From assembly GCF_003614435.1 (NCBI RefSeq), contig NZ_CP025546.1, positions 1,798,001 to 1,862,000 on the forward strand: a stretch of 64,000 bases of DNA, written 5' to 3'. Both the position numbers and the translations under genes were made by a program. Source of the DNA: Mycobacterium paragordonae (lineage in GTDB: Bacteria > Actinomycetota > Actinomycetes > Mycobacteriales > Mycobacteriaceae). This document shows positions 1 to 64,000 of the stretch, piece after piece (the stretch's first letter is position 1; the number at the start of each line of letters is the position of its first letter). Below the pieces are notes generated by a model. The model was not told where the DNA came from and ran no database searches. It saw only the letters and a program-made list of their open reading frames with translations.

Positions 1-203
1 AGTTCGTCACCATCTCCGGCGTCATCAACGGACCCACCGTCAACGAGCATGCGGTATATCGGCGCATGGTCGTCACCGCAGACCAGTGGCCGGTCACCGG
101 CCAGCAGTTCCCCGTCGTGTATTCGCCGAATAACCCGGACAACTGGAACTTCGCGCCCCCCGAGCCGCCCGGGCCCGCGCCGCCCGAGCCGCTGGACGAC
201 TGA
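1..203 (+). CDS. C-terminal fragment of a hypothetical protein
   Basis: An open frame beginning at base 3 runs into the window from the left and stops at TGA 201-203, giving about 66 residues of a protein whose start lies outside. The visible part reads as a small beta-rich domain (VTADQWPVTGQQFPVVY), followed by a Pro/Glu-rich tail ending PPEPLDD. It converges on the PPE gene whose stop is at 208, four bases away. The family cannot be named from this fragment, and codon use fits the neighbours. Confidence 0.6.
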   Translation, partial: FVTISGVINGPTVNEHAVYRRMVVTADQWPVTGQQFPVVYSPNNPDNWNFAPPEPPGPAPPEPLDD

Positions 204-207
204 TGCG

Positions 208-1263
208 TCAGCCGACCGCGGGCGACGGCCACATCACCCGCAGCCGGCGTCCGTACCGGGGCACCACGATCGACGCCCGGGATGCTCTCAGCCCAGGCAC
301 TCCCGGCACGCCCAGCCCGGAGCCGGCCGGCTCGGCGGTCCCGGCGAAACTCGGCAGCGCACCCCGCAACGGCGCGCTGGACGGCCCGGCCCAGCTTGCC
401 GGTACCGACATCGAGCCGACCGTGCTGGCTCGCGACAGTGTCGCGGTCACCTGACCCAGGGCGGTCCCGGCGCGGACCACGGACGCGCTCGCCTGGGGCG
501 CGGGGGCAACGACGGCTGTCTCCGCGGTCAGCGCGGGCAACATGCCCAGCTTGTCCTCGGCTCCGATGACTCCGCATGCGGTCAGATCGAGTTTGGCGGT
601 GCAGCCGATCGCGGTGCCCACGACGCGGATCTCGTCGAACACGGTGACATCGAGATAGAACAACGACGACGGGTCGAGCGCCGTGTACAGCGCCTGCAGC
701 GACCGGTCGGCGGTGGACGAGCCTTGCGCGGCGGCGGTGCCAACAGAACGTGGTGAGGTGAACGGCGTCAGCTCCGATGCCGCGGCGGAGCCGGCCGCGT
801 ACCCGTACATCGCGGCGGCGTCCTGCGCCCAGTACTCGGCGTATTGCGCCTCGGTGGCGGCGATCGCCGCGGTGTTCTGGCCGAAGAAATTCGTGGCGAT
901 CAGCGCCGCCAGCTGGACACGGTTGGTCGCGACCACCGGCGGTGGCACCGTCATAGCGTGCGCCAACTCGTAGGCGGCCGCCGCCGCCCGGACCTGCATG
1001 GCGGTCTGCCGCGTCTGCCCGCCGGTGGCCTGCAGCCAGGCCAGGTAAGGGACGGCGGCCGCCGCCATCGCCGCCGACGCCGGCCCTTGCCAGTGCAACG
1101 CGGTCAAAGTCGAAAGCACCGATTGACAACTCAGGGCCGTGGTTTCCAGCTCCGCGGCCAGCGAGTCCCAGCTTGCGGCGGCCGCGAGCAACGACCCGGA
1201 TCCGGGGCCGCTGTACATCCGCCCGGAGTTCACCTCCGGCGGCAGGAAAGCGAAATCGGTCAT
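208..1263 (-). CDS. PPE family protein, PPE-SVP subgroup (PPE50/51-like)
   Basis: This 351-residue protein begins [19 protein letters not shown], a typical PPE start with the Pro-Pro-Glu at residues 8-10. The N-terminal helical PPE domain (about residues 1-165) carries a WxG turn (HWQG near residue 58). The C-terminal part has the PPE-SVP signature GSMSVPASW (near residue 285). Its ATG overlaps the stop of the upstream PPE gene by 4 bp (ATGA) and has no clear ribosome site, so translation is probably coupled. PPE proteins are normally exported by ESX type VII systems to the cell surface. Position next to the DosR cluster matches PPE50/PPE51 (Rv3135/Rv3136) of M. tuberculosis; that assignment rests on synteny and remembered sequence. 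Confidence 0.9.
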
Positions 1264-2384
1264 CCAGCGGCCGGCGGGCGCGCCATCACGGTCAGCCGGG
1301 CACCGTACCGCGGCGGGGCTCCGGCACCTCGCGCCGACGTCCCGGCCGGCAATCCGGGATAGCCGGGGTACCCGGACACCACCGCGTCCTCGGTCCCCGG
1401 AATCACGGTGAACCCGGCCGGTTCCAGCGCCGAGAACCGGCTCGTCGATGGTGCGGCCCAGCTGGCCGGCACCGACATCTGCCCGATCGTGCCGGCCCGG
1501 CTTAGGGTCGCGGTGACATTACCCAGACCCGCGCCGACGACCGGTGGCGGCGGCACCGCGGCGGCTACGGGGGCGACCTCGGACGCCAGCGCCGCGCCCG
1601 CCTTGGGGAGCACGCCCAGGTTGTTCTCGACGCCGATGACCCCGGCCGCGAACGCCTCCAGGTAGTACGTGGAGTTGATCGACGTGCCGACGGCCGCGAT
1701 GACATCCAGCGCGGTCAGATCGTCGGGGATGATCGATCCGGTCAGTGACTGCAGTCCCTGGGTCGCCGCATCGATCAACTGCGACACCGGGTCTGACGCG
1801 GCGGCGCTCGCGTTGGCCTGGCTGACCGCCGCCTGTTGAGCGGCTACCCCGGTCTGGTTGGCCGTCTGCGCGGGGGAGGAGAACTGCGGCAACAGCTGGG
1901 TCAGCGCCTGCGACGACGCGGCATAGCCGTACATGGCGGCGGCGTCCTGGGCCCAGTAGTCGGCGTACTGCGCTTCGGTGGCAGCGATGGCTGCGGTGTT
2001 CTGGCCCAACAGGTTCGTCGCGATCAGGGAGGTGAGCTGAGTACGGTTGACCGCCACTGCCGGCGGCGGCACCGTCATCGCGTAGGCCTGCTCGAAGGTC
2101 GCGGCGGCGGCCCTGGCCTGTGCGGCCGTCTGTTTGGTCTGTTCGGCGGTGGCTTGCAGCCAACCCGCATAGTGGACGGCGGCGGCCGTCATAGCCTGCG
2201 ACGCGGGTCCGCTCCACTGCCAGGTGGCAAGGGCGGTGAGCACCGCTCCGTACCCCGCTGCCGTGGTGGCGAGTTCGGCGGCCAGCGCATCCCAGCTGCC
2301 GGCGGCGGTCAGGAACGAAGTCGGGCCGGGGCCGGTGTACATCCTCGCCGAGTTGACCTCCGGCGGAAGAAAGGCGTAATCCAT
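1260..2384 (-). CDS. PPE family protein, PPE-SVP subgroup (PPE51-like)
   Basis: The 374-residue product starts [19 protein letters not shown] placed the start at ATG 2384 because AAGGAG lies just upstream; an in-frame ATG at 2417 adds only an Arg-rich leader. The PPE domain covers about residues 1-165 with a WSGP turn, a variable Ala-rich middle follows, and the SVP motif GQMSVPASW is near residue 300. The C-terminus [12 protein letters not shown] closely resembles M. tuberculosis PPE51, which is linked to uptake of small carbon compounds across the mycomembrane; that role is family knowledge. It is the first gene of a two-gene PPE unit. No PE partner is adjacent. Confidence 0.9.
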
Positions 2385-2592
2385 TGTGTCTCTTCTCCTT
2401 CGTGGTGTACGCATCAACTACCAGGCGAGCCCCCTGGCGGAACAGCATTTGATTCAGTCAGGTGTTTTCCGGCGGCGTGAACCAAACCTGCCAAGACCGG
2501 CGACCAAAGTAAGGCGAATTCGGCAAATTTCTGATGCCGTCAGCGTGAATTCCGGTCAGATGGATTCAATCGGCACCAGATGTGCCGGGTGG

Positions 2593-3390
2593 TCACCCGC
2601 GGTTGTTGACGTTGTCCAGCACGCCACGCAACGTTTCCGGGTTGCGCAGGAACGGCGTGATGATGTCGACCGGCAACGGAAAGACCACGGTTGAATTCTG
2701 GTCCGCACCGAGCTCCAAAAGAGTTTGTAGATAGCGCAATTGCAGAGATGCCGGACTCTTGGACAGGGTCTCGGCGGCTTGGCGCAACTCCTCGGACGCC
2801 TGCAGTTCCCCGCGCGCGTTGATCACCTTGGCGCGGCGCTCGCGTTCGGCCTCGGCCTCGCGGGCCATCGCCCGCTGCATCGACTCGGGGATCTCGACAT
2901 CCTTGATCTCGACGACCCGCACCTGCACCCCCCACGGCTCGGTCATCTGCTCGATGATGGTGCGCAGGTCGCTGTTGAGGTCCTCGCGGTGTGCGAGCAG
3001 GGTGTCCAGGTCGGCGCGGCCCAGCAGCGAGCGCAGCGTGGTCTGGGCGATCTGTGAGGTGGCCACCGCGTAGTTCTCCACCGCCAGAATCGCTTTCAGC
3101 GGCTCGGTGACCGCGAACATCACCACCGCGTTCACCCGGGCCGGCACGTTGTCGCGGGTGATCACCTCCTGAGGCGGAATGGTCAGTGTCACCAGACGTT
3201 GATCGACGCGAATCATCTTGTCCACCAGCGGAATGAGGAATCGCAAACCGGGTTCGTACAGGGGGCGCACGTGGCCCATCCGGAACACCACCCCCCGTTC
3301 GTACTCGCGCAGCACCGCCAGTGACGGCACGGCAACCACGGCCAGCACCACGATCACGACGCCAATCACGCCCAATGCCAGCCCGGTCAT
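2593..3390 (-). CDS. SPFH/band 7 (slipin/stomatin-like) membrane protein
   Basis: A 265-residue protein with one N-terminal membrane segment (about residues 3-25) followed by a band 7 domain. Hallmarks are REYERGVVFRMGH, the PGL-x-F-x-IP turn and a charged helix rich in Ala, Glu and Arg (AREAEAERERRAKVINARGE). Slipins form oligomeric cages that organise membrane microdomains, often with a NfeD protease partner; none is adjacent here. A strong AAGGAGG precedes ATG 3390 inside the end of the upstream gene, with a 4-bp overlap. It is the last gene of the norB operon, which suggests a role in membrane integrity under nitric oxide or hypoxia (inference). Confidence 0.88.
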   Translation of the reverse strand: MTGLALGVIGVVIVVLAVVAVPSLAVLREYERGVVFRMGHVRPLYEPGLRFLIPLVDKMIRVDQRLVTLTIPPQEVITRDNVPARVNAVVMFAVTEPLKAILAVENYAVATSQIAQTTLRSLLGRADLDTLLAHREDLNSDLRTIIEQMTEPWGVQVRVVEIKDVEIPESMQRAMAREAEAERERRAKVINARGELQASEELRQAAETLSKSPASLQLRYLQTLLELGADQNSTVVFPLPVDIITPFLRNPETLRGVLDNVNNRG

Positions 3391-4010
3391 GTCCGGTCCT
3401 CCTTGCCTGCCCAGCCGCCCCAGCGGGTGGAATAGCGATCGATCGCGGCGGCCACCTGATCCTCGATCGCGGTGCGGTGCGGCAGGTGGTCAGGCGCGTT
3501 GGCCGGGGTGTTCCACAGGTGCCGGGCCAGGGGCAGACCGAGCAGCAGCACGACCGTGATGGTGCCGGTCAAGACCAGGAGCTCGGACAGCGAGTGGTTG
3601 GCGATCATCGTCGCAAGTGGCAGCACAATACCGAATCCCGCTACGCTGCAGGCGATTCCGCGATGAAAGCGGCCTGCTTCCGAATGCGGCCACGGGTCGA
3701 CTTCGCGGCTGATCTCCCGGCCGTGATCCGAGGTGGTGCAGCCGGCTTTGGCCGGGCAACTGTTGCACACCACCGGCAACGCGCGGTACCGCATCACCCG
3801 GTGTTTGGGATCGAATGACGTCGGCCACAGCCATTGATCCTGTGGGCACACCCAGGCGTCATGGTCGGGCCGGTAACTGAATTGTCCGGTGCGCCAAGCC
3901 GCGGCGCGGGCCGAGGCGTGTCGTGCCATCGCGTCGAAACACCATCCGACGGCCAGCAGCATCAACGAGTATCCGGCGATCAGCCACACCGAGGTGGCAG
4001 GCATGGACAC
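3387..4010 (-). CDS. Cysteine-containing membrane protein of unknown function, norB-linked
   Basis: This 207-residue protein has one hydrophobic segment near the N-terminus (about residues 8-25) and two in the second half (about 120-165). The loop between them carries WVCPQDQ and a VVCNSCPAKAGC cluster, spaced like ligands for a metal or Fe-S centre. I do not recognise a named family. It starts 3 bp after the norB stop and overlaps the slipin by 4 bp, so the three are very probably one transcript. A role in electron supply to, or assembly of, the NO reductase is conceivable but is inference only. Confidence 0.75.
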   Translation of the reverse strand: MSMPATSVWLIAGYSLMLLAVGWCFDAMARHASARAAAWRTGQFSYRPDHDAWVCPQDQWLWPTSFDPKHRVMRYRALPVVCNSCPAKAGCTTSDHGREISREVDPWPHSEAGRFHRGIACSVAGFGIVLPLATMIANHSLSELLVLTGTITVVLLLGLPLARHLWNTPANAPDHLPHRTAIEDQVAAAIDRYSTRWGGWAGKEDRT

Positions 4011-4013
4011 AGC

Positions 4014-6338
4014 TCAGTCCGTCGCCGGTGTCTGTGCCGCGGCCGGTGTCTCGGTGTAGAGCGGATTCTCCGGCAGTTCCTCAACCGTGCTGCCGGTGCG
4101 GAAGTGCCGCAACGCCGTGATGGCTATCCAGACGAACGGCAATACCCCGCCGACGATCAGGATGACATCGCCGGGCATCCGCAGCCATTCGAGCACCGCG
4201 TTGCCCGGCTTGGTGATGTAACCGAGCGACCGGGCCTCGTAGTAGCCGTCGTTGACCGAATGGAACAGCTGCATGACACCCAGTGGCAGCAGGGTCACGA
4301 ACACCATCCATGCCAAGCCGATGTTCATGCACCAGAACGAGGTTCGCGCCAACCGCTCCGGCCACTTGTCGGCCGGGATCACGTAACGGAACGCGAACAT
4401 CGCCAGCCCCACGGCGAGCATGCCGTATACGCCCATCATCGCCGCATGCCCGTGATTGGCCGTCAGTGCGGTGCCGATCTGATAGTAGGACACCACCGGA
4501 AGGTTGATCAGGAACCCGAAGATCCCCGCTCCCAGGAAGTTCCAGAATCCCACTGCCACCAGGAACATCACTGCCCAGCGGTGGGGGAAGGGATTGGCGT
4601 CCCCGGACTGTTGGCGCGCGCCGAGCTGCAGGAAGGCCCACGCTTCCACGGTGAGGAAGGTCAGCGGGATCACCTCTGCGGCTGAGAAGAACGCGCCGAG
4701 TGCCATGTGCTCGACCGGAGTTCCGGAGAAGTACAGGTGGTGCATGGTGCCGATGACGCCACCCGCGGAATACAGGATGACGTCAAGGAATATGACGCCC
4801 AGCGCAATTCGCTCCCGCACCACGCCCAACAGGACGAACATGTACGCGACCATCACGGTGGTGAACAGTTCGAGGAAGTCCTCGACCCACAGGTGCACCA
4901 CCCAGAACCGCCAGAAGTCGGCGACGGTGTAGTGGGTGTCGCTGCCGGCAAGCAGGCCCACGGTGTAGAAGACCGGAATCGCCAGTCCGGAGAAGAAGAA
5001 CAGCCAGGGCATGTTCATCTTCGACTCGCCCTTGAGCCGGGCGCGCATGCCCCGCCAGATGATCGCGATCCAGATGAACATTCCGACGATCAGCAGCACC
5101 TGCCAGAGCCTCGGCAGGTCGAGATACTCCCATTGCTGAGACAGCAGCCCGCCTTCGGGAATGACCCCGTAGATGGACAGCGCTTCGCTGATCAGCGAGC
5201 CGAACACCACCACCGCGACCGCACCCAGCAACACGTAGGCAAGCAGCGCCTGCCGTTTCGGTTCGCGGCGGGCGATGAAAGGCACCAGGAAGATTCCGCC
5301 GGCCAGGAACGCCGCGGCGGTCCAGAACAACGCGAGTTGCAGATGCCAGGTGCGGGCCAGGTTGTACGGCAGCACGCGGGCCAGGTCGATTCCGAAGAAG
5401 GTCGACAGGTCAGCACGATAGTGTTCGGCGGCCGCGCCCAGCAGCGTTTGCGCCAGGAACAACACCGAGACGACGGCGAAGAACCAGATGCACGCCCGCT
5501 GCGCCGGTGTGAGGCTCACCTCGCCGGGTTGCCGGAACGACAGCGTGGGTGATTCGGCGCCGTGCCAGCCCACCTTCTGGCTCCAGCGCCCGTAGATCGC
5601 GAACATGACTCCGATGCCGCCCAGCAGGGCGATCAGCGACAACGCCGACCACACGATCACCGCCGCGGTCGGACCGTTGTCCACGCGTTGTTCGGCCGGC
5701 CAGTTGTTGGTGTAGCTGTACTTGTGCCCGGGCCGTTCGGCCGCGGCGGCCCACGCGGTCCAGGCGAAGAAGGCGGTCAACTGCCGGATCTGCGTCTTGT
5801 CGGTGATCAGCCGGGGCAGCAGGCCGTACTTGGTGGAGTTCTCGCCGAGAATCTCCGCGTAATGACTCTGGATGCGGTCGAACGCCACGGCCTGCTTGTT
5901 GGTGAACACCAGCGTCTTGGTGGCGGAGTCGTAGCGGTTGGTGCGGAACTCGGTGACCACCCGCTGGCGCGGCTCGGCCACGCCCTCGGCACGGAACTGG
6001 TTCGCGACTTCGTCGGTGGCCATCCTCAGGTAGTCGGCGGTGTAGTCGGGTCCCAGGTAGGCGCCGTGGCCCAACACCGACCCGTATTCCATCAAGCCGC
6101 GAGCCTGGTAGAGCTCCTGGCCTTTGGTGATGTCGGCACCGGTGAACAGCGTCTGACCGGATTCGGTGACCACCTTGTCCGGCATCGGCATCGCCGCGGT
6201 GTAGGTCCGGTACGCGAGGATGCCCATCACCAGGAAGCCGAAGATCAGCACCAGCGCGACGCCCTGGAGCCAGCCTTTACCCACTAGAGGTTGCGACGGG
6301 GGCGGCGTGGACTGAGGCGATGTCTCTTGAACAGCCAT
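4014..6338 (-). CDS. norB: Quinol-type nitric oxide reductase, single-subunit NorB
   Basis: The 774-residue integral membrane protein belongs to the haem-copper oxidase superfamily and reduces 2 NO to N2O using quinol. After an N-terminal membrane helix comes a long periplasmic domain typical of qNOR (DITKGQELYQARGLMEYGSVLGHGAYLGPDYT), without a CxxCH haem site. About a dozen membrane helices follow, with the catalytic motif VVHLWVEDFLELFTT and helices holding the haem-ligand histidines. I chose ATG 6338 (MAVQETS) because a G-rich ribosome site precedes it; the longer frame to 6524 would run through the DosR-box region. Two DosR-box-like palindromes lie 126-167 bp upstream, so hypoxia/NO control is likely. 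It heads an operon with the Cys-rich membrane protein and slipin. Confidence 0.93.
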   Translation of the reverse strand: MAVQETSPQSTPPPSQPLVGKGWLQGVALVLIFGFLVMGILAYRTYTAAMPMPDKVVTESGQTLFTGADITKGQELYQARGLMEYGSVLGHGAYLGPDYTADYLRMATDEVANQFRAEGVAEPRQRVVTEFRTNRYDSATKTLVFTNKQAVAFDRIQSHYAEILGENSTKYGLLPRLITDKTQIRQLTAFFAWTAWAAAAERPGHKYSYTNNWPAEQRVDNGPTAAVIVWSALSLIALLGGIGVMFAIYGRWSQKVGWHGAESPTLSFRQPGEVSLTPAQRACIWFFAVVSVLFLAQTLLGAAAEHYRADLSTFFGIDLARVLPYNLARTWHLQLALFWTAAAFLAGGIFLVPFIARREPKRQALLAYVLLGAVAVVVFGSLISEALSIYGVIPEGGLLSQQWEYLDLPRLWQVLLIVGMFIWIAIIWRGMRARLKGESKMNMPWLFFFSGLAIPVFYTVGLLAGSDTHYTVADFWRFWVVHLWVEDFLELFTTVMVAYMFVLLGVVRERIALGVIFLDVILYSAGGVIGTMHHLYFSGTPVEHMALGAFFSAAEVIPLTFLTVEAWAFLQLGARQQSGDANPFPHRWAVMFLVAVGFWNFLGAGIFGFLINLPVVSYYQIGTALTANHGHAAMMGVYGMLAVGLAMFAFRYVIPADKWPERLARTSFWCMNIGLAWMVFVTLLPLGVMQLFHSVNDGYYEARSLGYITKPGNAVLEWLRMPGDVILIVGGVLPFVWIAITALRHFRTGSTVEELPENPLYTETPAAAQTPATD

Positions 6339-6463
6339 GGCACGAAACCCCCCGAGAGGCGACGAAACTTCAGCCCGGGCGCTGCAAGACGCGGGTCGGC
6401 GCCCACACCTATCAAAATCGGGTTGGGTGGCGCTGGCAAGAGCCGATTTGAAATCGCTTCGCT

Positions 6464-6483
6464 CTAGGGACCTAAGGCCCCGA
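6464..6483. promoter_or_regulatory. Candidate DosR box 1 (norB / usp)
   Basis: The core GGGACCTAAGGCCC (6467-6480) matches 12 of 14 positions of the DosR consensus GGGACTWWAGTCCC. It lies between divergent norB (start 6338) and the stress-protein gene (start 6570). I aligned it by eye; binding is inferred. Confidence 0.7.
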
Positions 6484-6484
6484 T

Positions 6485-6504
6485 CAGGGGACCTATGCCC
6501 CTGG
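6485..6504. promoter_or_regulatory. Candidate DosR box 2 (norB / usp)
   Basis: The core GGGACCTATGCCCC (6488-6501) matches 11 of 14 consensus positions. Its centre is 21 bp (two helical turns) from box 1, which fits cooperative binding of DosR dimers as described for tandem DosR sites. Confidence 0.65.
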
Positions 6505-6569
6505 GTTTCCCGCCCGACCGTCAATAACGTTCGGGGTGGCCGAAGTGATCGAGTTAAGGAGAGGCCGCG

Positions 6570-7367
6570 ATGAGCAGCCGCCAGTCAGGTCCGGCAGTCG
6601 TGGTGGGTGTCGACGGTTCGAGAACGGCTCTGCATGCTGCCCTGTGGGCGATTGACGAGGCGGTCGCCCGGGACGTTCCCCTGCGCCTGGTCTATGTCAT
6701 CGACTCGCCTCCGGTGCCGGGCGGCATCGCGGGCCAACAGGCGGCGGCACGCGCGGCGCTGTTCGACGCCCAGCAAGCGATCAGGGCGACGGGCAAAGAG
6801 GTGGTGATCGACACCGAGATTCTGTGGGGCAGGCCCCTGACCAAACTGATGCAGGAGTCGCGGTCGGCGTCGATGATCTGTGTCGGCTCGATCGGGCGCA
6901 ATCATGCGCACAGTGGGGAGGGATCGGTGGCCGGTGCGCTGGCCGGGTCCTCGCTGTGTCCGGTAGCGGTGATCCACCGGTCAGCGGACGGCACCACGGC
7001 GCCCGCGATCAGGCGGGTCGTCGCTGAGGCGGACAACGGAGCCGTGTTGCGTCATGCGTTCCAGGAGGCTCGCCTTCGCGGCGTGCCGTTGCGCGCGGTC
7101 TCCGTACAGGGGACTCAAACCGCGGACTCAGCCGGCGATGGAAACCGCCTGGCGCAAGCGCAGTTACACCGCAGGCTGACCCGCTGGACGCGGCTTTACC
7201 CCGATGTGCGGGTGGAGTCGGCCATTGTCCGGGGGCACGGCGGCCGCTACATGGCTGACAATGAAGCGCCGGGGCAGCTCTTTGTCACCGACGCGCACGC
7301 TGCCCAGGTGCGCAGCGTGTACAACGCGGGGTCTTCGGTGTTGACCGTGCGCAGCGGCAACCTGTAG
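6570..7367 (+). CDS. Universal stress protein (Rv3134c-like)
   Basis: This 265-residue protein has an N-terminal Usp domain (about residues 8-140) starting AVVVGVDGSRTAL. Its ATP-binding loop is visible as VGSIGRNH followed by GSVAGALAG. The second half is a degenerate Usp domain that keeps the fold length but lacks a clear nucleotide loop. AAGGAGAG sits just upstream of ATG 6570. It is directly followed by devR after 21 bp, the same order as Rv3134c-devR-devS in M. tuberculosis, where the three are co-transcribed and DosR-induced. Its biochemical role is not established. Confidence 0.92.
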   Translation: MSSRQSGPAVVVGVDGSRTALHAALWAIDEAVARDVPLRLVYVIDSPPVPGGIAGQQAAARAALFDAQQAIRATGKEVVIDTEILWGRPLTKLMQESRSASMICVGSIGRNHAHSGEGSVAGALAGSSLCPVAVIHRSADGTTAPAIRRVVAEADNGAVLRHAFQEARLRGVPLRAVSVQGTQTADSAGDGNRLAQAQLHRRLTRWTRLYPDVRVESAIVRGHGGRYMADNEAPGQLFVTDAHAAQVRSVYNAGSSVLTVRSGNL

Positions 7368-7388
7368 CAGCGAATCGGGAGTGATGCC

Positions 7389-10747
<3,359 letters not shown>

Positions 10748-10842
10748 GATGGGGGCGGAGCCCTTCCTATCCATGACGGTCGTCACGCTCTCCAGGATTG
10801 TCGTTAGTGCGCGACCTGCGGCAGAGGACGAAGCCCCGGCAG

Positions 10843-10862
10843 CGTGGGACCTTTGGCCCTGC
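10843..10862. promoter_or_regulatory. Candidate DosR box (Rv3131-like / tgs1)
   Basis: The core GGGACCTTTGGCCC (10846-10859) matches 11 of 14 positions of the DosR consensus. It lies about 70 bp upstream of tgs1 and 96 bp upstream of the divergent nitroreductase gene, the same arrangement as the shared Rv3131/tgs1 promoter of M. tuberculosis. Confidence 0.72.
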
Positions 10863-10928
10863 TCCGGACCTGGTTCGGAGCGGATAGTGAAACTGAGAGT
10901 TGCAGATAACTGAAAGGGTGCTGATTCC

Positions 10929-12314
10929 ATGGACCACCTGACGACACTGGACGCCGGGTTCCTCAAGGCCGAGGATGCCGATCCGCGGGTCAGCCTGGCC
11001 ATCGGTGGCCTTGCGGTGATCGAAGGGCCGGCGCCCGAGCAGGATCAGTTGATCTCGGTTTTCGCCCAACGGATTCGCGGTTGCCCGCGATTCGGGCAGC
11101 GGTTGCGACTGCACACCCTGGACCTGGGTGCACCCGAGTGGGTAGCCGATCCCGACTTCGACATCCAGCGCCACGTGCGCCGGGCCGCGCTGCCGCATCC
11201 CGGTGACGACCGCGAGCTGTTCCGGTTGATTGCCGACGTGATGGCGCGGCGTTTGGACCGCGACCGGCCGCTGTGGGAAGTGTGGGTCATCGAGGGCCTT
11301 GCCGACGATCGCTGGGCGATGCTGACCAAACTGCACCACTGCATGGCAGACGGTATCGCCGCCACGCACATCCTCGCCGGGTTGTGCGACGACGGCGTGG
11401 ACAGCGTGTCCCACCGCCGGGTGCCCGCACCCAGGAAGCTCGTGAAAGAGCCTCCCGCGCAACGGACCCCGCTGCTGGGCGGTCTGGCGCAAGCATCGGC
11501 CGCCCTGACTGCCGGTATCGCCCGTGCCCTTCAGGGTGCCGGTGAGATCGCCGCCGGACTGTTGATCCCGTCCGCGTCGTCACTGAACGGTCCGCTCAGC
11601 GATCAGCGCCGGTACGGCGGGGCGCGGGTGGCCATGGCCGACATCGAACTCATCGCCTCCACCTTCGATGTGACGGTCAATGACGTTGCGCTGACAGCCA
11701 TCACCGAGAGCTACCGCAACGTCATGATGGAGCGCGGGCTCAAGCCGCTGCGCGGCTCGTTGCGGACGCTGGTCCCGGTGTCGGTGCGGTCCGCGGGCGC
11801 GGCCGGTGTGACGGACAACCGGGTGTCGCTGATGCTGCCGAATCTGCCGGTGGACGAGGAGAACCCGGTGGAGAGGCTGCGCACCGTGCACGACCGGCTG
11901 GGCCGGGCCAAGTCCAGCGGCCAGCGGCAGGCCGGAAATGCGTTCTTGTCCTTGACGAATCGCATTCCGTTCGCGGTCAGCGCGTGGACCGTCGGGTTGT
12001 TGATGCGGCTGCCGCAACGCGGCGTGGTGACGGTGGCGACCAATGTGCCCGGACCGCGCCGTCCGCTGCGGGTCATGGGCAGGCAGGTCACCGGGTTGTA
12101 TCCGGTTCCGCCGTTGGCGATGGATCTGCGCACCGGTGTCGCGATGCTCAGTTACGCCGGCGACCTGTTCTTCGGGATCCTCACCGATTACGACGCGGTC
12201 GGAGACGTCGATCAACTGGCGCGGGGCATCGAGGCCGCGATCAGGCGGTTGGTGGCAATCAGCAAGCGGCGCAGGAACCCTCCGACCCGCGGGCCGCTGT
12301 CCCTGGTGGTCTGA
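10929..12314 (+). CDS. tgs1: Triacylglycerol synthase / wax ester synthase (WS/DGAT)
   Basis: A 461-residue acyltransferase beginning MDHLTTLDAGFLKAED, as in M. tuberculosis Tgs1 (Rv3130c). The catalytic motif HHCMADG is near residue 137, and the C-terminal half has the TNVPGPRRPL and PVPPLAMDL stretches of the DGAT family. It makes storage triacylglycerol from diacylglycerol and acyl-CoA, feeding lipid-body formation in hypoxic non-growing cells. The stop at 12312-12314 is followed 2 bp later by the start of a truncated haemoglobin, so the two are probably co-transcribed. Confidence 0.95.
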   Translation: MDHLTTLDAGFLKAEDADPRVSLAIGGLAVIEGPAPEQDQLISVFAQRIRGCPRFGQRLRLHTLDLGAPEWVADPDFDIQRHVRRAALPHPGDDRELFRLIADVMARRLDRDRPLWEVWVIEGLADDRWAMLTKLHHCMADGIAATHILAGLCDDGVDSVSHRRVPAPRKLVKEPPAQRTPLLGGLAQASAALTAGIARALQGAGEIAAGLLIPSASSLNGPLSDQRRYGGARVAMADIELIASTFDVTVNDVALTAITESYRNVMMERGLKPLRGSLRTLVPVSVRSAGAAGVTDNRVSLMLPNLPVDEENPVERLRTVHDRLGRAKSSGQRQAGNAFLSLTNRIPFAVSAWTVGLLMRLPQRGVVTVATNVPGPRRPLRVMGRQVTGLYPVPPLAMDLRTGVAMLSYAGDLFFGILTDYDAVGDVDQLARGIEAAIRRLVAISKRRRNPPTRGPLSLVV

Positions 12315-12316
12315 CG

Positions 12317-12733
12317 GTGGGCGCGCCGAGGCCGGATCTGGTCGACCGCGCCGATGTCGAGGCGCTGCTGCACCGCTTCTATGGGACGGCATTGCACGAC
12401 GAGGTGCTCTACGAGGCGTTCACGGAGTTGCGCGCCGCGGGATTGGACGGGCACATTCCGACGATGTGCGACTTCTGGGAGACCACACTGTTTCGTGCCG
12501 GACGCTACCGCGGCAGCGCACTGCGGGTGCACCGGGACCTGCACAGCCGAACTCCGTTGGCCGCGAGTCACTTTGTGCGCTGGCTCGGCCTGTGGAACGA
12601 GGCCGTCGACGAGCTCTACTGCGGGCCGGTGGCGGAGCACGCCAAGCTGCAGGCGGCCAGGATCGCCTGGTCGATGCACCGTCGGTTGAACGGGGTCGAC
12701 GCGCGCGAGCTTGACGCGCTGCTTGCCCGCTGA
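12317..12733 (+). CDS. Group III truncated haemoglobin
   Basis: The 138-residue protein starts at GTG 12317, 2 bp after the tgs1 stop. It shows the group III pattern: HRFYGTALHD in helix B, HIPTMCDFWETTLF in helix E (His46 at E7, Trp at E15), the proximal haem ligand His72 in LRVHRDLH, and FVRWLGLWNEAVDELY in helix G. It aligns along its length with Campylobacter Ctb, where the proximal ligand is also His72. Group III globins bind O2 and NO and are linked to NO resistance or peroxide chemistry. I recall M. tuberculosis having only groups I and II (GlbN, GlbO). Linkage to tgs1 puts it under the same DosR-type promoter. Confidence 0.88.
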   Translation: MGAPRPDLVDRADVEALLHRFYGTALHDEVLYEAFTELRAAGLDGHIPTMCDFWETTLFRAGRYRGSALRVHRDLHSRTPLAASHFVRWLGLWNEAVDELYCGPVAEHAKLQAARIAWSMHRRLNGVDARELDALLAR

Positions 12734-12737
12734 GGGC

Positions 12738-13166
12738 TTACGCGACGGTCTCGGTGTGGTCGGGCTCCGGGCCGAACACGAAGCGGCGGCCGGTGATGTC
12801 GTTCGGGGTGATGCGTACGAAGTTGGGCTTGGCCGTCGCCACCCACGGATACAGCCCGGCCTTATCTGCCTGCTGTATGTCGGCGTCGGCCTTCAACAGC
12901 CGGGCACGACCGCGCACGATCACACTCCAGCCTTCGGCGACATTGTGGTCGTCAGCCTCGAAGATCACCGTCCGATTGGCGACGGCCGAGAAGAGTTTGG
13001 TGCCCTCGGCCGTGCGGAACAACACGGTCCGGTTCTGGACAACGAAATTGACCGGGAATATCTCGGGTTCTCCGCCGAAGTTGGTCACCAACCGGCCGAG
13101 TGAGGCGGTGCCCAGCAGATCCCAGCTCTCGCTTTCGGACAGGACGGTGATCGGCTCATTGCTCAT
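12738..13166 (-). CDS. Pyridoxamine 5'-phosphate oxidase-like flavin-binding protein (Rv3129-like)
   Basis: A 142-residue split-barrel protein. After ATG 13166 (site AAGGGATGAG) it reads WDLLGTASLGRLVTNFGGEPEIFPVNFVV, the typical N-terminal strand pattern of PNPOx-like proteins. FEADDHNVAEGWSVIVRGRARL in the centre has a family match, and TGRRFVFGPEPD lies near the end. Members bind FMN, F420 or haem and are often oxidoreductases; the substrate is unknown. It converges on the truncated haemoglobin with a 4-bp gap and follows the acg-like gene by 4 bp, forming a two-gene operon. M. tuberculosis Rv3129, a DosR gene beside tgs1, is the likely counterpart. Confidence 0.88.
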   Translation of the reverse strand: MSNEPITVLSESESWDLLGTASLGRLVTNFGGEPEIFPVNFVVQNRTVLFRTAEGTKLFSAVANRTVIFEADDHNVAEGWSVIVRGRARLLKADADIQQADKAGLYPWVATAKPNFVRITPNDITGRRFVFGPEPDHTETVA

Positions 13167-13170
13167 TGGC

Positions 13171-14181
13171 TCATCCCTTCGGGCGGAGTGTCTGGTCGGG
13201 CGGAGTGTCTGATGTGGGGCGGATTTCGAGGACGGCGTCCAGAGGCCGGCGGGGTGTCGGTGCCGGAAGAGGTTCCATCGCCGGGGTGATCCCGACACGG
13301 ATCAAGACCTGGGGTTCCCCGTGCCGGCCGATCAGGTCCCGCACGATGTCGCGGCTCTCGCTCGATTCGATCAGGTGGGTCAAGGTGCAGGTCGCCATTC
13401 CGGCCATGGTGCATTCGAGTAGCACGGTAGAGAGTACTTCGCCGCACCGCAGAACATCGGCTTTGGTGTCGGTGGGTGTCGACAACACCAGGATCTTCGA
13501 CCAGTCAGTCGCGATCCCGGGCCGGCGCTCCTGGTGGCCGCGGACCGGGAACTCCCGGGCCACGTCCACCCGCAGCCGCTCGGTGTCGGACGCCAGCGCG
13601 GACGGCGGCATACCCTCAGACAAAGCGAATGGCGAAGTCCACCAATCGAGTTCGGCGTGATACGACGCGTCGTCACGACGCAGTTCCTCGCTCAGCTGCG
13701 ACGCCTCGACGAGCCTGAGGCGCTGCTCGTCGGCGAGCACGTGCAGGGTGGCGACCTCGTCGTCGAGCGCTTCGCGCAGCACCGGTTCGAAGTGTTCCCA
13801 GTACATGGGCCGGTCGAACGGCAGCCGGTCGGTGTGGCGCTGCAGGATCGCTTCGGCCCGGTTGCGATGCGCCGAGGTGACGAGATCGATCGGGCGGAAT
13901 CGCAGGGTGGCCAGATGACCGGGGTCGTTCGGGTCGGGTAATCGGTTGATGGTGGCTCGCCAGCCGGCGGCCGCCATCGCGACCTCGAGGTGGTGAAGGG
14001 TCGCGCCGCAGCTGATCAGCGCGCCACGCCCGGAATGGTCTGTGGCACGGACGGTCCGGTTGCGATCGGCGAAGAGGTGGACGGCGTCGTGGTCGACGAC
14101 CCAGCGCCACGGTTGACTGTTGTGGATGGACGGCGCCCGGCAGGCCAGCAAGACTGCGCTCTTGACGGTCTCGATGTCCAC
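13171..14181 (-). CDS. Acg-family nitroreductase-like protein (Rv2032/Acg-like)
   Basis: A 336-residue protein with the family opening VKSAVLLACRAPSIHNSQPW and a second half containing GMATCTLTHLIE and PQVLIRVGI. It resembles M. tuberculosis Acg (Rv2032) more than Rv3131. The start is uncertain. I prefer GTG 14181, which lines up with the Acg start and leaves a DosR-like box about 40 bp upstream; ATG 14253 would give 360 residues and put that box inside the gene. No strong ribosome site is seen at either. It precedes the pyridoxamine-oxidase-like gene by 4 bp. A flavin-sequestering role in the DosR response is inferred from family knowledge. Confidence 0.88.
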   Translation of the reverse strand: MDIETVKSAVLLACRAPSIHNSQPWRWVVDHDAVHLFADRNRTVRATDHSGRGALISCGATLHHLEVAMAAAGWRATINRLPDPNDPGHLATLRFRPIDLVTSAHRNRAEAILQRHTDRLPFDRPMYWEHFEPVLREALDDEVATLHVLADEQRLRLVEASQLSEELRRDDASYHAELDWWTSPFALSEGMPPSALASDTERLRVDVAREFPVRGHQERRPGIATDWSKILVLSTPTDTKADVLRCGEVLSTVLLECTMAGMATCTLTHLIESSESRDIVRDLIGRHGEPQVLIRVGITPAMEPLPAPTPRRPLDAVLEIRPTSDTPPDQTLRPKG

Positions 14182-14214
14182 GGCAGGGACGTTACGGTTG
14201 TGCGTTGCCGATGG

Positions 14215-14234
14215 GTAGGGACCTTGGTCATTCG
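14215..14234. promoter_or_regulatory. Weak candidate DosR box (acg-like operon)
   Basis: Read on the minus strand, the core ATGACCAAGGTCCC (14218-14231) matches 10 of 14 DosR consensus positions; one half-site is good and the other degenerate. It lies 37-50 bp upstream of the proposed GTG start of the acg-like gene. Confidence 0.45.
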
Positions 14235-14294
14235 GGGGCATGCCCAGTGTCATCGAGTTGTGCTGTGGGTAGAGGGGATATCGCTCTCGATGTC

Positions 14295-14386
14295 AACGGA
14301 TTTCGGGCGCGAGCGTGCAGAGAATGCCAGCGACACGCCGGGCCTGATGGCATTGTGTGCACGCTCGGCATCGCGTTGCTGTCGTT
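14295..14386. repeat. Palindromic intergenic repeat, unit 1
   Basis: First of two direct copies about 92 bp long. Inside each, the arms CGAGCGTGCA (14310-14319) and TGCACGCTCG (14358-14367) form a perfect 10-bp inverted repeat. It continues imperfectly through GAATGCC/GGCATT, so the unit can fold as a long hairpin. It resembles dispersed intergenic hairpin repeats of mycobacteria. Confidence 0.8.
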
Positions 14387-14478
14387 AACGGATTTCGGGT
14401 GCGCGAGCGTGCAGAGAATGCCGCCGACACGCCGGGCGTGATGGCATTGTGTGCACGCTCGCCGTCGCGCTGTTGCCG
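14387..14478. repeat. Palindromic intergenic repeat, unit 2
   Basis: Second copy, directly abutting the first and beginning with the same AACGGATTTCGGG. Its hairpin arms are at 14404-14413 and 14452-14461, and a few substitutions distinguish it from unit 1. The stretch 14182-14561 holds these repeats and the weak DosR box; I see no gene in it. Confidence 0.8.
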
Positions 14479-14561
14479 TCAGCGAAATATTCAGCTGCTG
14501 AGCGGGTTTGGCGCCCCACACCAGCCCGAAGTTGTCGGTGCCCCTTCGTAAAATCGTGGGT

Positions 14562-15923
14562 ATGTCAGCGAGTACGCGTGAGGAGATCATCGAGGTCTTC
14601 GACGCGGCCGACGAAGTGCAGGACCAGCTGTGCGCGTTGAGCTTTGACGCGCTGACCACCCCGGAGCTGCTGCGGGCCCTCGAGCGCGAGGAACGCCGGG
14701 AACGCCGCTCACGCTCAGTACGGCACGCGCTGATCAACCAACTCAAAACCCAAGCCACCGAAGAAGAACTCGGCGGCAAACTCCCCGCAGCACTGGCCGA
14801 TCGGCTACGCATCACCAAAGCCGACGCCCACCGCCGCATCGCCGAAGCCGAAGACCTCGGGCAGCGCCGCGCCCTGACCGGCGAAGCACTGGCACCGCTG
14901 TTGACCGCGACCGCGGCCGCCCAATGCGCCGGTCTAGTCGGTGATGCCGCGGTCAAGGTCATCCGCAGCTTTATCGCCCACCTGCCCACCACCATCGACG
15001 TGGACACCCGCGAAGCCGCCGAACAAGACCTGGCCGGCAAGGCGTGCGACTTCCGCCCCGACCAGGTCGCCAAATACGCCCACGAACTCATGGCACTGCT
15101 ACACCCCGACGGCGACTACACCGACGAGGAACGTGCCCGCGCCCGCGGCCTGATCCTAGGCCCCCAGCAATACGACGGGATGTCGCGCATCAGCGGCCTG
15201 ATCACCCCCGAACTACGGGCCTTGATCGAAGCGCTGTGGGCCAAACTGGCCGCCCCCGGCGCCGCCAATCCCGAGGACGACACGCCCGTCCTCGACGGCG
15301 CACCCGATGACGACGCCGCCCGCCGCGACACCCGCAGCCAACCCCAACGCAACCACGACGCCATGGTCACCGCCATCCGCGAGTTGTTCGCCTCTGGCGA
15401 GTTGGGCACCCACAACGGCCTACCCGTCAGCATCATCGTCACCACCACCCTGCAGGACCTCGAATCCGGGGCCGGGCGAGCCCGCACCGCCGGGGGCACC
15501 CGCATCCCGCTGCCCGTCCTGATTCGCTGGGCCGCCAACTCCCACCACTACCTCGCGGTCTTCGACCGGGCCAAGCCCCTGGCCTTGTTCCACACCAAAC
15601 GCTTGGCGAACCTGGCTCAGCGAATGATGTTGCTGGCCAAAGACGGTGGCTGCACCCGCCCGGGCTGCGACACCCCCGGCTACCACACCCAGGTACATCA
15701 CACCTCCGGCTGGATGAACACCCATGTCACCGACATCCACGACCTCACCCTCGCCTGCGGGCCGGATAATCGCCTCGCCGAAAAAGGCTGGACCACCCGC
15801 AAAAACGCCAAAAGCGACACCGAATGGATACCGCCGGCGCACCTGGACCACGGCCAACCACGAATAAATACATTCCACCACCCCGAAAAACTCTTCGCCC
15901 CCGAGGATGACGAACCCGCTTGA
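14562..15923 (+). CDS. 13E12 repeat family protein, DUF222 with C-terminal HNH endonuclease domain
   Basis: The 453-residue protein has an N-terminal DUF222 helical region (about residues 20-300) and a C-terminal HNH domain. The zinc/catalytic residues are visible as [30 protein letters not shown] and the preceding FHTKRLA. These REP13E12 proteins are multicopy in mycobacteria and serve as integration targets for phiRv1; their function is unknown. I chose ATG 14562 (MSASTREE) over an ATG at 14508. It is flanked upstream by the palindromic repeat pair, which fits a mobile or repetitive history. Confidence 0.9.
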
Positions 15924-15963
15924 TCCCGCTTGCAATGCGGCATTCACCTGGCATTCTGAACGG

Positions 15964-16167
15964 ATGGCAGGCAATGAGCTGGACCCCATCCGGGCTAGAA
16001 GCGCTCTGGCAGTGATCAAGCAGAACCCCGGAATCGTGCTCTTCGCGGTATCGCCGCTGATCGCGCTGGTGGCAGTCACCTGGTACTTCGCCGGCGCCGG
16101 ATGGGGAATCGTCCTGGCCCTGGTGCTGCTGGTCGCCGGCGGCGCCCTCGTGCTCCGCAAGCGCTGA
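15964..16167 (+). CDS. Small two-helix membrane protein, unknown function
   Basis: A 67-residue protein starting MAGNELDPIRARSAL, with two hydrophobic segments (about residues 20-38 and 42-60) and a basic tail VLRKR. ATG 15964 is preferred over an ATG at 15907 that overlaps the HNH gene. It ends 10 bp before agpS and may share its transcript. No family recognised. Confidence 0.6.
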   Translation: MAGNELDPIRARSALAVIKQNPGIVLFAVSPLIALVAVTWYFAGAGWGIVLALVLLVAGGALVLRKR

Positions 16168-16177
16168 CACCACCGGC

Positions 16178-17767
16178 ATGCGTTCGTGGTGGGGCTGGGG
16201 CACGCTCGAACAGGCACTCACTGAGCAGGAGACCAAGGATCTGGTGGCCCGGGTAGCCGCCATGCTGCCCGGTCACGACCTCACCGATCACGCTCCGCCC
16301 GACCCGAATGCGCTCGGGTTGCCCAGCCCGCGGATCACCCCGCCGCAGTCCCTGGCGGCATTGTGTTCAGCCCAGGTGGTGGACCGGGCCGGGCATGCGC
16401 GGGGAAAGGCGTTCCGCGATGTCGCGCGCAACCTGCAGGGCCGGCTTGATCATCTACCCGACCTGATCGTGCGGCCGCGGCGCGAACAGGACGTCATCGA
16501 TGTGCTGGATTGGTGTACGCGCGAAGGGATTCCGGCGATTCCCTACGGCGGCGGCAGCTCCGTCGTCGGGGGTGTGGAGCCTCGCTTCGAGGGGCCCGCG
16601 GTCACGTTGGATGTCAGCGCAATGAGCGCGGTGGTCGAGGTGGATCAGGTCAGCCGCGCCGCCCGGATCCAGGCCGGCGCGCTCGGTCCGTGGATCGAGG
16701 ACCAGTTGCGCAAGCACAACCTGACGTTGCGGCACTTTCCGCAGTCCTTCGCGTTCTCCAGTCTCGGCGGCTGGTTGGCCACCCGCGCCGGCGGACATTT
16801 CGCCACCCTCTACACCCACATCGACGACCTGACCGAATCGGTGCGCGTCGTCACCCCGGCGGGCGTCAGCGAGTCGCGCCGGCTGCCTGGTTCGGGCGCG
16901 GGACCATCCCCGGACCGGCTATTCGTCGGCTCCGAGGGCACTCTCGGAGTCATCACCGAGGCCTGGATGCGGCTGCAGTACCGCCCGCGCTGGCACGTCA
17001 CCGCATCGGTGGCGTTCGACAGCTGGCCGGCCGCGGTCGCCGCCACCCGCACCGTCGCTCAAGCGGGTCTCTTTCCGGCGAACTGCCGGCTGCTCGACCC
17101 CGCCGAGGCTTTCCTCAACGCCGGCGCGCCGGTCAGCGGTGGGCTGCTGGTGCTGGCCTTCGAATCGGCTGACCATCCGATCGACCCCTGGCTGAACCGG
17201 GCCCTGGAGATCACCGCCGAACACGGCGGCACGGTCATCTCCCGACGCAACCGCGAATCCGGCAGTGACGCAACTGAGGACAGGCCAGATGACGCGTCGA
17301 CCAACTGGCGCTCGTCGTTCCTGCGGATGCCTTACCAACGAGATGCCCTGGCGCGCCGCGGCGTTATTGCCGAGACATTCGAAACCGCTTGCACCTGGAC
17401 CGGATTCGAGGACCTGCATAACGCCGTGACCGCCGCCGCCCGGGACGCGATCCAGAAGGTCTGCGGTACGGGGGTGGTGACCTGCCGGTTCACCCATGTC
17501 TATCCCGACGGCCCGGCGCCCTATTACGGCATCTACGCCGCCGGGCGCTGGGGCTCGCTGGACGCGCAGTGGGACGAGATGAAAGCCGCTGTCTCCGAAG
17601 CGATCAGCGCCACCGGCGGCACCATCACCCATCACCACGCGGTCGGTCGCGACCATCGCCCGTGGTACGACCGGCAGCGCCCCGACCCGTTCGCAAAGGC
17701 GTTGCGCGCCACCAAAAACGCGCTGGACCCGGCCGGAATCCTCAATCCCGGAGTGCTACTGGGATAG
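16178..17767 (+). CDS. agpS: FAD-linked oxidase, alkyl-dihydroxyacetonephosphate synthase-like
   Basis: This 529-residue flavoenzyme has a VAO/PCMH-type FAD domain (about 95-275). The pyrophosphate loop is IPYGGGSSVVGGVEP, and GSEGTLGVITEAWMRL follows. The C-terminal FAD-oxidase cap carries a tail HHHAVGRDHRPWY with conserved histidines and ends ALDPAGILNPGVLLG. In eukaryotes AGPS makes the ether bond of plasmalogen precursors; the mycobacterial enzyme (Rv3107c) is named by homology and its substrate is unproven. It converges on fprA with a 30-bp gap, as in M. tuberculosis. Confidence 0.88.
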   Translation: MRSWWGWGTLEQALTEQETKDLVARVAAMLPGHDLTDHAPPDPNALGLPSPRITPPQSLAALCSAQVVDRAGHARGKAFRDVARNLQGRLDHLPDLIVRPRREQDVIDVLDWCTREGIPAIPYGGGSSVVGGVEPRFEGPAVTLDVSAMSAVVEVDQVSRAARIQAGALGPWIEDQLRKHNLTLRHFPQSFAFSSLGGWLATRAGGHFATLYTHIDDLTESVRVVTPAGVSESRRLPGSGAGPSPDRLFVGSEGTLGVITEAWMRLQYRPRWHVTASVAFDSWPAAVAATRTVAQAGLFPANCRLLDPAEAFLNAGAPVSGGLLVLAFESADHPIDPWLNRALEITAEHGGTVISRRNRESGSDATEDRPDDASTNWRSSFLRMPYQRDALARRGVIAETFETACTWTGFEDLHNAVTAAARDAIQKVCGTGVVTCRFTHVYPDGPAPYYGIYAAGRWGSLDAQWDEMKAAVSEAISATGGTITHHHAVGRDHRPWYDRQRPDPFAKALRATKNALDPAGILNPGVLLG

Positions 17768-17797
17768 TGGCGCCACGTCGGATAGAGCCGCCCGTGA

Positions 17798-19156
17798 TCA
17801 GCCGTGCCCGATGTGCAGCAGCCGCGCGAGGTTCGGCAGCTTGACCCGGGGTCGTCCGTGCGGCTCACCGGCCGTCCGCTCGAACTGGTCGATGACGTCC
17901 CAGTGCTCGGAGGTGATCACCTTGGGCTGCCGCTCACTAAGCCAGGCGGAGAGCTGGTCGGCGTGGTCGTCGGGGAAGTCGGCCACTTCAGCACCTGCCA
18001 GATCGGCGATCAACGTGTCGACGGTCTCCTGAGAGTCGCTCTTGTTGGTGCCGATCACGCCGGTGGGCCCGCGCTTGATCCAGCCGACGACATACTCATT
18101 ACGACTGCCTTCGACGCGGCCGCCGGTGTTGGGGATCGTGCCGCGCTTCTCGTCGAACGGCAGGCCCGGCGTCGGGACACCGCGGTACCCGACCGAACGG
18201 ACGACCAACTGCACCGGCAGTTCTTCGCGCTCACCGGTGTCCTTGGCCGACACCCAGCCGCTCTCGTCGGTGACCAACTCGTTGCGGCCCAGCACGATGT
18301 GCTCGACACGCTCCTCGCCCTTGATCTCGATCGGAGAGGTCAGGAACCGGAACACGATCCGGCGATGGCCCGGGCGCGGCTCGCGCTCCGCGTAGCCCCG
18401 CAGCACCTTGATGTTCTGTTTGGTGGTCTTGCCCGCCGCCTCGGCGTCCTCGTCGGTGATGCCCTCGAACTGGGCCGGGTCGACGATCACGTCGACCCCC
18501 TCGAGCTCGCCCAGTTCGCGCAACTCCAGGGTGGTGAATGCCGTCTGCAGCGGACCGCGCCGGCCGATGATCACCACCTCTTCGACCCCGCGGGGCCGCA
18601 GCGACTCCAGCGCATGGTCGGCGATGTCGGTGAGCGCCAGCACGTCGGGGTCGGTGACCAGAATGCGGGCGACGTCGATCGCGACGTTGCCGTTGCCGAC
18701 CACCAGGGCCCGGGCGCCCGACAGGTTCGGTGTCTTCTCCTCGAAGTGCGGGTGCGCGTTGTACCAGCCGACGAAGTCCACCGCGGAGATGCTCCCCGCC
18801 AGGTTCTCGCCGGGGATGTTCAACGGTTTGTCCGACTGGGCGCCCACGGCATAGATCACCGCGTCATAGTGCTCGGCGAGTTCCTGCGCGTGGACGTGTT
18901 CGCCCACGGCCACGTTGCCGAAGAACCGGAAGCGGGGGTCGGTTGCGGTCTTCTCGAACTGTTTGCTGATCGACTTGATCTTGGGGTGGTCGGGGGCGAC
19001 GCCGGAGCGCACCAGCCCCCACGGTGTCGGCAGCATCTCGAGCATGTCGACGGCCACCTCGATCTCGTCGGTCGAGTCAGCCGCCTTCAGTAGGGACGCG
19101 GCGGCGAAGAAGCCCGACGGCCCGGAGCCGACGATGGCGACGTGATAGGGACGCAT
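17798..19156 (-). CDS. fprA: NADPH-ferredoxin reductase FprA
   Basis: A 452-residue adrenodoxin-reductase-type flavoprotein (M. tuberculosis FprA has 456). The FAD-binding motif is VAIVGSGPSGFFAA (residues 6-19) and the NADPH-binding motif VVGNGNVAIDVARIL. Near the C-terminus WIKRGPTGVIGTNKSD completes the FAD site. It passes electrons from NADPH to ferredoxin, supporting P450s and other enzymes. ATG 19156 gives the canonical start MRPYHVAIVG; the frame open to 20041 is an overlap with prfB. Only 18 bp separate its start from the divergent prfB start. Confidence 0.96.
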   Translation of the reverse strand: MRPYHVAIVGSGPSGFFAAASLLKAADSTDEIEVAVDMLEMLPTPWGLVRSGVAPDHPKIKSISKQFEKTATDPRFRFFGNVAVGEHVHAQELAEHYDAVIYAVGAQSDKPLNIPGENLAGSISAVDFVGWYNAHPHFEEKTPNLSGARALVVGNGNVAIDVARILVTDPDVLALTDIADHALESLRPRGVEEVVIIGRRGPLQTAFTTLELRELGELEGVDVIVDPAQFEGITDEDAEAAGKTTKQNIKVLRGYAEREPRPGHRRIVFRFLTSPIEIKGEERVEHIVLGRNELVTDESGWVSAKDTGEREELPVQLVVRSVGYRGVPTPGLPFDEKRGTIPNTGGRVEGSRNEYVVGWIKRGPTGVIGTNKSDSQETVDTLIADLAGAEVADFPDDHADQLSAWLSERQPKVITSEHWDVIDQFERTAGEPHGRPRVKLPNLARLLHIGHG

Positions 19157-19174
19157 GTAGAAGGATGCTAGACG

Positions 19175-20314
19175 GTGGTGCCGGTAACGTTGTCGCCTGT
19201 GGAACCTGACCGTCAAGCAGACATCGCCGCACTTGACTCCACCCTCACCACGGTGGAGAGGGTGCTTGACGTCGAGGGTCTGAGAAGCCGCATCGAAAAA
19301 CTCGAGCAGGAAGCGTCCGACCCGAACCTCTGGGACGACCAGGCCCGCGCTCAGAAGGTGACCAGCGAACTGTCGCACACCCAGGGCGAATTGCGCCGGG
19401 TAGAGGAGCTGCGTCAGCGCCTCGACGACCTGCCGGTGCTGTACGAACTGGCCGCCGAAGAAGAGGGCCCGGCCGCCGACGCCGCACTCGTCGAAGCCGA
19501 CGCCGAGCTGAAGGCGCTGCGCGCCGACATTGAGGCCACCGAGGTACGCACTTTGCTGTCCGGTGAGTACGACGAACGTGAGGCGTTGGTCACAATCCGC
19601 TCCGGCGCCGGCGGGGTCGACGCCGCGGACTGGGCCGAGATGCTGATGCGGATGTATATCCGCTGGGCAGAGCAGCACAAGTACCCCGTTGAGGTGTTCG
19701 ACACGTCCTACGCCGAAGAGGCCGGCATCAAGAGCGCGACGTTCGCCGTGCACGCGCCGTTCGCCTACGGCACCCTGTCGGTGGAACAGGGCACCCACCG
19801 GCTGGTGCGAATCAGCCCGTTCGACAACCAAAGTCGACGTCAGACGTCTTTCGCGGAGGTCGAAGTGCTGCCCGTGGTGGAGACCACCGACCACATCGAA
19901 ATTCCGGAAGGCGACCTCCGCGTCGACGTCTACCGGTCCAGCGGTCCCGGGGGCCAGTCGGTCAACACGACCGACTCGGCGGTTCGACTCACACACATCC
20001 CAACCGGTATCGTCGTGACTTGCCAGAACGAGAAGTCGCAACTGCAGAACAAAGTTTCAGCGTTACGAGTGCTTCAGGCAAAGTTGTTGGAGCGCAAGCG
20101 TTCCGAAGAACGCGCGGAGCTGGACGCCTTGAAAGGCGACGGCGGCAGCTCCTGGGGAAATCAGATGCGGTCATACGTGCTGCACCCCTACCAGATGGTC
20201 AAGGATCTGCGTACCGAGTTTGAGGTGGGCAACCCCGCGGCCGTCCTGGACGGAGACATCGACGGGTTCCTGGAAGCGGGAATCCGGTGGCGCAACAGAA
20301 AAGATGACGACTAA
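19175..20314 (+). CDS. prfB: Peptide chain release factor 2
   Basis: A 379-residue class I release factor that ends translation at UGA and UAA. A helical N-terminal domain is followed by the tripeptide domain and the catalytic loop [19 protein letters not shown] chose GTG 19175 because AAGGA lies 9 bp upstream; GTG 19199 is an alternative. There is no internal programmed frameshift, unlike in many bacteria, since the frame is continuous. Its stop overlaps the start of the mscS-like gene by 11 bp, making it the first gene of a long operon reaching smpB and beyond. Confidence 0.96.
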
Positions 20315-21293
20315 TAACCTCGCTTTCCACGTAAAAGACATCGCCTCCGCGGCGCAGCGTTGGCACGACTTTTGGCGCGGCCCTTTCGGTGAATGGATCA
20401 TCACCAGGGGACTGCGCGTCGCCATGCTGGTCATCGCCGCGGTGCTGGCGGCCCGCTTCGTCAGCTGGGTAGCCCAGCGGATCACCCGCCAGCTCGACGT
20501 GGGTTTCGCCGAGAGCGACGCGCTGGTGCGCTCGGAGGCGACCAAACACCGTCAGGCTGTGGCTTCGGTGATCCGGTGGGTGTCGATCGTGTTCATCGCG
20601 ATCATGGTGATGATGCAGATCGCAGACGTTCTGCAGTTCTCGGTGGGCGGCCTGGTCGCCCCCGCCACCGTGGTCGGGGCCGCCCTGGGTTTCGGCGCCC
20701 AGCAGCTGGTCAAAGACCTGCTGTCCGGGTTCTTCATCATCGTCGAGCGGCAGTACGGCTTCGGTGACCTGGTGAAGCTGACCATTCAGGGTTCCACCAC
20801 CGACGCCGTCGGCACCGTCGAGAACGTGACGTTGCGGGTGACCAGGCTCCGATCGGCGGACGGCGAGGTGTTCACCGTCCCCAACGGCCAGATCGTCAAA
20901 TCGGTCAACCTCTCCAAGGACTGGGCGCGCGCCGTCGTCGACATCCCGGTGTCGACCAACGCCGACCTCAACCGGGTCAACGAGGTGTTGCACCAGGAAT
21001 GCGAGAACGCCCAGAACAACCCGCTGCTGGGAGAGCTGCTGCTGGACTCGCCCACGGTGATGGGCGTGGAGAGCATCGCGGTCGACACGGTCACCCTGCG
21101 CCTGGTGGCGCGCACCCTGCCCGGTAAGCAGTTCGAGGCCGGCCGGTTGCTGCGGGTGCTGGTCATCCGTGCGCTGGCCCGCGCCGGCATCGTGACCGCG
21201 GCCGACGCCACGGTCGGGGTGGTCGACGACGCGGGGATCCCCGCGGACGACGAGGTGACTGACGCCGACAAAGGTTCGGTGACGCAACGATGA
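20304..21293 (+). CDS. MscS-family mechanosensitive channel (Rv3104c-like)
   Basis: A 329-residue protein with three membrane segments (about 30-50, 75-95 and 105-135). The pore-lining helix is followed by the MscS beta domain, seen in [29 protein letters not shown] and later VPNGQIVKS. MscS channels relieve osmotic pressure by opening on membrane tension. ATG 20304 overlaps prfB by 11 bp. The order prfB, this gene, Rv3103c-like, ftsE, ftsX, smpB is conserved in mycobacteria. Confidence 0.9.
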
Positions 21294-21751
21294 GGAAACT
21301 CGGAACCGATCTGCTGCAAAAGGTCCGCGACCGGCAGCGCACGCCCAGCCACCTGTTCGGCGGCCGGGTCCGCACCTCGACCGTCGTGCTGATCGTGGCG
21401 TTCTTCGCGCTGTGGTGGACCTACGCCACCTACCGTCCGCACCCCGAGCCCGCGCGCAGCGACACCCCGCCGCCCGGCCAGGTGGTGCCGCCCGGCTTCG
21501 TGCCCGACCCCGGATACACGTGGGTGCCACGCACCCGGGTGCAACAGCAGCCCGTCGCCACCACGCCCACGCCCACGCCGACGACGACACCCCCGCCGCC
21601 ACCGCCGACCACGACCACGACGACGACACCGGGGCTGCCGTGCCTGCTGCCGCCGCCCTTCTGTCCCGCATCGACGACCCCGACCACACCACCCGCCAAC
21701 CAGCAACCGGGGCCCGGCCCGGCGCCCAGCTCAACGCCTCCGGCGCGCTGA
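21290..21751 (+). CDS. Proline/threonine-rich membrane-anchored protein (Rv3103c-like)
   Basis: The 153-residue protein has a short basic N-terminus, one membrane helix (about residues 30-45, [15 protein letters not shown]) and a long extracytoplasmic tail. The tail is rich in Pro and Thr ([20 protein letters not shown]), is probably unstructured, and may span part of the cell wall. It overlaps the mscS-like gene by 4 bp and precedes ftsE by 44 bp. Position next to ftsEX suggests a link to septal wall remodelling, by context only. Confidence 0.82.
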
Positions 21752-21795
21752 GTTTCGCGCCCCGGCGAACCACCCAGCTACACTGGCGTGCCGTG

Positions 21796-22485
21796 ATGAT
21801 CACCCTGGAACATGTCACCAAGCAGTACAAATCGTCGGCGCGTCCGGCCTTGGACGACATCAACGTCAAAATCGACAAGGGTGAGTTCGTTTTCCTCATC
21901 GGTCCGTCGGGGTCGGGTAAGTCGACATTCATGCGGCTGCTGCTGGCTGCGGAGAACCCCACCAGCGGCGACATCCGGGTGTCGAAGTTCCACGTCAACA
22001 AGCTGCGCGGGCGCAACGTGCCCAAGCTGCGGCAGGTGATGGGTTGCGTCTTCCAGGACTTCCGCTTGCTGCAGCAGAAGACGGTCTATGACAACGTCGC
22101 CTTCGCGCTGGAGGTGATCGGCCGGCGCGCCGACGCGATCAACCGGGTGGTGCCCGAGGTGCTCGAGACGGTCGGTCTGTCGGGCAAGGCCAACCGGTTG
22201 CCGCACGAGCTCTCCGGCGGCGAGCAGCAGCGGGTCGCCATTGCCCGCGCGTACGTCAACCGTCCGCTGGTTCTGCTGGCCGACGAGCCCACCGGCAACC
22301 TCGACCCAGACACCAGTAAGGACATCATGGATTTGTTGGAGCGGATCAACCGCAGTGGGACGACGGTGTTGATGGCCACCCACGACCACCACATTGTGGA
22401 CGCGATGCGCCAGCGGGTGGTCGAGTTGTCACTGGGCAGGCTGGTTCGCGACGAACAGCGCGGCGTCTACGGGATGGATCGCTAA
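21796..22485 (+). CDS. ftsE: Cell division ATP-binding protein FtsE
   Basis: A 229-residue ABC ATPase. The Walker A motif is [10 protein letters not shown], the signature [14 protein letters not shown] and the Walker [12 protein letters not shown], followed by the H-loop ATHDHH. FtsE with FtsX controls peptidoglycan hydrolases at the septum (RipC in M. tuberculosis). ATG 21796 gives the same length as M. tuberculosis FtsE. It abuts ftsX with no gap. Confidence 0.97.
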
Positions 22486-23379
22486 GTGCGCGTCGGATTC
22501 CTACTCAACGAGGTCGTCACCGGCCTGCGTCGCAACGTCACCATGACGATCGCGATGATCCTGACGACCGCGATCTCCATCGGCCTGTTCGGCGGCGGTC
22601 TGCTGGTGGTGCGTCTGGCGGACAACTCGCGGGCCATCTACCTCGACCGGGTCGAGACGCAGGTGTATCTCACCGAAGACGTATCGGCCAACGACCCGAC
22701 CTGCGGCGGCGACGTGTGCAAGGCGCTGCGCAACAAGATCGAGGGTCGTCAGGACGTCAAGTCCGTGCGGTTCATCAACCAGCAGGACGCCTATGCCGAC
22801 GCGATCAAGAAGTTCCCGGAGTTCAAGGATGTCGCCGGCAAGGACTCGTTCCCGGCGTCGTTCATCGTCAAGCTGAGCAATCCCGACCAGCACGCCGAGT
22901 TCGCCGCGGCGATGGAGGGCCAGCCCGGGGTGCGCGGCATCCTCAACGAGAAACAACTGATCGACCGGCTGTTCGCGGTCTTGGACGGGTTGAGTAACGC
23001 GGCGTTCGCGGTCGCGCTGGTGCAGGCCATCGGCGCGATTCTGCTGATCGCCAACATGGTGCAGGTGGCGGCCTATACCCGTCGCACCGAGATCGGCATC
23101 ATGCGCCTGGTCGGGGCCAGTCGCTGGTACACCCAGCTGCCGTTCCTGGTGGAGGCGGTGCTGGCCGCGACCATCGGTGTGGCGATCGCGATCCTGGGCC
23201 TGGTGCTGGTGCGGGCGTTGTTCCTGGAGGGCGCGCTGAGCCAGTTCTATCAAGCGCACCTGATCGCCAAGGTCGACTACGCCGACATCGTCTACATCTC
23301 TCCGATCCTGCTGCTGCTCGGCGTCGCGATGTCGGGGTTGACGGCATACGGGACGCTGCGCCTCTACATACGGCGGTAG
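22486..23379 (+). CDS. ftsX: Cell division membrane protein FtsX
   Basis: The 297-residue partner of FtsE starts at GTG directly after the ftsE stop. There is one N-terminal membrane helix (about 22-45), a large extracellular domain (about 46-170) with a Cys pair in [15 protein letters not shown] that probably forms a disulfide, then three further helices. The cytoplasmic coupling region is [17 protein letters not shown]. The extracellular domain is the expected contact for the wall hydrolase. Confidence 0.96.
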
Positions 23380-23381
23380 CG

Positions 23382-23873
23382 GTGGCCGCCAAACCCCGCC
23401 GAAGCGACGGCCGCCTAATCATCGCCAGCAACCGCAAGGCCCGGCACAACTACGCGATCCTCGAGGTGTTCGAGGCGGGTATCGCGTTGCAGGGCACCGA
23501 GGTGAAAAGTCTGCGCGAGGGTCACGCGTCGCTGGTCGACGCGTTCGCCACTGTCGACGACGGCGAAATCTGGCTGCGCAACGTGCACATCCCGGAGTAC
23601 CGGCACGGTAGCTGGACCAACCACGAGCCGCGGCGCAATCGCAAGCTGCTGTTGCACCGCCGTCAGATCGACACGCTGATCGGCAAGATCCGCGAGGGCA
23701 ACTACGCGTTGGTGCCGTTGTCGATGTACTTCTTCGAGGGCAAGGTCAAGGTCGAGTTGGCGCTGGGACGCGGCAAACACGCGCACGACAAGAGACAAGA
23801 CCTGGCCAAGCGCGATGCCCAGCGCGAAGTTGTCAGAGAACTCGGCCGCCGGGCCAAAGGCATGGGCGGATGA
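23382..23873 (+). CDS. smpB: tmRNA-binding protein SmpB
   Basis: A 163-residue protein starting at GTG 23382. The OB-fold includes [29 protein letters not shown], and the C-terminal tail [20 protein letters not shown] is the segment that lies in the empty mRNA channel during trans-translation. It delivers tmRNA to stalled ribosomes; the tmRNA gene is 4.4 kb downstream on the same strand. It overlaps the next gene by 4 bp. Confidence 0.97.
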
Positions 23874-25090
23874 CGGAAGACCCCGTCATCCGGGAGCTCT
23901 CGGCGGCGGTCGAGCGCAGCCCTGACGTGGTCGAGTTGCGGGTGCACCTGGCCCGGTTGCTGGCAGACAAGGGGCGCTACGCCGAAGCCGTCGGACACTG
24001 CAGCGCCGCGCTCACCCACGACGCCGGTAACACCGACGCGTTGGGCCTGCTGCAGCGCTGTAGCGCGGCTTTATCGGGACCGGGAGCGGGATCGGCGGAG
24101 CCCCAATTCGATTGGACCAGTGCCGAGGAACAGGTGGCCGACATCATCGAACCGGCGTTCGTCAAAGAGGGCGGCGAGGACAGCGCCGACGTCGTGCACG
24201 AAGGCGACTACGACGTACTGCAACGCAGCACCGTGGGCCTGGCCGACGTCGCCGGCATGGCCGAAGTCAAACAGCAGCTTGAACTCTCGCTGCTGGGCCC
24301 CATCCGAAACCCAGACCTGATGAAGGCGTTCAAGATAACCGCCCGAGGTGGGCTGCTGCTGTATGGTCCGCCGGGGTGTGGCAAAACCCATATCGCCAAA
24401 GCGATTTCGGGTGAGTTGGGCGCCAATTTCTACCACGTGGGAATCGCCGACGTTCTGCACCGGTGGCTGGGGGAGAGCGAACGCAGCATCCGCTCGGTCT
24501 TCGACAACGCCCGCCGCAATGTGCCGTGTGTGCTGTTCTTCGACGAGGTTGACGCGTTGGGGCACCGGCGTTCCGCGCTCGGTGGCAACTCCGGCATACG
24601 CACCGTGGTCAATGCGCTGCTGGAGGAACTCGACTCGGCCGGTTCGGCGAACGACGGCGTGTACGTGCTCGGCGCCACCAATGCGCCGTGGGATGTTGAC
24701 CCGGCCCTGCGACGTCCCGGACGTTTCGACCGGACCATTTTCGTCGGGCTACCCGACGCCGAAGCCAGGGCCGGAATCGTCCGCTACCACTTGCGGGACC
24801 GGCCCGCGGCAGGAATCGACCTCAAGGCGGTCGCGGGACGCACCGAGGGATTCTCGGGTGCCGACTTGGCCCATGTCTGCGACAGCGCAACACAATTGGC
24901 GATGGCCGACTCGATGCGCAGCGGGCAGGTGCGACCCGTGTCCATGGCCGACGTCACCGCCTCGCTTGCGCAGATCCGTCCCAGCACCGGACCGTGGTTC
25001 GAGACCGCGCGCAACGTCGTCGAATTCGCCAACAACGACGGAAATTACGACGAGCTGGCAAAGTATCTGCGGCGCAGGAAAATTCGGTAA
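23870..25090 (+). CDS. AAA+ ATPase with N-terminal TPR-like region
   Basis: A 406-residue protein. Residues 1-70 form TPR-like helices ([24 protein letters not shown]), and about 120-340 form a classical AAA domain of the CDC48/FtsH type. Walker A is [10 protein letters not shown], the pore-loop region is HRWLGESE, Walker B is [12 protein letters not shown], sensor 1 is [10 protein letters not shown] and the arginine finger is in RRPGRFDR. There is no protease domain. It starts inside the smpB stop (ATGA) and ends inside the start of the TPR/membrane protein, so it belongs to the prfB-smpB transcript. A chaperone-like role is inferred; the substrate is unknown. Confidence 0.88.
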
Positions 25091-26115
25091 TGACCCAGCC
25101 CGGCCCCGACCCGGTGGCCGAGGCCATCGTGGTCGCCGACGCGTACATCGAGTCGAAGAACTACCAGCGCGCGCGGGATGTGCTGCGTCAGGTGCTGGCC
25201 GAACATCCCAACGATCCAGGGCTGTTGGCGCACAATGCCCGCGCCGAATATCTGCTCGGCGATCATGCGCAAGCCGCGTCGAGCGCCTACGCAGCGTTGT
25301 CCGCCGCCCCGCACGACGAACTCGCGATGCGCATCTATGCCCTGGCGCTGGACGGGCAGGGCCGCGGTCCCGAGGCACTGTGGATGGCCTGGCGGACGGT
25401 GACGGCGCACCCGAATGAGGTGCTGTCCCATCGGCTTTACGCCCGGGTACTGCAGAAAGCGCACCGGTACCACGATGCGCTGATTGAGGTCGACGAGGCG
25501 TTGCGGCTGTCGCCCGCCGATGTCGACACCCTGGTGCTGCGCGGCACCATCCTGCACGATCTCGGGCACATCGCAGAGTCCTCGGCGACCTACGAGCGGG
25601 TGTTAGCGCTGGATCCCGCAAATGCCGAGGCGCAGAACAACTTGGCCGTCAACCGGCTTCGCGGCGGAAAGTTCGGCCACGCGTTGCGCGGTTTCCTCGG
25701 CGCCGCGGGCAGCGACCCGACGCTCGGAAACCTGGTCCGCCGCAACATCGGTGCGGTCCTCGCGACGATCCTGCGCCGCGTCACCGTGCTGGCGGTGGTC
25801 GTGGGAATACTGTCCGCGTTCGTCGGCTCGTCGCGCGAAATGGATTTCCGCGCCGTGATGATGCAGGTGCTAATCGTGATGGGCGTCGTGGTGCTGATCG
25901 GCAACTTCGTCTGGCTGTTGCGCGCGGTGCCGCGCCGCACTTTGGTTTCGGCTGCGCGGGGGAGGGTGGGCGTCGTGGTTCGCATCATTCATGCGGTGCT
26001 GGCGGCGGCCGTGGGGGCGTGCGCGGTGGCCTTCGGCGGACCGTGGGCAATCCCGGCGGGAGTGTTCGTGGCCATCAGCGGACTGTTCATCGTGCGGTTC
26101 GGCCTGCTCGTCTAA
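25090..26115 (+). CDS. TPR-repeat membrane protein, partner of the AAA+ ATPase
   Basis: The 341-residue protein has about five TPR units in residues 1-190 (for example YQRARDVLRQVLAEHPNDPG and YERVLALDPANAEAQNNLAV). Four hydrophobic helices follow in the C-terminal 130 residues, so a soluble repeat domain sits on the membrane. Its ATG overlaps the ATPase stop (TAATG). The close coupling suggests it recruits or anchors the ATPase. Function is unknown. Confidence 0.82.
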   Translation: MTQPGPDPVAEAIVVADAYIESKNYQRARDVLRQVLAEHPNDPGLLAHNARAEYLLGDHAQAASSAYAALSAAPHDELAMRIYALALDGQGRGPEALWMAWRTVTAHPNEVLSHRLYARVLQKAHRYHDALIEVDEALRLSPADVDTLVLRGTILHDLGHIAESSATYERVLALDPANAEAQNNLAVNRLRGGKFGHALRGFLGAAGSDPTLGNLVRRNIGAVLATILRRVTVLAVVVGILSAFVGSSREMDFRAVMMQVLIVMGVVVLIGNFVWLLRAVPRRTLVSAARGRVGVVVRIIHAVLAAAVGACAVAFGGPWAIPAGVFVAISGLFIVRFGLLV

Positions 26116-26138
26116 TAAGCGGGGTTAGGATCCGATCC

Positions 26139-26984
26139 ATGGCCGACCGCCCAGTCACCCTCCTCGACAAGTCCGACGTGCTGACGGGTCTGTTCGCCGT
26201 CTGGGACGACCTCGATGCGTTGCTGGACGGGCTGTCGGAGGCCGATTGGCAGAAGCCGAGCGCGCTGGCCGGCTGGGACGTCAAAGCGGTGGTGTCGCAC
26301 ATCATCGGCACCGAGTCGTTCCTGCAAGGCGTCAGCCCGCCCGAACCCGACATCGACGTCAAAGCGCTCGACCACGTGCGCAACGACATCGGGGTGATGA
26401 ACGAGTGCTGGGTCCGCCACCTCAGCGGTGAGCCGGGTGCGCAGGTGCTGGCGAAGTTCCGTGAGGTCACCGGTACGCGCCGCAAAGTCTTGGAGGCCAT
26501 GTCCGACGACGAGTGGAACGCGGTCTCGTTCACCCCGGCCGGGCCGGACAGCTACGGACGGTTCATGCGGATCCGGGTGTTCGACTGCTGGATGCACGAG
26601 CAGGACATTCGTATCGGTCTGCAGCGACCGTCGTCGGACGAGGGACTGCTCGGACCGGCGTTGCGATTGTCGCTGGACGAGGTCGAGACCTCGATGGGAT
26701 TCGTCGTCGGGAAACTAGCTAAAGCGCCCGAGGGTTCGCGGGTCCTGTTCGACCTGACCGGCCCGGCGGCGCGGGAGATTCGGGTCAGCGTCGACGGCCG
26801 GGCCCAGTTGGTCGCCGACTTCGGTGGCGCAGAGCCGACGGCCACGATCCGCGTCGACGCGCTGCAGTTCACCCGGCTGGCCGGCGGCCGCCCGTTATGC
26901 CCCGCACGCAGCCAGAACGTCGAACTGGACGGTGACCGCGACGTGGCAGGTCGCATCGTCGAGTGCATTAACTTCGTTATCTGA
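26139..26984 (+). CDS. Maleylpyruvate isomerase-family (DinB-like, mycothiol-type) protein
   Basis: A 281-residue protein with an N-terminal four-helix DinB/MDMPI domain. The metal-ligand pattern is visible in LAGWDVKAVVSHIIGTESFL and, later, FDCWMHEQDIR. The C-terminal domain (about 190-281) is SCP-2-like, ending in LQFTRLAGGRP. Family members use mycothiol as cofactor or act as metal-dependent transferases; the substrate is unknown. ATG 26139 follows the TPR gene by 23 bp, so it may be co-transcribed. Confidence 0.82.
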   Translation: MADRPVTLLDKSDVLTGLFAVWDDLDALLDGLSEADWQKPSALAGWDVKAVVSHIIGTESFLQGVSPPEPDIDVKALDHVRNDIGVMNECWVRHLSGEPGAQVLAKFREVTGTRRKVLEAMSDDEWNAVSFTPAGPDSYGRFMRIRVFDCWMHEQDIRIGLQRPSSDEGLLGPALRLSLDEVETSMGFVVGKLAKAPEGSRVLFDLTGPAAREIRVSVDGRAQLVADFGGAEPTATIRVDALQFTRLAGGRPLCPARSQNVELDGDRDVAGRIVECINFVI

Positions 26985-27122
26985 CAGCGTCTTTCGTCGC
27001 GTGGAGCGACATGGATCACACCTGAAATACGGATGTTGACTGATCGGCCGATATGGGTAGCCGAAAGATACGGGCGCTGTCGCGCCACCCAAATCCGTAA
27101 GACTCAGGGAGGTCTACAGATA

Positions 27123-28085
27123 ATGACTGCACCAGATACGACCAGACTGCTCGCGCAGCTTCGCACTCTGCTCGATCTGACCAATACCGAGATTCAGATC
27201 GCCGAAACCCGGGTGATCCAGGCTCGCACGGAGGCGGTACGCCGCGAGCTGAGCCAGAACGCTGACAATGGCCGCGAGCGAGCCGAAGCCATTCAGGCGT
27301 CAATCCGGGACCTGGGCGGCTACCCGGACGTGATCGGCCCGTTCCTGGGTCGCGCTGCCGCGGCCGTCAAGGCGCTGACCGAGCAGGCTGAGCCGTTCGA
27401 CGAAGCACTGCTGGGTGACCTGGCGCTCGAGGACCAGCTGCTGGACCGCGCCCGCTACACCAAGGCGCTGGCGATCGCCGCCAAGAACAAGGATGTCGAG
27501 AACCTGGCCGACCGCCTGATCACCGCCCACACCGCGACGGTGGAATGGCTGACCACGGTGCTTGCCGAGGACGCCCTCGGCGGGCCGGCGGCGCTGCGTC
27601 GCACGCCCGTGCAGATGGCCGCCGGCACCGCGGTGAAGCTGGTCAACCTGCCGGTCACCTGGTCGGCACGCGGCATCGACCGCGCGGTCGAGAGCCTGCG
27701 CACCGCCGGTCCGGCGTTCCGGGAACTGGTGGAGCGCGGCGGAAACGCCAGCGAAATCGCGGCAAAGGCCCTCTCGGCCTCGCAGAACGCCGCGCTGCGG
27801 GCTGCCGAGCGCGTCACCCGCAGCGAAGGTGCGGACAACGCGGCCGACGCTCTGCACGAGGGTCGCGAGTCGGTTGGTGTCCTGGACGCCAGCGAACTGC
27901 CGATCAAGAACTACGACGAGCTGAACATCAGTGACGCCGTCGCCGCGATCAAGGACCTCACGACTCCTCGGGACGTCCGCGTGATGATCGCTTACGAAGA
28001 GGCGCACAAGGACCGCCAGCGCATCGTCTCCGCTGCGCAGACCCGCGTCGCCGCCATCGCCAAAGAGGCCGTCGGCATCAGCTAG
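27123..28085 (+). CDS. Helical protein of unknown function, possibly ferritin-like
   Basis: A 320-residue soluble, strongly helical protein with a good site (GGGAGG) before ATG 27123. The first half (about 8-160) looks like a four-helix bundle with Glu-rich helices (NTEIQIAETRVIQ, EPFDEALLGDLALEDQLLDRARY), which suggests a ferritin-like fold; I cannot confirm the metal ligands. The second half repeats amphipathic Ala-rich helices. It ends before a strong hairpin terminator and the ssrA gene. The name ferritin-like is tentative. Confidence 0.7.
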   Translation: MTAPDTTRLLAQLRTLLDLTNTEIQIAETRVIQARTEAVRRELSQNADNGRERAEAIQASIRDLGGYPDVIGPFLGRAAAAVKALTEQAEPFDEALLGDLALEDQLLDRARYTKALAIAAKNKDVENLADRLITAHTATVEWLTTVLAEDALGGPAALRRTPVQMAAGTAVKLVNLPVTWSARGIDRAVESLRTAGPAFRELVERGGNASEIAAKALSASQNAALRAAERVTRSEGADNAADALHEGRESVGVLDASELPIKNYDELNISDAVAAIKDLTTPRDVRVMIAYEEAHKDRQRIVSAAQTRVAAIAKEAVGIS

Positions 28086-28100
28086 CACGATGTTTCGATC

Positions 28101-28134
28101 GAGTCCCCCCGGGCCGCTAACCGGGGGGACTCGG
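28101..28134 (+). terminator. Hairpin terminator after the 320-aa helical protein
   Basis: Perfect 13-bp stem CGAGTCCCCCCGG / CCGGGGGGACTCG with an 8-nt loop, 16 bp after the stop. Only a short T-poor tail (GTTGTC) follows, as is common in mycobacteria. Confidence 0.75.
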
Positions 28135-28238
28135 TTGTCGGTGGCCGGGAAGATAATTGCGTTGCCGCCGGTTGATACTGGCGTACCATTGGACGTTCTG
28201 CCGGGAAACCGGCAGGGATGCTCGAAGAAATAAGACAA

Positions 28239-28603
28239 GGGGCTGAACGGTTTCGACTTCGCGCATCGAATCAAGGGAAGCGTGCCGGTGCAGGCAAGAG
28301 ACCACCGTAAGCGTCGTTGCAACCATATAAGCGCCGATTCACATCAGCGCGACTACGCTCTCGCTGCCTAAGCGACGGCTAGTCTGTCGGACCGGGAACG
28401 CCCTCGCCCCGGACCCCGGCATCAGCTAGAGGGATCAACCGATGAGTTCGGTCGCGGGACTCATCGGGACACCAACAGCGACTGGGATCGTCATCCTGGC
28501 TAGTCCGTGTGACCAGGAGATCCGAGCAGAGACATAGCGGACTGCGCACGGAGAAGCCTTGAGGGAATGCCGTAGGACCCGGGTTCGATTCCCGGCAGCT
28601 CCA
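28239..28603 (+). ncRNA. ssrA: Transfer-messenger RNA (tmRNA)
   Basis: The 5' end GGGGCTGAACGGTTTCGAC pairs with the 3' end CAGCTCC through the tRNA-like acceptor stem. The T arm GGGTTCGATTCCC is at 28582-28594. The tag reading frame at 28333-28371 encodes ADSHQRDYALAA plus TAA, one residue short of the mycobacterial tag because the first Ala comes from the charged tmRNA. It rescues stalled ribosomes with SmpB. The terminal CCA is not encoded here (the sequence continues ACT), because the 3' end has been rebuilt by an integrated element. Confidence 0.96.
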
Positions 28604-28604
28604 C
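28584..28604 (+). repeat. attL: ssrA 3' end, left junction of the integrated element
   Basis: This 21-bp segment, from TTCGATTCCCGG to the end of the tRNA-like part, is repeated identically at 41439-41459. It is the T-arm/acceptor region, a standard target of tyrosine integrases. The integrase gene begins 79 bp further on. Confidence 0.92.
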
Positions 28605-28682
28605 TGTTTTACCAGCATAAACAATGCTAGATACAAAGTCAGTCAGCACCACGTCAGCACAGATGGCGCTAGGATGCCCGGC

Positions 28683-29777
28683 ATGGCTTTCATTCGTAGC
28701 CGCCTGCGCAAGGACGGCACCACGGTTTACGGCGTTACCTACCGCCTCGGCGGCCGTGGTAGTCGCCAGTCTTCGGTGACTTTCCCCGACGAGAAGGAAG
28801 CAAAGCGGTTCTGTGCGCTAGTGGCCGAGTTCGGCGCCGAACGCGCCCTAGAGCTGGCTGGGATCGCAGACACACAGCGCGCGGTCTCGTCGCTGACTGT
28901 TGCTGAATGGCTCGACCTACATATCGGCAGCTTGACGGGCGTGGAGAAGAAAACAGTCACCGAATACAAGCGGTACGCGGCCAGCGACATTGGCCCGGCG
29001 CTTGGCGCGATCCCCCTAGCGAAGCTGTCCCGCGAGGACGTTGCCGGATGGGTCAACGCGATGCGAGACGCTGGCGCTGCTGGCGGCACGATTGAGAACA
29101 AGCACGGGTTTCTATCGGGGGCGCTCAACCGTGCCGTCACCGCGGGACACTTAGCCGCGAACCCGTGCCAGGGCCTCCGGTTGCCACGCACCGAGGAGCG
29201 CGAAATGGTGTTCCTGACGCGCGAAGAGTTCCAGATCCTCAAGGCGGCGTTTAGTGGGCACTATCAGCCGTTGGTGGAGTTCCTGGTGGTGTCCGGCTGC
29301 CGGGCCAGTGAGGCGCTGGCGTTGAAGCCGTCCGATGTTGACCGCGAGAAGTCGACTGTCCGGATCGTTCGCGCCTGGAAGCGCGCCGGATCAGGCTACG
29401 AGCTTGGGCCGCCGAAAACGAAAAAGTCGGTTCGGACGATTAACGTGAGCAAATCAGTGCTTGACCAGCTCGACTACGGCGGCGAGTGGTTGTTTGAGGG
29501 CACAAACGGGCGACCAGTGCGGTTGTATTCGTGGCGCGCCAACGTTTGGTACAAATCTCTAGCGAAAGCGCAAAAGAACGGACTCAAGAAGTCACCCCGA
29601 ATCCACGACCTGCGCCACACGTGTGCATCGTGGCTGATCCAACAGGGCATTCACCCGCGAGTTGTTCAGGAACATCTAGGTCACGAGTCTATCCAGACCA
29701 CAATGGGCGTATACGGACATTTAGATCGGAGTAGCCACGCCGCTGCGGCCGACGCGATAGCCAAGATGCTTATGTGA
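28683..29777 (+). CDS. int: Tyrosine recombinase (phage-type integrase)
   Basis: A 364-residue integrase. An N-terminal arm-binding region comes first, then a SAM-like core-binding domain (about 70-150) and the catalytic domain (about 170-355). Active-site residues are visible: Arg in SGCRASEAL, His and Arg in HDLRHTCASWL, His in EHLGHES and the nucleophile Tyr in MGVYGHLD. ATG 28683 has AGGA 8 bp upstream; ATG 28674 is equally in frame and adds three residues. The gene starts 79 bp after the tmRNA 3' end and reads away from it. It should recombine attP with the ssrA 3' end. Confidence 0.95.
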   Translation: MAFIRSRLRKDGTTVYGVTYRLGGRGSRQSSVTFPDEKEAKRFCALVAEFGAERALELAGIADTQRAVSSLTVAEWLDLHIGSLTGVEKKTVTEYKRYAASDIGPALGAIPLAKLSREDVAGWVNAMRDAGAAGGTIENKHGFLSGALNRAVTAGHLAANPCQGLRLPRTEEREMVFLTREEFQILKAAFSGHYQPLVEFLVVSGCRASEALALKPSDVDREKSTVRIVRAWKRAGSGYELGPPKTKKSVRTINVSKSVLDQLDYGGEWLFEGTNGRPVRLYSWRANVWYKSLAKAQKNGLKKSPRIHDLRHTCASWLIQQGIHPRVVQEHLGHESIQTTMGVYGHLDRSSHAAAADAIAKMLM

Positions 29778-29780
29778 TCT

Positions 29781-29892
29781 GCGTCACCTTCCGAATGCGA
29801 TCTCTGCTTGTTGTCACCTTAACGAGCGATAATGAATTAGCACGACACGGCGGGGTCGGGCCGGTAGGCGCGAGAAAATGAGGCGTCACCTG
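29781..29892 (+). repeat. Three short direct repeats (TCACCT core) before the excisionase gene
   Basis: GCGTCACCTT at 29781, TTGTCACCTT at 29811 and GCGTCACCTG at 29883 share a GTCACCT core; the first two are 30 bp apart. They lie between int and the AlpA-like gene, where arm-type integrase, excisionase or repressor sites would be expected. A GATAAT at 29828 could be a -10 element. Function is unproven. Confidence 0.4.
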
Positions 29893-29916
29893 TAGCGTCA
29901 GAATGCAAATCACAGC

Positions 29917-30162
29917 ATGACCGAATCAATCCTGATTGGATACGCGGAAGTTTCCGCACTGACCGGCATACCGGTAAATACACTGAAAGACCACCACGGC
30001 AAACGCCGAGGGCTTGGACAGAAGTCGGCAGTTATTGCCGGCCGCGTGCGATTCCGCAAGTCGGATGTAATCGACTGGATAAATGATCAATTCGAGCGGC
30101 CCACTGAGGCTGTGGCCGAGCGCAGGTTTTCCCCGTTAGGCAAGCGATTGCTTAACGCTTAG
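29917..30162 (+). CDS. Helix-turn-helix protein, excisionase/AlpA-like
   Basis: An 81-residue protein with a winged-helix MerR/AlpA-type motif: GYAEVSALTGIPVNTLKDHH then VRFRKSDVIDWINDQ. Proteins of this type act as excisionases or as transcriptional activators in phages and satellites. The gene is the first after int on the same strand. Which of the two roles applies cannot be told from sequence. Confidence 0.75.
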   Translation: MTESILIGYAEVSALTGIPVNTLKDHHGKRRGLGQKSAVIAGRVRFRKSDVIDWINDQFERPTEAVAERRFSPLGKRLLNA

Positions 30163-30173
30163 ACGGGCTTGTC

Positions 30174-30611
30174 GTGACAATCGAATATACAAAGCCGCAG
30201 CTCAGCCAATCTGGTATGCTGAATATACCGGGTGACAATTGGAAACCCGTTCCGGGCTTATCGCCCACAATCGTTGCATCCGCTGACGGAATACTTAATC
30301 CGTCATTCGGGCCAGGCATCCGTTACCACCCGCGTTACGGGCTGTATGTCCCCGTGGCGGACGAACGGGTACCCAACGATGTCCTTATGCCGGTGCATCT
30401 ACTTGTCGCCGCAGCGTGGCTCTCGGCGCCGGATCACCTATCGGACTTTGAGCTGCGCAAGTTCATGCACTCCCTAGTGGTGCATAAGGACGGCAATAAG
30501 CTCAACAACCGGCGCGAGAATCTGGCGTGGTCGAGCTGTCCCGGTGAGGGTAGCGAGGCGTTCTATCGGTGGTTGATGAAGGCGCCGCCGTGGATGCGTA
30601 AGCAGCGCTAG
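30174..30611 (+). CDS. HNH-like phage protein
   Basis: The 145-residue protein, from GTG 30174, ends in a HNH-type motif of the phage NUMOD/HNH group. His and Asn residues are seen in VVHKDGNKLNNRRENLAW (about residues 108-125). The N-terminal half resembles the NUMOD-like WKPVPGL start that marks such proteins. It is probably a small DNA endonuclease or a DNA-binding derivative. No catalytic test can be made from sequence. It follows the AlpA-like gene by 11 bp. Confidence 0.7.
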   Translation: MTIEYTKPQLSQSGMLNIPGDNWKPVPGLSPTIVASADGILNPSFGPGIRYHPRYGLYVPVADERVPNDVLMPVHLLVAAAWLSAPDHLSDFELRKFMHSLVVHKDGNKLNNRRENLAWSSCPGEGSEAFYRWLMKAPPWMRKQR

Positions 30612-30653
30612 ACGGCGCTATAGGGAATGCCGCAAGGCATGGGAGAAAATTAA

Positions 30654-31244
30654 GTGAGTAGAGGGTTTAAGTTCGCATATCAGAAGGCGTTGCATGGCGT
30701 GAAGTTCGCCGGGGACGAGTACAGGGTCTTGATCACGTTGCTCGACTTCGCGGATGAACGTGGCGAGAACTGCTATCCAGGTATGCCGGCGCTGGCGGCG
30801 GCGGCTGATATCGGCGAAAGCACAGCTAGGCGGCATGTGAAGTCGTTGCAGGCGCGGGGGTATGTGCGAGAGAAGGCGCGCGGCCGTGGCGCGAAGGGGG
30901 CTAAGTCGGAGTATGTGCTGACACTGCCGGAAGTGCCGCTCAAAACTGAGCGCAACTCTGGGCAGGGTGGCGCTCAATCCGAGTCGGAGTACCGCTCAAT
31001 TCTGAGCAAAGTACCGCTCAATTCTGAGCAAAGTACCGCTCAATTTAGCAAACCGACACGCGACGCGACCAGCGGAAACAAGCCCCTATCAGATCATTAC
31101 CAGATCAAAGAACAGATCAGGGAACAGGGCGCGTTCGAACCAAAGGCGCTGCATGAGTGCGCCGACTGCTCACGGGCAATTACAGGCGATCCTCTAGAGC
31201 GGTCAGACGGCCGCCATGTCTGTGGCGAATGCCCACCGTTCTAG
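30654..31244 (+). CDS. Winged-helix replication-initiator-like phage protein
   Basis: A 196-residue protein from GTG 30654. Residues 1-85 form a helix-turn-helix domain (LITLLDFADERGENCYPGMPALAAAADIGESTARRHVKSL) of the kind seen in phage replication proteins and lambda O-like initiators. The middle (about 90-140) is encoded by an array of 22-bp iterons. The C-terminus holds a CADC...CGEC zinc-binding knuckle. An initiator with its own binding sites inside its gene is a known phage layout (lambda O). The replication role is inferred from that layout and the fold. Confidence 0.72.
   Translation: MSRGFKFAYQKALHGVKFAGDEYRVLITLLDFADERGENCYPGMPALAAAADIGESTARRHVKSLQARGYVREKARGRGAKGAKSEYVLTLPEVPLKTERNSGQGGAQSESEYRSILSKVPLNSEQSTAQFSKPTRDATSGNKPLSDHYQIKEQIREQGAFEPKALHECADCSRAITGDPLERSDGRHVCGECPPF
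30938..31049 (+). repeat. Iteron array with 22-bp period inside the initiator-like gene
   Basis: Units resembling GCTCAATTCTGAGC begin at 30950, 30972, 30994, 31016 and 31038, exactly 22 bp apart. The copies at 30994 and 31016 are identical; the outer ones are degenerate (11 of 14 at 30950, a 2-bp deletion at 31038). An extra copy, GCTCAAAACTGAGC, is at 30938. Each good unit is itself an inverted repeat (GCTCA/TGAGC). Since 22 is not a multiple of three, the repeats are read in changing frames, so selection is on the DNA. A replication origin is the likeliest reading. Confidence 0.8.
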
Positions 31245-31263
31245 GCAAGTAGGAGAGCACAGG

Positions 31264-31458
31264 ATGCAGAACTCAATTGATGTCATCGACAGCGGCGAGG
31301 GTGCGGCAATACGGATCATCTACCGCCCGAACGGGGTGACGCTCTATCAGGGACCGGGGCATGTGATCTTGTCACACGCAGAGGTAACAGAACTTATCGC
31401 CAAGCTAAGCGGCGCCGAACAACGGGCAAGACCGCGTAAGCGCTACCGAATGGCATAA
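31264..31458 (+). CDS. Small phage-element protein, unknown function
   Basis: A 64-residue protein with a good ribosome site (AGGAGAG) before ATG 31264. It reads as a short beta-rich N-terminal part, then VILSHAEVTELIAKLSGAEQ and a basic tail PRKRYRMA. The helix resembles that of the next two small proteins (LSDAETAKLIQQL, FTRADVITVANAL). No named family recognised. Confidence 0.62.
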   Translation: MQNSIDVIDSGEGAAIRIIYRPNGVTLYQGPGHVILSHAEVTELIAKLSGAEQRARPRKRYRMA

Positions 31459-31480
31459 ATAAGAGCCATAAGAGTGGAAC

Positions 31481-31645
31481 ATGATTGACATAGACATACA
31501 GAAGAACACGGATGGTACGACCACGGTCAGCATTCGGCTAAGCGACGCCGAAACCGCAAAGCTTATCCAACAACTAACCGAACCAAATAAACCGGAGACC
31601 GTAAGCCCTGCTAAGGCCCGCTTAATCCGGTACCGGATCGGGTAA
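31481..31645 (+). CDS. Very small phage-element protein, unknown function
   Basis: A 54-residue frame from ATG 31481 to TAA 31643-31645: MIDIDIQKNTDGTTTVSIRL followed by SDAETAKLIQQL and a basic end RLIRYRIG. The strand-then-helix layout matches the flanking small genes. Its stop overlaps the next ATG (TAATG), which supports it as a real coupled gene. Confidence 0.55.
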   Translation: MIDIDIQKNTDGTTTVSIRLSDAETAKLIQQLTEPNKPETVSPAKARLIRYRIG

Positions 31646-31842
31646 TGGCGGCCCTGAGAATCAACCCGGCCATACCCGGCGAGAACCACTACGTCATTGA
31701 TCAACACGGCCAACACATTGTGCTGAGCCGCACCAGCAGCAAGGGACGCGCAGCGAGCATCGCGTTCACACGCGCCGACGTGATCACCGTCGCGAACGCA
31801 CTGGTTGACCTCCTCGAACAAGAACAGGAAACAACAAATTGA
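31645..31842 (+). CDS. Small phage-element protein, unknown function
   Basis: A 65-residue protein of the same layout as its neighbours: a beta part (NHYVIDQHGQHIVLSRTSS) then a helix (FTRADVITVANALVDLLEQEQ). It overlaps the gene before by 1 bp and the gene after by 4 bp. The run of four similar small genes may have arisen by duplication. Confidence 0.58.
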   Translation: MAALRINPAIPGENHYVIDQHGQHIVLSRTSSKGRAASIAFTRADVITVANALVDLLEQEQETTN

Positions 31843-32045
31843 ATACCACCGTAATCAAGCCCGAAAGCTACGACTTCGCGCTTTGCGACGGCGACAACGG
31901 CAAGACCCTTATCGGCCTTCGGGTAAACACCCCGCACGGCGCCGTCGTGATCCCCTTGACGAGCGATGACGCGCTGTCGGTGGGTGCGATGCTTATCGCC
32001 CACAGCGATTACGTAGAGCGGCGGCCTGTGCGCACTTGGAACTGA
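31839..32045 (+). CDS. Small phage-element protein, unknown function
   Basis: A 68-residue protein from TTG 31839 with a beta part (ALCDGDNGKTLIGLRVNTPHG) and a helix (LTSDDALSVGAMLIAHSDYV). It is the last of four consecutive small genes and is followed 2 bp later by the HNH endonuclease gene. Confidence 0.55.
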   Translation: MNTTVIKPESYDFALCDGDNGKTLIGLRVNTPHGAVVIPLTSDDALSVGAMLIAHSDYVERRPVRTWN

Positions 32046-32046
32046 C

Positions 32047-32403
32047 GTGCAGCGCCCGTGCTTAGGCTGCGGGTGCCTGATCGCCAGCGGGTCACGCTGT
32101 GCGGGATGCCAACCTAGCCCGAAACGCACTGCACACCAACGCGGCTACACGTCAAGATGGCGAAGGTTGTCTGAGAAACAACGCAAGGCTTCTCCATTTT
32201 GTGAACGATGCGGAAGCCTCGAACGACTTGAGTGCGACCATATAATCCCGATCAACGAAGCACCTGCGCTGGCTCTAGAGCCGTTAAATACTCGGGTTTT
32301 GTGCCGGCGGTGCAATCGTGCGCGCGGCGGGAAAGCAACGCAGCAGGAGCGCACTCAAGTATTAGCGGCGCTTGAACAGGAGAGGGCCCGTAGAAGGCAT
32401 TAA
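32047..32403 (+). CDS. HNH endonuclease of phage packaging type
   Basis: A 118-residue protein from GTG 32047. The N-terminus has a Cys knuckle (CLGCGCLIASGSRCAGC). The HNH core is CERCGSLERLECDHIIPI followed by LNTRVLCRRCNRARGG, with two zinc CxxC pairs and the catalytic His in DHI. Such HNH proteins sit next to terminase genes in many HK97-type phages and help in DNA packaging. Here terminase is 1.5 kb downstream, after a membrane protein and two minus-strand genes. Confidence 0.88.
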   Translation: MQRPCLGCGCLIASGSRCAGCQPSPKRTAHQRGYTSRWRRLSEKQRKASPFCERCGSLERLECDHIIPINEAPALALEPLNTRVLCRRCNRARGGKATQQERTQVLAALEQERARRRH

Positions 32404-32463
32404 ACTCAAAGCGGATAGACTGAGGTCGACCGGACAGCTCAGGCTTGGGGGAGGCGCAATCAA

Positions 32464-33114
32464 GTGTTAATGGCCGTATTCGGCGCCCTTATTGGCGTCA
32501 TATTCACGACTATTGCTACCTATTTCTACGATGCTTCGCCCTTGAAAGATCGTGCCGCCTTAACCAAAGCTCGCCGAGCTACACGTCGATTAGATGAATT
32601 AAAAACTATTCAAAGGTATCACAAAGATCGCGCAGCTCTGAATAGCTACTTGCTCAGTCGTGTCCTTGTCGTCATCACCCTCTGGGCGTTCGGCGTCGCG
32701 GTCGATGCTCTGGTTGGACTATTCTTTAGCGGGAGATCGGGTTGGCTAACGTTTACCCAAGAGCCCAAGGTACTGACATCGCCAGCCGAAATGTTGCAGC
32801 AAGCGAAGCAAGCAGCAGTCTATGCCAAGTGGGGTTCTGCCATCGACTTCGGCACCAATGTTTTCTTCGTTGTCGTCCTCGTCTTTACCGTTCGTGCTGG
32901 CTTGGCCGCTCGCAGATTGTGGCGTCAAACAGAACAATACGATGGGTTGCAGGACCAGATTGAGACAACCATCCTAGAGTTAGAAGCATCCATCAGCGCC
33001 GACAAGTTCGGCGGCCACAAAAAACGTCAAGAGGCCGTCGGTAATATTCGCAGCCATGACAACCGGGATCAAGATCAAAGCGGGCACCGTGGCGACGCGC
33101 AATCCGGCGATTAA
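32464..33114 (+). CDS. Membrane protein of unknown function, element cargo
   Basis: A 216-residue protein from GTG 32464 after a GGGGGAGG site. Hydrophobic segments lie at about residues 3-20, 65-87 and 130-152. A charged helical stretch (TKARRATRRLDELKTIQRYHKDR) separates the first two, and a coiled-coil-like tail (QDQIETTILELEAS) follows the last. It has no phage structural features. Lying between packaging and capsid genes with AT-richer codons, it looks like cargo, for instance a superinfection-exclusion or abortive-infection protein; that is a guess. Confidence 0.62.
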   Translation: MLMAVFGALIGVIFTTIATYFYDASPLKDRAALTKARRATRRLDELKTIQRYHKDRAALNSYLLSRVLVVITLWAFGVAVDALVGLFFSGRSGWLTFTQEPKVLTSPAEMLQQAKQAAVYAKWGSAIDFGTNVFFVVVLVFTVRAGLAARRLWRQTEQYDGLQDQIETTILELEASISADKFGGHKKRQEAVGNIRSHDNRDQDQSGHRGDAQSGD

Positions 33115-33160
33115 ACTGCGATTTGCTGCGTTAACTCGGCCAACCGAGGCGCTGCTTGTG

Positions 33161-33182
33161 GGGCGGGACCCCGCGCCCGCCC
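33161..33182. terminator. Hairpin between convergent genes
   Basis: GGGCGGG (33161-33167) and CCCGCCC (33176-33182) form a perfect 7-bp stem around an 8-nt loop. It lies between the ends of the membrane-protein gene (+) and the minus-strand pair, so it could stop transcription from both sides. Confidence 0.5.
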
Positions 33183-33214
33183 TACTGAGACTCGGACAGC
33201 CAGCGCAGGGGCAG

Positions 33215-33544
33215 TTACTCTCCCGGATCGGCGTCCTTGGACATGGTGTCAACCAGCTTGCCCAGCGTGTCCATCATAAATTCTTGCGTGAGCACAAGAT
33301 TTTGCGATTTCGCCATACCTAACGCGATTTCAATCACGTAGTGAACGAGAAGGGCACCACCCTCGGCGGTTAACTGTAGCTGCTCGTAAGCTCTAGCCGC
33401 GCCAGGCGAAAAGACTAATTTTTCTTCTCCTTCGGCGGCCTGGGCCAGATCTAGTTGCAAGAATTTTCTCCGGCTTTCGCCACGATTTATGGCGTCGACA
33501 ATGGCTAAGGCTCGCCGCATTCCTTCGATTTCCGATTGCTTCAT
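33215..33544 (-). CDS. Small minus-strand element protein (paralogue A), unknown function
   Basis: A 109-residue helical protein from ATG 33544: MKQSEIEGMRRALAIVDAINRG, then a middle with YEQLQLTAEGGALLVHYVIEIAL and a tail MDTLGKLVDTMSKDAD. It shares the opening RRALAxxxAIxxG and overall layout with the next gene, so the two are distant paralogues. Its start overlaps the stop of that gene by 4 bp. These are the only minus-strand genes in the left and middle of the element. Confidence 0.62.
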   Translation of the reverse strand: MKQSEIEGMRRALAIVDAINRGESRRKFLQLDLAQAAEGEEKLVFSPGAARAYEQLQLTAEGGALLVHYVIEIALGMAKSQNLVLTQEFMMDTLGKLVDTMSKDADPGE

Positions 33545-33849
33545 TGCTTGTCCTGATCGTTCAGCCATTCGCCGTACTCAGCGATTTGCGCTGCGATGGA
33601 TTGACCTGTCGCTAGTTCAACCTTCTGCATCGCCCAATAAGCGATCAGCGCTGCCGACTGCGCCTTGAGGCCCTCCTGGCGATACGCCTCGAATGTAATC
33701 GGCACACTCGAAGCGTTACCTCCGGTTTTGTAGTCCTTAAGGTCGTCGACCATGTATTTCCAAACCGGCTGGCCGCTGTCGATTGCACCAATCATTGCGA
33801 GTGCTCGTCGGCGCGCATCAATTGCCTCCGGCGGTACTTTTTCAGTCAC
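33541..33849 (-). CDS. Small minus-strand element protein (paralogue B), unknown function
   Basis: A 102-residue protein from GTG 33849: VPPEAIDARRRALAMIGAIDSG, then FEAYRQEGLKAQSAALIAYWAMQ and an acidic end WLNDQDKQ. Only 14 bp separate its start from that of the divergent terminase gene, and it has no visible ribosome site, so it may be leaderless. Regulator, anti-phage factor or interference protein are all possible; none can be shown. Confidence 0.6.
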   Translation of the reverse strand: MTEKVPPEAIDARRRALAMIGAIDSGQPVWKYMVDDLKDYKTGGNASSVPITFEAYRQEGLKAQSAALIAYWAMQKVELATGQSIAAQIAEYGEWLNDQDKQ

Positions 33850-33863
33850 AATTAGGAGTCTAG

Positions 33864-35324
33864 GTGAGAGCAGGCCCAAAACGGGCGGTCAATGAGAGTG
33901 TTCTACCGTTTCGGCCACGGTCGAGCGGTTCGGCACGGTTCGCCGCGTTCTGTACGAAGTACGTGACGGTGCCAAAGGGCACGGGCAGCGGTGGCCCGCT
34001 GAGGTTGCGACCGTGGCAGCGCGAGCTGGTCGGGTCGGTTCTCGACGCCGATGTACAACCGCGCGTCGCCGGTTGGTGCTTACCCCGCGGCCAGGGCAAA
34101 AGCACGCTTGTCGCTGCGCTCGGCTTGTACGAGCTGATGACTGGCGGCGAGGGCGCGACAGTGATCGTGGCCGCAGTAGACGAGCGCCAGGCGGGCATCG
34201 TGTTCGGCGTCGCGGCTCGAATGGTCGAACTGAACCCGGATTTGGCGAGCCGCGTGCAGGTCTTCAAAGACCGGCTTGTGGTGCCATCGCGCGGCGCGTC
34301 CTTCACCTGTCTACCGGCGTCACCGGCCGCGCTAGAGGGTCTGGACTACACCCTTGCAATCGTTGACGAAATCGGCCGCGTGTTGCTTGAAACGTGGGAG
34401 GTAATTGCTCTCGCGCAGGGCAAGCGAGCACGTTCGACCCTGATTGGGATAGGCACGCCAGGCCCGTCCGACGAAAGCGTTCTAGCCCGGTTACGGGCTT
34501 ATTCGCTTGAGCATCCCGAGGACGCATCTCAGGTTTACCGGGAGCACAGCGCCGCAGGATTCGAGGACCACCCGGCCGATTGCGAACACTGCTGGGAGCT
34601 GGCTAATCCGGCTTTAGACGACTACCTGCACCGGGACGCGCTGCGGGCATTGTTGCCACCGAAGTCGACCGAGGCGCACTTTCGGCGGGCGCGGTTGTGT
34701 CAGTTCGTCGGGCCGATGGAAAACGCGCTGATCACTGCTGACGCGTGGGACAACCTCGGCACCGGCATGGCTATACCGGACGGCGCGGACGTGGTGCTTG
34801 CGGTTGACGCGAGCCTCCGCGACGACACCACGGCTATCACGGTGGGAACGGTGGCGAAGGTGCCGCACTTCGACAAGGCGGCCGTGTTCATCAACCCCGG
34901 TGATGAATCGTGGCGAGTTGACGTGCTCGCTGTCGAGGACGCGATTCGGCAGGCGTGCAAGCGGTGGAAAGTGCGCGAAGTCGCATACGACCCGTACTTG
35001 TTCACGCGATCCGCGCAAATACTCGCGGCCGAGGGTCTACCAATGGTGGAATTTCGCCAGTCCCCGGCCAGGCAAACGGCAGCAACTAATGACCTGCGCA
35101 ATGCGCTTATCAACGGGCAGTTGACGCATTCGGGTGAAGATGATCTACGGCGCCACGTACTTGCCGCCACCGTGCTAGAAACCGATAAAGGCTTAAGGAT
35201 TGCTAAGGCCGGCCGAAGCAGGCACGCCCCGAAAATCGACTTATGTACTGCGCTGATGATGGCGCATAGCCGGGCGACGTGGCTCGCTTCCCAAAAGAAA
35301 CGCTATCGCTACGGCGGCGCGTAG
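33864..35324 (+). CDS. Phage terminase large subunit
   Basis: A 486-residue packaging motor from GTG 33864 with AGGAG 5 bp upstream. The ATPase domain has Walker A LPRGQGKSTLVAAL (about residue 73) and Walker B TLAIVDEIGR. The nuclease domain has catalytic Asp residues in LAVDASLRDDTTA and APKIDLCTALMMAH, with a middle Asp in VAYDPYLF. It would cut and translocate DNA into the capsid. No separate small subunit is recognisable next to it. Confidence 0.93.
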   Translation: MRAGPKRAVNESVLPFRPRSSGSARFAAFCTKYVTVPKGTGSGGPLRLRPWQRELVGSVLDADVQPRVAGWCLPRGQGKSTLVAALGLYELMTGGEGATVIVAAVDERQAGIVFGVAARMVELNPDLASRVQVFKDRLVVPSRGASFTCLPASPAALEGLDYTLAIVDEIGRVLLETWEVIALAQGKRARSTLIGIGTPGPSDESVLARLRAYSLEHPEDASQVYREHSAAGFEDHPADCEHCWELANPALDDYLHRDALRALLPPKSTEAHFRRARLCQFVGPMENALITADAWDNLGTGMAIPDGADVVLAVDASLRDDTTAITVGTVAKVPHFDKAAVFINPGDESWRVDVLAVEDAIRQACKRWKVREVAYDPYLFTRSAQILAAEGLPMVEFRQSPARQTAATNDLRNALINGQLTHSGEDDLRRHVLAATVLETDKGLRIAKAGRSRHAPKIDLCTALMMAHSRATWLASQKKRYRYGGA

Positions 35325-35342
35325 AAAGACAAACAACTGAAT

Positions 35343-36719
35343 ATGAGTTCTGACCTACTAGTGGAGCTATGTCGCTCGCTCGACGCGCCCCAGCATCGCT
35401 ATACGCAGTTAGACGCTTACGCCAGCGGTAAGCAACCGTTGGCGTATTTAAGCCCCGGCGCCAAGCTAGCTTTGCCGAAGCTAAGCCGGATCGTGTCGAA
35501 CATCCCGCGACTTGCGGTCACTTCCCTTGCCGAGCGGCTGCGGATTACCGGCTTTAAGGGCGCTGACGTTTGGGCCGATTGGTTGGCGAACGACCTTGAC
35601 CAGACGGCGACGATTCTGCACCGGGAGGCGCTGCTGTTCGGCGACGCTTACGTGATCTGTTGGTCACGGCCAGATGGTTCGCCGCTGGTCACGGTGGAGT
35701 CCCCGCGCCAAGTCGCGGTGATCAAAGACCCGGCTACGCGCGAAATCACATCGGCGGTGAAGCGTTGGACAACCAAGACGACGACCGAGGCGCGGGTATA
35801 TCTGCCCGACCGGATTGAACATTGGCGCGCTAATACGACGGGTGCCGCAGCTCCGGCCTTCTCGTTGGTTGACACGCTGGACAACCCGCTAGAAACAGTT
35901 CCTGTCGTGAGCTTTTGTAACGCGGATCGGATTCTTGGGTGCGGGCATTCGGAGATTGACGACCTTATTCCGCTGGTGGATGGGCTGAATAAGACTCTTG
36001 CTGATTTGGCGGTGGCGCAGGAGTACACGGCGCGTCCGCGTCGGTGGGCGACGGGCATTGACCTCATGGAGGAGCCGGTGCTTGACGACGACGGTAACCC
36101 GGTGGTTGAGGACGGCGAACCCGTAATGAAGGTTGTTAATCCGATTCCCGAGGATTGGCGGACCATGTTCTCCGAGAGGCCGGAGTCAAAGTTCGGCCAG
36201 CTCGAAGGGGCGAACCTGGCGGGTTACCAGAACGCCGTGAATATCTGGCTGGGTCAAATCATGGCGGTGTCGGCGCTTCCGGCGCACTTTGTGGGGATCA
36301 CCACCGAGAACCCATCAAGCGCCGACGCGCTACGGGCCAGCGAAGCGTCGCTAACCGCCCGCGCCGAGGCGCGGCAAGCAGTTTTCGGCCGGTCCTGGGA
36401 GCGCGTGGCGCGACTCATGGCCGCCATTCGTGACGGCAGTGACGCGGACTCGGTTGACGTGAAGGTGCAGTGGTGCGATCCGTCGTCACGCTCAGCAGCC
36501 GCCGACGCCGACGCGGTAACAAAGCTTGTCCAGGCGGGCATCCTGTCGAAGTCGGGCGCCCTACGGAAGCTCGGCTATTCCGAAAGCGACATTGAGCAAG
36601 AGCGCCAAGATACGGAGCTGGACGCGCAAGCGGGCGCGAATCCTGAGGTTTCCGCTGCTTACCGCAACTATGCGCAAATGCTGCTCACCAAAGACAAAAC
36701 CGAGGGAAACATTCAATGA
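35343..36719 (+). CDS. Phage portal protein
   Basis: A 458-residue protein of the SPP1-gp6-like portal family. Typical features are the N-terminal AYASGKQPLAYLSP, the core NIPRLAVTSLAERLRITGF, and the wing/stem part with FVGITTENPSSADALRASEASL followed by an acidic tail. Portals form the dodecameric DNA gate of the capsid. It starts 18 bp after terminase and overlaps the next gene by 4 bp, giving the usual order terminase-portal-scaffold-capsid. Confidence 0.92.
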   Translation: MSSDLLVELCRSLDAPQHRYTQLDAYASGKQPLAYLSPGAKLALPKLSRIVSNIPRLAVTSLAERLRITGFKGADVWADWLANDLDQTATILHREALLFGDAYVICWSRPDGSPLVTVESPRQVAVIKDPATREITSAVKRWTTKTTTEARVYLPDRIEHWRANTTGAAAPAFSLVDTLDNPLETVPVVSFCNADRILGCGHSEIDDLIPLVDGLNKTLADLAVAQEYTARPRRWATGIDLMEEPVLDDDGNPVVEDGEPVMKVVNPIPEDWRTMFSERPESKFGQLEGANLAGYQNAVNIWLGQIMAVSALPAHFVGITTENPSSADALRASEASLTARAEARQAVFGRSWERVARLMAAIRDGSDADSVDVKVQWCDPSSRSAAADADAVTKLVQAGILSKSGALRKLGYSESDIEQERQDTELDAQAGANPEVSAAYRNYAQMLLTKDKTEGNIQ

Positions 36720-37207
36720 GTGAGGACACGCGGCCAGATGCCGCAGACGACACCCAAATCAACGCCGAGGCCGACGAAATCGGCGCGGCGAACACAGATA
36801 CCGCTGATGCGGTTGAAAATGCGCCAGAAGCGCAATCAGACGGCAATGCGGATGACTCCGCAGGCAACACCTTTCCGCGCACATACGTGGAGGAACTGCG
36901 CAAGGAATCAGCCAAGCACCGCGAGCGGGCCAGGCAAGCCGAGGAACGCGCCGACGCGCTCGCTCGACGGCTTCACAGCGAGCTTGTGCGGGCAACCAAC
37001 AGGCTTGAGAATCCCGCCGATTTGCCTTATGACGCTGAGCATCTGGACGACCCAGAAATGCTCAAGTCAGCACTCGACGCGCTGCTAAGCGACCGGCCTT
37101 ATTTCCGTAAGCGCAAGGTAGCCGGAGATGCCGGCCAGGGTCCGCGCGGCGGCGGGCAGGCACCGTTTAGCCTGCTTGGCGCCATCAAGGGCACCGTCAA
37201 TACTTAA
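36716..37207 (+). CDS. Scaffold-like protein
   Basis: A 163-residue protein. It has a very acidic N-terminus (DTRPDAADDTQINAEADEI), a charged coiled-coil helix (VEELRKESAKHRERARQAEERADALARRL, about residues 60-90) and a Gly-rich, basic tail. Composition and position between portal and major capsid match capsid scaffolds. No protease gene is seen, so the scaffold is probably removed without a dedicated phage protease. Confidence 0.78.
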   Translation: MSEDTRPDAADDTQINAEADEIGAANTDTADAVENAPEAQSDGNADDSAGNTFPRTYVEELRKESAKHRERARQAEERADALARRLHSELVRATNRLENPADLPYDAEHLDDPEMLKSALDALLSDRPYFRKRKVAGDAGQGPRGGGQAPFSLLGAIKGTVNT

Positions 37208-37248
37208 TTTACAAACACAACTGAATAACAATTTAATAGGGGTAAATA

Positions 37249-38103
37249 ATGGCAATTGAAGTTACTGCCAATAATGGCACGCTTCTACAGTCGCAGGTTG
37301 CGGACCTTTTGGTTCAGCCGCTTGCGCAAGAATCAACGTTTCTGGCCGCTGGCCCGCAGATTTTCGACACCAACGACCAGCTCCGCATTCCGCGCCTGGC
37401 GTCAGGTGTGTCGGCGGGATTCGTAGGCGAGGGCGTACAGATCAGCGACGGAGACGTGAGCTTTGACGAAGTGACGCTGCTTCCGTCCACGCTTAAGTCA
37501 CTCAAGGTGTTGGTCCGTTTCTCGAATGAAATGGCGCGACAGTCGGTGGTGGCCTTGGATGCGACGCTTAGGCAGACGCTGGTGACCAACGTCGCCGAAG
37601 CGCTGGACGCCGCGCTGTGGGACGGCGCCGGTGCGTCGAACACCATCAAGGGCATCCTGCGGGCCACCGGCGTTGCTACCGGCACGCTGGATTTGACCGA
37701 CGCCGACAGCCTGATTGACGGCCTGGCGACGGCGCAGGGCAACAAGGTCAGCCCCACGCATTGGGTCATGACAGCCGCAAGCTTCGCGAAGATTCGCAAG
37801 TTGAAGGTCGGCACGGATGACAACCGCTACGTCATTGATCCGTCCACGATTCAGAACGGCACCGCTTTTCAACTGTTCGGGTTGCCGGTCATCATCACTG
37901 ACAACATCCCGGCCGCGTTGACTAAGAACCGGGTTGCTCTGGTCGACTTTTCGAAGGTCGCCGTGGCGCGTGACGTTGACGCTGAGGTCAAGATTTTGGA
38001 CCAAACGTGGGGCGACTACGACAGCGTTGGCATCCGGGTAGTGACCCGCTATGACGTTGGCCTGTTGCAGCCGAAGGCTGTGACGCTGCTGACTGAGGCT
38101 TAG
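37249..38103 (+). CDS. Major capsid protein, HK97 fold
   Basis: A 284-residue HK97-type capsid protein. Family features are the N-terminal arm with PLAQESTFLAAGPQIFDTND, the E-loop/spine region VGEGVQISDGDVSFDEVTL and LLVRFSNEM-like helix text, then HWVMTAASFAKIRKL and FGLPVIITDNIP in the P and A domains. It ends YDVGLLQPKAVTLLTEA. There is a modest ribosome site before ATG 37249. The element can therefore probably build its own head. Confidence 0.93.
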   Translation: MAIEVTANNGTLLQSQVADLLVQPLAQESTFLAAGPQIFDTNDQLRIPRLASGVSAGFVGEGVQISDGDVSFDEVTLLPSTLKSLKVLVRFSNEMARQSVVALDATLRQTLVTNVAEALDAALWDGAGASNTIKGILRATGVATGTLDLTDADSLIDGLATAQGNKVSPTHWVMTAASFAKIRKLKVGTDDNRYVIDPSTIQNGTAFQLFGLPVIITDNIPAALTKNRVALVDFSKVAVARDVDAEVKILDQTWGDYDSVGIRVVTRYDVGLLQPKAVTLLTEA

Positions 38104-38105
38104 TC

Positions 38106-38423
38106 GTGGCGGCGCCGACGGCATCTGAGCTTGGCGCGTTTGTCGGCCGTGAGCTTGATGGCGGGCAAGCTACGGCCGTGCTCGGCATCGTCTCCGCGAT
38201 GGCGGCCAGTTATACGCGCGGTCAAGGCTATTCCGATGGCGAACCCAACGCTGACGTGCGCGCGGTCATCCTGTCGGCGTCGGCACGGTTGCTCGCGGAC
38301 ACGTCTCAGATCGTTTCTGAGGAAGCAGTTGGCCCGTTCAGCGTGTCGTACCGGGCCGGATTTGATGGCTGGTCGGTGGCAGAGCTGGCGGTGCTCAACA
38401 GGTATCGCGTACGCGCTCTGTAG
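38106..38423 (+). CDS. Head-tail connector-like protein
   Basis: A 105-residue helical protein from GTG 38106, 2 bp after the capsid stop. Sequence such as LGAFVGRELDGGQATAVLGIVSAMAASYTRGQGY and NADVRAVILSASARLLADTS matches the gp6-like/gp15-like connector pattern of HK97-type phages. It is the last intact structural gene; the following bases contain no convincing gene before an IS. Confidence 0.8.
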   Translation: MAAPTASELGAFVGRELDGGQATAVLGIVSAMAASYTRGQGYSDGEPNADVRAVILSASARLLADTSQIVSEEAVGPFSVSYRAGFDGWSVAELAVLNRYRVRAL

Positions 38424-38638
38424 GAGCGCAAGAGACTTGCCGCGCGAAGGAAGTGCGGTAAGGCGATTAGGGCACCCCGCGGCGGGGTGTACCTATCGCA
38501 GCCGCCGGGGCAATCGGCCTCGGCGGTCGTAAACAAAACGTCACTGTCGCCAACTGGCGAACCGACGAAGCGTTTGCGGCTGACACAAAAGTGTGTCAAG
38601 ACAACGGGTCGGGTTTGCGTGCGGGGTTTTACTAGTTA
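38424..38638 (+). other. Gap after connector gene, possible ORF remnant
   Basis: No gene with a proper start is visible. One frame (38471-38635) without a start codon reads protein-like near its end (NVTVANWRTDEAFAADTK) and stops at TAG 38633. A short hairpin (CACCCCG/CGGGGTG) is at 38473-38489. It may be the decayed end of a head-completion gene. Confidence 0.35.
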
Positions 38639-38697
38639 CTTCGACCTGAAAAAGTCAGGGCGTGGCGGTGGCTGAATTGGGCTTTGTTTGACGAGAT

Positions 38698-38738
38698 GAT
38701 GGCCTCGAACCCTTGGGCTAGAAGGGATCGAGGCCATC
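38698..38738 (+). promoter_or_regulatory. Hairpin abutting the transposase start
   Basis: GATGGCCTCGA (38698-38708) and TCGAGGCCATC (38728-38738) form a perfect 11-bp stem whose 3' arm touches the GTG start codon. The GAAGGGA ribosome site lies in the loop. Such hairpins in IS elements can limit transposase translation from outside transcripts. Confidence 0.6.
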
Positions 38739-40130
38739 GTGCTTAGAACTGTAAATGACCAGTTGTCGTTGTGGGATGCAATCCTGCCGCCGGAGCTGTT
38801 GGTGTTACCGAGGGAGTTGGGGCGGGTAGACGCGCTGCTAGATGATCCGGTGTTCTTCGCGCCGTTCACGCCGTACTTCGACACCCGTATCGGTCGTCCG
38901 TCGATTCCGATGGAGACCTATCTGCGGATGATGTTCTTGAAGTTCCGCTACCGGCTGGGCTTTGAGGCGTTGTGCCGTGAGGTCGGCGATTCGATTTCCT
39001 GGCAACGGTTTTGCCGGATTCCGTTCGGGACGCGTGTGCCGCACCCCACCACGCTGATGAAACTGACCACTCGGTGTGGGGACGCTGCAGTGGCCGGCCT
39101 CAATGAGGCCTTGTTGGCCAAGGCCGCCGACGCCAAACTGTTGCGCACTGACAAGGTGCGTGCTGACACCACCGTGGTTGAGGCCGCAGTGGCCTATCCG
39201 ACCGACTCGGGGCTCCTGGCCAAGGCGGTGACCACGATCGCCCGCACCATCACCCGCATCCACAACGCTGGCGGGGCGGTGCGTACCCATGCCCGTGACC
39301 GCAGCCGCTCAGCGGGCCAGCGGGCCCGCTCGATCGCCTCCAAACTGCGGCTTCGCGGTGCGGTGGCCCGTGAGGAAGCTCAAGCCGTGGTCGCGCGGAT
39401 CACCGGGGAGTTGGCCGGCATCGCCGAATCGGCGATGCGGGAAGCGGCCGCGGTGCGGCGCAATGCCCGCCGGGCTGTGCGCAACGCGACCGGGGTCCGC
39501 CGGGCTCGGCTATCTCGAGCGATCAACGACTTGGCCGCGATCATGGATAAGGCCCAACGCGTGGTCACCCAAGCCCGTAGCCGCCTGACCGGGGTGATGC
39601 CGGACTCGGCGAGCCGGCTGGTCAGTTTCCACGACCCCGATGCCCGCCCGATCCGCAAAGGACGACTGGGCAAGCCCGTGGAGTTCGGCTACAAAGCCCA
39701 GGTCGTCGATAACGCCGATGGAGTCATCCTCGACCACAGCGTCGAGATCGGAAACCCCGCCGATGCCCCGCAGTTGGCTCCAGCGATCGCCCGGATCACT
39801 CGCCGCGCCGGCCACGCCCCCAGGGCAGTTACCGCCGATCGCGGCTACGGATACGCCTCGGTCGAAAACGATCTGCACGAGCAAGGAGTCCGCCATGTCG
39901 CGATTCCGCGTGCCAGTAAACCGAGTGCCGCTCGCCGCGAGTTCGAACACCGAAAAGCGTTCCGCGCCAAAATCAAATGGCGAACCGGATGCGAAGGACG
40001 CATCAACCACCTCAAACGCAGCTACAGCTGGAACCGCACGGAATTGACCACCCTCACCGGAGCCAGGACCTGGTGCGGACACGGGGTGTTCGCCCACAAC
40101 CTCGTCAAGATCAGCGCCCTGGCCTCATGA
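38739..40130 (+). CDS. ISNCY-type DDE transposase
   Basis: A 463-residue transposase from GTG 38739. The N-terminal DUF772-type domain is visible (RIGRPSIPMETYLRMMFLKF, then FCRIPFGTRVPHPTTL). The DDE domain carries Asp in KVRADTTVVEA, Asp in VTADRGYGYASVE and Glu in GCEGRINHLKRSY. A long Arg/Ala-rich insert separates the first two. The frame is intact, so the copy may be active. Family naming is from remembered homologues. Confidence 0.9.
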   Translation: MLRTVNDQLSLWDAILPPELLVLPRELGRVDALLDDPVFFAPFTPYFDTRIGRPSIPMETYLRMMFLKFRYRLGFEALCREVGDSISWQRFCRIPFGTRVPHPTTLMKLTTRCGDAAVAGLNEALLAKAADAKLLRTDKVRADTTVVEAAVAYPTDSGLLAKAVTTIARTITRIHNAGGAVRTHARDRSRSAGQRARSIASKLRLRGAVAREEAQAVVARITGELAGIAESAMREAAAVRRNARRAVRNATGVRRARLSRAINDLAAIMDKAQRVVTQARSRLTGVMPDSASRLVSFHDPDARPIRKGRLGKPVEFGYKAQVVDNADGVILDHSVEIGNPADAPQLAPAIARITRRAGHAPRAVTADRGYGYASVENDLHEQGVRHVAIPRASKPSAARREFEHRKAFRAKIKWRTGCEGRINHLKRSYSWNRTELTTLTGARTWCGHGVFAHNLVKISALAS

Positions 40131-40267
40131 CAACAAACTCCCGCCAGCACCGAGCACCCGCCGTCACTGCCACCGACGAAGCCGTCGCCATCAACCCTTT
40201 TTCAGGTCGAAGTAGTTACCCGCGTTTCGTCAGCGCAGCCCGGCTTGCTCTCTACCTTTCTGGGAGA

Positions 40268-40310
40268 CGGCCCCCGGCGTGCAAGGAACACGCAGGGGGC
40301 CGTTCTCTTT
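40268..40310 (+). terminator. Intrinsic terminator of the structural operon
   Basis: CGGCCCCC...CGTG pairs with CACG...GGGGGCCG around a short loop, followed by TTCTCTTT. It is strong and placed just after the IS, at the end of the capsid operon; it faces the minus-strand genes beyond. Confidence 0.75.
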
Positions 40311-40498
40311 AGTTGGTCGCCGCCGTCGCTGCGGCTATCGCGGCGCCGAGGGCGTCCCGGAGGCGGGTCGCTTCTGCGATGCTCAGCGGCCCGTCAGGGG
40401 TGAACCGGCCCCACAGCGATGGTGCCGTCTTCGTAAAGGCGGACATGCATGTCGCCTGCCCATGAGCGCCCGTCGGCGGGTACGTCGATTCGGAACAA
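40309..40498 (-). pseudogene. Probably frameshifted small element gene
   Basis: Two overlapping minus-strand frames look like halves of one protein. The first, from TTG 40498 (AGGAG 6 bp upstream) to 40394, encodes FRIDVPADGRSWAGDMHVRL then YEDGTIAVGPVHP. The second, to TAA at 40309, continues RFTPDGPLSIAEATRLRDAL then GAAIAAATAATN. A +1 or -2 slip in the GGGG at the junction near 40410 would fuse them into about 62 residues. Alternatively the second frame is an independent 45-residue gene from ATG 40446. Confidence 0.5.
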
Positions 40499-40635
40499 CG
40501 TGGTCTCCTGTCGGGTCGGCCCGACTAGAGAGGTTCGCGGGCACTGGCACGGATCGTAAGCCTTTCGCGCCGAAAAGTGTTGCAAGTCAACCAAAGTCGT
40601 ACACGCCGTGTACGGCTGATCTGCCCACATGGGCT

Positions 40636-41256
40636 TCAATCAGCGCCCTCACCCTCGCCTTCGTCGTCATTTTCCGCCTCGGGGGCGGCGGCCAACAATT
40701 CTCCCGGCACTTCAAACAGGTTGCGCAGCAATAAAGTTGTGAAGTTCATAACGCGCTGCGCCGCAGCTTCATCGACGCGTTGATCTGTGGCGTGAGCGCC
40801 CAGGTTGCCCACCATGCGAATATCGTGGAGGGCCTCGCCGAACTGCCTTGTAACGAATCCTTGCTCAATGAGGCTGCGGATTCTGCCCACTAGGTTGCGG
40901 CCTTGCACTTCAAAATGAGCGGCCGCAGCTTCGAGCGTGCGCCTTAGCTGCACGGCTGCGGCGTCGGGCACTCCGGCGTCAAGCACTCGACGTGCATCGT
41001 TGAAATATCTGTCGACGTCTTCCGGTAAGTGGCGTATGTGGTGCTTGAGGTCGGCGTCGGCGGGATACGCACCGATCTCACGCGGGGTGGTGCCGGGGAT
41101 GGTGTGCTCGACAATCGTCAGGCGGCCGCAGTCGGGGCATTGCAGCACCGATTGAGTGATCGGCCCTCCCGATATGGATTTAAAGACTCTATCGGTGACC
41201 ACTTGAACCATCTGGGCGCGCCGTAGGCCGCAGTGCCCACACGTGCGTATTCCCAT
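40636..41256 (-). CDS. DUF4145 protein with N-terminal zinc ribbon
   Basis: A 206-residue protein from ATG 41256: MGIRTCGHCGLRR and later LQCPDCGRLTIVEH give a four-Cys zinc ribbon (residues 6-55). A helical DUF4145 domain follows (about 85-190, VQLRRTLEAAAAHF and MVGNLGAHATDQRVDEAAAQ), ending in an acidic tail. The frame is open to an ATG at 41382, so up to 42 extra residues are possible. DUF4145 is common in mobile elements and restriction-type loci; its activity is unknown. It is the last gene before attR, a usual cargo place. Confidence 0.78.
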   Translation of the reverse strand: MGIRTCGHCGLRRAQMVQVVTDRVFKSISGGPITQSVLQCPDCGRLTIVEHTIPGTTPREIGAYPADADLKHHIRHLPEDVDRYFNDARRVLDAGVPDAAAVQLRRTLEAAAAHFEVQGRNLVGRIRSLIEQGFVTRQFGEALHDIRMVGNLGAHATDQRVDEAAAQRVMNFTTLLLRNLFEVPGELLAAAPEAENDDEGEGEGAD

Positions 41257-41438
41257 ACTCGGGTGAAAGCCCACGGCTTGATCATTCCACCCGTAGACCG
41301 GGTTTCGGGGCACGACGCTCCGGACTGGGCTGGCGTGCTGACGGCGGTCAGCACATGTCCCTGTTCGGCCGTATTTTCCCATGTCGAGTCATGCGCAACC
41401 ATCGCGCGTTTGCGCAGCTCAACCGCGTTATATGCGGC

Positions 41439-41459
41439 TTCGATTCCCGGCAGCTCCAC
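41439..41459 (+). repeat. attR: right junction of the integrated element
   Basis: Identical over 21 bp to the tmRNA 3' end at 28584-28604. The base before the repeat differs (C here, G in ssrA), as does the base after (C here, T in ssrA), fixing the limits. The following CG continues toward an encoded CC, closer to the CCA expected of an uninterrupted ssrA. Confidence 0.92.
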
Positions 41460-41470
41460 CGAGAAAATTG

Positions 41471-41505
41471 CTGGTCAGAGTCAGAGACTCTGGCCAGATT
41501 TCTTT
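41471..41505 (+). terminator. Displaced terminator, probably the original ssrA terminator
   Basis: CTGGTCAGAGTC and GACTCTGGCCAG form a 12-bp stem with one T-G pair and a 3-nt AGA loop (41471-41497), followed by ATTTCTTTT. It starts 11 bp after attR, exactly where the terminator of an uninterrupted tmRNA gene would be. Confidence 0.8.
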
Positions 41506-41543
41506 TCATCAGCTGTGGCTGACCACTCCCAGCACAGTCCATC

Positions 41544-42044
41544 GTGATCGCGGCTGTGGATAAAGTAGTGCTCGTGAATTGTCGCCTTGCTATCGGGTTA
41601 CTCGCCTCTTTGGCGGTGGTGCTCGTTGTCCCTGCCCAGGGTCATGCGGATCCGCCGACCAAATGTCTGAGCAACACGCCCAAAGGCAAGCAGGTCTACG
41701 TGCCCTGCGATCTACTCAACGCCGGCGTGAATTTCCCGCCTGGGCAGCGTTGTCCTCTACCGCTCGAGCAGTACCCGAAAGATGTGCAGGAATGGTGTGG
41801 CGAAGGCCCGGGCCTTGCGAGTCCCACGCCCACCAGTCCTACGAACCCGACGAGTCCTACGAGTCCGGTAAGTCCTACCAGCCCGAAGGCTCCTACGAGC
41901 ACGACCAGTCCTACGAGTCCGACCAGTTCTACGAGCCCGAAGGCTCCTACGAGCACGACCAGTCCTACGAGTCCGATAAGTCCGACCAGCCCGACGAACC
42001 CGACCAGTCCTACGAGTCCTACGAGCCCGGGCGGTAGATCGTGA
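41544..42044 (+). CDS. Secreted protein with Ser-Pro-Thr repeats
   Basis: A 166-residue protein with a signal peptide (about 1-35, [21 protein letters not shown], cleavage before DPP). A 50-residue domain with four Cys ([29 protein letters not shown]) and a low-complexity tail of Thr-Ser-Pro units follow. The tail DNA contains a 42-bp segment repeated at 41881 and 41935 (period 54). GTG 41544 is chosen; later GTG codons are possible. Surface or wall localisation is likely; no function known. Confidence 0.68.
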
Positions 42045-42155
42045 GCATTGACGCCGTCAAAACCCGGAAACACAACCGCAGGTAACGCGACGTACTGAAC
42101 GGGCCAAACTGGAACGAACCGGCAGTTCAGAGCCCAAAAGCCCTGGCTTAGATGC

Positions 42156-42180
42156 GGGTTCGATTGACGGCAGCTTTACC
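42156..42180 (+). repeat. Degenerate copy of the ssrA 3' end
   Basis: GGGTTCGATTGACGGCAGCT followed by TTACC matches the tmRNA 3' end at 17 of the 21 att positions, plus the three G before it. It lies in a 270-bp gene-free stretch (42045-42315) and may be the scar of an older integration. Confidence 0.5.
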
Positions 42181-42315
42181 GGAAACCGGCGATCGAGCGA
42201 TAGATTCGCCAGATTGGGAATTGAGTCCTGCCTGCGTCGGCAGCGTCGTCCGGCCAAGCGCCTCTCGTTGGTAGGCGACCCGGCGCGGTTCGACGCTGGC
42301 TAGCCCGGGTCGCGG

Positions 42316-42690
42316 CTACCTGACATCGAGCAGGTCGACCACGAAGATCAGCGCCTCGCCGGGCTTGATGACGCCACCGGCGCCACGGTCGCCGTAGGCG
42401 AGGTGGGCGGGGATAAGCAGCTGTCGGCGACCACCGACCTTCATGCCCTGCACGCCCCGGTCCCAGCCCTGGATGACCTGGCCGACGCCAAGCTGGAACG
42501 TCAACGGGTCACCGCGGTTGTAAGAAGCGTCGAACTCCTCGCCGGTGGAGTGGGCCACGCCGACGTAGTGCACGACGACCGTGTTACCGGCGGTAGCCTC
42601 CGCGCCGTCGCCCTCGACGACGTCGGTGATGATCAGGTCGGTGGGTGGCTCCCCGCCGGGGAAATCGATCTCGGGCTTCTTTGCAGTCAT
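42316..42690 (-). CDS. FKBP-type peptidyl-prolyl cis-trans isomerase
   Basis: A 124-residue single-domain FKBP without signal peptide. Active-site residues are visible in VVVHYVGVAHSTGEEFDAS, FQLGVGQVIQGWDRGVQGM, RRQLLIPAHLAYGDRGAGG and ALIFVVDLLDV. It catalyses proline isomerisation in folding. ATG 42690 (MTAKKPEID) is chosen; a longer frame to 43020 overlaps the sulfotransferase antisense. Confidence 0.95.
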   Translation of the reverse strand: MTAKKPEIDFPGGEPPTDLIITDVVEGDGAEATAGNTVVVHYVGVAHSTGEEFDASYNRGDPLTFQLGVGQVIQGWDRGVQGMKVGGRRQLLIPAHLAYGDRGAGGVIKPGEALIFVVDLLDVR

Positions 42691-42779
42691 GCTCACCACA
42701 CTGGCAGATGGTCGCCGGTGGAGTTGCCGGCGGGGGTCGTCGGGAAAAAGATGCCCTGGCCCGATTGAACGGCGGCTCA

Positions 42780-44030
42780 TCACGAGGAAACGGAAAAGGC
42801 ATCGACATAGAACCGCATTCGTTCCCGTAGCTCGCCGGCATCGATGCCGAACTGCGCAGCGTTGTAGGTGTGCTTGCCCTTCCCCTCGCGCGGTTGATGT
42901 CGGTGGTGCTCCCTGAGCATCCTTGCGATATCGGGGAGGTTCATACCGGCGGCCCGGTAGACCTGAGCCAGCGCGCCGTGCGGATCGGCAAGCAGCTCGG
43001 TGTACTGGAGGTCCAGCCACGTAACTGACTGTGCTGCAGCTGAATTACGCACCGCGAGCGCCCGCCTGAACCACAGTTCGGTCTGTTCGGTTTGGAATTG
43101 ACCTATGTCGAGTCCATTGACGTGATCGCTGTAGGTGGACCGGTAGGTGGCGAACAGACTGGCGCCTGAGGCGACGGTTTCAACGATGTCGCGGTGAAGG
43201 TGCACCACACAAGCGCCGGGGTATGTCGCGATCAGATGATCCAGTTCTGCAGTGTGGGCCGGCGCCTTGAGCAGCCATCGGCGTCCGTCTCTGCCATCCA
43301 GTATCTGGAGCATTCTTCTGTGTTGCGCATACTCCACAGCGAATGATTGTGTGCGAAGCCATTTCGCGTAATTGTTGAGTCGCGTGGTGGCCAGGAATCC
43401 CCAGTTGCGCATCGTGGTGCCCATGCCCAATACACATTCCTCCGCCAGGCTCGGGCCGGAATCGTGTACGGCGGCCATGATCGGATTGAGGATGTGGAGG
43501 ATCTGGTGCCCTTCAGCACTTGCCTGTAGCAGTTTGTTGCGGTCTTCCGGTGAGAGATCGCCTGGGAACTGCCATGGCATACCCAGTTCGGCTGGCAGCG
43601 GCGCCCGCAGGCGGGGATCGCGGCTGAGCGCGCGGAAGAGGTAGGTCGTACCGGTGCGCCAGCCGCCGATTATGAAGATAGGCGGCTGCAGCGTGCTTTC
43701 AGCGACGGCCGAATGCTCGTTGACATAGTGGGCGATGGCGGCTCGGGCCCTTAGCCTGCCCACGGCCGTGTTCTGAACTGATCTGGCTCCCAGCGCGTTC
43801 AATTGGCCATCTTCCTCTGCGGAGCACAGATACTCGTTCAGTGCCGGCAGCCACTCCTGCTGGTCGCCAAACTCATCCGGACTGTGCTGCCGCGACGCTC
43901 GACCAATCACGAGCTCCACTGCGCCAATGCCCAGCTGATACCTGGCTGGACGTGCGGCCCGATCGGTCTCGGCGAGTCGATACAGCTCTTCCGCCGCGCG
44001 TGTACGTTGCGGGGGCTTCCACGCAGTCAC
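42780..44030 (-). CDS. Sulfotransferase family protein
   Basis: A 416-residue protein with the 5'-phosphosulfate loop IIGGWRTGTTYLFRAL (about residue 135) and the 3'-phosphate motif VVHLHRDIVETVASGASL. It transfers sulfate from PAPS to an unknown acceptor, or is a non-canonical member as is common in mycobacteria. GTG 44030 overlaps the stop of the upstream gene (GTGA), so translation is coupled. A helical N-terminal extension (about 1-90) precedes the catalytic part. Confidence 0.88.
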   Translation of the reverse strand: MTAWKPPQRTRAAEELYRLAETDRAARPARYQLGIGAVELVIGRASRQHSPDEFGDQQEWLPALNEYLCSAEEDGQLNALGARSVQNTAVGRLRARAAIAHYVNEHSAVAESTLQPPIFIIGGWRTGTTYLFRALSRDPRLRAPLPAELGMPWQFPGDLSPEDRNKLLQASAEGHQILHILNPIMAAVHDSGPSLAEECVLGMGTTMRNWGFLATTRLNNYAKWLRTQSFAVEYAQHRRMLQILDGRDGRRWLLKAPAHTAELDHLIATYPGACVVHLHRDIVETVASGASLFATYRSTYSDHVNGLDIGQFQTEQTELWFRRALAVRNSAAAQSVTWLDLQYTELLADPHGALAQVYRAAGMNLPDIARMLREHHRHQPREGKGKHTYNAAQFGIDAGELRERMRFYVDAFSVSS

Positions 44031-45136
44031 GGGTTGCGTCCGAGATCGGTCAAGAGGATTCGCCGAACGGAGGGCAGGCGGGGGGTTTGAACGGGCTGGA
44101 GGAAGCGCATGACCAGAATGCCGAACGGGCGTTGCTCGGTGTCGATCCAGTCGGCGTCGGCAAGTCCCGGGTCGGTTCCGGCGACGATGAAGCGGTAGCG
44201 CTGGCCGGTCACGGTGGCAGTAGCCCCGGTGTAAGACACATGACGGTAGCGGTGATCGAGTGAATTCAGAAACCGACTGTAAGCCAGAATGTTCCAGTAA
44301 CGGCAGTCGACTAACTCGCCTTCGATGAGTAGCGCTTCGCCAGGCGAGAGTTGCCAGCCGCCACGCAGGTAGTGGATTCCCGGCTCTGTGTAAGTAGCAC
44401 CGCCGCTCATCTCGTGCCAGTGCCGTAGCTGATTGACCTGTTCGAGATCCTCGGCTGTCGCTGCTTTCCAGATATGAGGCATCAAAGCCGCGGCCTTGGC
44501 TGCTCTGGTCAGCTGGCGGCAGAACCGCTCCGGGTCGATAGGTGCGGGGATTTGCGGTGCGTGGACGGGCTCGATGTCGCACCACCCGGCGCGGTCGTGG
44601 TGCATGTCGTTGTGAAAGTGCCTTACCCACAACGTGATTGCGCCGTCCGGGAGCTCGATCCAGTCGCCGTCGGCCGGCCGATTTCCACCGAGTGTCACGT
44701 CGTAGTCACCGAGTTCATTGAAAGCGATTTCGTCGCTGTCGAGCCGGGCGATGGCGCTTGACTCCAGGCCGTTGCCTGCTGCCGTGTACACCGTGATCGA
44801 GACGTAAGCGGCGCCGCCCCGATTTCCCCGGATCCGGTACTGGACGGCAGCGTTGATGTCTGCGACCCAGTAAAGGAAGTCGGGGTTGTCCATGAGAAAT
44901 TTCTGCCGCCAGCGGTTGAAGGGCAGCAGTTCAGGCCGCTCCCGGTCGACCTCGAGTCGGCCGAGTTGATTGTTCACCGACCGCAGCAGGGCCCGGAACG
45001 CATCAGCCTGCTCCGTGCGGGACAGTTCCGCAGTATTTGCGGCTAGCTGCTGTCCGGCTTTGTGCAGTGAGTCGACGAACCCGTTCCAGGCCGCAACTTC
45101 CGGCCGATCTGATACGCCATTGTGGTCCGTGGCCAC
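44027..45136 (-). CDS. DUF1214-like protein coupled to the sulfotransferase
   Basis: The product is 369 residues from GTG 45136, or 403 from ATG 45238. The C-terminal half has beta-rich text typical of DUF1214 (GGWQLSPGEALLIEGELVDC, YTGATATVTGQRYRF, PFGILVMRFLQPVQ). The N-terminal half is helical with WVADINAAVQYRIRGNRGGA. DUF1214 genes often stand beside sulfotransferase genes in mycobacteria. A TetR gene diverges upstream. Function is unknown; a lipid-modification operon is a plausible guess. Confidence 0.75.
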   Translation of the reverse strand: MATDHNGVSDRPEVAAWNGFVDSLHKAGQQLAANTAELSRTEQADAFRALLRSVNNQLGRLEVDRERPELLPFNRWRQKFLMDNPDFLYWVADINAAVQYRIRGNRGGAAYVSITVYTAAGNGLESSAIARLDSDEIAFNELGDYDVTLGGNRPADGDWIELPDGAITLWVRHFHNDMHHDRAGWCDIEPVHAPQIPAPIDPERFCRQLTRAAKAAALMPHIWKAATAEDLEQVNQLRHWHEMSGGATYTEPGIHYLRGGWQLSPGEALLIEGELVDCRYWNILAYSRFLNSLDHRYRHVSYTGATATVTGQRYRFIVAGTDPGLADADWIDTEQRPFGILVMRFLQPVQTPRLPSVRRILLTDLGRNP

Positions 45137-45301
45137 TCCTGCCTTGCCTTCACTGTGCCGCCCGTGGCGGCCGAGGGGGAATTGCGGAACCAGGTGCTTC
45201 CGGAATCGGATGGTTCCGTATTCGGCGGTGGCTGTCAAGGTTGCGCAAACGGCCCGGAATCAAGTCCGATCTTCGAAACCGCCAGCAGATATGTTCAGGC
45301 C

Positions 45302-45886
45302 ATGCCCAGGCAATACAGAGGACGCGTCGCGGAGGCGCGCACCGCCGAGCGGCGCGAGCGTCTGGTGCGTGCCGGCACCGAGTTGGCGGGCCGGCACGGT
45401 GTGGCGGCAATGACGATGCGAGCCGTCTGCCGTGAGGCCGCGCTGAGTCAACGATTCTTCTACGAAAGTTTCGACGACACCGAGCAACTACTGCAGGCGG
45501 TTTATCTGCACGCCCTGGACATCGTGAAGGAGGAGATACGGGCATCGAGTCCAGACACGTTGGATAGCCGACTCCGGGTGCGCGCAGGAGTCGACGCCGT
45601 TGCCCAGCTCTCGCGCAACGACACACGCCTGTGCCGAATATTGCTCATCGAGCCCATCGCGGATCTGCGTCTTCGTCGGTTGGTCCGGACCGCTCTCTCG
45701 GGTCTCACCGATTCGGCGGCGGCCGACCTGCCGGCGGTGAAGATGCAGTACGCAACCATGTTCGGGGCCATCATCTCGCTGTTCATTGAGTGGACAGAGG
45801 GGAATCTGGGCGATGATCGCTGCGCTTTCGTCGACCACGTGACCGATCTGTTGTTGACTTCGCCTCTTGCGGCGAACTTCAGGTGA
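45302..45886 (+). CDS. TetR-family regulator
   Basis: A 194-residue protein with an N-terminal helix-turn-helix: RLVRAGTELAGRHGVAAMTMRAVCREAALSQRFFYESFDDTE (residues about 20-62). A helical ligand domain follows. It is divergent from the DUF1214-like/sulfotransferase pair, with 165 bp between starts, and so is the likely regulator of that pair. The ligand is unknown. Confidence 0.88.
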   Translation: MPRQYRGRVAEARTAERRERLVRAGTELAGRHGVAAMTMRAVCREAALSQRFFYESFDDTEQLLQAVYLHALDIVKEEIRASSPDTLDSRLRVRAGVDAVAQLSRNDTRLCRILLIEPIADLRLRRLVRTALSGLTDSAAADLPAVKMQYATMFGAIISLFIEWTEGNLGDDRCAFVDHVTDLLLTSPLAANFR

Positions 45887-46102
45887 TGGCGCCTTGCCTC
45901 AGTCTTGGGTCGGCTCGGGGGTTGATATTCAGTTCACCAACCTGCGTTCCCCAAAGGCGCTAAGCGCGCAACGGCAAAGGCGCCTCGGCATGGTTGTAGG
46001 GAGCAATGCCGGCGCCGGTGTCCATCACCTCGGCGCGGCGCCTAGGCTTCCCGGAGCGCCGCCGGGACCGACCGTTCCTCGGATTGGATGCGCAAGATTG
46101 AG

Positions 46103-46125
46103 TTCGATTTCCATCAGCTCCACCA
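46103..46125 (+). repeat. Degenerate copy of the ssrA 3' end with encoded CCA
   Basis: TTCGATTTCCATCAGCTCCA then CCA matches the tmRNA 3' end at 18 of 21 att positions and continues with the CCA that the present ssrA lacks. It lies in a 265-bp stretch (45887-46151) without a gene. Confidence 0.5.
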
Positions 46126-46151
46126 CAAACGCGTTGGCCTGATCAGAATGA

Positions 46152-46943
46152 TCAGATCAGTCCGGGTATCAACGCTTTTCGCTCAGGCGGGTAATCAGGA
46201 AATTTCTCCTGGTACCACTTGTGCGTGGCGAACGCCCGCGGGACCAGGTTGCCTGCCGTGATCAGAAAGATGATCACCCCGGCCAGCGACCAGGTCAGCA
46301 GGGCGAACCCGGCCCACGCGATCAGCTCGCCCAGATAGGCCGGGCTGGTGACGAACCGAAAGCCTCCGCCGTACGGGATCTTGTACTCGGTTGCGCCCGG
46401 GTTCGCCTTGTCGCGGAGGTTCCGAACGATCGACTCCGACCGGACCAGCAGGATGAATCCGCTGAGGTACACGACCAACCCGACGAAAAACCGCGGATCG
46501 GTCAACCAATCGGCGCTGTACAGGTGCTTGTAGTCGTGGCTGAAGAAGGCGCCGTTGAGGTAGCCGTGCATCGTTGTAATCACCATGCCGAAGGCGAGCA
46601 CGACGATATTGAAGCTGCCGCGCTTGCCGGGCACCTGCCGGATCGACAGCGGGAATAACCAACCCCGGTTGCCGTAATGCATCAGCCAGATGGCCGCGAG
46701 CACGAGCGGCACAGCGTCGAATCGGCGCGGCCCGGTGAGGTAGAAAATTGCGAAAAACACGGTCGCGGGGATCTCCATCAGCCACCAGCCGAGCTTCGGA
46801 TTGAGGTTCACCCCGCGCGCCGTCGCGCCGAATCGGCCGTAAGGACTCTGCCGGAACAAGCCGCCGATGATCACCAATGCCGCGATGACCAGACCTATCG
46901 TCACCACGGTGTCGTAAGTGGTGTTGCCGGTGTACCAGTTCAT
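46152..46943 (-). CDS. Steroid 5-alpha-reductase-like integral membrane protein (DUF1295 type)
   Basis: A 263-residue protein with about six membrane helices. The C-terminal signature of the family is visible: NPGATEYKIPYGGGFRFVTSPAYLGELIAWAGFALLTWS, then ATHKWYQEKFPDYPPERKALIPGL. Members reduce 3-oxo-4-ene steroids or related enones with NADPH. ATG 46943 has AAGGGAG upstream. It stands alone, converging on the att-like remnant. Confidence 0.87.
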   Translation of the reverse strand: MNWYTGNTTYDTVVTIGLVIAALVIIGGLFRQSPYGRFGATARGVNLNPKLGWWLMEIPATVFFAIFYLTGPRRFDAVPLVLAAIWLMHYGNRGWLFPLSIRQVPGKRGSFNIVVLAFGMVITTMHGYLNGAFFSHDYKHLYSADWLTDPRFFVGLVVYLSGFILLVRSESIVRNLRDKANPGATEYKIPYGGGFRFVTSPAYLGELIAWAGFALLTWSLAGVIIFLITAGNLVPRAFATHKWYQEKFPDYPPERKALIPGLI

Positions 46944-47231
46944 CAAGCTCCCTTCGAGAGCTGACATCGTCGAGCCTGTTGAGCGACAACGCCTGCCGCA
47001 GTACAACTTCTATCAGTACGCGATCGGCAGGACGGGTAAGGGACTGTGTTCTCGATTGACCCGGCTAGGCCGAGATCGGATGGCCTGGCCTCCCAAAAAC
47101 AGCTCGGATAAGTCAGGCGCATATCGTGGTCTTAACGTCGGACAACACCCGAAGGAGCCATCGGTGGCTGTGAAGTTCCGTTGAACGGAGACCGACCCAA
47201 CTGGGGCTGGGGGGAGAAGGAGCCGGTGGCG

Positions 47232-47396
47232 ATGTTCACCGAGGCCGAGATCCGCTCGGCCTGTAAGGACTTCGGCCTGCAGGACGGCGACGCGGATACC
47301 GTCATTGAGCAACTCAATGAGAACCGTCAGAACAAGCGGGCTGCCGGGCGAGATCCAGGTGACGGTGGCCTATCCGAAGACCACGCCGAGTCATAG
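47232..47396 (+). CDS. Small hypothetical protein
   Basis: A 54-residue acidic protein: MFTEAEIRSACKDFGLQDGD, then ADTVIEQLNENRQNKRAAGRD. AAGGAG lies 9 bp before ATG 47232, which decides the start over upstream GTG or TTG codons. No family named. A hairpin GGCACC/GGTGCC at 47408-47424 may end its transcript. Confidence 0.6.
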   Translation: MFTEAEIRSACKDFGLQDGDADTVIEQLNENRQNKRAAGRDPGDGGLSEDHAES

Positions 47397-47565
47397 CGGC
47401 GCCCTGCGGCACCGGGGCGGTGCCACATCGCATGGACGGCCCGCGCTCGTCGCGCCCCATCGCGTACCACTGAAAAACATGAATTGACGCATATGCGTAT
47501 CGCCGGGCCCTGCGGTGGGTAACTGCTTATTACACAGCGGTCCACTAGGCGAAGGCGAGTACGCG

Positions 47566-48399
47566 ATGAGCAGAGCTACTGTCAGTGCACAAAGCCATGC
47601 GGGAGACGTCAGGTCCAAGGTCGCGCGGGTCGGCCTGATCGGCAAGGGAGCGCTGTATGTGCTCTTGGGTTTCCTGGCGATCAAAGTCGCTATAGGTGAT
47701 AGCTCCGCTGCCAGTGCCAGCAAGACCGGGGCCATCCAGACTGTCGCGCAAGCGCCGTTCGGGAAGTTCCTGCTGATCGCCCTGACGGTGGCTCTGATTG
47801 CGCTGGTGGTGTGGAAATTCAGCCAGGCCGTCTCCGGTGATCCGATCGAAGGATCGGACGGCAGCCATCGGGCCAAGTACGCGGGCAAGGGCGTTCTCTA
47901 CAGCGGCGCAGCGCTGGCGTCGCTCTCGATTCTCATCGCGCATTGGGGCGGCGATGCCGGCGCAGTCCCCAGTGGTGGCGGTGGTGAAGGTCAGGAGCAC
48001 GCCGCCGGGGTGGTCATGGGCCTGCCCGGCGGACGGTGGATCGTGCTGATCGTCGGCCTCGCCGCCATCGGCTTCGGTGGCTACGAAATCTACAAGCACG
48101 CCATCAACCGCGACTTCCTGAAGCGCACCGGAACGCTGAGCCAGGACAAGCGAAAGGTCATCGAAGCGCTGGGCCGGGCGGGCTACGTGGGCAGCGGCCT
48201 GGTGGCCATCGGAGTCGGGTTCTTCTTCGTCATCGCCGGCCTGACCTTCGACCCGACGAACGCCAAGGGATTGTCCGGGCTGCTGGCCGAACTCGCCGGC
48301 CAGAGCTGGGGACAGTTGGTCCTGTGGCTGATCGCCGTCGGCCTGTTCGCCTACGGTTTGTTCTCGTTCGCCGAGGCGCGCTACCGCCCCGCCACCTAG
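47566..48399 (+). CDS. DUF1206 membrane protein
   Basis: A 277-residue protein with three repeats of a two-helix unit, each opening with a KVARVGLIGKGALYVLLGFLAIK, HRAKYAGKGVLYSGAALASLS or EALGRAGYVGSGLVAIGVGFF pattern. This triple repeat is the DUF1206 hallmark. Function unknown. ATG 47566 gives a soluble N-terminus of about 18 residues. Confidence 0.88.
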   Translation: MSRATVSAQSHAGDVRSKVARVGLIGKGALYVLLGFLAIKVAIGDSSAASASKTGAIQTVAQAPFGKFLLIALTVALIALVVWKFSQAVSGDPIEGSDGSHRAKYAGKGVLYSGAALASLSILIAHWGGDAGAVPSGGGGEGQEHAAGVVMGLPGGRWIVLIVGLAAIGFGGYEIYKHAINRDFLKRTGTLSQDKRKVIEALGRAGYVGSGLVAIGVGFFFVIAGLTFDPTNAKGLSGLLAELAGQSWGQLVLWLIAVGLFAYGLFSFAEARYRPAT

Positions 48400-48570
48400 C
48401 GTGGCCCCGGCCGGCGGCTGCAGATCGCGCGCGCCGCAGACACCCGGATGATCGCGCCGGACCGGAGCTGAACCTTCGCACGCGGTCCTTCGCATGCCGC
48501 GTGGCTGTCATCCCGGGAAGACTTTTGCGGACTGCAGACAAGCCTCCGCGCCGAAACCTATGCTGCGCGA

Positions 48571-51500
48571 ATGAACGAGTTTCGCGCGTCGGCACCGCCG
48601 GATCTACCGGGCGTCCCGTCGGTCGAAGGACCCCTGCCCGGCCCCGATCAACTGATCGGCCGCCCCCGCGCGTTGGGGGTGGATTTACTCGGTGAATTGC
48701 ACGGTCCGCTCTTCTACTCGGACTTCAACGGCGGCATCAGGAAGCTCTACGCGTGCTCCCTGGAGCTGGTCACCGAGCTTTGCGACGAGAGCCGCTTTGC
48801 CAAGAACCTCACCGCCACCCTCGCCCGAGTCAGGCCGTTGGCCGGTGACGGCCTGTTCACTGCCTACCACGGCGAACCGAACTGGCAGCGGGCCCATGAT
48901 GTCCTGCTACCGGGTTTCAGTTACGCGGGCTTGCGGAGTTATCACGACGCGATGCTCGACATCAACTGCAAACTCATCGACCGGTGGGACGCCAGTGTCG
49001 GGGTGGGGCCGGTGGACGTGTCGAACGACTTGCAGAAGCTGGCCATGGACACCGTGGCGCTCGCCGGATTCGGTTCGCGATTCGATTCTTTCGACTGTCC
49101 GGGGCTGGCTCCGATCCCGCAGAGCTTCACGAAGGCCCTGGGGGAGTTGGGATCTGGAGCGACTACACCAGTCTTCGATGAAGAACTGGGCACTTTGCAC
49201 AAGTTCATGGATGGACTGATAGCGGAGCACCAAGCCGGTGACAGTGAGTTTGAGGATCTGTTGGCGCTGATGTTGCAACAGGATTCGACCGGCAAACCGG
49301 TGCTGGACACTGAGAACATTCGCAATCAGATCATGACATTCCTGATCGCCGGCCAGCTCACCACGTCGGAGTTGATGCCCAACACGCTGTACAACATCGT
49401 CAGCGATCCGGCGGTGCTGCACCGCGTCCAGGCCGAAGTGGACACCGCATTCGGAACCGACGACGACTACCTGCCCCGCTACGACGACATCGGCAAGCTC
49501 ACGTATCTGCGCCAGGTCATCGAGGAAACCCTGCGGTTATCCCCGCCGGTGCTGCATTTCGACCGAATGGCACTGGAAGACACCGTGATCGGCGGCAAGT
49601 ATCCGATCAAGCGCGGTGAGGCGGTGACGGTGCTCACCGGCGCATTGCACCGTCAGCCGGGATGGGGCGACAACGTCGAACTCTTCGATCCCGACCGCTT
49701 CGCTCCCGAACGCTCGGCGTCCAGGCCGACCGCCCTGTTCAAACCCTTCGGAACCGGGGCACGGTCCTGCATCGGCCGGCAGTTCGCCCTGCACGAGGCT
49801 GCCATGGCACTGGCCCGGATTATCCATCGCTACCGCCTCATCGACGCCTACCACTATGTGCCCCAGTGGGAAACGCCGAACAGCCGCCGACCGGTGGGGT
49901 TCCGGCTCGATGTCCTGCGGCGCACACCGCAGGACCGCAAGGCCGATGTACCTGGCCTCGAAGCCGCTACCACGCAGAGCGCGGCGCAGCACCCGACGGT
50001 GATCACGGCCGGCACCAGGCTCGCCGTCTTGCACGGCTCCAACCTCGGCACGTGCCGCGCCCTGGCCCGTCAATTCGCAGACGATGCAACGTCTTTGGGA
50101 TGCGTAGCGACTGTGGCGCCGCTCGACGACGCCGTCGGCGGGTTCCCCGAAGTGGAGGCCGTCCTGATCATCGCCTCCTCATACAACGGACAACCAACGG
50201 ACGATGCACGCGCCTTTCTGACCTGGCTGCTCGACCCGGCCACCATGTTGAATCCGACACCCAACGTCGCGGTTCTCGGTGTGGGCGACCATAACTGGGC
50301 CGACACCTATCAGGTAGTCCCGCAACGCATCGACGAGCGCCTCGGCGAACTGCACGCCAACCGATTGGTTCCGCGGGCGGCGGCCGACACTTCGGGGGAC
50401 ATTGTCGGCACGATCGAGGAGTTCGCCGCCGCCCTGTGGTCGTCGTTGGCCGAACGCTTCGGTGACCCCGACGCCGCGCCGCTCACGGACGCGGCCGAAC
50501 CGCTGTACGAGTTGCGCCAGATCATCGGCCCTGTGACGGCGGCGATGGACGCACGGTCGGCGGTGATTCCGATGACCGTCGTTGAAAGAACCGAACTTGT
50601 CAGCCCCGGGCTGGGACAGGCCAAAACCAATATCCGCGTGGAACTTCCGGACGGCGTCGACTACCAGACGGGCGACCATCTCACGGTGATGGCCGACAAT
50701 CCGCCCGAGGTCGTCGACAGGGTGCTGACCCAACTCGACCTCGACCCCGGACTGCGGCTGGCGATCAACCCTCGACGTAGCTCGCGACGGCTCATCGCGC
50801 TGGACCGAGAGGTCAGCGTCCGCGAACTGCTCACGCACTTCGTCGAATTGCAGAAACCGGTGACCAGCAGTCAATTACGCAAACTTGCGGCAGCCAACAA
50901 CAGTCCTGCCGAAAGTCAGCGGCTCAGCGAACTCGCCGACGATCCAGCCGGCTGCCCGCTCAGCGTGATGGAATGCCTCGACGAATACCCCGCCTGCGCT
51001 CTCACCGGGGCCGAACTTCTCGAACTGCTCGACCCCATGGTGCCGAGGCACTATTCGATCGCGTCGTCGTCACTGTTGTCACCACGCACGGTAGGACTAA
51101 TCGTCAGCGTCCTGGACGCACCGGCTCGTTCCGGGCACGGCCTGTTCAAAGGTGTCGCGTCCAACTACCTCGCGACCGTCCAGCCCGGACAGTTGATCCG
51201 GGCCCGCGTGGACCCGGCTCGGCAGGCATTCCGGGCCGGTGCCGATCCGGCCAGGAACGTGATCCTGGTCAGCGCCGGTACCGGCGTCGCGCCATTCTGC
51301 GGTTTCCTCGGTGATCGGCTGGCCGCAAAGAACGCCGGAGCGCCGGTGGAGCCCGCGTTGTGCTTCTTCGGTGTGCGTGACCCGGAGGTCGATTACATCT
51401 TCCGGGACAAGTTCGAGGAGGCCGAGGGCATCGGAATCGTCCAGATGCGCCCGGCCTTTTCCCGGGCTCCGCAGGACGGGGTTCGCTACGTGCAGGACCG

Positions 51501-51723
51501 CATCGCCGCGGACGCGGATGACGTCTGGAACCTGTTGGGTGACCCGGGCAAGGACGCCCACGTCTATGTGTGCGGTGACGGCGCGCGGATGGCGCCGGCG
51601 GTGCGCGGGTCCTTCCTCGACATCTATCGGGCACGGACGGGCGCTGATGATGGTCAGGCCCTCGACTGGCTGAACGGTCTCATCGAATCCGATCACTACG
51701 TCGAGGACGTGTGGGCCGGGTGA
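48571..51723 (+). CDS. Self-sufficient cytochrome P450-reductase fusion, CYP102 (BM3) type
   Basis: A 1050-residue fusion. The P450 domain (about 1-460) has ExxR in EETLRLSPP and the haem Cys in FKPFGTGARSCIGRQF. A flavodoxin domain (about 490-640, GSNLGTCRALARQFA) follows, then an FAD/NADP reductase (about 675-1050, RHYSIASSS, VSAGTGVAPFCGFL and VYVCGDGARMAP). It would hydroxylate fatty-acid-like substrates using NADPH without partners. The I-helix reads AGQLTTSE, whereas BM3 has AGHETTSG, so the conserved acid before Thr is Leu. It is followed by a crotonase gene. Confidence 0.95.
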   Translation: MNEFRASAPPDLPGVPSVEGPLPGPDQLIGRPRALGVDLLGELHGPLFYSDFNGGIRKLYACSLELVTELCDESRFAKNLTATLARVRPLAGDGLFTAYHGEPNWQRAHDVLLPGFSYAGLRSYHDAMLDINCKLIDRWDASVGVGPVDVSNDLQKLAMDTVALAGFGSRFDSFDCPGLAPIPQSFTKALGELGSGATTPVFDEELGTLHKFMDGLIAEHQAGDSEFEDLLALMLQQDSTGKPVLDTENIRNQIMTFLIAGQLTTSELMPNTLYNIVSDPAVLHRVQAEVDTAFGTDDDYLPRYDDIGKLTYLRQVIEETLRLSPPVLHFDRMALEDTVIGGKYPIKRGEAVTVLTGALHRQPGWGDNVELFDPDRFAPERSASRPTALFKPFGTGARSCIGRQFALHEAAMALARIIHRYRLIDAYHYVPQWETPNSRRPVGFRLDVLRRTPQDRKADVPGLEAATTQSAAQHPTVITAGTRLAVLHGSNLGTCRALARQFADDATSLGCVATVAPLDDAVGGFPEVEAVLIIASSYNGQPTDDARAFLTWLLDPATMLNPTPNVAVLGVGDHNWADTYQVVPQRIDERLGELHANRLVPRAAADTSGDIVGTIEEFAAALWSSLAERFGDPDAAPLTDAAEPLYELRQIIGPVTAAMDARSAVIPMTVVERTELVSPGLGQAKTNIRVELPDGVDYQTGDHLTVMADNPPEVVDRVLTQLDLDPGLRLAINPRRSSRRLIALDREVSVRELLTHFVELQKPVTSSQLRKLAAANNSPAESQRLSELADDPAGCPLSVMECLDEYPACALTGAELLELLDPMVPRHYSIASSSLLSPRTVGLIVSVLDAPARSGHGLFKGVASNYLATVQPGQLIRARVDPARQAFRAGADPARNVILVSAGTGVAPFCGFLGDRLAAKNAGAPVEPALCFFGVRDPEVDYIFRDKFEEAEGIGIVQMRPAFSRAPQDGVRYVQDRIAADADDVWNLLGDPGKDAHVYVCGDGARMAPAVRGSFLDIYRARTGADDGQALDWLNGLIESDHYVEDVWAG

Positions 51724-51852
51724 AAAGGATTGCAGCAGAACGGGCGACCACTGCGTGCGCATGAACTCGGTGAACTCTTGCGTCGGCCGCCGGGTACCTA
51801 CCTACCGCTGTCGCAGCATCCGATCTGGCCACGGCGCGATAGATTGCTCTTC

Positions 51853-52656
51853 GTGAGCGAAGACAGAGTCCGGGTGCAGATCGCCGACAACGGAGTGGCA
51901 AGGGCGACGATGGTGCGCGCCGACAAGCACAATGCGCTCGATCAGGCCATGTTCGAGAGCCTGGTGGATGCGGCCGGGCAACTGCGGACTGATGCATCGG
52001 TGCGCGTGGTTGTCCTGCACGGTGAGGGCAAGAGCTTCTGCTCAGGTTTGGACGTGGCAAGTTTCATGGGCGGCGAACGCGGCACCGGCGTCCTGCTGAC
52101 CCGGGACGATGACCGCCCGGCGAACCTCGCCCAGCGCGTGAGCTACGACTGGTCGCTGGTACCGGCGCCAGTCATCGCCGCGATCCATGGCAACTGCTTC
52201 GGTGGCGGCCTGCAGATCGCGCTCGGCGCAGATATCCGGATCGCCGCGCCGGACGCGAAGTTGAGCGTCATGGAAATCAAGTGGGGACTCGTTCCCGACA
52301 TGGGAATCACGCAGACCCTGCCGCGACTCGTGCCGATCGACGTCGCGAAAGAGTTGACGTTCACCGGCCGCATCGTTTCCGGCGACGAGGCTTCCGAGCT
52401 CGGCTTGGTCACCCGGACGGCCGCGGACCCGTTGTCGGCGGCAATGGCGCTCGCGGACGAGATCGCGCTGAAGTCGCCGCATGCCGTCCGTGCCGCGAAG
52501 CGCTTGTATGACGAGACCTGGGTCAGCAATGACACCGCGGCCGCTCTCGCGCTCGAATCAGAGCTGCAGACCGGACTGATCGGCTCGCCCAACCAGATTG
52601 CTGCCGTTGTCGCCGGAATGTCCGGGGAGCGGCCAGTTTTCGCCGACCCCAATTAA
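51853..52656 (+). CDS. Enoyl-CoA hydratase/isomerase family protein (crotonase)
   Basis: A 267-residue protein with the oxyanion-hole segments KSFCSGLDVASFMG and IHGNCFGGGLQIALGADIRI. The usual catalytic Glu region reads SVMEIKWGLVPDMGITQTLPRLV, with Glu in MEIK and Asp in PDMG. It hydrates, isomerises or otherwise processes acyl-CoA thioesters. I chose GTG 51853; the frame extends to 51730. It may be co-transcribed with the P450 fusion. Confidence 0.9.
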   Translation: MSEDRVRVQIADNGVARATMVRADKHNALDQAMFESLVDAAGQLRTDASVRVVVLHGEGKSFCSGLDVASFMGGERGTGVLLTRDDDRPANLAQRVSYDWSLVPAPVIAAIHGNCFGGGLQIALGADIRIAAPDAKLSVMEIKWGLVPDMGITQTLPRLVPIDVAKELTFTGRIVSGDEASELGLVTRTAADPLSAAMALADEIALKSPHAVRAAKRLYDETWVSNDTAAALALESELQTGLIGSPNQIAAVVAGMSGERPVFADPN

Positions 52657-52852
52657 GTGTTGAACGAGACTCGTTTGGGCAGGACCCAATTGGATGGCCT
52701 CGGTAAGTCAAACCTCCCATCGCCGAATGGGTATTTGTACCCCTCGTTCGCAAGCCGGGCTTGAATAACTATTAAGCGCGACACTTCGCGGTGCTGTTTC
52801 GCAACTCCCGCAACAGCATTCGATGTGGCTTAGCCGCGGCAGAGGGAAGCTA

Positions 52853-54781
52853 ATGGGTTATCTGATTGCAGCACCGGAATTCTTGACCGCAGCAGCGGGG
52901 GACTTGAGCGCTATCGGGTCGGCGATCGGCGCCGCCAATGGGGCGGCGGCGGCTACGACGACCGAGGTGGCCATGGCGGGTGCCGATGAGGTGTCGACGG
53001 CGGTTGCGGCCTTGTTCAGCGGACGCGCCCGGGTCTATCAAGCGCTCAGTGCGGAGGCGGCGGCGATTCATAGCCAGTTTGTGCACGTCCTCAACGCGGG
53101 TGCGGCCTCTTATGCCGGTGCTGAGGCCGTCAATGCGGCATCTGCGGCGAGCGCCGGCGCTTCGCCCCTGGGGGTCGTCGAGCAGGGCTTGCTGAGCGTG
53201 ATCAATGCGCCGACGCAGACGCTGTTGGGGCGCCCGTTGATCGGTAACGGCGCAGACGCAGCACCGGGCAGCGGTGCCGCGGGAGGCGCTGGGGGGTTGT
53301 TGTTCGGCGACGGCGGCAGAGGCGGGTCCGGCCGTACCGGCGTTGCGGGCGGGCCCGGAGGGGCCGCCGGGCTGTTCGGTAACGGCGGAGTCGGAGGTGC
53401 GGGGGGCCCCGGGCTGGCGGGCGGTTCAGGTGGGGCCGGCGGAATGCTCTACGGTCTCGGCGGCGCCGGCGGGCCCGGCGGAGTCGCTGCTGCGGGCGGT
53501 AGCGGCGGTGTCGGCGGCCAAGGCGGTACCGCGGGGCTGCTCGGTGCCGGCGGTGCCGGCGGCGCCGGGGGAACCGGCGCGGCCGGCGGGCACGGCGGTG
53601 ACGGTGGGTTGTTGGGTGGCGACGGTGGTCCGGGCGGGCCTGGTGGCACCGGAGCGACCTTCGGTGGGAAGGGCGGCAGCGGCGGAGCCGGCGGGAACGC
53701 GGTGGGGTTGTGGGGCGACGGTGGGGCTGGTGGACTCGGCGGCGTCGGTGGCACCGGTGCTGACGGTGTCAATCCCGGCTTGGCTCCGCAGGTGACCCCG
53801 GCGGCCAACGGCTTGGACAGCGGAACCGCCGGCGTGGCCGGGGGGTCCGGCAGCCCGGGAAACGCAACTGGGCAGGCCGGCGGCGCCGGCGGTGATGGCG
53901 GTGGCCCGAATGCCAACGGGGTCGCGGGCGGCGGCGGCGCCGGTGGCGGCGGCGGCAGCGGCGCGGCCGGTGGTAACGGCGGCGCCGGCGGCGGTGTCTT
54001 TTCGTTCGGCGGCCCGGCCACCGGCGGTGACGGCGGTGCCGGCGGCGCGGGCGGCGCGGGTGGCGCGGGTGGCGCGGGCGGTAACGGCGGATCCGCGACC
54101 GGCATGAGCGGTTCCGCAGGTGACGGCGGTAACGGCGGCAAGGGTGGCTTGGGTGCGGTCGGCGGGTCGGGCGGCGCCGGCGGCGACTCCTCCGCGTTCG
54201 CCGGCGGTGGTGGCGGCAACGGCGGTCAAGGCGGAAACGCCGGTGGCAGTGCCGGTACCGGCGGAGCCGGCGGGATCGGGGGCGCTGGAGGCCACGGCGG
54301 GTCACTGGTCGGTAATGGCGGCGCCGGTGGTCTCGGCGGTGCCGGCGGCATCGGCGGGACGGGCGCAGACGGTGCGTCGGGCGGCGTCGGCGGATACGGC
54401 GGTAGTACCGCCGCTCCGCACCCGGGCGGTGACGGTGGTGACGGGGGCAGTGGCGGCAAGGGTGCCCCCGGTGGCGCCGGAGGGGCGGGCGCCGCCGGCG
54501 GCGCGGGCGGCGCGGGCGGATTGTTGTGGGGCGATGCCGGTAGCACTGGGTCCGGCGGCATGGGCGGCGCCGGCGGTACTGGCGGTGACGGCGGTACTGG
54601 CGGTGACGGCGGCAACGGTGGCAAGTCCGGAGCTGTCATCACCGGTTCCGGCGGAGCCGGTGGCTTCGGCGGCGCGGGTGGCGCGGGTGGTGCCGGTGGC
54701 ATTGGTGCCGCCGGAAGCGTCGGCAACGGACAGGTTGGGGCCACCGGCGCTACCGGCGCGAACGGCAAGATGGGCCTCTGA
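52853..54781 (+). CDS. PE_PGRS family protein
   Basis: A 642-residue protein. The PE domain (about 1-95) starts [20 protein letters not shown] with Pro-Glu at 8-9. A short linker with [20 protein letters not shown] precedes a Gly-Gly-x repeat domain of about 500 residues (GGAGGxGG). PE directs ESX-5 export; the PGRS domain is thought to form a glycine-rich sail at the surface. ATG 52853 follows GAGGGAAG. No C-terminal enzyme domain is present. Confidence 0.94.
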
Positions 54782-55007
54782 CCGGTTGAGGCGTGCGTCG
54801 AGAGGTGCGGCGGCTGTCTCGGATCCCTGCAACGACCTGTTAATGACCTGTTTTCTCCGCATTTTGCTATCGGTGCGGCCGCGCCGACGATAGGTTTTAT
54901 TAGGGTGCGCGACTCGTCCGAGTCGGTTCGATGGGCGCAGCAGGCGGATCCATTCTGGTTTTGTGCCTAAAAGGCTTGGGCCAGAATGGGATTGAGGGGG
55001 AGTTGTC

Positions 55008-56411
55008 ATGTCGTTGATGGTTGTGCCGGAGTGGGTGACGGTGGTGGCAGCCGATGCTGCGGATGTCGCGTCAGCAGTTGGTGCTGCCAATGCGGCCGCA
55101 TTGGCGCCGACGACCGGCCTGCTTGCGGCCGCCGAAGACGAGGTATCAGCGGCAATCGCGGAACTGTTCTCCGTGCACGGCGAGGGTTATCAGGCGTTGA
55201 GCGCCCGGGTCGCACAGTTCCACAGCGGATTCGTGCAAGCCCTGACGAACGCGAGCGGCGCCTATGCCGCCGCCGAGGCCGCCAGTGCCGCGCCGCTCCA
55301 GACGTTCGAGCAGGCAGTGACTTCCCTCGAGCAGGAGATCGCCCAGTTCCCCGCCGGCGTCGCCGCCGGCTTCAACCGGATAACGGGCGAAATCGTCACG
55401 ACCATCTTCGGCGCGCCCGCCGCTCCGCCCATTCCCGCGAACGCGCTGGGCACCTACACCGGCTCGCCGTCGTTGATCACCCGGTTCGAAGAGGCTTTGC
55501 TCTACCCGGTTAAACCGTTGTTGAGTTTGTCGGGACTGGACACCTACATCGCGACACCGGGCAACCCGGTATTGCAACTGCTGGCCAGCGACATTCCGCC
55601 GCTGTCCTGGTTCATCGGCAATTCCCCACCGCCGTTGCTGAATCTGCTTCTCGGGGAGACGGTTTCTTACAGCACATATGACAGCCCGACCGGCGGGTCG
55701 ATGAGCGTTGTGCACATCACGCCGACCAATCCCACCGGTGAGCAGGTTGTTGCCATTCACGGTGGCGCCTTCATCTTCCCGCCGTCCTTCTTGCACTGGA
55801 TCCACTACTCGGTGATGGCCTACCAAACCGGCGCGACGATTCAAGTGCCGATTTATCCGTTGCTTCAGCAGGGGGGTACGGCCGGACTCGTTGTGCCGAT
55901 GATGTCGAACTTCATCGCCTCGCAAACCGCGCACTTCGGCACACCGAACGTCAGCGTTATCGGAGACTCCGCCGGCGGCAATCTCGCGCTGGCAGCCGTG
56001 CAGCAGATGGTGGTCGATGGCGCGCAGATGCCGTCGTCGATGGTTCTGCTGTCGCCATGGCTCGACCTGTCCATGACCAACCCGAATATTGCGTTTGTCC
56101 AGGATCCGTTGCTGCCCGTGGGCCTGGCCCAGCAATTCGGCAGACAGTGGGCCGGCGGCCTGCCGATCAATAATCCGTGGGTAAGCCCGATAAACGGTTC
56201 GCTGCTCGGTCTCCCGCCGACGACGGTCTACACCGGCAATCTGGACATACTGTCCCCTGATGCACTGGTGTTGAAGGCAAATGCCGCGTTGGCCAACGCG
56301 CCGTTCGGCTTCGTACTGGCCAACGGCCAGATTCACGACTGGCTCATTCTCACCCTGGACGGGCCGACGTATTGGCACCAGATAAACCAGGAACTCGGTA
56401 TCGCGGCCTGA
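55008..56411 (+). CDS. lipY: PE-domain triacylglycerol lipase LipY
   Basis: A 467-residue protein with an N-terminal PE domain (about 1-100, MSLMVVPEWVTVVAADAADV), a linker and a hormone-sensitive-lipase domain (about 200-467). The oxyanion motif HGGAF is near residue 250, the nucleophile Ser is in GDSAGGNLALA, and the catalytic Asp and His are in GNLDILSPDA and QIHDWLIL. It hydrolyses triacylglycerol after ESX-5 export. In M. tuberculosis lipY lies close to ssrA; here 26 kb separate them. Same strand as ssrA and smpB, as expected. Confidence 0.93.
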   Translation: MSLMVVPEWVTVVAADAADVASAVGAANAAALAPTTGLLAAAEDEVSAAIAELFSVHGEGYQALSARVAQFHSGFVQALTNASGAYAAAEAASAAPLQTFEQAVTSLEQEIAQFPAGVAAGFNRITGEIVTTIFGAPAAPPIPANALGTYTGSPSLITRFEEALLYPVKPLLSLSGLDTYIATPGNPVLQLLASDIPPLSWFIGNSPPPLLNLLLGETVSYSTYDSPTGGSMSVVHITPTNPTGEQVVAIHGGAFIFPPSFLHWIHYSVMAYQTGATIQVPIYPLLQQGGTAGLVVPMMSNFIASQTAHFGTPNVSVIGDSAGGNLALAAVQQMVVDGAQMPSSMVLLSPWLDLSMTNPNIAFVQDPLLPVGLAQQFGRQWAGGLPINNPWVSPINGSLLGLPPTTVYTGNLDILSPDALVLKANAALANAPFGFVLANGQIHDWLILTLDGPTYWHQINQELGIAA

Positions 56412-56517
56412 TCGGATCGACTTCCGCACCTAACTTGCGCATCGAGATCGCAAGTCGGCAGCGGACGGTGGTGGTGGGGGACTGCCGCAGGACAGTCCCG
56501 ACGAGGGGCGAGTGCTC

Positions 56518-56817
56518 ATGTCCAGTCGGGTAGCCGAACCCAGCGATGACGGACGCTACATCGTCGTCGACGGTCGCAGGTGGCGCGCCACCGATCCGCT
56601 GATTCCCGAGGGTCGTCGGCTGGATCTGGTCCGGATATTGATGGCGTGGCGCCGAGAGGTGCGTCGCACCAAGGGAACGCCGGAGGAGTCGACCGCCCGC
56701 GCAGGGGTGCAGGCCGCGAAAGTCGCTCTCGGGGAACGTGGCTCACCGCCGTGGTGGGAGGTGAGTGAGGAGCAACGCCGCGCTCGATGGCAGGCCGAGG
56801 TGAGCGAGCCCAGTTGA
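56518..56817 (+). CDS. Small conserved-looking hypothetical protein
   Basis: A 99-residue basic protein: GRYIVVDGRRWRATDPLIPE, then RRLDLVRILMAWRREVRRTK and PPWWEVSEEQRRARWQAE. ATG 56518 has GAGGGG upstream. It converges on a TetR gene 10 bp away. The Trp/Arg-rich pattern looks conserved, but I do not recognise a function. Confidence 0.7.
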   Translation: MSSRVAEPSDDGRYIVVDGRRWRATDPLIPEGRRLDLVRILMAWRREVRRTKGTPEESTARAGVQAAKVALGERGSPPWWEVSEEQRRARWQAEVSEPS

Positions 56818-56827
56818 TCACAAGGCT

Positions 56828-57421
56828 CTAATCGTGGGTGCGACGCCCGACGTTGTCGACCAGCGATGCCAACAGGAGCTCGAACGCTCGATCGTCGTGC
56901 TTCTGCGCCAACCGCCCGAGAAGTACCGAACCCTGGACTAGCTCCGAGACCGCCGAGTAAGTCTCCTGAGCCGTCTGCTCATCGAGACCGGCTCCGATCA
57001 TGTTGGCTATCGCCTTCTGCGTTTCCTGGGCGCCGAGCCGCCGGGCCAGTGGGCTGAGCGCACCGCGAATGAGGATCAGATCCGTCAGCACCGGATCGTC
57101 GAGGAACGTCTGTCGTACTCCTCTCACATGCTTCACCAACGACTCGCGCCAGTCATCCGACTCGACGAAGGCCGGAAACCCGCTGCGGCGCAACGCGCGA
57201 TCGGTCATGGCGTCGAGAAGCTCCGACTTGTTCCGGACATGCCAGTAGATGCTGGTCACTCCCACGCCCAGCGATCTGGCGACCAGGGGGATGCTCAGCT
57301 CGTCGACTGACGAGCCGGCCGCTATCTCGAATGCGGTCTCCACGATCGCGTCGGCGGTCAGTGAGCCACGCGCACGTCGGCGTGTTTGTAGTGGCGGCGA
57401 CTCCTCGTGCGGATTGGTCAT
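56828..57421 (-). CDS. TetR-family regulator
   Basis: A 197-residue protein with the DNA-binding part LTADAIVETAFEIAAGSSVD then SIPLVARSLGVGVTSIYWHV (residues about 21-65). A helical ligand domain follows (LIRGALSPLARRLGAQETQ). Its ATG follows the stop of the oxidoreductase gene by 1 bp, so both are one transcript and it probably autoregulates through the palindrome at 58612. Confidence 0.9.
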   Translation of the reverse strand: MTNPHEESPPLQTRRRARGSLTADAIVETAFEIAAGSSVDELSIPLVARSLGVGVTSIYWHVRNKSELLDAMTDRALRRSGFPAFVESDDWRESLVKHVRGVRQTFLDDPVLTDLILIRGALSPLARRLGAQETQKAIANMIGAGLDEQTAQETYSAVSELVQGSVLLGRLAQKHDDRAFELLLASLVDNVGRRTHD

Positions 57422-57422
57422 C

Positions 57423-58529
57423 TCAGCAACGAACTTGACGCGTCACGATCGACGGTCCCGCCAGGGGCGCCGGTAGCAGCCCAGGTGGGGCGTCGATCAC
57501 CGCGGGGATCGCATTGACCGCTGCCATGGCCGTCGCGGCGACACCAGGGTTCGTGGTGTCGCCCACAGACGGGTCGAGGTGGAGGTCAAGGGTCATGTTG
57601 GGCGAGCCTTCGATGCGGAACACCATGCCGCCGCGGCCGGGTTGCGCTGGACGCGGCCAGGTTTCGGGCCACGGTGTGGAGGTCACCGTCGCGAAGTATT
57701 GAACCGACACGACGGGTCGATCGTCGCTGATCGCGGAGAGCTGCCAGCGGTGAGCGCAGATCGTGTCCTTCGGAATCACACCGAGTGCGGTGTCGAGGTC
57801 GTGCGGCGCGAGGATCGTCTCCCAGGCCAGCGCGACTCTGTGGACCTCTACGCAGAGAGTGTCAGCGATGTAGCGCACCACCGGTTCCCAGTCGTTGTTG
57901 ACCTTGCCCACCGCGATGCGAATGGGAACATGGCCGTCCGGCTTTCCGAAACCCATTGACTCGTGCAGGACTTCCCATATCGGGTAGGCCAAGTCGAGGT
58001 CGAGTGCGTACTCGTCCATCCGATACGAATCGACCACGCCGGCACCCGACAGCAAGGCGGTAGGCAGGTTCAGGCTTACGAAGCCGGGTTCGCATCCGGT
58101 CGCATAGAAGGTCGCGCCACCCTTGCGCGCGGCGTGCTCGATCGGCTTACGCCAATGTGCCGGGGCCGCTTTCGGATAGACCATCGGGATTGCGGAGATG
58201 GTGACGACGTTGATGCCGGCTTCCAGGTAACCGACGATGTCCGCGATTACCTCCTCTTCGCGTCCGACGGCTGTCGCGCAGTAGGCGATGCAGTCCGGCT
58301 GGGTGTTCAGGACCGCGGCGACGTCGGCGGTCGCGGCGATGCCGACATCGGGGCGTCCACACAACCGACCGGCGTCCGCGCCGATCTTGGTGGGTGAGGA
58401 CACATTGACCCCGATCAAATCCAGTGCGGGGTCATCGATGATCGCCCGCAGGGCCACCCTTCCGGTCAGGCCGGTGCCGACATGAACCACGCGGCACTTG
58501 GTGGCCGCACTGCCACGAAGTGGAGTCAC
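57423..58529 (-). CDS. DapB-like NAD(P)-binding oxidoreductase
   Basis: A 368-residue protein with an N-terminal Rossmann domain (RVVHVGTGLTGRVALRAII) resembling dihydrodipicolinate-reductase N-domains. A C-terminal part shows YATGCEPGFVSLNLP and VVSVQYFATVTSTPWPETWP. Such mycobacterial proteins are not DapB itself and have unknown substrates, with steroid or amine metabolism suggested by context elsewhere. It is the first gene of the operon with the TetR gene. Confidence 0.8.
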   Translation of the reverse strand: MTPLRGSAATKCRVVHVGTGLTGRVALRAIIDDPALDLIGVNVSSPTKIGADAGRLCGRPDVGIAATADVAAVLNTQPDCIAYCATAVGREEEVIADIVGYLEAGINVVTISAIPMVYPKAAPAHWRKPIEHAARKGGATFYATGCEPGFVSLNLPTALLSGAGVVDSYRMDEYALDLDLAYPIWEVLHESMGFGKPDGHVPIRIAVGKVNNDWEPVVRYIADTLCVEVHRVALAWETILAPHDLDTALGVIPKDTICAHRWQLSAISDDRPVVSVQYFATVTSTPWPETWPRPAQPGRGGMVFRIEGSPNMTLDLHLDPSVGDTTNPGVAATAMAAVNAIPAVIDAPPGLLPAPLAGPSIVTRQVRC

Positions 58530-58611
58530 AGCTGTTGCCTCCCAATCGATTGCGTGTCCTGCCGAACGATGGCAAGCCGGTTCAACCGCATCCCGAGCCG
58601 ACGTTATCCAA

Positions 58612-58631
58612 TACTGTAGTATACAACAGTA
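58612..58631. promoter_or_regulatory. Palindromic operator, probable TetR site
   Basis: TACTGTAGTATACAACAGTA is an inverted repeat matching its complement at 18 of 20 positions. It lies 83 bp upstream of the oxidoreductase start and 20 bp beyond the end of the stress-protein gene. Low-GC palindromes of this size are typical TetR operators. Confidence 0.75.
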
Positions 58632-58650
58632 ATAGTTACTAGTGAGACAT

Positions 58651-59550
58651 TCAGGACTGACGCGCGACTATCACCGGGACCTTGGCCCGGTTGACTGCCG
58701 CCGCCCCGACCGATCCCAGCAACTTGCCGCGGAACGAACTGCAGCCGTGGCTGCCGACCACCAGCAGCTGCGCCTGTTGGGACGCCTCGATCAGGCACCG
58801 TGCCGGGTCGCCGATTTCGATGGTGCGGCGGATCACCACGTCGGGATAGCGTTCGTGCCAACCCGCCAGCCGTTCAGCGAGGCTCTCCTCCTCCTCGGAT
58901 AGCTGAGCGTCCCAGGTTGCGTCTTGGAACGAGCCCCGGTTGCCGGAAACCCAGGGTTCAGTCCAGACGTGCAACGCCACGAGGGCGACGCCTCGACGGG
59001 CGGCTTCCGCAAATGCAATGGCAGTCGCCGCTTCCGATGCCGGCGAGCCGTCGATGCCCACCAGGACCGGCGCCCGTGCGACATGGCCGTTCGTGGTCTG
59101 GGCATCGTGGGTCACGGCGACCGGGCAATGCGCGTGGTAGACCAGAGCCGCACTCACTGAGCCCAAGCCGCCGCCGGCCAACACGCCGCTATGTCCGCGG
59201 TGGCCGACCACGACCAGCTCCACCACTGCGGAAAGGTCCACCAGCGTCGGGACGGTGGCCGAATTGAACACCTTGCTGTCTATCTGTACGGGACCCGAAT
59301 CTGCGGTGCACTCCTCGGCGACCTTCGTCGCCGTCTCGACGAAGTAGTGAGCGCGCTGCCCCTGCCACTGTCTGAAGCCGGGCGGTGCGGCGATCTCCAA
59401 CCACTCCGGTAGGGGGGCGTCGGAGATGTGAACCAGAGTCAGGGGTGCCCGCCGCAGCACTGCATTACGGGCCGCCCACCTGACGGCACCCAGTGCCGCG
59501 GCTGAGCCATCAACGCATACCAAGATTGCGCCGCGTGGTGGTTGCCACAT
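58651..59550 (-). CDS. Universal stress protein, two Usp domains
   Basis: A 299-residue tandem Usp protein. Domain 1 starts AILVCVDGSAAALGAVRWA with the nucleotide loop VVGHRGHSGVLAGGGLGSVS. Domain 2 starts PVLVGIDGSPASEAATAIAF with VVGSHGCSSFRGKLLGSVGA. Both loops fit the G2xG9xG(S/T) ATP-binding pattern. Many mycobacterial Usp genes are DosR-controlled; only a weak box-like sequence (59638-59651) is seen upstream. The role is stress adaptation, details unknown. Confidence 0.93.
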   Translation of the reverse strand: MWQPPRGAILVCVDGSAAALGAVRWAARNAVLRRAPLTLVHISDAPLPEWLEIAAPPGFRQWQGQRAHYFVETATKVAEECTADSGPVQIDSKVFNSATVPTLVDLSAVVELVVVGHRGHSGVLAGGGLGSVSAALVYHAHCPVAVTHDAQTTNGHVARAPVLVGIDGSPASEAATAIAFAEAARRGVALVALHVWTEPWVSGNRGSFQDATWDAQLSEEEESLAERLAGWHERYPDVVIRRTIEIGDPARCLIEASQQAQLLVVGSHGCSSFRGKLLGSVGAAAVNRAKVPVIVARQS

Positions 59551-59822
59551 TTCAGTTCTTTTCTGATCGGCTACATACCCACCGCAGCATCACTCAGCGG
59601 GGCCCGCGAGTATCAGGGCCGAAGTGATGCAAGCCGAAGGACCAAAGACACCGTTTGATGCCCGGCGATTCGGGTGCGTAACGGCGCTCTCTGCGGCCGT
59701 TCTAGGCAGCGAAGAGGCGCTTACCTTGTGCGCGGAGTGTTTGCTGAATCGTCAGCGTCGGGTTGTGAACCCGGGTAGCATTCTCGCATCCTGTGCTTGT
59801 CGGGGATTGGGGGAGTCCGTCG

Positions 59823-61787
59823 ATGGACGGGTTGGAATTCGGGCGTTATCGCCTGATCGAATTGCTCGGCCGCGGCGGCATGGGCGAGGTCTGGCGCGCG
59901 TTCGACAATGAAACCCAACGTGTCGTTGCGGTGAAAGTGCTGCCGCCGCACCTGGCCGACGACCCGACGTTCGAGCAGCGATTCCGTCGAGAAGCGTTTG
60001 CCGCTGCCGGGCTGACCAATCCACACGTGGTGCCGATTCACAATTTCGGCGAGATCAATGGGCGACTGTATGTCGATATGCGGCTGATCGAGGGCCGCGA
60101 TCTGCACCACATCATCACTGAGGGTCCGCTTCCATTGCCTCGCGCCGTTTCCATTGTTGCCCAGGTCGCCTCGGCTCTGCAGGCCGCGCACCGTATCGGG
60201 TTGGTTCATCGCGACGTCAAACCGTCGAATGTCCTTGTCGACGAAGAGGATTTTGCGTACCTCATTGATTTCGGCATTGCTCGCGCTGCCGGGCAGACCA
60301 GTATGACCGCCACAGGCAACGTGATCGGCACCTGGGCCTACATGGCCCCGGAGAGACTGTCCACCGACAAGTCCGACGCGCGAGCCGATGTGTACGCCCT
60401 GGCCTGCTTGCTCCATGAGTGTTTGACGGGCAGTCAGCCATTTCCCGCAACGAGTCTCGAGCGACAGATCGCTGCACATATCGCCGAACCACCGCCACGA
60501 CCCTCGACGCTGCAGCCGACGGTGCCTTCGTCGATGGACGCCGTGATTGCCAAAGGCATGGCGAAGAGCCCCGATGACCGGTTCCAGACGGTGACGGACC
60601 TCGCAACTGCTGCGCGTGCCGCCGCGACGACCTACCCCGCGTCGACGCCACCTCCGACAGCGGCACCGCACGACGCGCAGACTCTCTGGTCGCCATCGGC
60701 GCCGCCCGGCGAGCCCCCCAATCCGGCTGCTGCACAGGGGTTTTACACCACAGACCCGACCCGGCAGCAGCTAGCTTCCGATGCTCACGGACCGGCTCCC
60801 CTGCTCTCGCCGCCTCCGCAGCCTCCGCAGCCTCCGGCCGCGCGGAACAAGACTCGGCGGATCGCTCTCGCCGGAGCCGGTGCGGTCGCCGTGATCATCG
60901 CGGTGGTCGCGGGCATAGCACTGCTGAACACGGGCAGCGACCGGCCGAAGCCCGCACCAACCAACAAGGCGCTGCCGAACACCGGTCCCTTCACCGGGAC
61001 TTTCACCGCAGCCTTCGGCCCCAAACTCATGTGGGACGGCACCGTCACGACGGGTGAAAGCGCCGATCCGGCTTTCTCGGTGACCTGGCCAGTGCGTTCG
61101 GCTTGTGGCAGCAACGGCTGTGTCGCCACCACCAAGACCAACGGTCATTCCGCCCCGAAGGAACTCGTGTTCGACAACATCGGCGGTCGCTGGGTCGCCG
61201 TAGGCATCGTGCGGCTGAAGTGTCACGGCGTCGAAACCGATGCGTGGCATGTCATTTCGCTGCAACCGCAGGCCAACGGATCGATGTCGGGCGAAGCCAC
61301 CGTCATCTGGGTCACCGGATGTTTCAACAAACGGACTCTGACGCTCAACCGAACCGCGGACACCGATGTTTCGGTGCTTACTGATCCGGGCGCGTTGCCG
61401 GCGCGCGTCGGGTCGCCGGCCGAGGCCCTTTGGGGGCGGTACGACAGCGTCACGACCTACGCCAACGGCTACAAAACCAAGCTTCAGCATTTTGGCGTGC
61501 ACACCGACTGTCTGCGCGCGGGCGACCGGTGTATCAGCCCGTTCCTGGCGTCGGACGGCAGCCAAACGTACGTTTACGCCAGCCAGACTTGGGTTTTGGA
61601 GAGGGAGTATGACGGAGCCTGCTCGAAGGGCGGCACCGATCACATCAAGTGGAATGCGACGTTGCCTCTTCCCCAACCGGCCCAGGACCCCATGGCTTCG
61701 CTGACCGGACACGGTTACAACGACGTGCTACAGGGGAAATGCCCTAGCCAGGCTTTCGACATAACGTTCACCCGCACCGGCGATTAG
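59823..61787 (+). CDS. Receptor-type serine/threonine protein kinase
   Basis: A 654-residue PknF/PknJ-like kinase. The catalytic domain (about 8-270) has the glycine loop LLGRGGMGEVW, the Lys in VAVKVL, HRDVKPSN and DFG in LIDFGIA, and the activation-loop TSMTATG with phosphorylatable Thr. A Pro-rich juxtamembrane linker follows, then one membrane helix (about 350-373). The extracytoplasmic domain of about 280 residues has paired Cys (SACGSNGC, TDCLRAGDRC). ATG 59823 with GGGGGAG upstream is chosen over GTG 59793. The signal sensed is unknown. Confidence 0.94.
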   Translation: MDGLEFGRYRLIELLGRGGMGEVWRAFDNETQRVVAVKVLPPHLADDPTFEQRFRREAFAAAGLTNPHVVPIHNFGEINGRLYVDMRLIEGRDLHHIITEGPLPLPRAVSIVAQVASALQAAHRIGLVHRDVKPSNVLVDEEDFAYLIDFGIARAAGQTSMTATGNVIGTWAYMAPERLSTDKSDARADVYALACLLHECLTGSQPFPATSLERQIAAHIAEPPPRPSTLQPTVPSSMDAVIAKGMAKSPDDRFQTVTDLATAARAAATTYPASTPPPTAAPHDAQTLWSPSAPPGEPPNPAAAQGFYTTDPTRQQLASDAHGPAPLLSPPPQPPQPPAARNKTRRIALAGAGAVAVIIAVVAGIALLNTGSDRPKPAPTNKALPNTGPFTGTFTAAFGPKLMWDGTVTTGESADPAFSVTWPVRSACGSNGCVATTKTNGHSAPKELVFDNIGGRWVAVGIVRLKCHGVETDAWHVISLQPQANGSMSGEATVIWVTGCFNKRTLTLNRTADTDVSVLTDPGALPARVGSPAEALWGRYDSVTTYANGYKTKLQHFGVHTDCLRAGDRCISPFLASDGSQTYVYASQTWVLEREYDGACSKGGTDHIKWNATLPLPQPAQDPMASLTGHGYNDVLQGKCPSQAFDITFTRTGD

Positions 61788-61849
61788 GACCCGCAGTTCG
61801 GACGGGCATGCAAACGCGGGCATTAAAAGACGGGCGTGAAAGTCGTGCG

Positions 61850-62311
61850 CTACCAAAGCACCCCATGATCGGTCGACAGAATGAACCCGTGATTGCCCTC
61901 GGTGTGGCAGTGCACGGCCCCCTGGTTGTCGACCGCGCATACCCCGCCGAGGGTCTGCACCCGGTACCCGGCGGGCAGCACGCCCAAGTTGTTGGTGAAC
62001 ATCTTCGCGTCCGAATGGCGGTACTGAGCGGGATGCGTGGCGTCGGCGAAGGTTTGGTTGGTGCCGGGTGGTGCGTCCGCGGGCACCGCGTCACACCCGA
62101 CCGGACCGCCGTTGGGCGCGAGGCCGCATGACCGCCCATCGGGCGTGGTGAAGTAGACCCAGGACCGGTACGAGGTCGTGTAGGTGCCCGAGGCAAGCGG
62201 GTAGCCGTCGAGGTCATCCACCGGAGGATCACCGGGTGCGGCGACTGCCGGTGCGACGGAGATCGTCATCGCACCCAGCGTGGCCAGCACCCAGAATCGC
62301 CATAGCTGCAT
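61850..62311 (-). CDS. Secreted protein of unknown function
   Basis: A 153-residue protein with a signal peptide (about 1-24, VLATLGAMTISVAPAVAAPG). The small Cys-containing domain has YRSWVYFTTPDGRSCGLAPN, PVGCDAVP, GGVCAVDNQGAVHCHTEG and an aromatic end STDHGVLW. Four Cys suggest two disulfides outside the membrane. It resembles mycobacterial secreted hypotheticals; function unknown. It converges on the kinase gene with a 62-bp gap. Confidence 0.78.
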   Translation of the reverse strand: MQLWRFWVLATLGAMTISVAPAVAAPGDPPVDDLDGYPLASGTYTTSYRSWVYFTTPDGRSCGLAPNGGPVGCDAVPADAPPGTNQTFADATHPAQYRHSDAKMFTNNLGVLPAGYRVQTLGGVCAVDNQGAVHCHTEGNHGFILSTDHGVLW

Positions 62312-62350
62312 CCGCTGACCCTATTCGGTCCGGCCGGGATGTGTGGCGGA

Positions 62351-62376
62351 CTTAGGACCCGAAGACCAGGGTCCTT
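62351..62376. promoter_or_regulatory. Inverted repeat between divergent exported-protein genes
   Basis: TTAGGACCC and GGGTCCTTA flank 8 bp (one mismatch). It lies 40 bp from the secreted-protein start and 46 bp from the lipoprotein start, so it could be a shared operator. It does not match the DosR consensus well (8 of 14). Confidence 0.45.
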
Positions 62377-62421
62377 AGTCTCTAATCGCATTGTGCGCGG
62401 GCGCCGATACTGGCGAACCTG

Positions 62422-62988
62422 ATGTGGGCAAACTTCTTCCGGGCCGTTGGGGCCACGTTGGCGACACTCGCGCTCGCGGGCTGCGGCTCGACGCCGAGTA
62501 AGCCTACGGTCGCGCCGTTCACCATCATCACTGGACCATCAAGCACCACCACCACCACCACCACCACGCGGGACCAGACGGGCGCAGGCCTGCCGCCGAT
62601 GAAGCACTTCCGGATCGGTGGTGACAGCTACGGGCCGGTGCAGGACTGCCACGTCGCCGACACCGCGGTCACCTGCACAGCGAGTTGGGACCGGCCATAT
62701 CAAGCGGATACCTACAGCGGAAGCTTCACCGGCACCCTGTCGGGGTTCACGATGACGGGGACGTGGACGACTCATCAGACCGGTCATGACGCGAACGACC
62801 CGCGCTGCCTGTGGCAGACGGACACGTCGGTGCCGACGACCTTTCAGTTCAGCCTGGACGGAACCGTCGTCGACCATTCCGGTCCGGGGCAATGGCGGAC
62901 AACTCGCAGCGGTAGTTGTTCGGGGGAAGAGTCCGGCACCAGCTCGGCCGCGGAGGGCGGCCCCACCGCCTGGAAAGTGCTCGACTAG
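62422..62988 (+). CDS. Putative lipoprotein
   Basis: A 188-residue protein with a lipoprotein signal (ATLATLALAGCGS; lipobox Cys at residue 21). A Thr-rich linker (SSTTTTTTTTRDQ) and a beta-rich domain with three Cys follow (DCHVADTAVTCTASW, RCLWQTD). It contains FTGTLSGFTMTGTWTTHQTG. The protein should be lipid-anchored outside the membrane. Function unknown. Confidence 0.82.
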   Translation: MWANFFRAVGATLATLALAGCGSTPSKPTVAPFTIITGPSSTTTTTTTTRDQTGAGLPPMKHFRIGGDSYGPVQDCHVADTAVTCTASWDRPYQADTYSGSFTGTLSGFTMTGTWTTHQTGHDANDPRCLWQTDTSVPTTFQFSLDGTVVDHSGPGQWRTTRSGSCSGEESGTSSAAEGGPTAWKVLD

Positions 62989-63042
62989 CTACCCAATTCC
63001 GTTGCAGCACAAGGATCATGGGCCATAGTGCAGGCCCGGGCG

Positions 63043-63510
63043 CTACGCGTTGCCCAGGACGATCTTGCTGAACAGCATCGCCGCCCAATAGGTGGCCAGC
63101 AGAGTCGACGCGAAGCCCAGCAAAGCAACGAAAATGGGCGGCGTCAAAACCAGGGCTCCCAGCTGCACGAGGAAAGTCCACGGATTGTCGTCCGCCGCGG
63201 GCGCGACCGACGACAACACCGAGGCATTCGCAGCCTCCGCACTCGCGTAGACATTCGCGCCGTTGGTCAGCGCCTGGGTGAATTGGTCATGGAAGTTCGC
63301 CGCCTGCGCCGAGGCTTTCTGAAAATCCTCGGCGTGCAAGCCGAACAGGCCGGCGATCGCCGTCGACACCTCATCGCCGGCGGCGCTGGCGATGTTGGTT
63401 GTTGGCACCGCAGCCCTCAGATGGGCGCAATCCAATTCCGATCCGATGGCTGCCAAATGGCGTGACGCGGCGATGAGACTTTCCGGCGCAACCTGCATCT
63501 TCGGCAGCAT
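63043..63510 (-). CDS. PE family protein with C-terminal membrane segment
   Basis: A 155-residue protein. The PE domain is recognisable (MLPKMQVAPESLIAASRHLA, then AGDEVSTAIAGLFGLHAEDFQ and FHDQFTQALTNGANVYASAE). A C-terminal hydrophobic stretch follows (ALVLTPPIFVALLGFASTLLA). The sequence is atypical near the start, so ATG 63510, ATG 63498 or the frame to 63576 are all possible. Divergent from another PE gene. Confidence 0.8.
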   Translation of the reverse strand: MLPKMQVAPESLIAASRHLAAIGSELDCAHLRAAVPTTNIASAAGDEVSTAIAGLFGLHAEDFQKASAQAANFHDQFTQALTNGANVYASAEAANASVLSSVAPAADDNPWTFLVQLGALVLTPPIFVALLGFASTLLATYWAAMLFSKIVLGNA

Positions 63511-63617
63511 ATCCACGACGCCGCAGGCCGACATCGGTTTCCGGCAAACCGCTCCCTGAACTCTCGACGGCGGCATAAGCTCCCGGCAATCGGGCGATCG
63601 AAGGGTGGAGCGGCGCT

Positions 63618-64000
63618 GTGTCGTATGTTGTTGCGTTTCCCGAACTGATGTCTGCCGCGGCCACCGACGTGTCTTCGATCGGTTCGGTGGTCGCTACCGC
63701 AAACGAGAGCGTCGCAGGCGCCACCACTGCGGTACTGGCCGCGGCCGAGGACGAGGTGTCGGCGGCGGTCGCCGCGCTATTTTCCGCCCACGGCGAGGGC
63801 TATCAAGTACTGAGCGCCCAGGTGGCCGTGTTTCAGCAGCGGTTCACGCAGGCCCTGGCCGGCGCGGCCGGAGCGTATGCCTCCGCTGAGGCGGCTGGCG
63901 CCGCGCCGCTGGCGGCGTTCGAGCAGGTGGCGCTTGGCATTCAGCGGATCCCTAGCACTCTGGCTGCCGGGTTCGCATCGCTGACCTCTGTGCAGGGTTC
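63618..64000 (+). CDS. PE family protein, cut by the window end
   Basis: From GTG 63618 (GGTGGAG upstream) the frame reads SYVVAFPELMSAAATDVSSI, then a full PE domain (AAEDEVSAAVAALFSAHGEGYQVLSAQ) and continues past 64000 with no stop. At least 127 residues are visible. The part beyond the PE domain (FEQVALGIQRIPSTLAAGFASL) resembles the PE-lipase linker seen in lipY above, so it may carry a C-terminal enzyme domain. Confidence 0.85.
   Translation, partial: MSYVVAFPELMSAAATDVSSIGSVVATANESVAGATTAVLAAAEDEVSAAVAALFSAHGEGYQVLSAQVAVFQQRFTQALAGAAGAYASAEAAGAAPLAAFEQVALGIQRIPSTLAAGFASLTSVQG

Follow-up and report, generated by a model that had tools for sequence, protein, structure and literature searches.

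The 64,000-nt window of the Mycobacterium paragordonae chromosome (contig NZ_CP025546.1) analysed here contains, at the 3' end of ssrA, an element of 12,855 bp that most probably (probability of ~0.9) represents a head-only phage satellite, which was integrated by its own tyrosine integrase and is predicted to form its own heads while using the tails of a helper phage. The element is bounded by a 21-bp sequence, TTCGATTCCCGGCAGCTCCAC, which is present twice without mismatch, in agreement with the ~12.9 kb repeat-bounded region of a preliminary description of this DNA. The match extends to 24 of 25 positions when started at 28580 and 41435, with a chance expectation estimated at ~1e-4 exact 20-mers for two 10-kb arms (1e8/4^20). 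An unoccupied ssrA junction, suggested earlier as a check, was observed in a related genome (G006; 89 % identity over 651 of 656 bp). Repeats of the GTCAGCAC motif, compared by eye, flank both attachment cores and are probable integrase arm sites, and the region from 41333 to 41478 matches the corresponding region of a sister element, L129, at 79 %.

Features of the ssrA-integrated element (positions within the window)
Feature	Position	Strand	Basis
ssrA (tmRNA) gene, intact, tag ADSHQRDYALAA	28239..28604	+	ARAGORN, Rfam RF00023
attL core, 21 bp exact	28584..28604	+	
Left arm, two GTCAGCAC repeats, probable integrase arm sites	28605..28673	.	motif shared with right arm and L129
Tyrosine integrase	28674..29777	+	PF00589 (9e-23), phrog_1
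AlpA/Xis-like excisionase or regulator	29917..30162	+	phrog_66 (5e-6); Pfam HTH_17 below cut-off
HNH_3 protein	30174..30611	+	PF13392, just above cut-off
Replication-initiator-like protein (O-like winged helix)	30654..31244	+	phrog_391 (2e-10), PF13730
HNH endonuclease of packaging cassette	32047..32403	+	PF01844, phrog_144
Accessory membrane protein, 216 aa (cargo)	32464..33114	+	no Pfam family; weak Rz-like phrog_9841 (E 0.013)
Pair of small accessory genes lying between HNH and TerL (33215-33568, 33541-33879)	33215..33879	-	no family
Terminase large subunit (TerL)	33864..35324	+	PF20441, PF03354, phrog_9
Portal protein, SPP1 gp6 type	35343..36719	+	PF05133, phrog_104
Probable head scaffolding protein, 163 aa	36716..37207	+	family members match phrog_4708
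Major capsid protein, HK97 type, 284 aa	37249..38103	+	PF05065, phrog_10
Head-tail adaptor Ad1, last recognised head-cassette gene	38106..38423	+	phrog_137 (5e-6)
Insertion sequence, 1,578 bp, 18-bp terminal inverted repeats	38637..40214	+	transposase 38739-40130, PF05598, PF01609
DUF4145 protein, candidate anti-phage defence cargo	40636..41382	-	PF13643; PADLOC PD-T7-4 (7e-12)
Right arm, inverted GTCAGCAC motif adjoining attR	41333..41438	.	
attR core, 21 bp exact	41439..41459	+	

The integrase, AlpA/Xis-like, initiator-like, HNH, terminase, portal, capsid and connector genes proposed in the preliminary description were all shown to have Pfam or PHROG matches. The 163-aa scaffold-like protein itself returned no match at E 0.01 and a single one when the threshold was relaxed to E 0.1, but 12 of the 19 aligned members of its family match the scaffold group phrog_4708, consistent with the function assigned to it earlier. 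None of the scanned ORFs of the element matched a tail or tape-measure family, and the sole lysis-labelled match was that of the 216-aa membrane protein, so that the reported absence of tail, lysis and tape-measure genes was upheld. Two features had been overlooked, namely the insertion sequence (IS) and the DUF4145 gene, the product of which resembles the PD-T7-4 defence protein. The small accessory genes upstream of TerL are 99 % identical in a close relative, L134, and L129 carries minus-strand ORFs at the same place. In 13 of 29 relatives, the HNH and TerL genes lie within 7 bp of each other, leaving no gene between them. An integrase, an AlpA-like protein and replication genes are also typical of capsid-forming PICIs (cfPICIs).

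Capsid relatives (65-77 % identical) were identified at 25 loci in 23 of the 197 other genomes of the genus, not counting a partial match in G037 (72 % over 92 residues). All six genes of the HNH-TerL-portal-scaffold-capsid-adaptor cassette were present in 29 of 32 fetched relatives, which are integrated at many different tRNA genes in many species. Among the 24 relatives with an assigned repeat, 23 measure 10,050-11,320 bp, and the remaining one (L060) 13,741 bp. For named genomes, a tRNA- or tmRNA-anchored repeat was found at 36 of 68 loci, 35 of these elements being 9,437-11,319 bp and one (L090) 16,126 bp in length; the two size sets share genomes. No tRNA repeat was detected at the other 32 loci, several of which lie on short contigs. 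The sister element L129, located in ssrA of Mycolicibacterium rhodesiae JS60, is IS-free, spans 11,152 bp and encodes an integrase to which that of the present element is 67 % identical.

The distance from adaptor to attR is only 92-1,463 bp in 23 of the 24 relatives with an assigned repeat, leaving no room for a tail module. None of the 16 ORFs located in this interval in 13 elements matched a tail-labelled family, and 14 of the 23 families that they did match have no described function. Similarly, in 19 loci of a further set of 32 (27 named loci without a tRNA repeat, L090 and four from IMG/VR), no tail-labelled family was observed for 64 of the 220 downstream ORFs, and one match was labelled endolysin, both among the 25 of 36 families listed. 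Tail and lysis genes of the same phage, regarded in the preliminary description as the mark of a decayed prophage, were not found in close relatives at this place. Relative to L134, the dN/dS values of TerL (0.055), portal (0.091) and capsid (0.063) indicate purifying selection, while those of the scaffold (0.45) and adaptor (0.37) are higher, on few changes.

The size class and the tail-free relatives support the earlier proposal of a capsid-forming satellite that borrows helper tails, and for the events themselves we infer the following course from gene content. Upon infection or induction of a suitable phage, the element would excise by means of its integrase and Xis-like protein, and its initiator-like protein would start replication. 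Small heads would be built from its own scaffold, capsid and portal proteins, be filled, probably starting at a cos-type site, by its own HNH protein and large terminase, and be closed with its own adaptor, after which the tail pathway of the helper, supplying stopper, tail and lysis functions, would take up the head. IMG/VR was shown to contain 126 capsid relatives; of the best 80, 56 are carried by 9-13 kb contigs, and no contig exceeds 26.3 kb. One metagenome contig of 10,302 bp (L154) displays a permuted gene order with a break between HNH and TerL, as would be expected of an extrachromosomal form. The 129 IMG/VR loci, which include some cut stretches, yielded no terminally redundant contig. 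At two loci (L320 and L323) an integrase beside the adaptor was considered as a circular junction; this reading was dropped, since at some other loci integrase-like matches are found on the right side of the capsid gene.

It is quite possible, and compatible with the satellite reading, that the lineage is a satellite while the present copy is immobile, its IS overfilling the head or upsetting the right end. The IS transposase is present in six identical copies in the genome, and a matching dinucleotide flanks the IS ends in all six (by eye). Without the IS the element would measure about 11.3 kb; because of it, the present copy is longer than 35 of the 36 measured relatives (9.4-11.3 kb), and may therefore package poorly. 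In addition, L134, which is 95 % identical over the cassette, also carries foreign DNA after the adaptor (an IstB-like gene, read by eye). Conversely, the IS lies outside all recognised genes and att cores, and two relatives, L060 (13.7 kb) and L090 (16.1 kb), exceed this size range too, although they may be composites.

Spread of such satellites without tails, either by a gene-transfer-agent-like or vesicle route or in heads provided by a co-resident satellite, is considered very unlikely. The genome does harbour a second capsid-bearing element, at tRNA-Leu, with which heads could be shared, and no terminase or portal was recognised in the ten ORFs scanned there. However, a head-tail adaptor, which would be useless without tails, was recognised in 66 of the 68 named loci, with a head-closure or connector gene also in some relatives, and self-targeted integration is unlike that of a gene transfer agent.

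A search of 50,697 phage records, as proposed in the preliminary description, revealed no close capsid: all 99 matches were below 60 % identity, and the 20 listed did not exceed 27 %. The integrase is 54.6 % identical to those of phages ZoeJ, Milly and Findley, and comparison with ZoeJ yielded a clear portal match (65 bits), with no significant capsid or adaptor match. The idea that the element is a full-length prophage which lost its tail and lysis genes is scarcely tenable and was rejected. In its favour, the head genes do follow phage order (compare Aegeus), and the IS occupies the place after the adaptor at which a tail module would be expected to start. However, elements of this size class that end at the same point are found at numerous tRNA sites and in numerous species, and the IS-free ssrA sister stops there as well. 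Purifying selection acts on TerL, portal and capsid, no phage record searched holds a close capsid, and IS-free relatives of 9.4-11.3 kb without recognised tail genes contradict the idea.

For the satellite, phage matches of the neck proteins point to Vilmaviridae (phages of 70-84 kb) as the likeliest tail donors, a general signal that is weakened by the adaptors of L043 and L060, which have no phage match. Searches of the own genome with tape-measure families PF10145 and PF20155 gave nothing above cut-off, and thus no resident helper was recognised; for one of the weak matches below cut-off, the ORFs were listed. No helper emerged from an adaptor-profile search of IMG/VR, where the best 80 of 143 relatives lie on contigs of at most 26.3 kb, or from a protein search with the same profile (1,760 clusters, of which the 120 listed are nearly all unnamed or hypothetical). 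Tentatively, these satellites may form an Actinomycetota-wide minimal class whose size of ~10.5 kb is set by their own small head, whose Vilmaviridae-like necks are specialised to fit the tails of this one phage family, and whose capsids are exchanged freely among satellites and have gone from the phage world.

The small mycobacterial elements phiRv1 and phiRv2 (about 10 kb) likewise bear capsid genes, a likeness of size and gene content. phiRv1 uses a serine integrase (according to a reference title in PMC10654092), in contrast to the tyrosine integrase of the present element. Cluster K1 phages also use tmRNA as integration site, their core being 24 bp long (PMC3203893). ZoeJ, Milly and Findley, to which the integrase likeness extends, are full tailed phages, unlike the element; Findley is described as K2-like. 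cfPICIs are described as carrying HNH, TerL, portal, capsid and connector genes and no tail genes, forming their own heads and borrowing tails (PMC10690885, PMC11389934). By description, the present element shares with them its own capsid, portal, large terminase, HNH and connector, the lack of a recognised tail or lysis module, and an integrase with an attachment repeat at one chromosomal site. It differs in that no head maturation protease or separate small terminase was recognised in it, and in having a scaffold-type protein. Its HNH protein weakly matches phrog_4581, labelled small terminase, and at least 3 of 123 non-core ORFs of relatives match phrog_1522 (head maturation protease) among the 25 of 80 families listed.

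The Streptomyces satellites MulchRoom and MiniFlayer are described with the same head-gene set (TerL, portal, scaffold, capsid, head-tail adaptor and HNH), with no protease named in that description, and MulchRoom is reported to have a tyrosine integrase and small heads, its tail being as long as that of the helper (PMC10690885). Compared by description, they differ from the element in being larger (14.8-17.4 kb) and in having a small terminase gene, direct terminal repeats and virulent helpers, and their authors consider them not directly related to the predicted Actinomycetota PICIs (PMC10690885). The candidate Mycobacterium PICIs of Abad et al. (2023) were defined by an integrase and a capsid gene without a full phage; some are located at tRNA genes, and some carry terminase and scaffold genes (PMC10654092). 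Their three examples with tyrosine integrases all occupy tRNA genes, unlike the present element in ssrA. The present element, with an integration gene and a major capsid gene in one phage-like region, conforms to this definition, and its family is, by description, probably among these candidates. A size class, an analysis of the neck and a helper of proven function are absent from the description drawn on here (PMC10654092).

The kind of element is thus already published, as capsid-forming PICIs, MulchRoom and the candidate Mycobacterium PICIs (PMC10654092); what appears to be new is the tight size class across Actinomycetota, the apparent swapping of capsids between satellites, and neck proteins suggesting Vilmaviridae as helper. 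As of 2023, mycobacterial satellites were described as candidates only, phage induction not having been demonstrated (PMC10654092). With exactly defined ends, a sister lacking the IS, an empty site and a candidate helper family named, the present element and its kin render the question of the tail supplier directly testable. If the proposed relationship is true, Vilmaviridae phages and related Mycobacterium abscessus prophages would carry a large class of mobile elements, which can bear anti-phage genes.

The 7.22 Mb genome under study (five contigs) was shown to carry an exact second copy of the last 21 bases of its tmRNA gene (ssrA), as stated in the preliminary description, and every gene function listed there was recognised between the two attachment (att) copies. 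The element first encodes an integrase, an Xis-like protein, an HNH_3 protein, an initiator-like protein, several small ORFs, an HNH protein and three accessory proteins, and then the terminase (TerL), portal, scaffold-type protein, capsid and adaptor (connector), followed by an insertion sequence (IS) and a DUF4145 gene. The IS transposase occurs in six identical copies genome-wide, three each on contigs C1 and C2, and all six were read by eye to possess a common inverted repeat and a matching flanking dinucleotide; subtracting the IS and its dinucleotide leaves ~11,275 bp for the element. A short ORF downstream of the IS, whose reading seems by eye to run on in another frame, is possibly a broken small gene.

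Features of the ssrA region (positions within the window)
Feature	Position	Strand	Remark
tmRNA gene (ssrA)	28239-28604		
Element, including both att copies	28584-41459		
IS	38637-40214		1,578 bp
Short ORF	40312-40639	minus	
attR	41439-41459		21 bp, exact
Degenerate ssrA 3'-end copy	42155-42179		84%; 720 bp past attR

To place the element among its relatives, 198 genus genomes, including its own, were searched for the capsid; 83 yielded a match of any kind, and 23 of the 197 others harbour a capsid at least 65% identical over nearly the full length, at 25 loci. Thirty-two stretches were taken around such matches and some weaker ones, plus one around the second capsid of the own genome. The HNH, TerL, portal, scaffold, capsid and adaptor genes are all present in the same order in 29 of the 32, the exceptions being L052, which is truncated where its contig stops, and the pair L039 and L063, from which parts are missing. 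The integrases of these relatives are diverse (22-55% identity, with none detected in some), and the elements are inserted at various sites, among them tRNA genes for Ser, Val, Phe, Arg, Gly, Ala, Tyr, Asn, Pro, Leu, Lys and Met. Named genomes, when scanned, yielded 68 loci, with hosts comprising Mycobacterium (in the wide sense), Gordonia, Nocardia, Tsukamurella, Brevibacterium, Cryobacterium, Arthrobacter, Janibacter, Tetrasphaera, Isoptericola and uncultured Actinomycetes. L063 (genome G037), at tRNA-Ala, has the normal size; its portal is partial, and its capsid continues in frame after residue 92 into a 1,033-aa ORF. A capsid gene with 43.7% identity to that of the window (NZ_LR134447.1:151509-152339) is located on a 249.7-kb plasmid of Tsukamurella tyrosinosolvens, and is possibly part of a plasmid-borne satellite.

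These relatives were shown to fall into a narrow size class. An att repeat was assigned in 24 of the 32 stretches, including three weaker or non-tRNA repeats (L041, 21 bp; L045, 13 bp; L059, 16 bp), delimiting 23 elements of 10,050-11,320 bp and one of 13,741 bp; L039, L048, L050 (16.1 kb repeat), L052, L053, L056, L061 and L062 were left out of this count. In the named genomes, 36 of the 68 loci have a repeat, 18 bp or longer, that shares bases with a tRNA or tmRNA gene, corresponding to 35 elements of 9,437-11,319 bp and one of 16,126 bp (median of the 36, 10,573 bp), a set that has genomes in common with the former and is not additive to it. As the stretches extend ~8-12 kb on each side, much longer elements would be missed by the repeat test, and it is the tail-gene test that applies to them.

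Tail and lysis genes of the same phage at this site in close relatives would mark the element as a decayed full prophage, an alternative raised in the preliminary description to a satellite that uses the tails of a helper phage. When this check was run, no tail-labelled family was found in 16 ORFs of 13 elements by family search, nor for 64 of 220 ORFs in 19 of 32 further loci, among the 25 of 36 families listed; many of the families matched have no described function, and the matches included head-closure and connector families. In 23 of the 24 elements with an assigned repeat, attR follows the adaptor gene after 92-1,463 bp.

Comparison with L134, a 10,649-bp IMG/VR element with 95% identity to the window over 33191-38599, gave dN/dS values of 0.055 for TerL, 0.091 for the portal and 0.063 for the capsid, and of 0.45 for the scaffold and 0.37 for the adaptor, the latter two resting on few changes. 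A capsid-profile search of IMG/VR returned 126 relatives, and among the best 80 of these, 56 are on contigs of 9-13 kb, the longest contig being 26,234 bp. One metagenomic contig (L154, 10,302 bp) begins with TerL, ends just past HNH and carries the integrase after the adaptor. In integrated kin, HNH lies upstream of TerL (separated by at most 7 bp in 13 of 29), and the order of L154, a single case among 120 loci having both TerL and capsid, thus resembles that expected of a circular form, or of a linear virion genome whose cos cleavage site lies between HNH and TerL. In L208, part of an IMG/VR contig of 26 kb, a capsid gene is followed by HNH and TerL, as would be seen in a tandem pair of satellites.

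To search for a helper phage, the window proteins were compared with 50,697 phage records. Identities reached at most 27% for the capsid (best 20 of 99 records), 32% for TerL (best 25 of 746) and 35% for the portal (best 25 of 2,189), and the adaptor had only two matches at E 0.01, Aegeus (Vilmaviridae) and Baudelaire, at 48% over 77%. In L094, a relative from M. septicum, a stopper-like gene behind the adaptor matched 38 records, all mycobacteriophages, with MaryV and Cosmo at the top (45% over 98%) and three M. abscessus prophages included; the stopper-like gene of another relative, L091, matched the same phage set among the best 10 of 36 records. Lineages were looked up for five of these phages, MaryV, PegLeg, Kumao, Rey and Reindeer, all of which belong to Vilmaviridae. 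Among five phages compared, the adaptor profile scored 38 bits in Aegeus, 17 in PegLeg and 6 in MaryV, with ZoeJ and Che8 not among its matches; the capsid profile scored significantly in none of the five, and the window portal scored 81 bits in Aegeus, 65 in ZoeJ, 59 in MaryV and 30 in Che8 (the PegLeg stretch was used without its portal). These similarities point tentatively to Vilmaviridae as the helper, a lead given somewhat less than even odds, against which counts that the adaptors of relatives L043 and L060 had zero phage matches.

A sister element was identified in ssrA of Mycolicibacterium rhodesiae JS60 (L129; att spacing, 11,152 bp), with identities to the window of 67% (integrase), 41% (Xis), 53% (HNH), 58% (TerL), 70% (portal), 57% (scaffold), 89% (capsid) and 60% (adaptor). 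Its repeat is likewise 21 bp and exact, with one base unlike that of the window changed in both copies, and GTCAGCAC motifs, taken for putative integrase arm sites, adjoin both att cores in both elements. In genome G006, ssrA runs straight into the downstream flank (651 of 656 bp aligned at 89%), which, judging from this alignment, is an unoccupied site. Phage integrases such as those of ZoeJ, Milly and Findley share 54.6% identity with the window integrase, and integration in tmRNA has been reported for subcluster K1 phages (PMC3203893). In genomes G036 and G031, the ssrA end lies ~86 kb and ~63 kb, respectively, from the matching downstream flank, and larger elements may therefore also use this site. 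The degenerate third ssrA-end copy in the window, and a second, exact 21-bp copy that lies in G006 778 bp past its ssrA end, are perhaps remnants of an older insertion.

Another 40 loci, whose capsids share 24-32% identity with that of the window, were also analysed, and 19 of them have a repeat overlapping a tRNA gene (18 elements of 8,627-10,939 bp and one of 12,349 bp). Seven loci (L257, L259, L262, L271, L275, L279 and L280) combine a portal (45-76% to the window), scaffold and adaptor of the window type, with TerL recognised in six, with a capsid of the other lineage, most clearly in L280 (portal 76%, TerL 58%, capsid 23%), so the capsid gene appears to have been swapped between satellites. 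The own genome harbours a second satellite-like element at tRNA-Leu(CAA) (C1:2977384-2987840; about 7385-17841 of stretch L064), bounded by a 23-bp exact repeat and measuring 10,434 bp, with a capsid of the other lineage (27% identical to that of the first element) and genes for an adaptor, a primase, Xis and an integrase; terminase and portal were not recognised in the ten ORFs scanned.

Capsid-forming PICIs and Streptomyces satellites are described in two papers (PMC11389934, PMC10690885). Abad et al. (PMC10654092) report Mycobacterium PICIs as candidates recognised by the joint presence of an integrase and a capsid; they show no helper, and note related capsids in elements otherwise unlike each other. 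Many actinobacterial prophage-like elements below 15 kb could, according to a further report (PMC10023795), be satellites. In a literature search covering mainly papers outside subscription, neither this satellite family nor a Vilmaviridae helper was found described beyond those papers, and the same applies to the cross-genus size class, the pair of elements in ssrA, the exchange of capsid genes and the lead on a helper. As the kind is already published (capsid-forming PICIs, Streptomyces satellites and candidate Mycobacterium PICIs), the element adds to a known kind.
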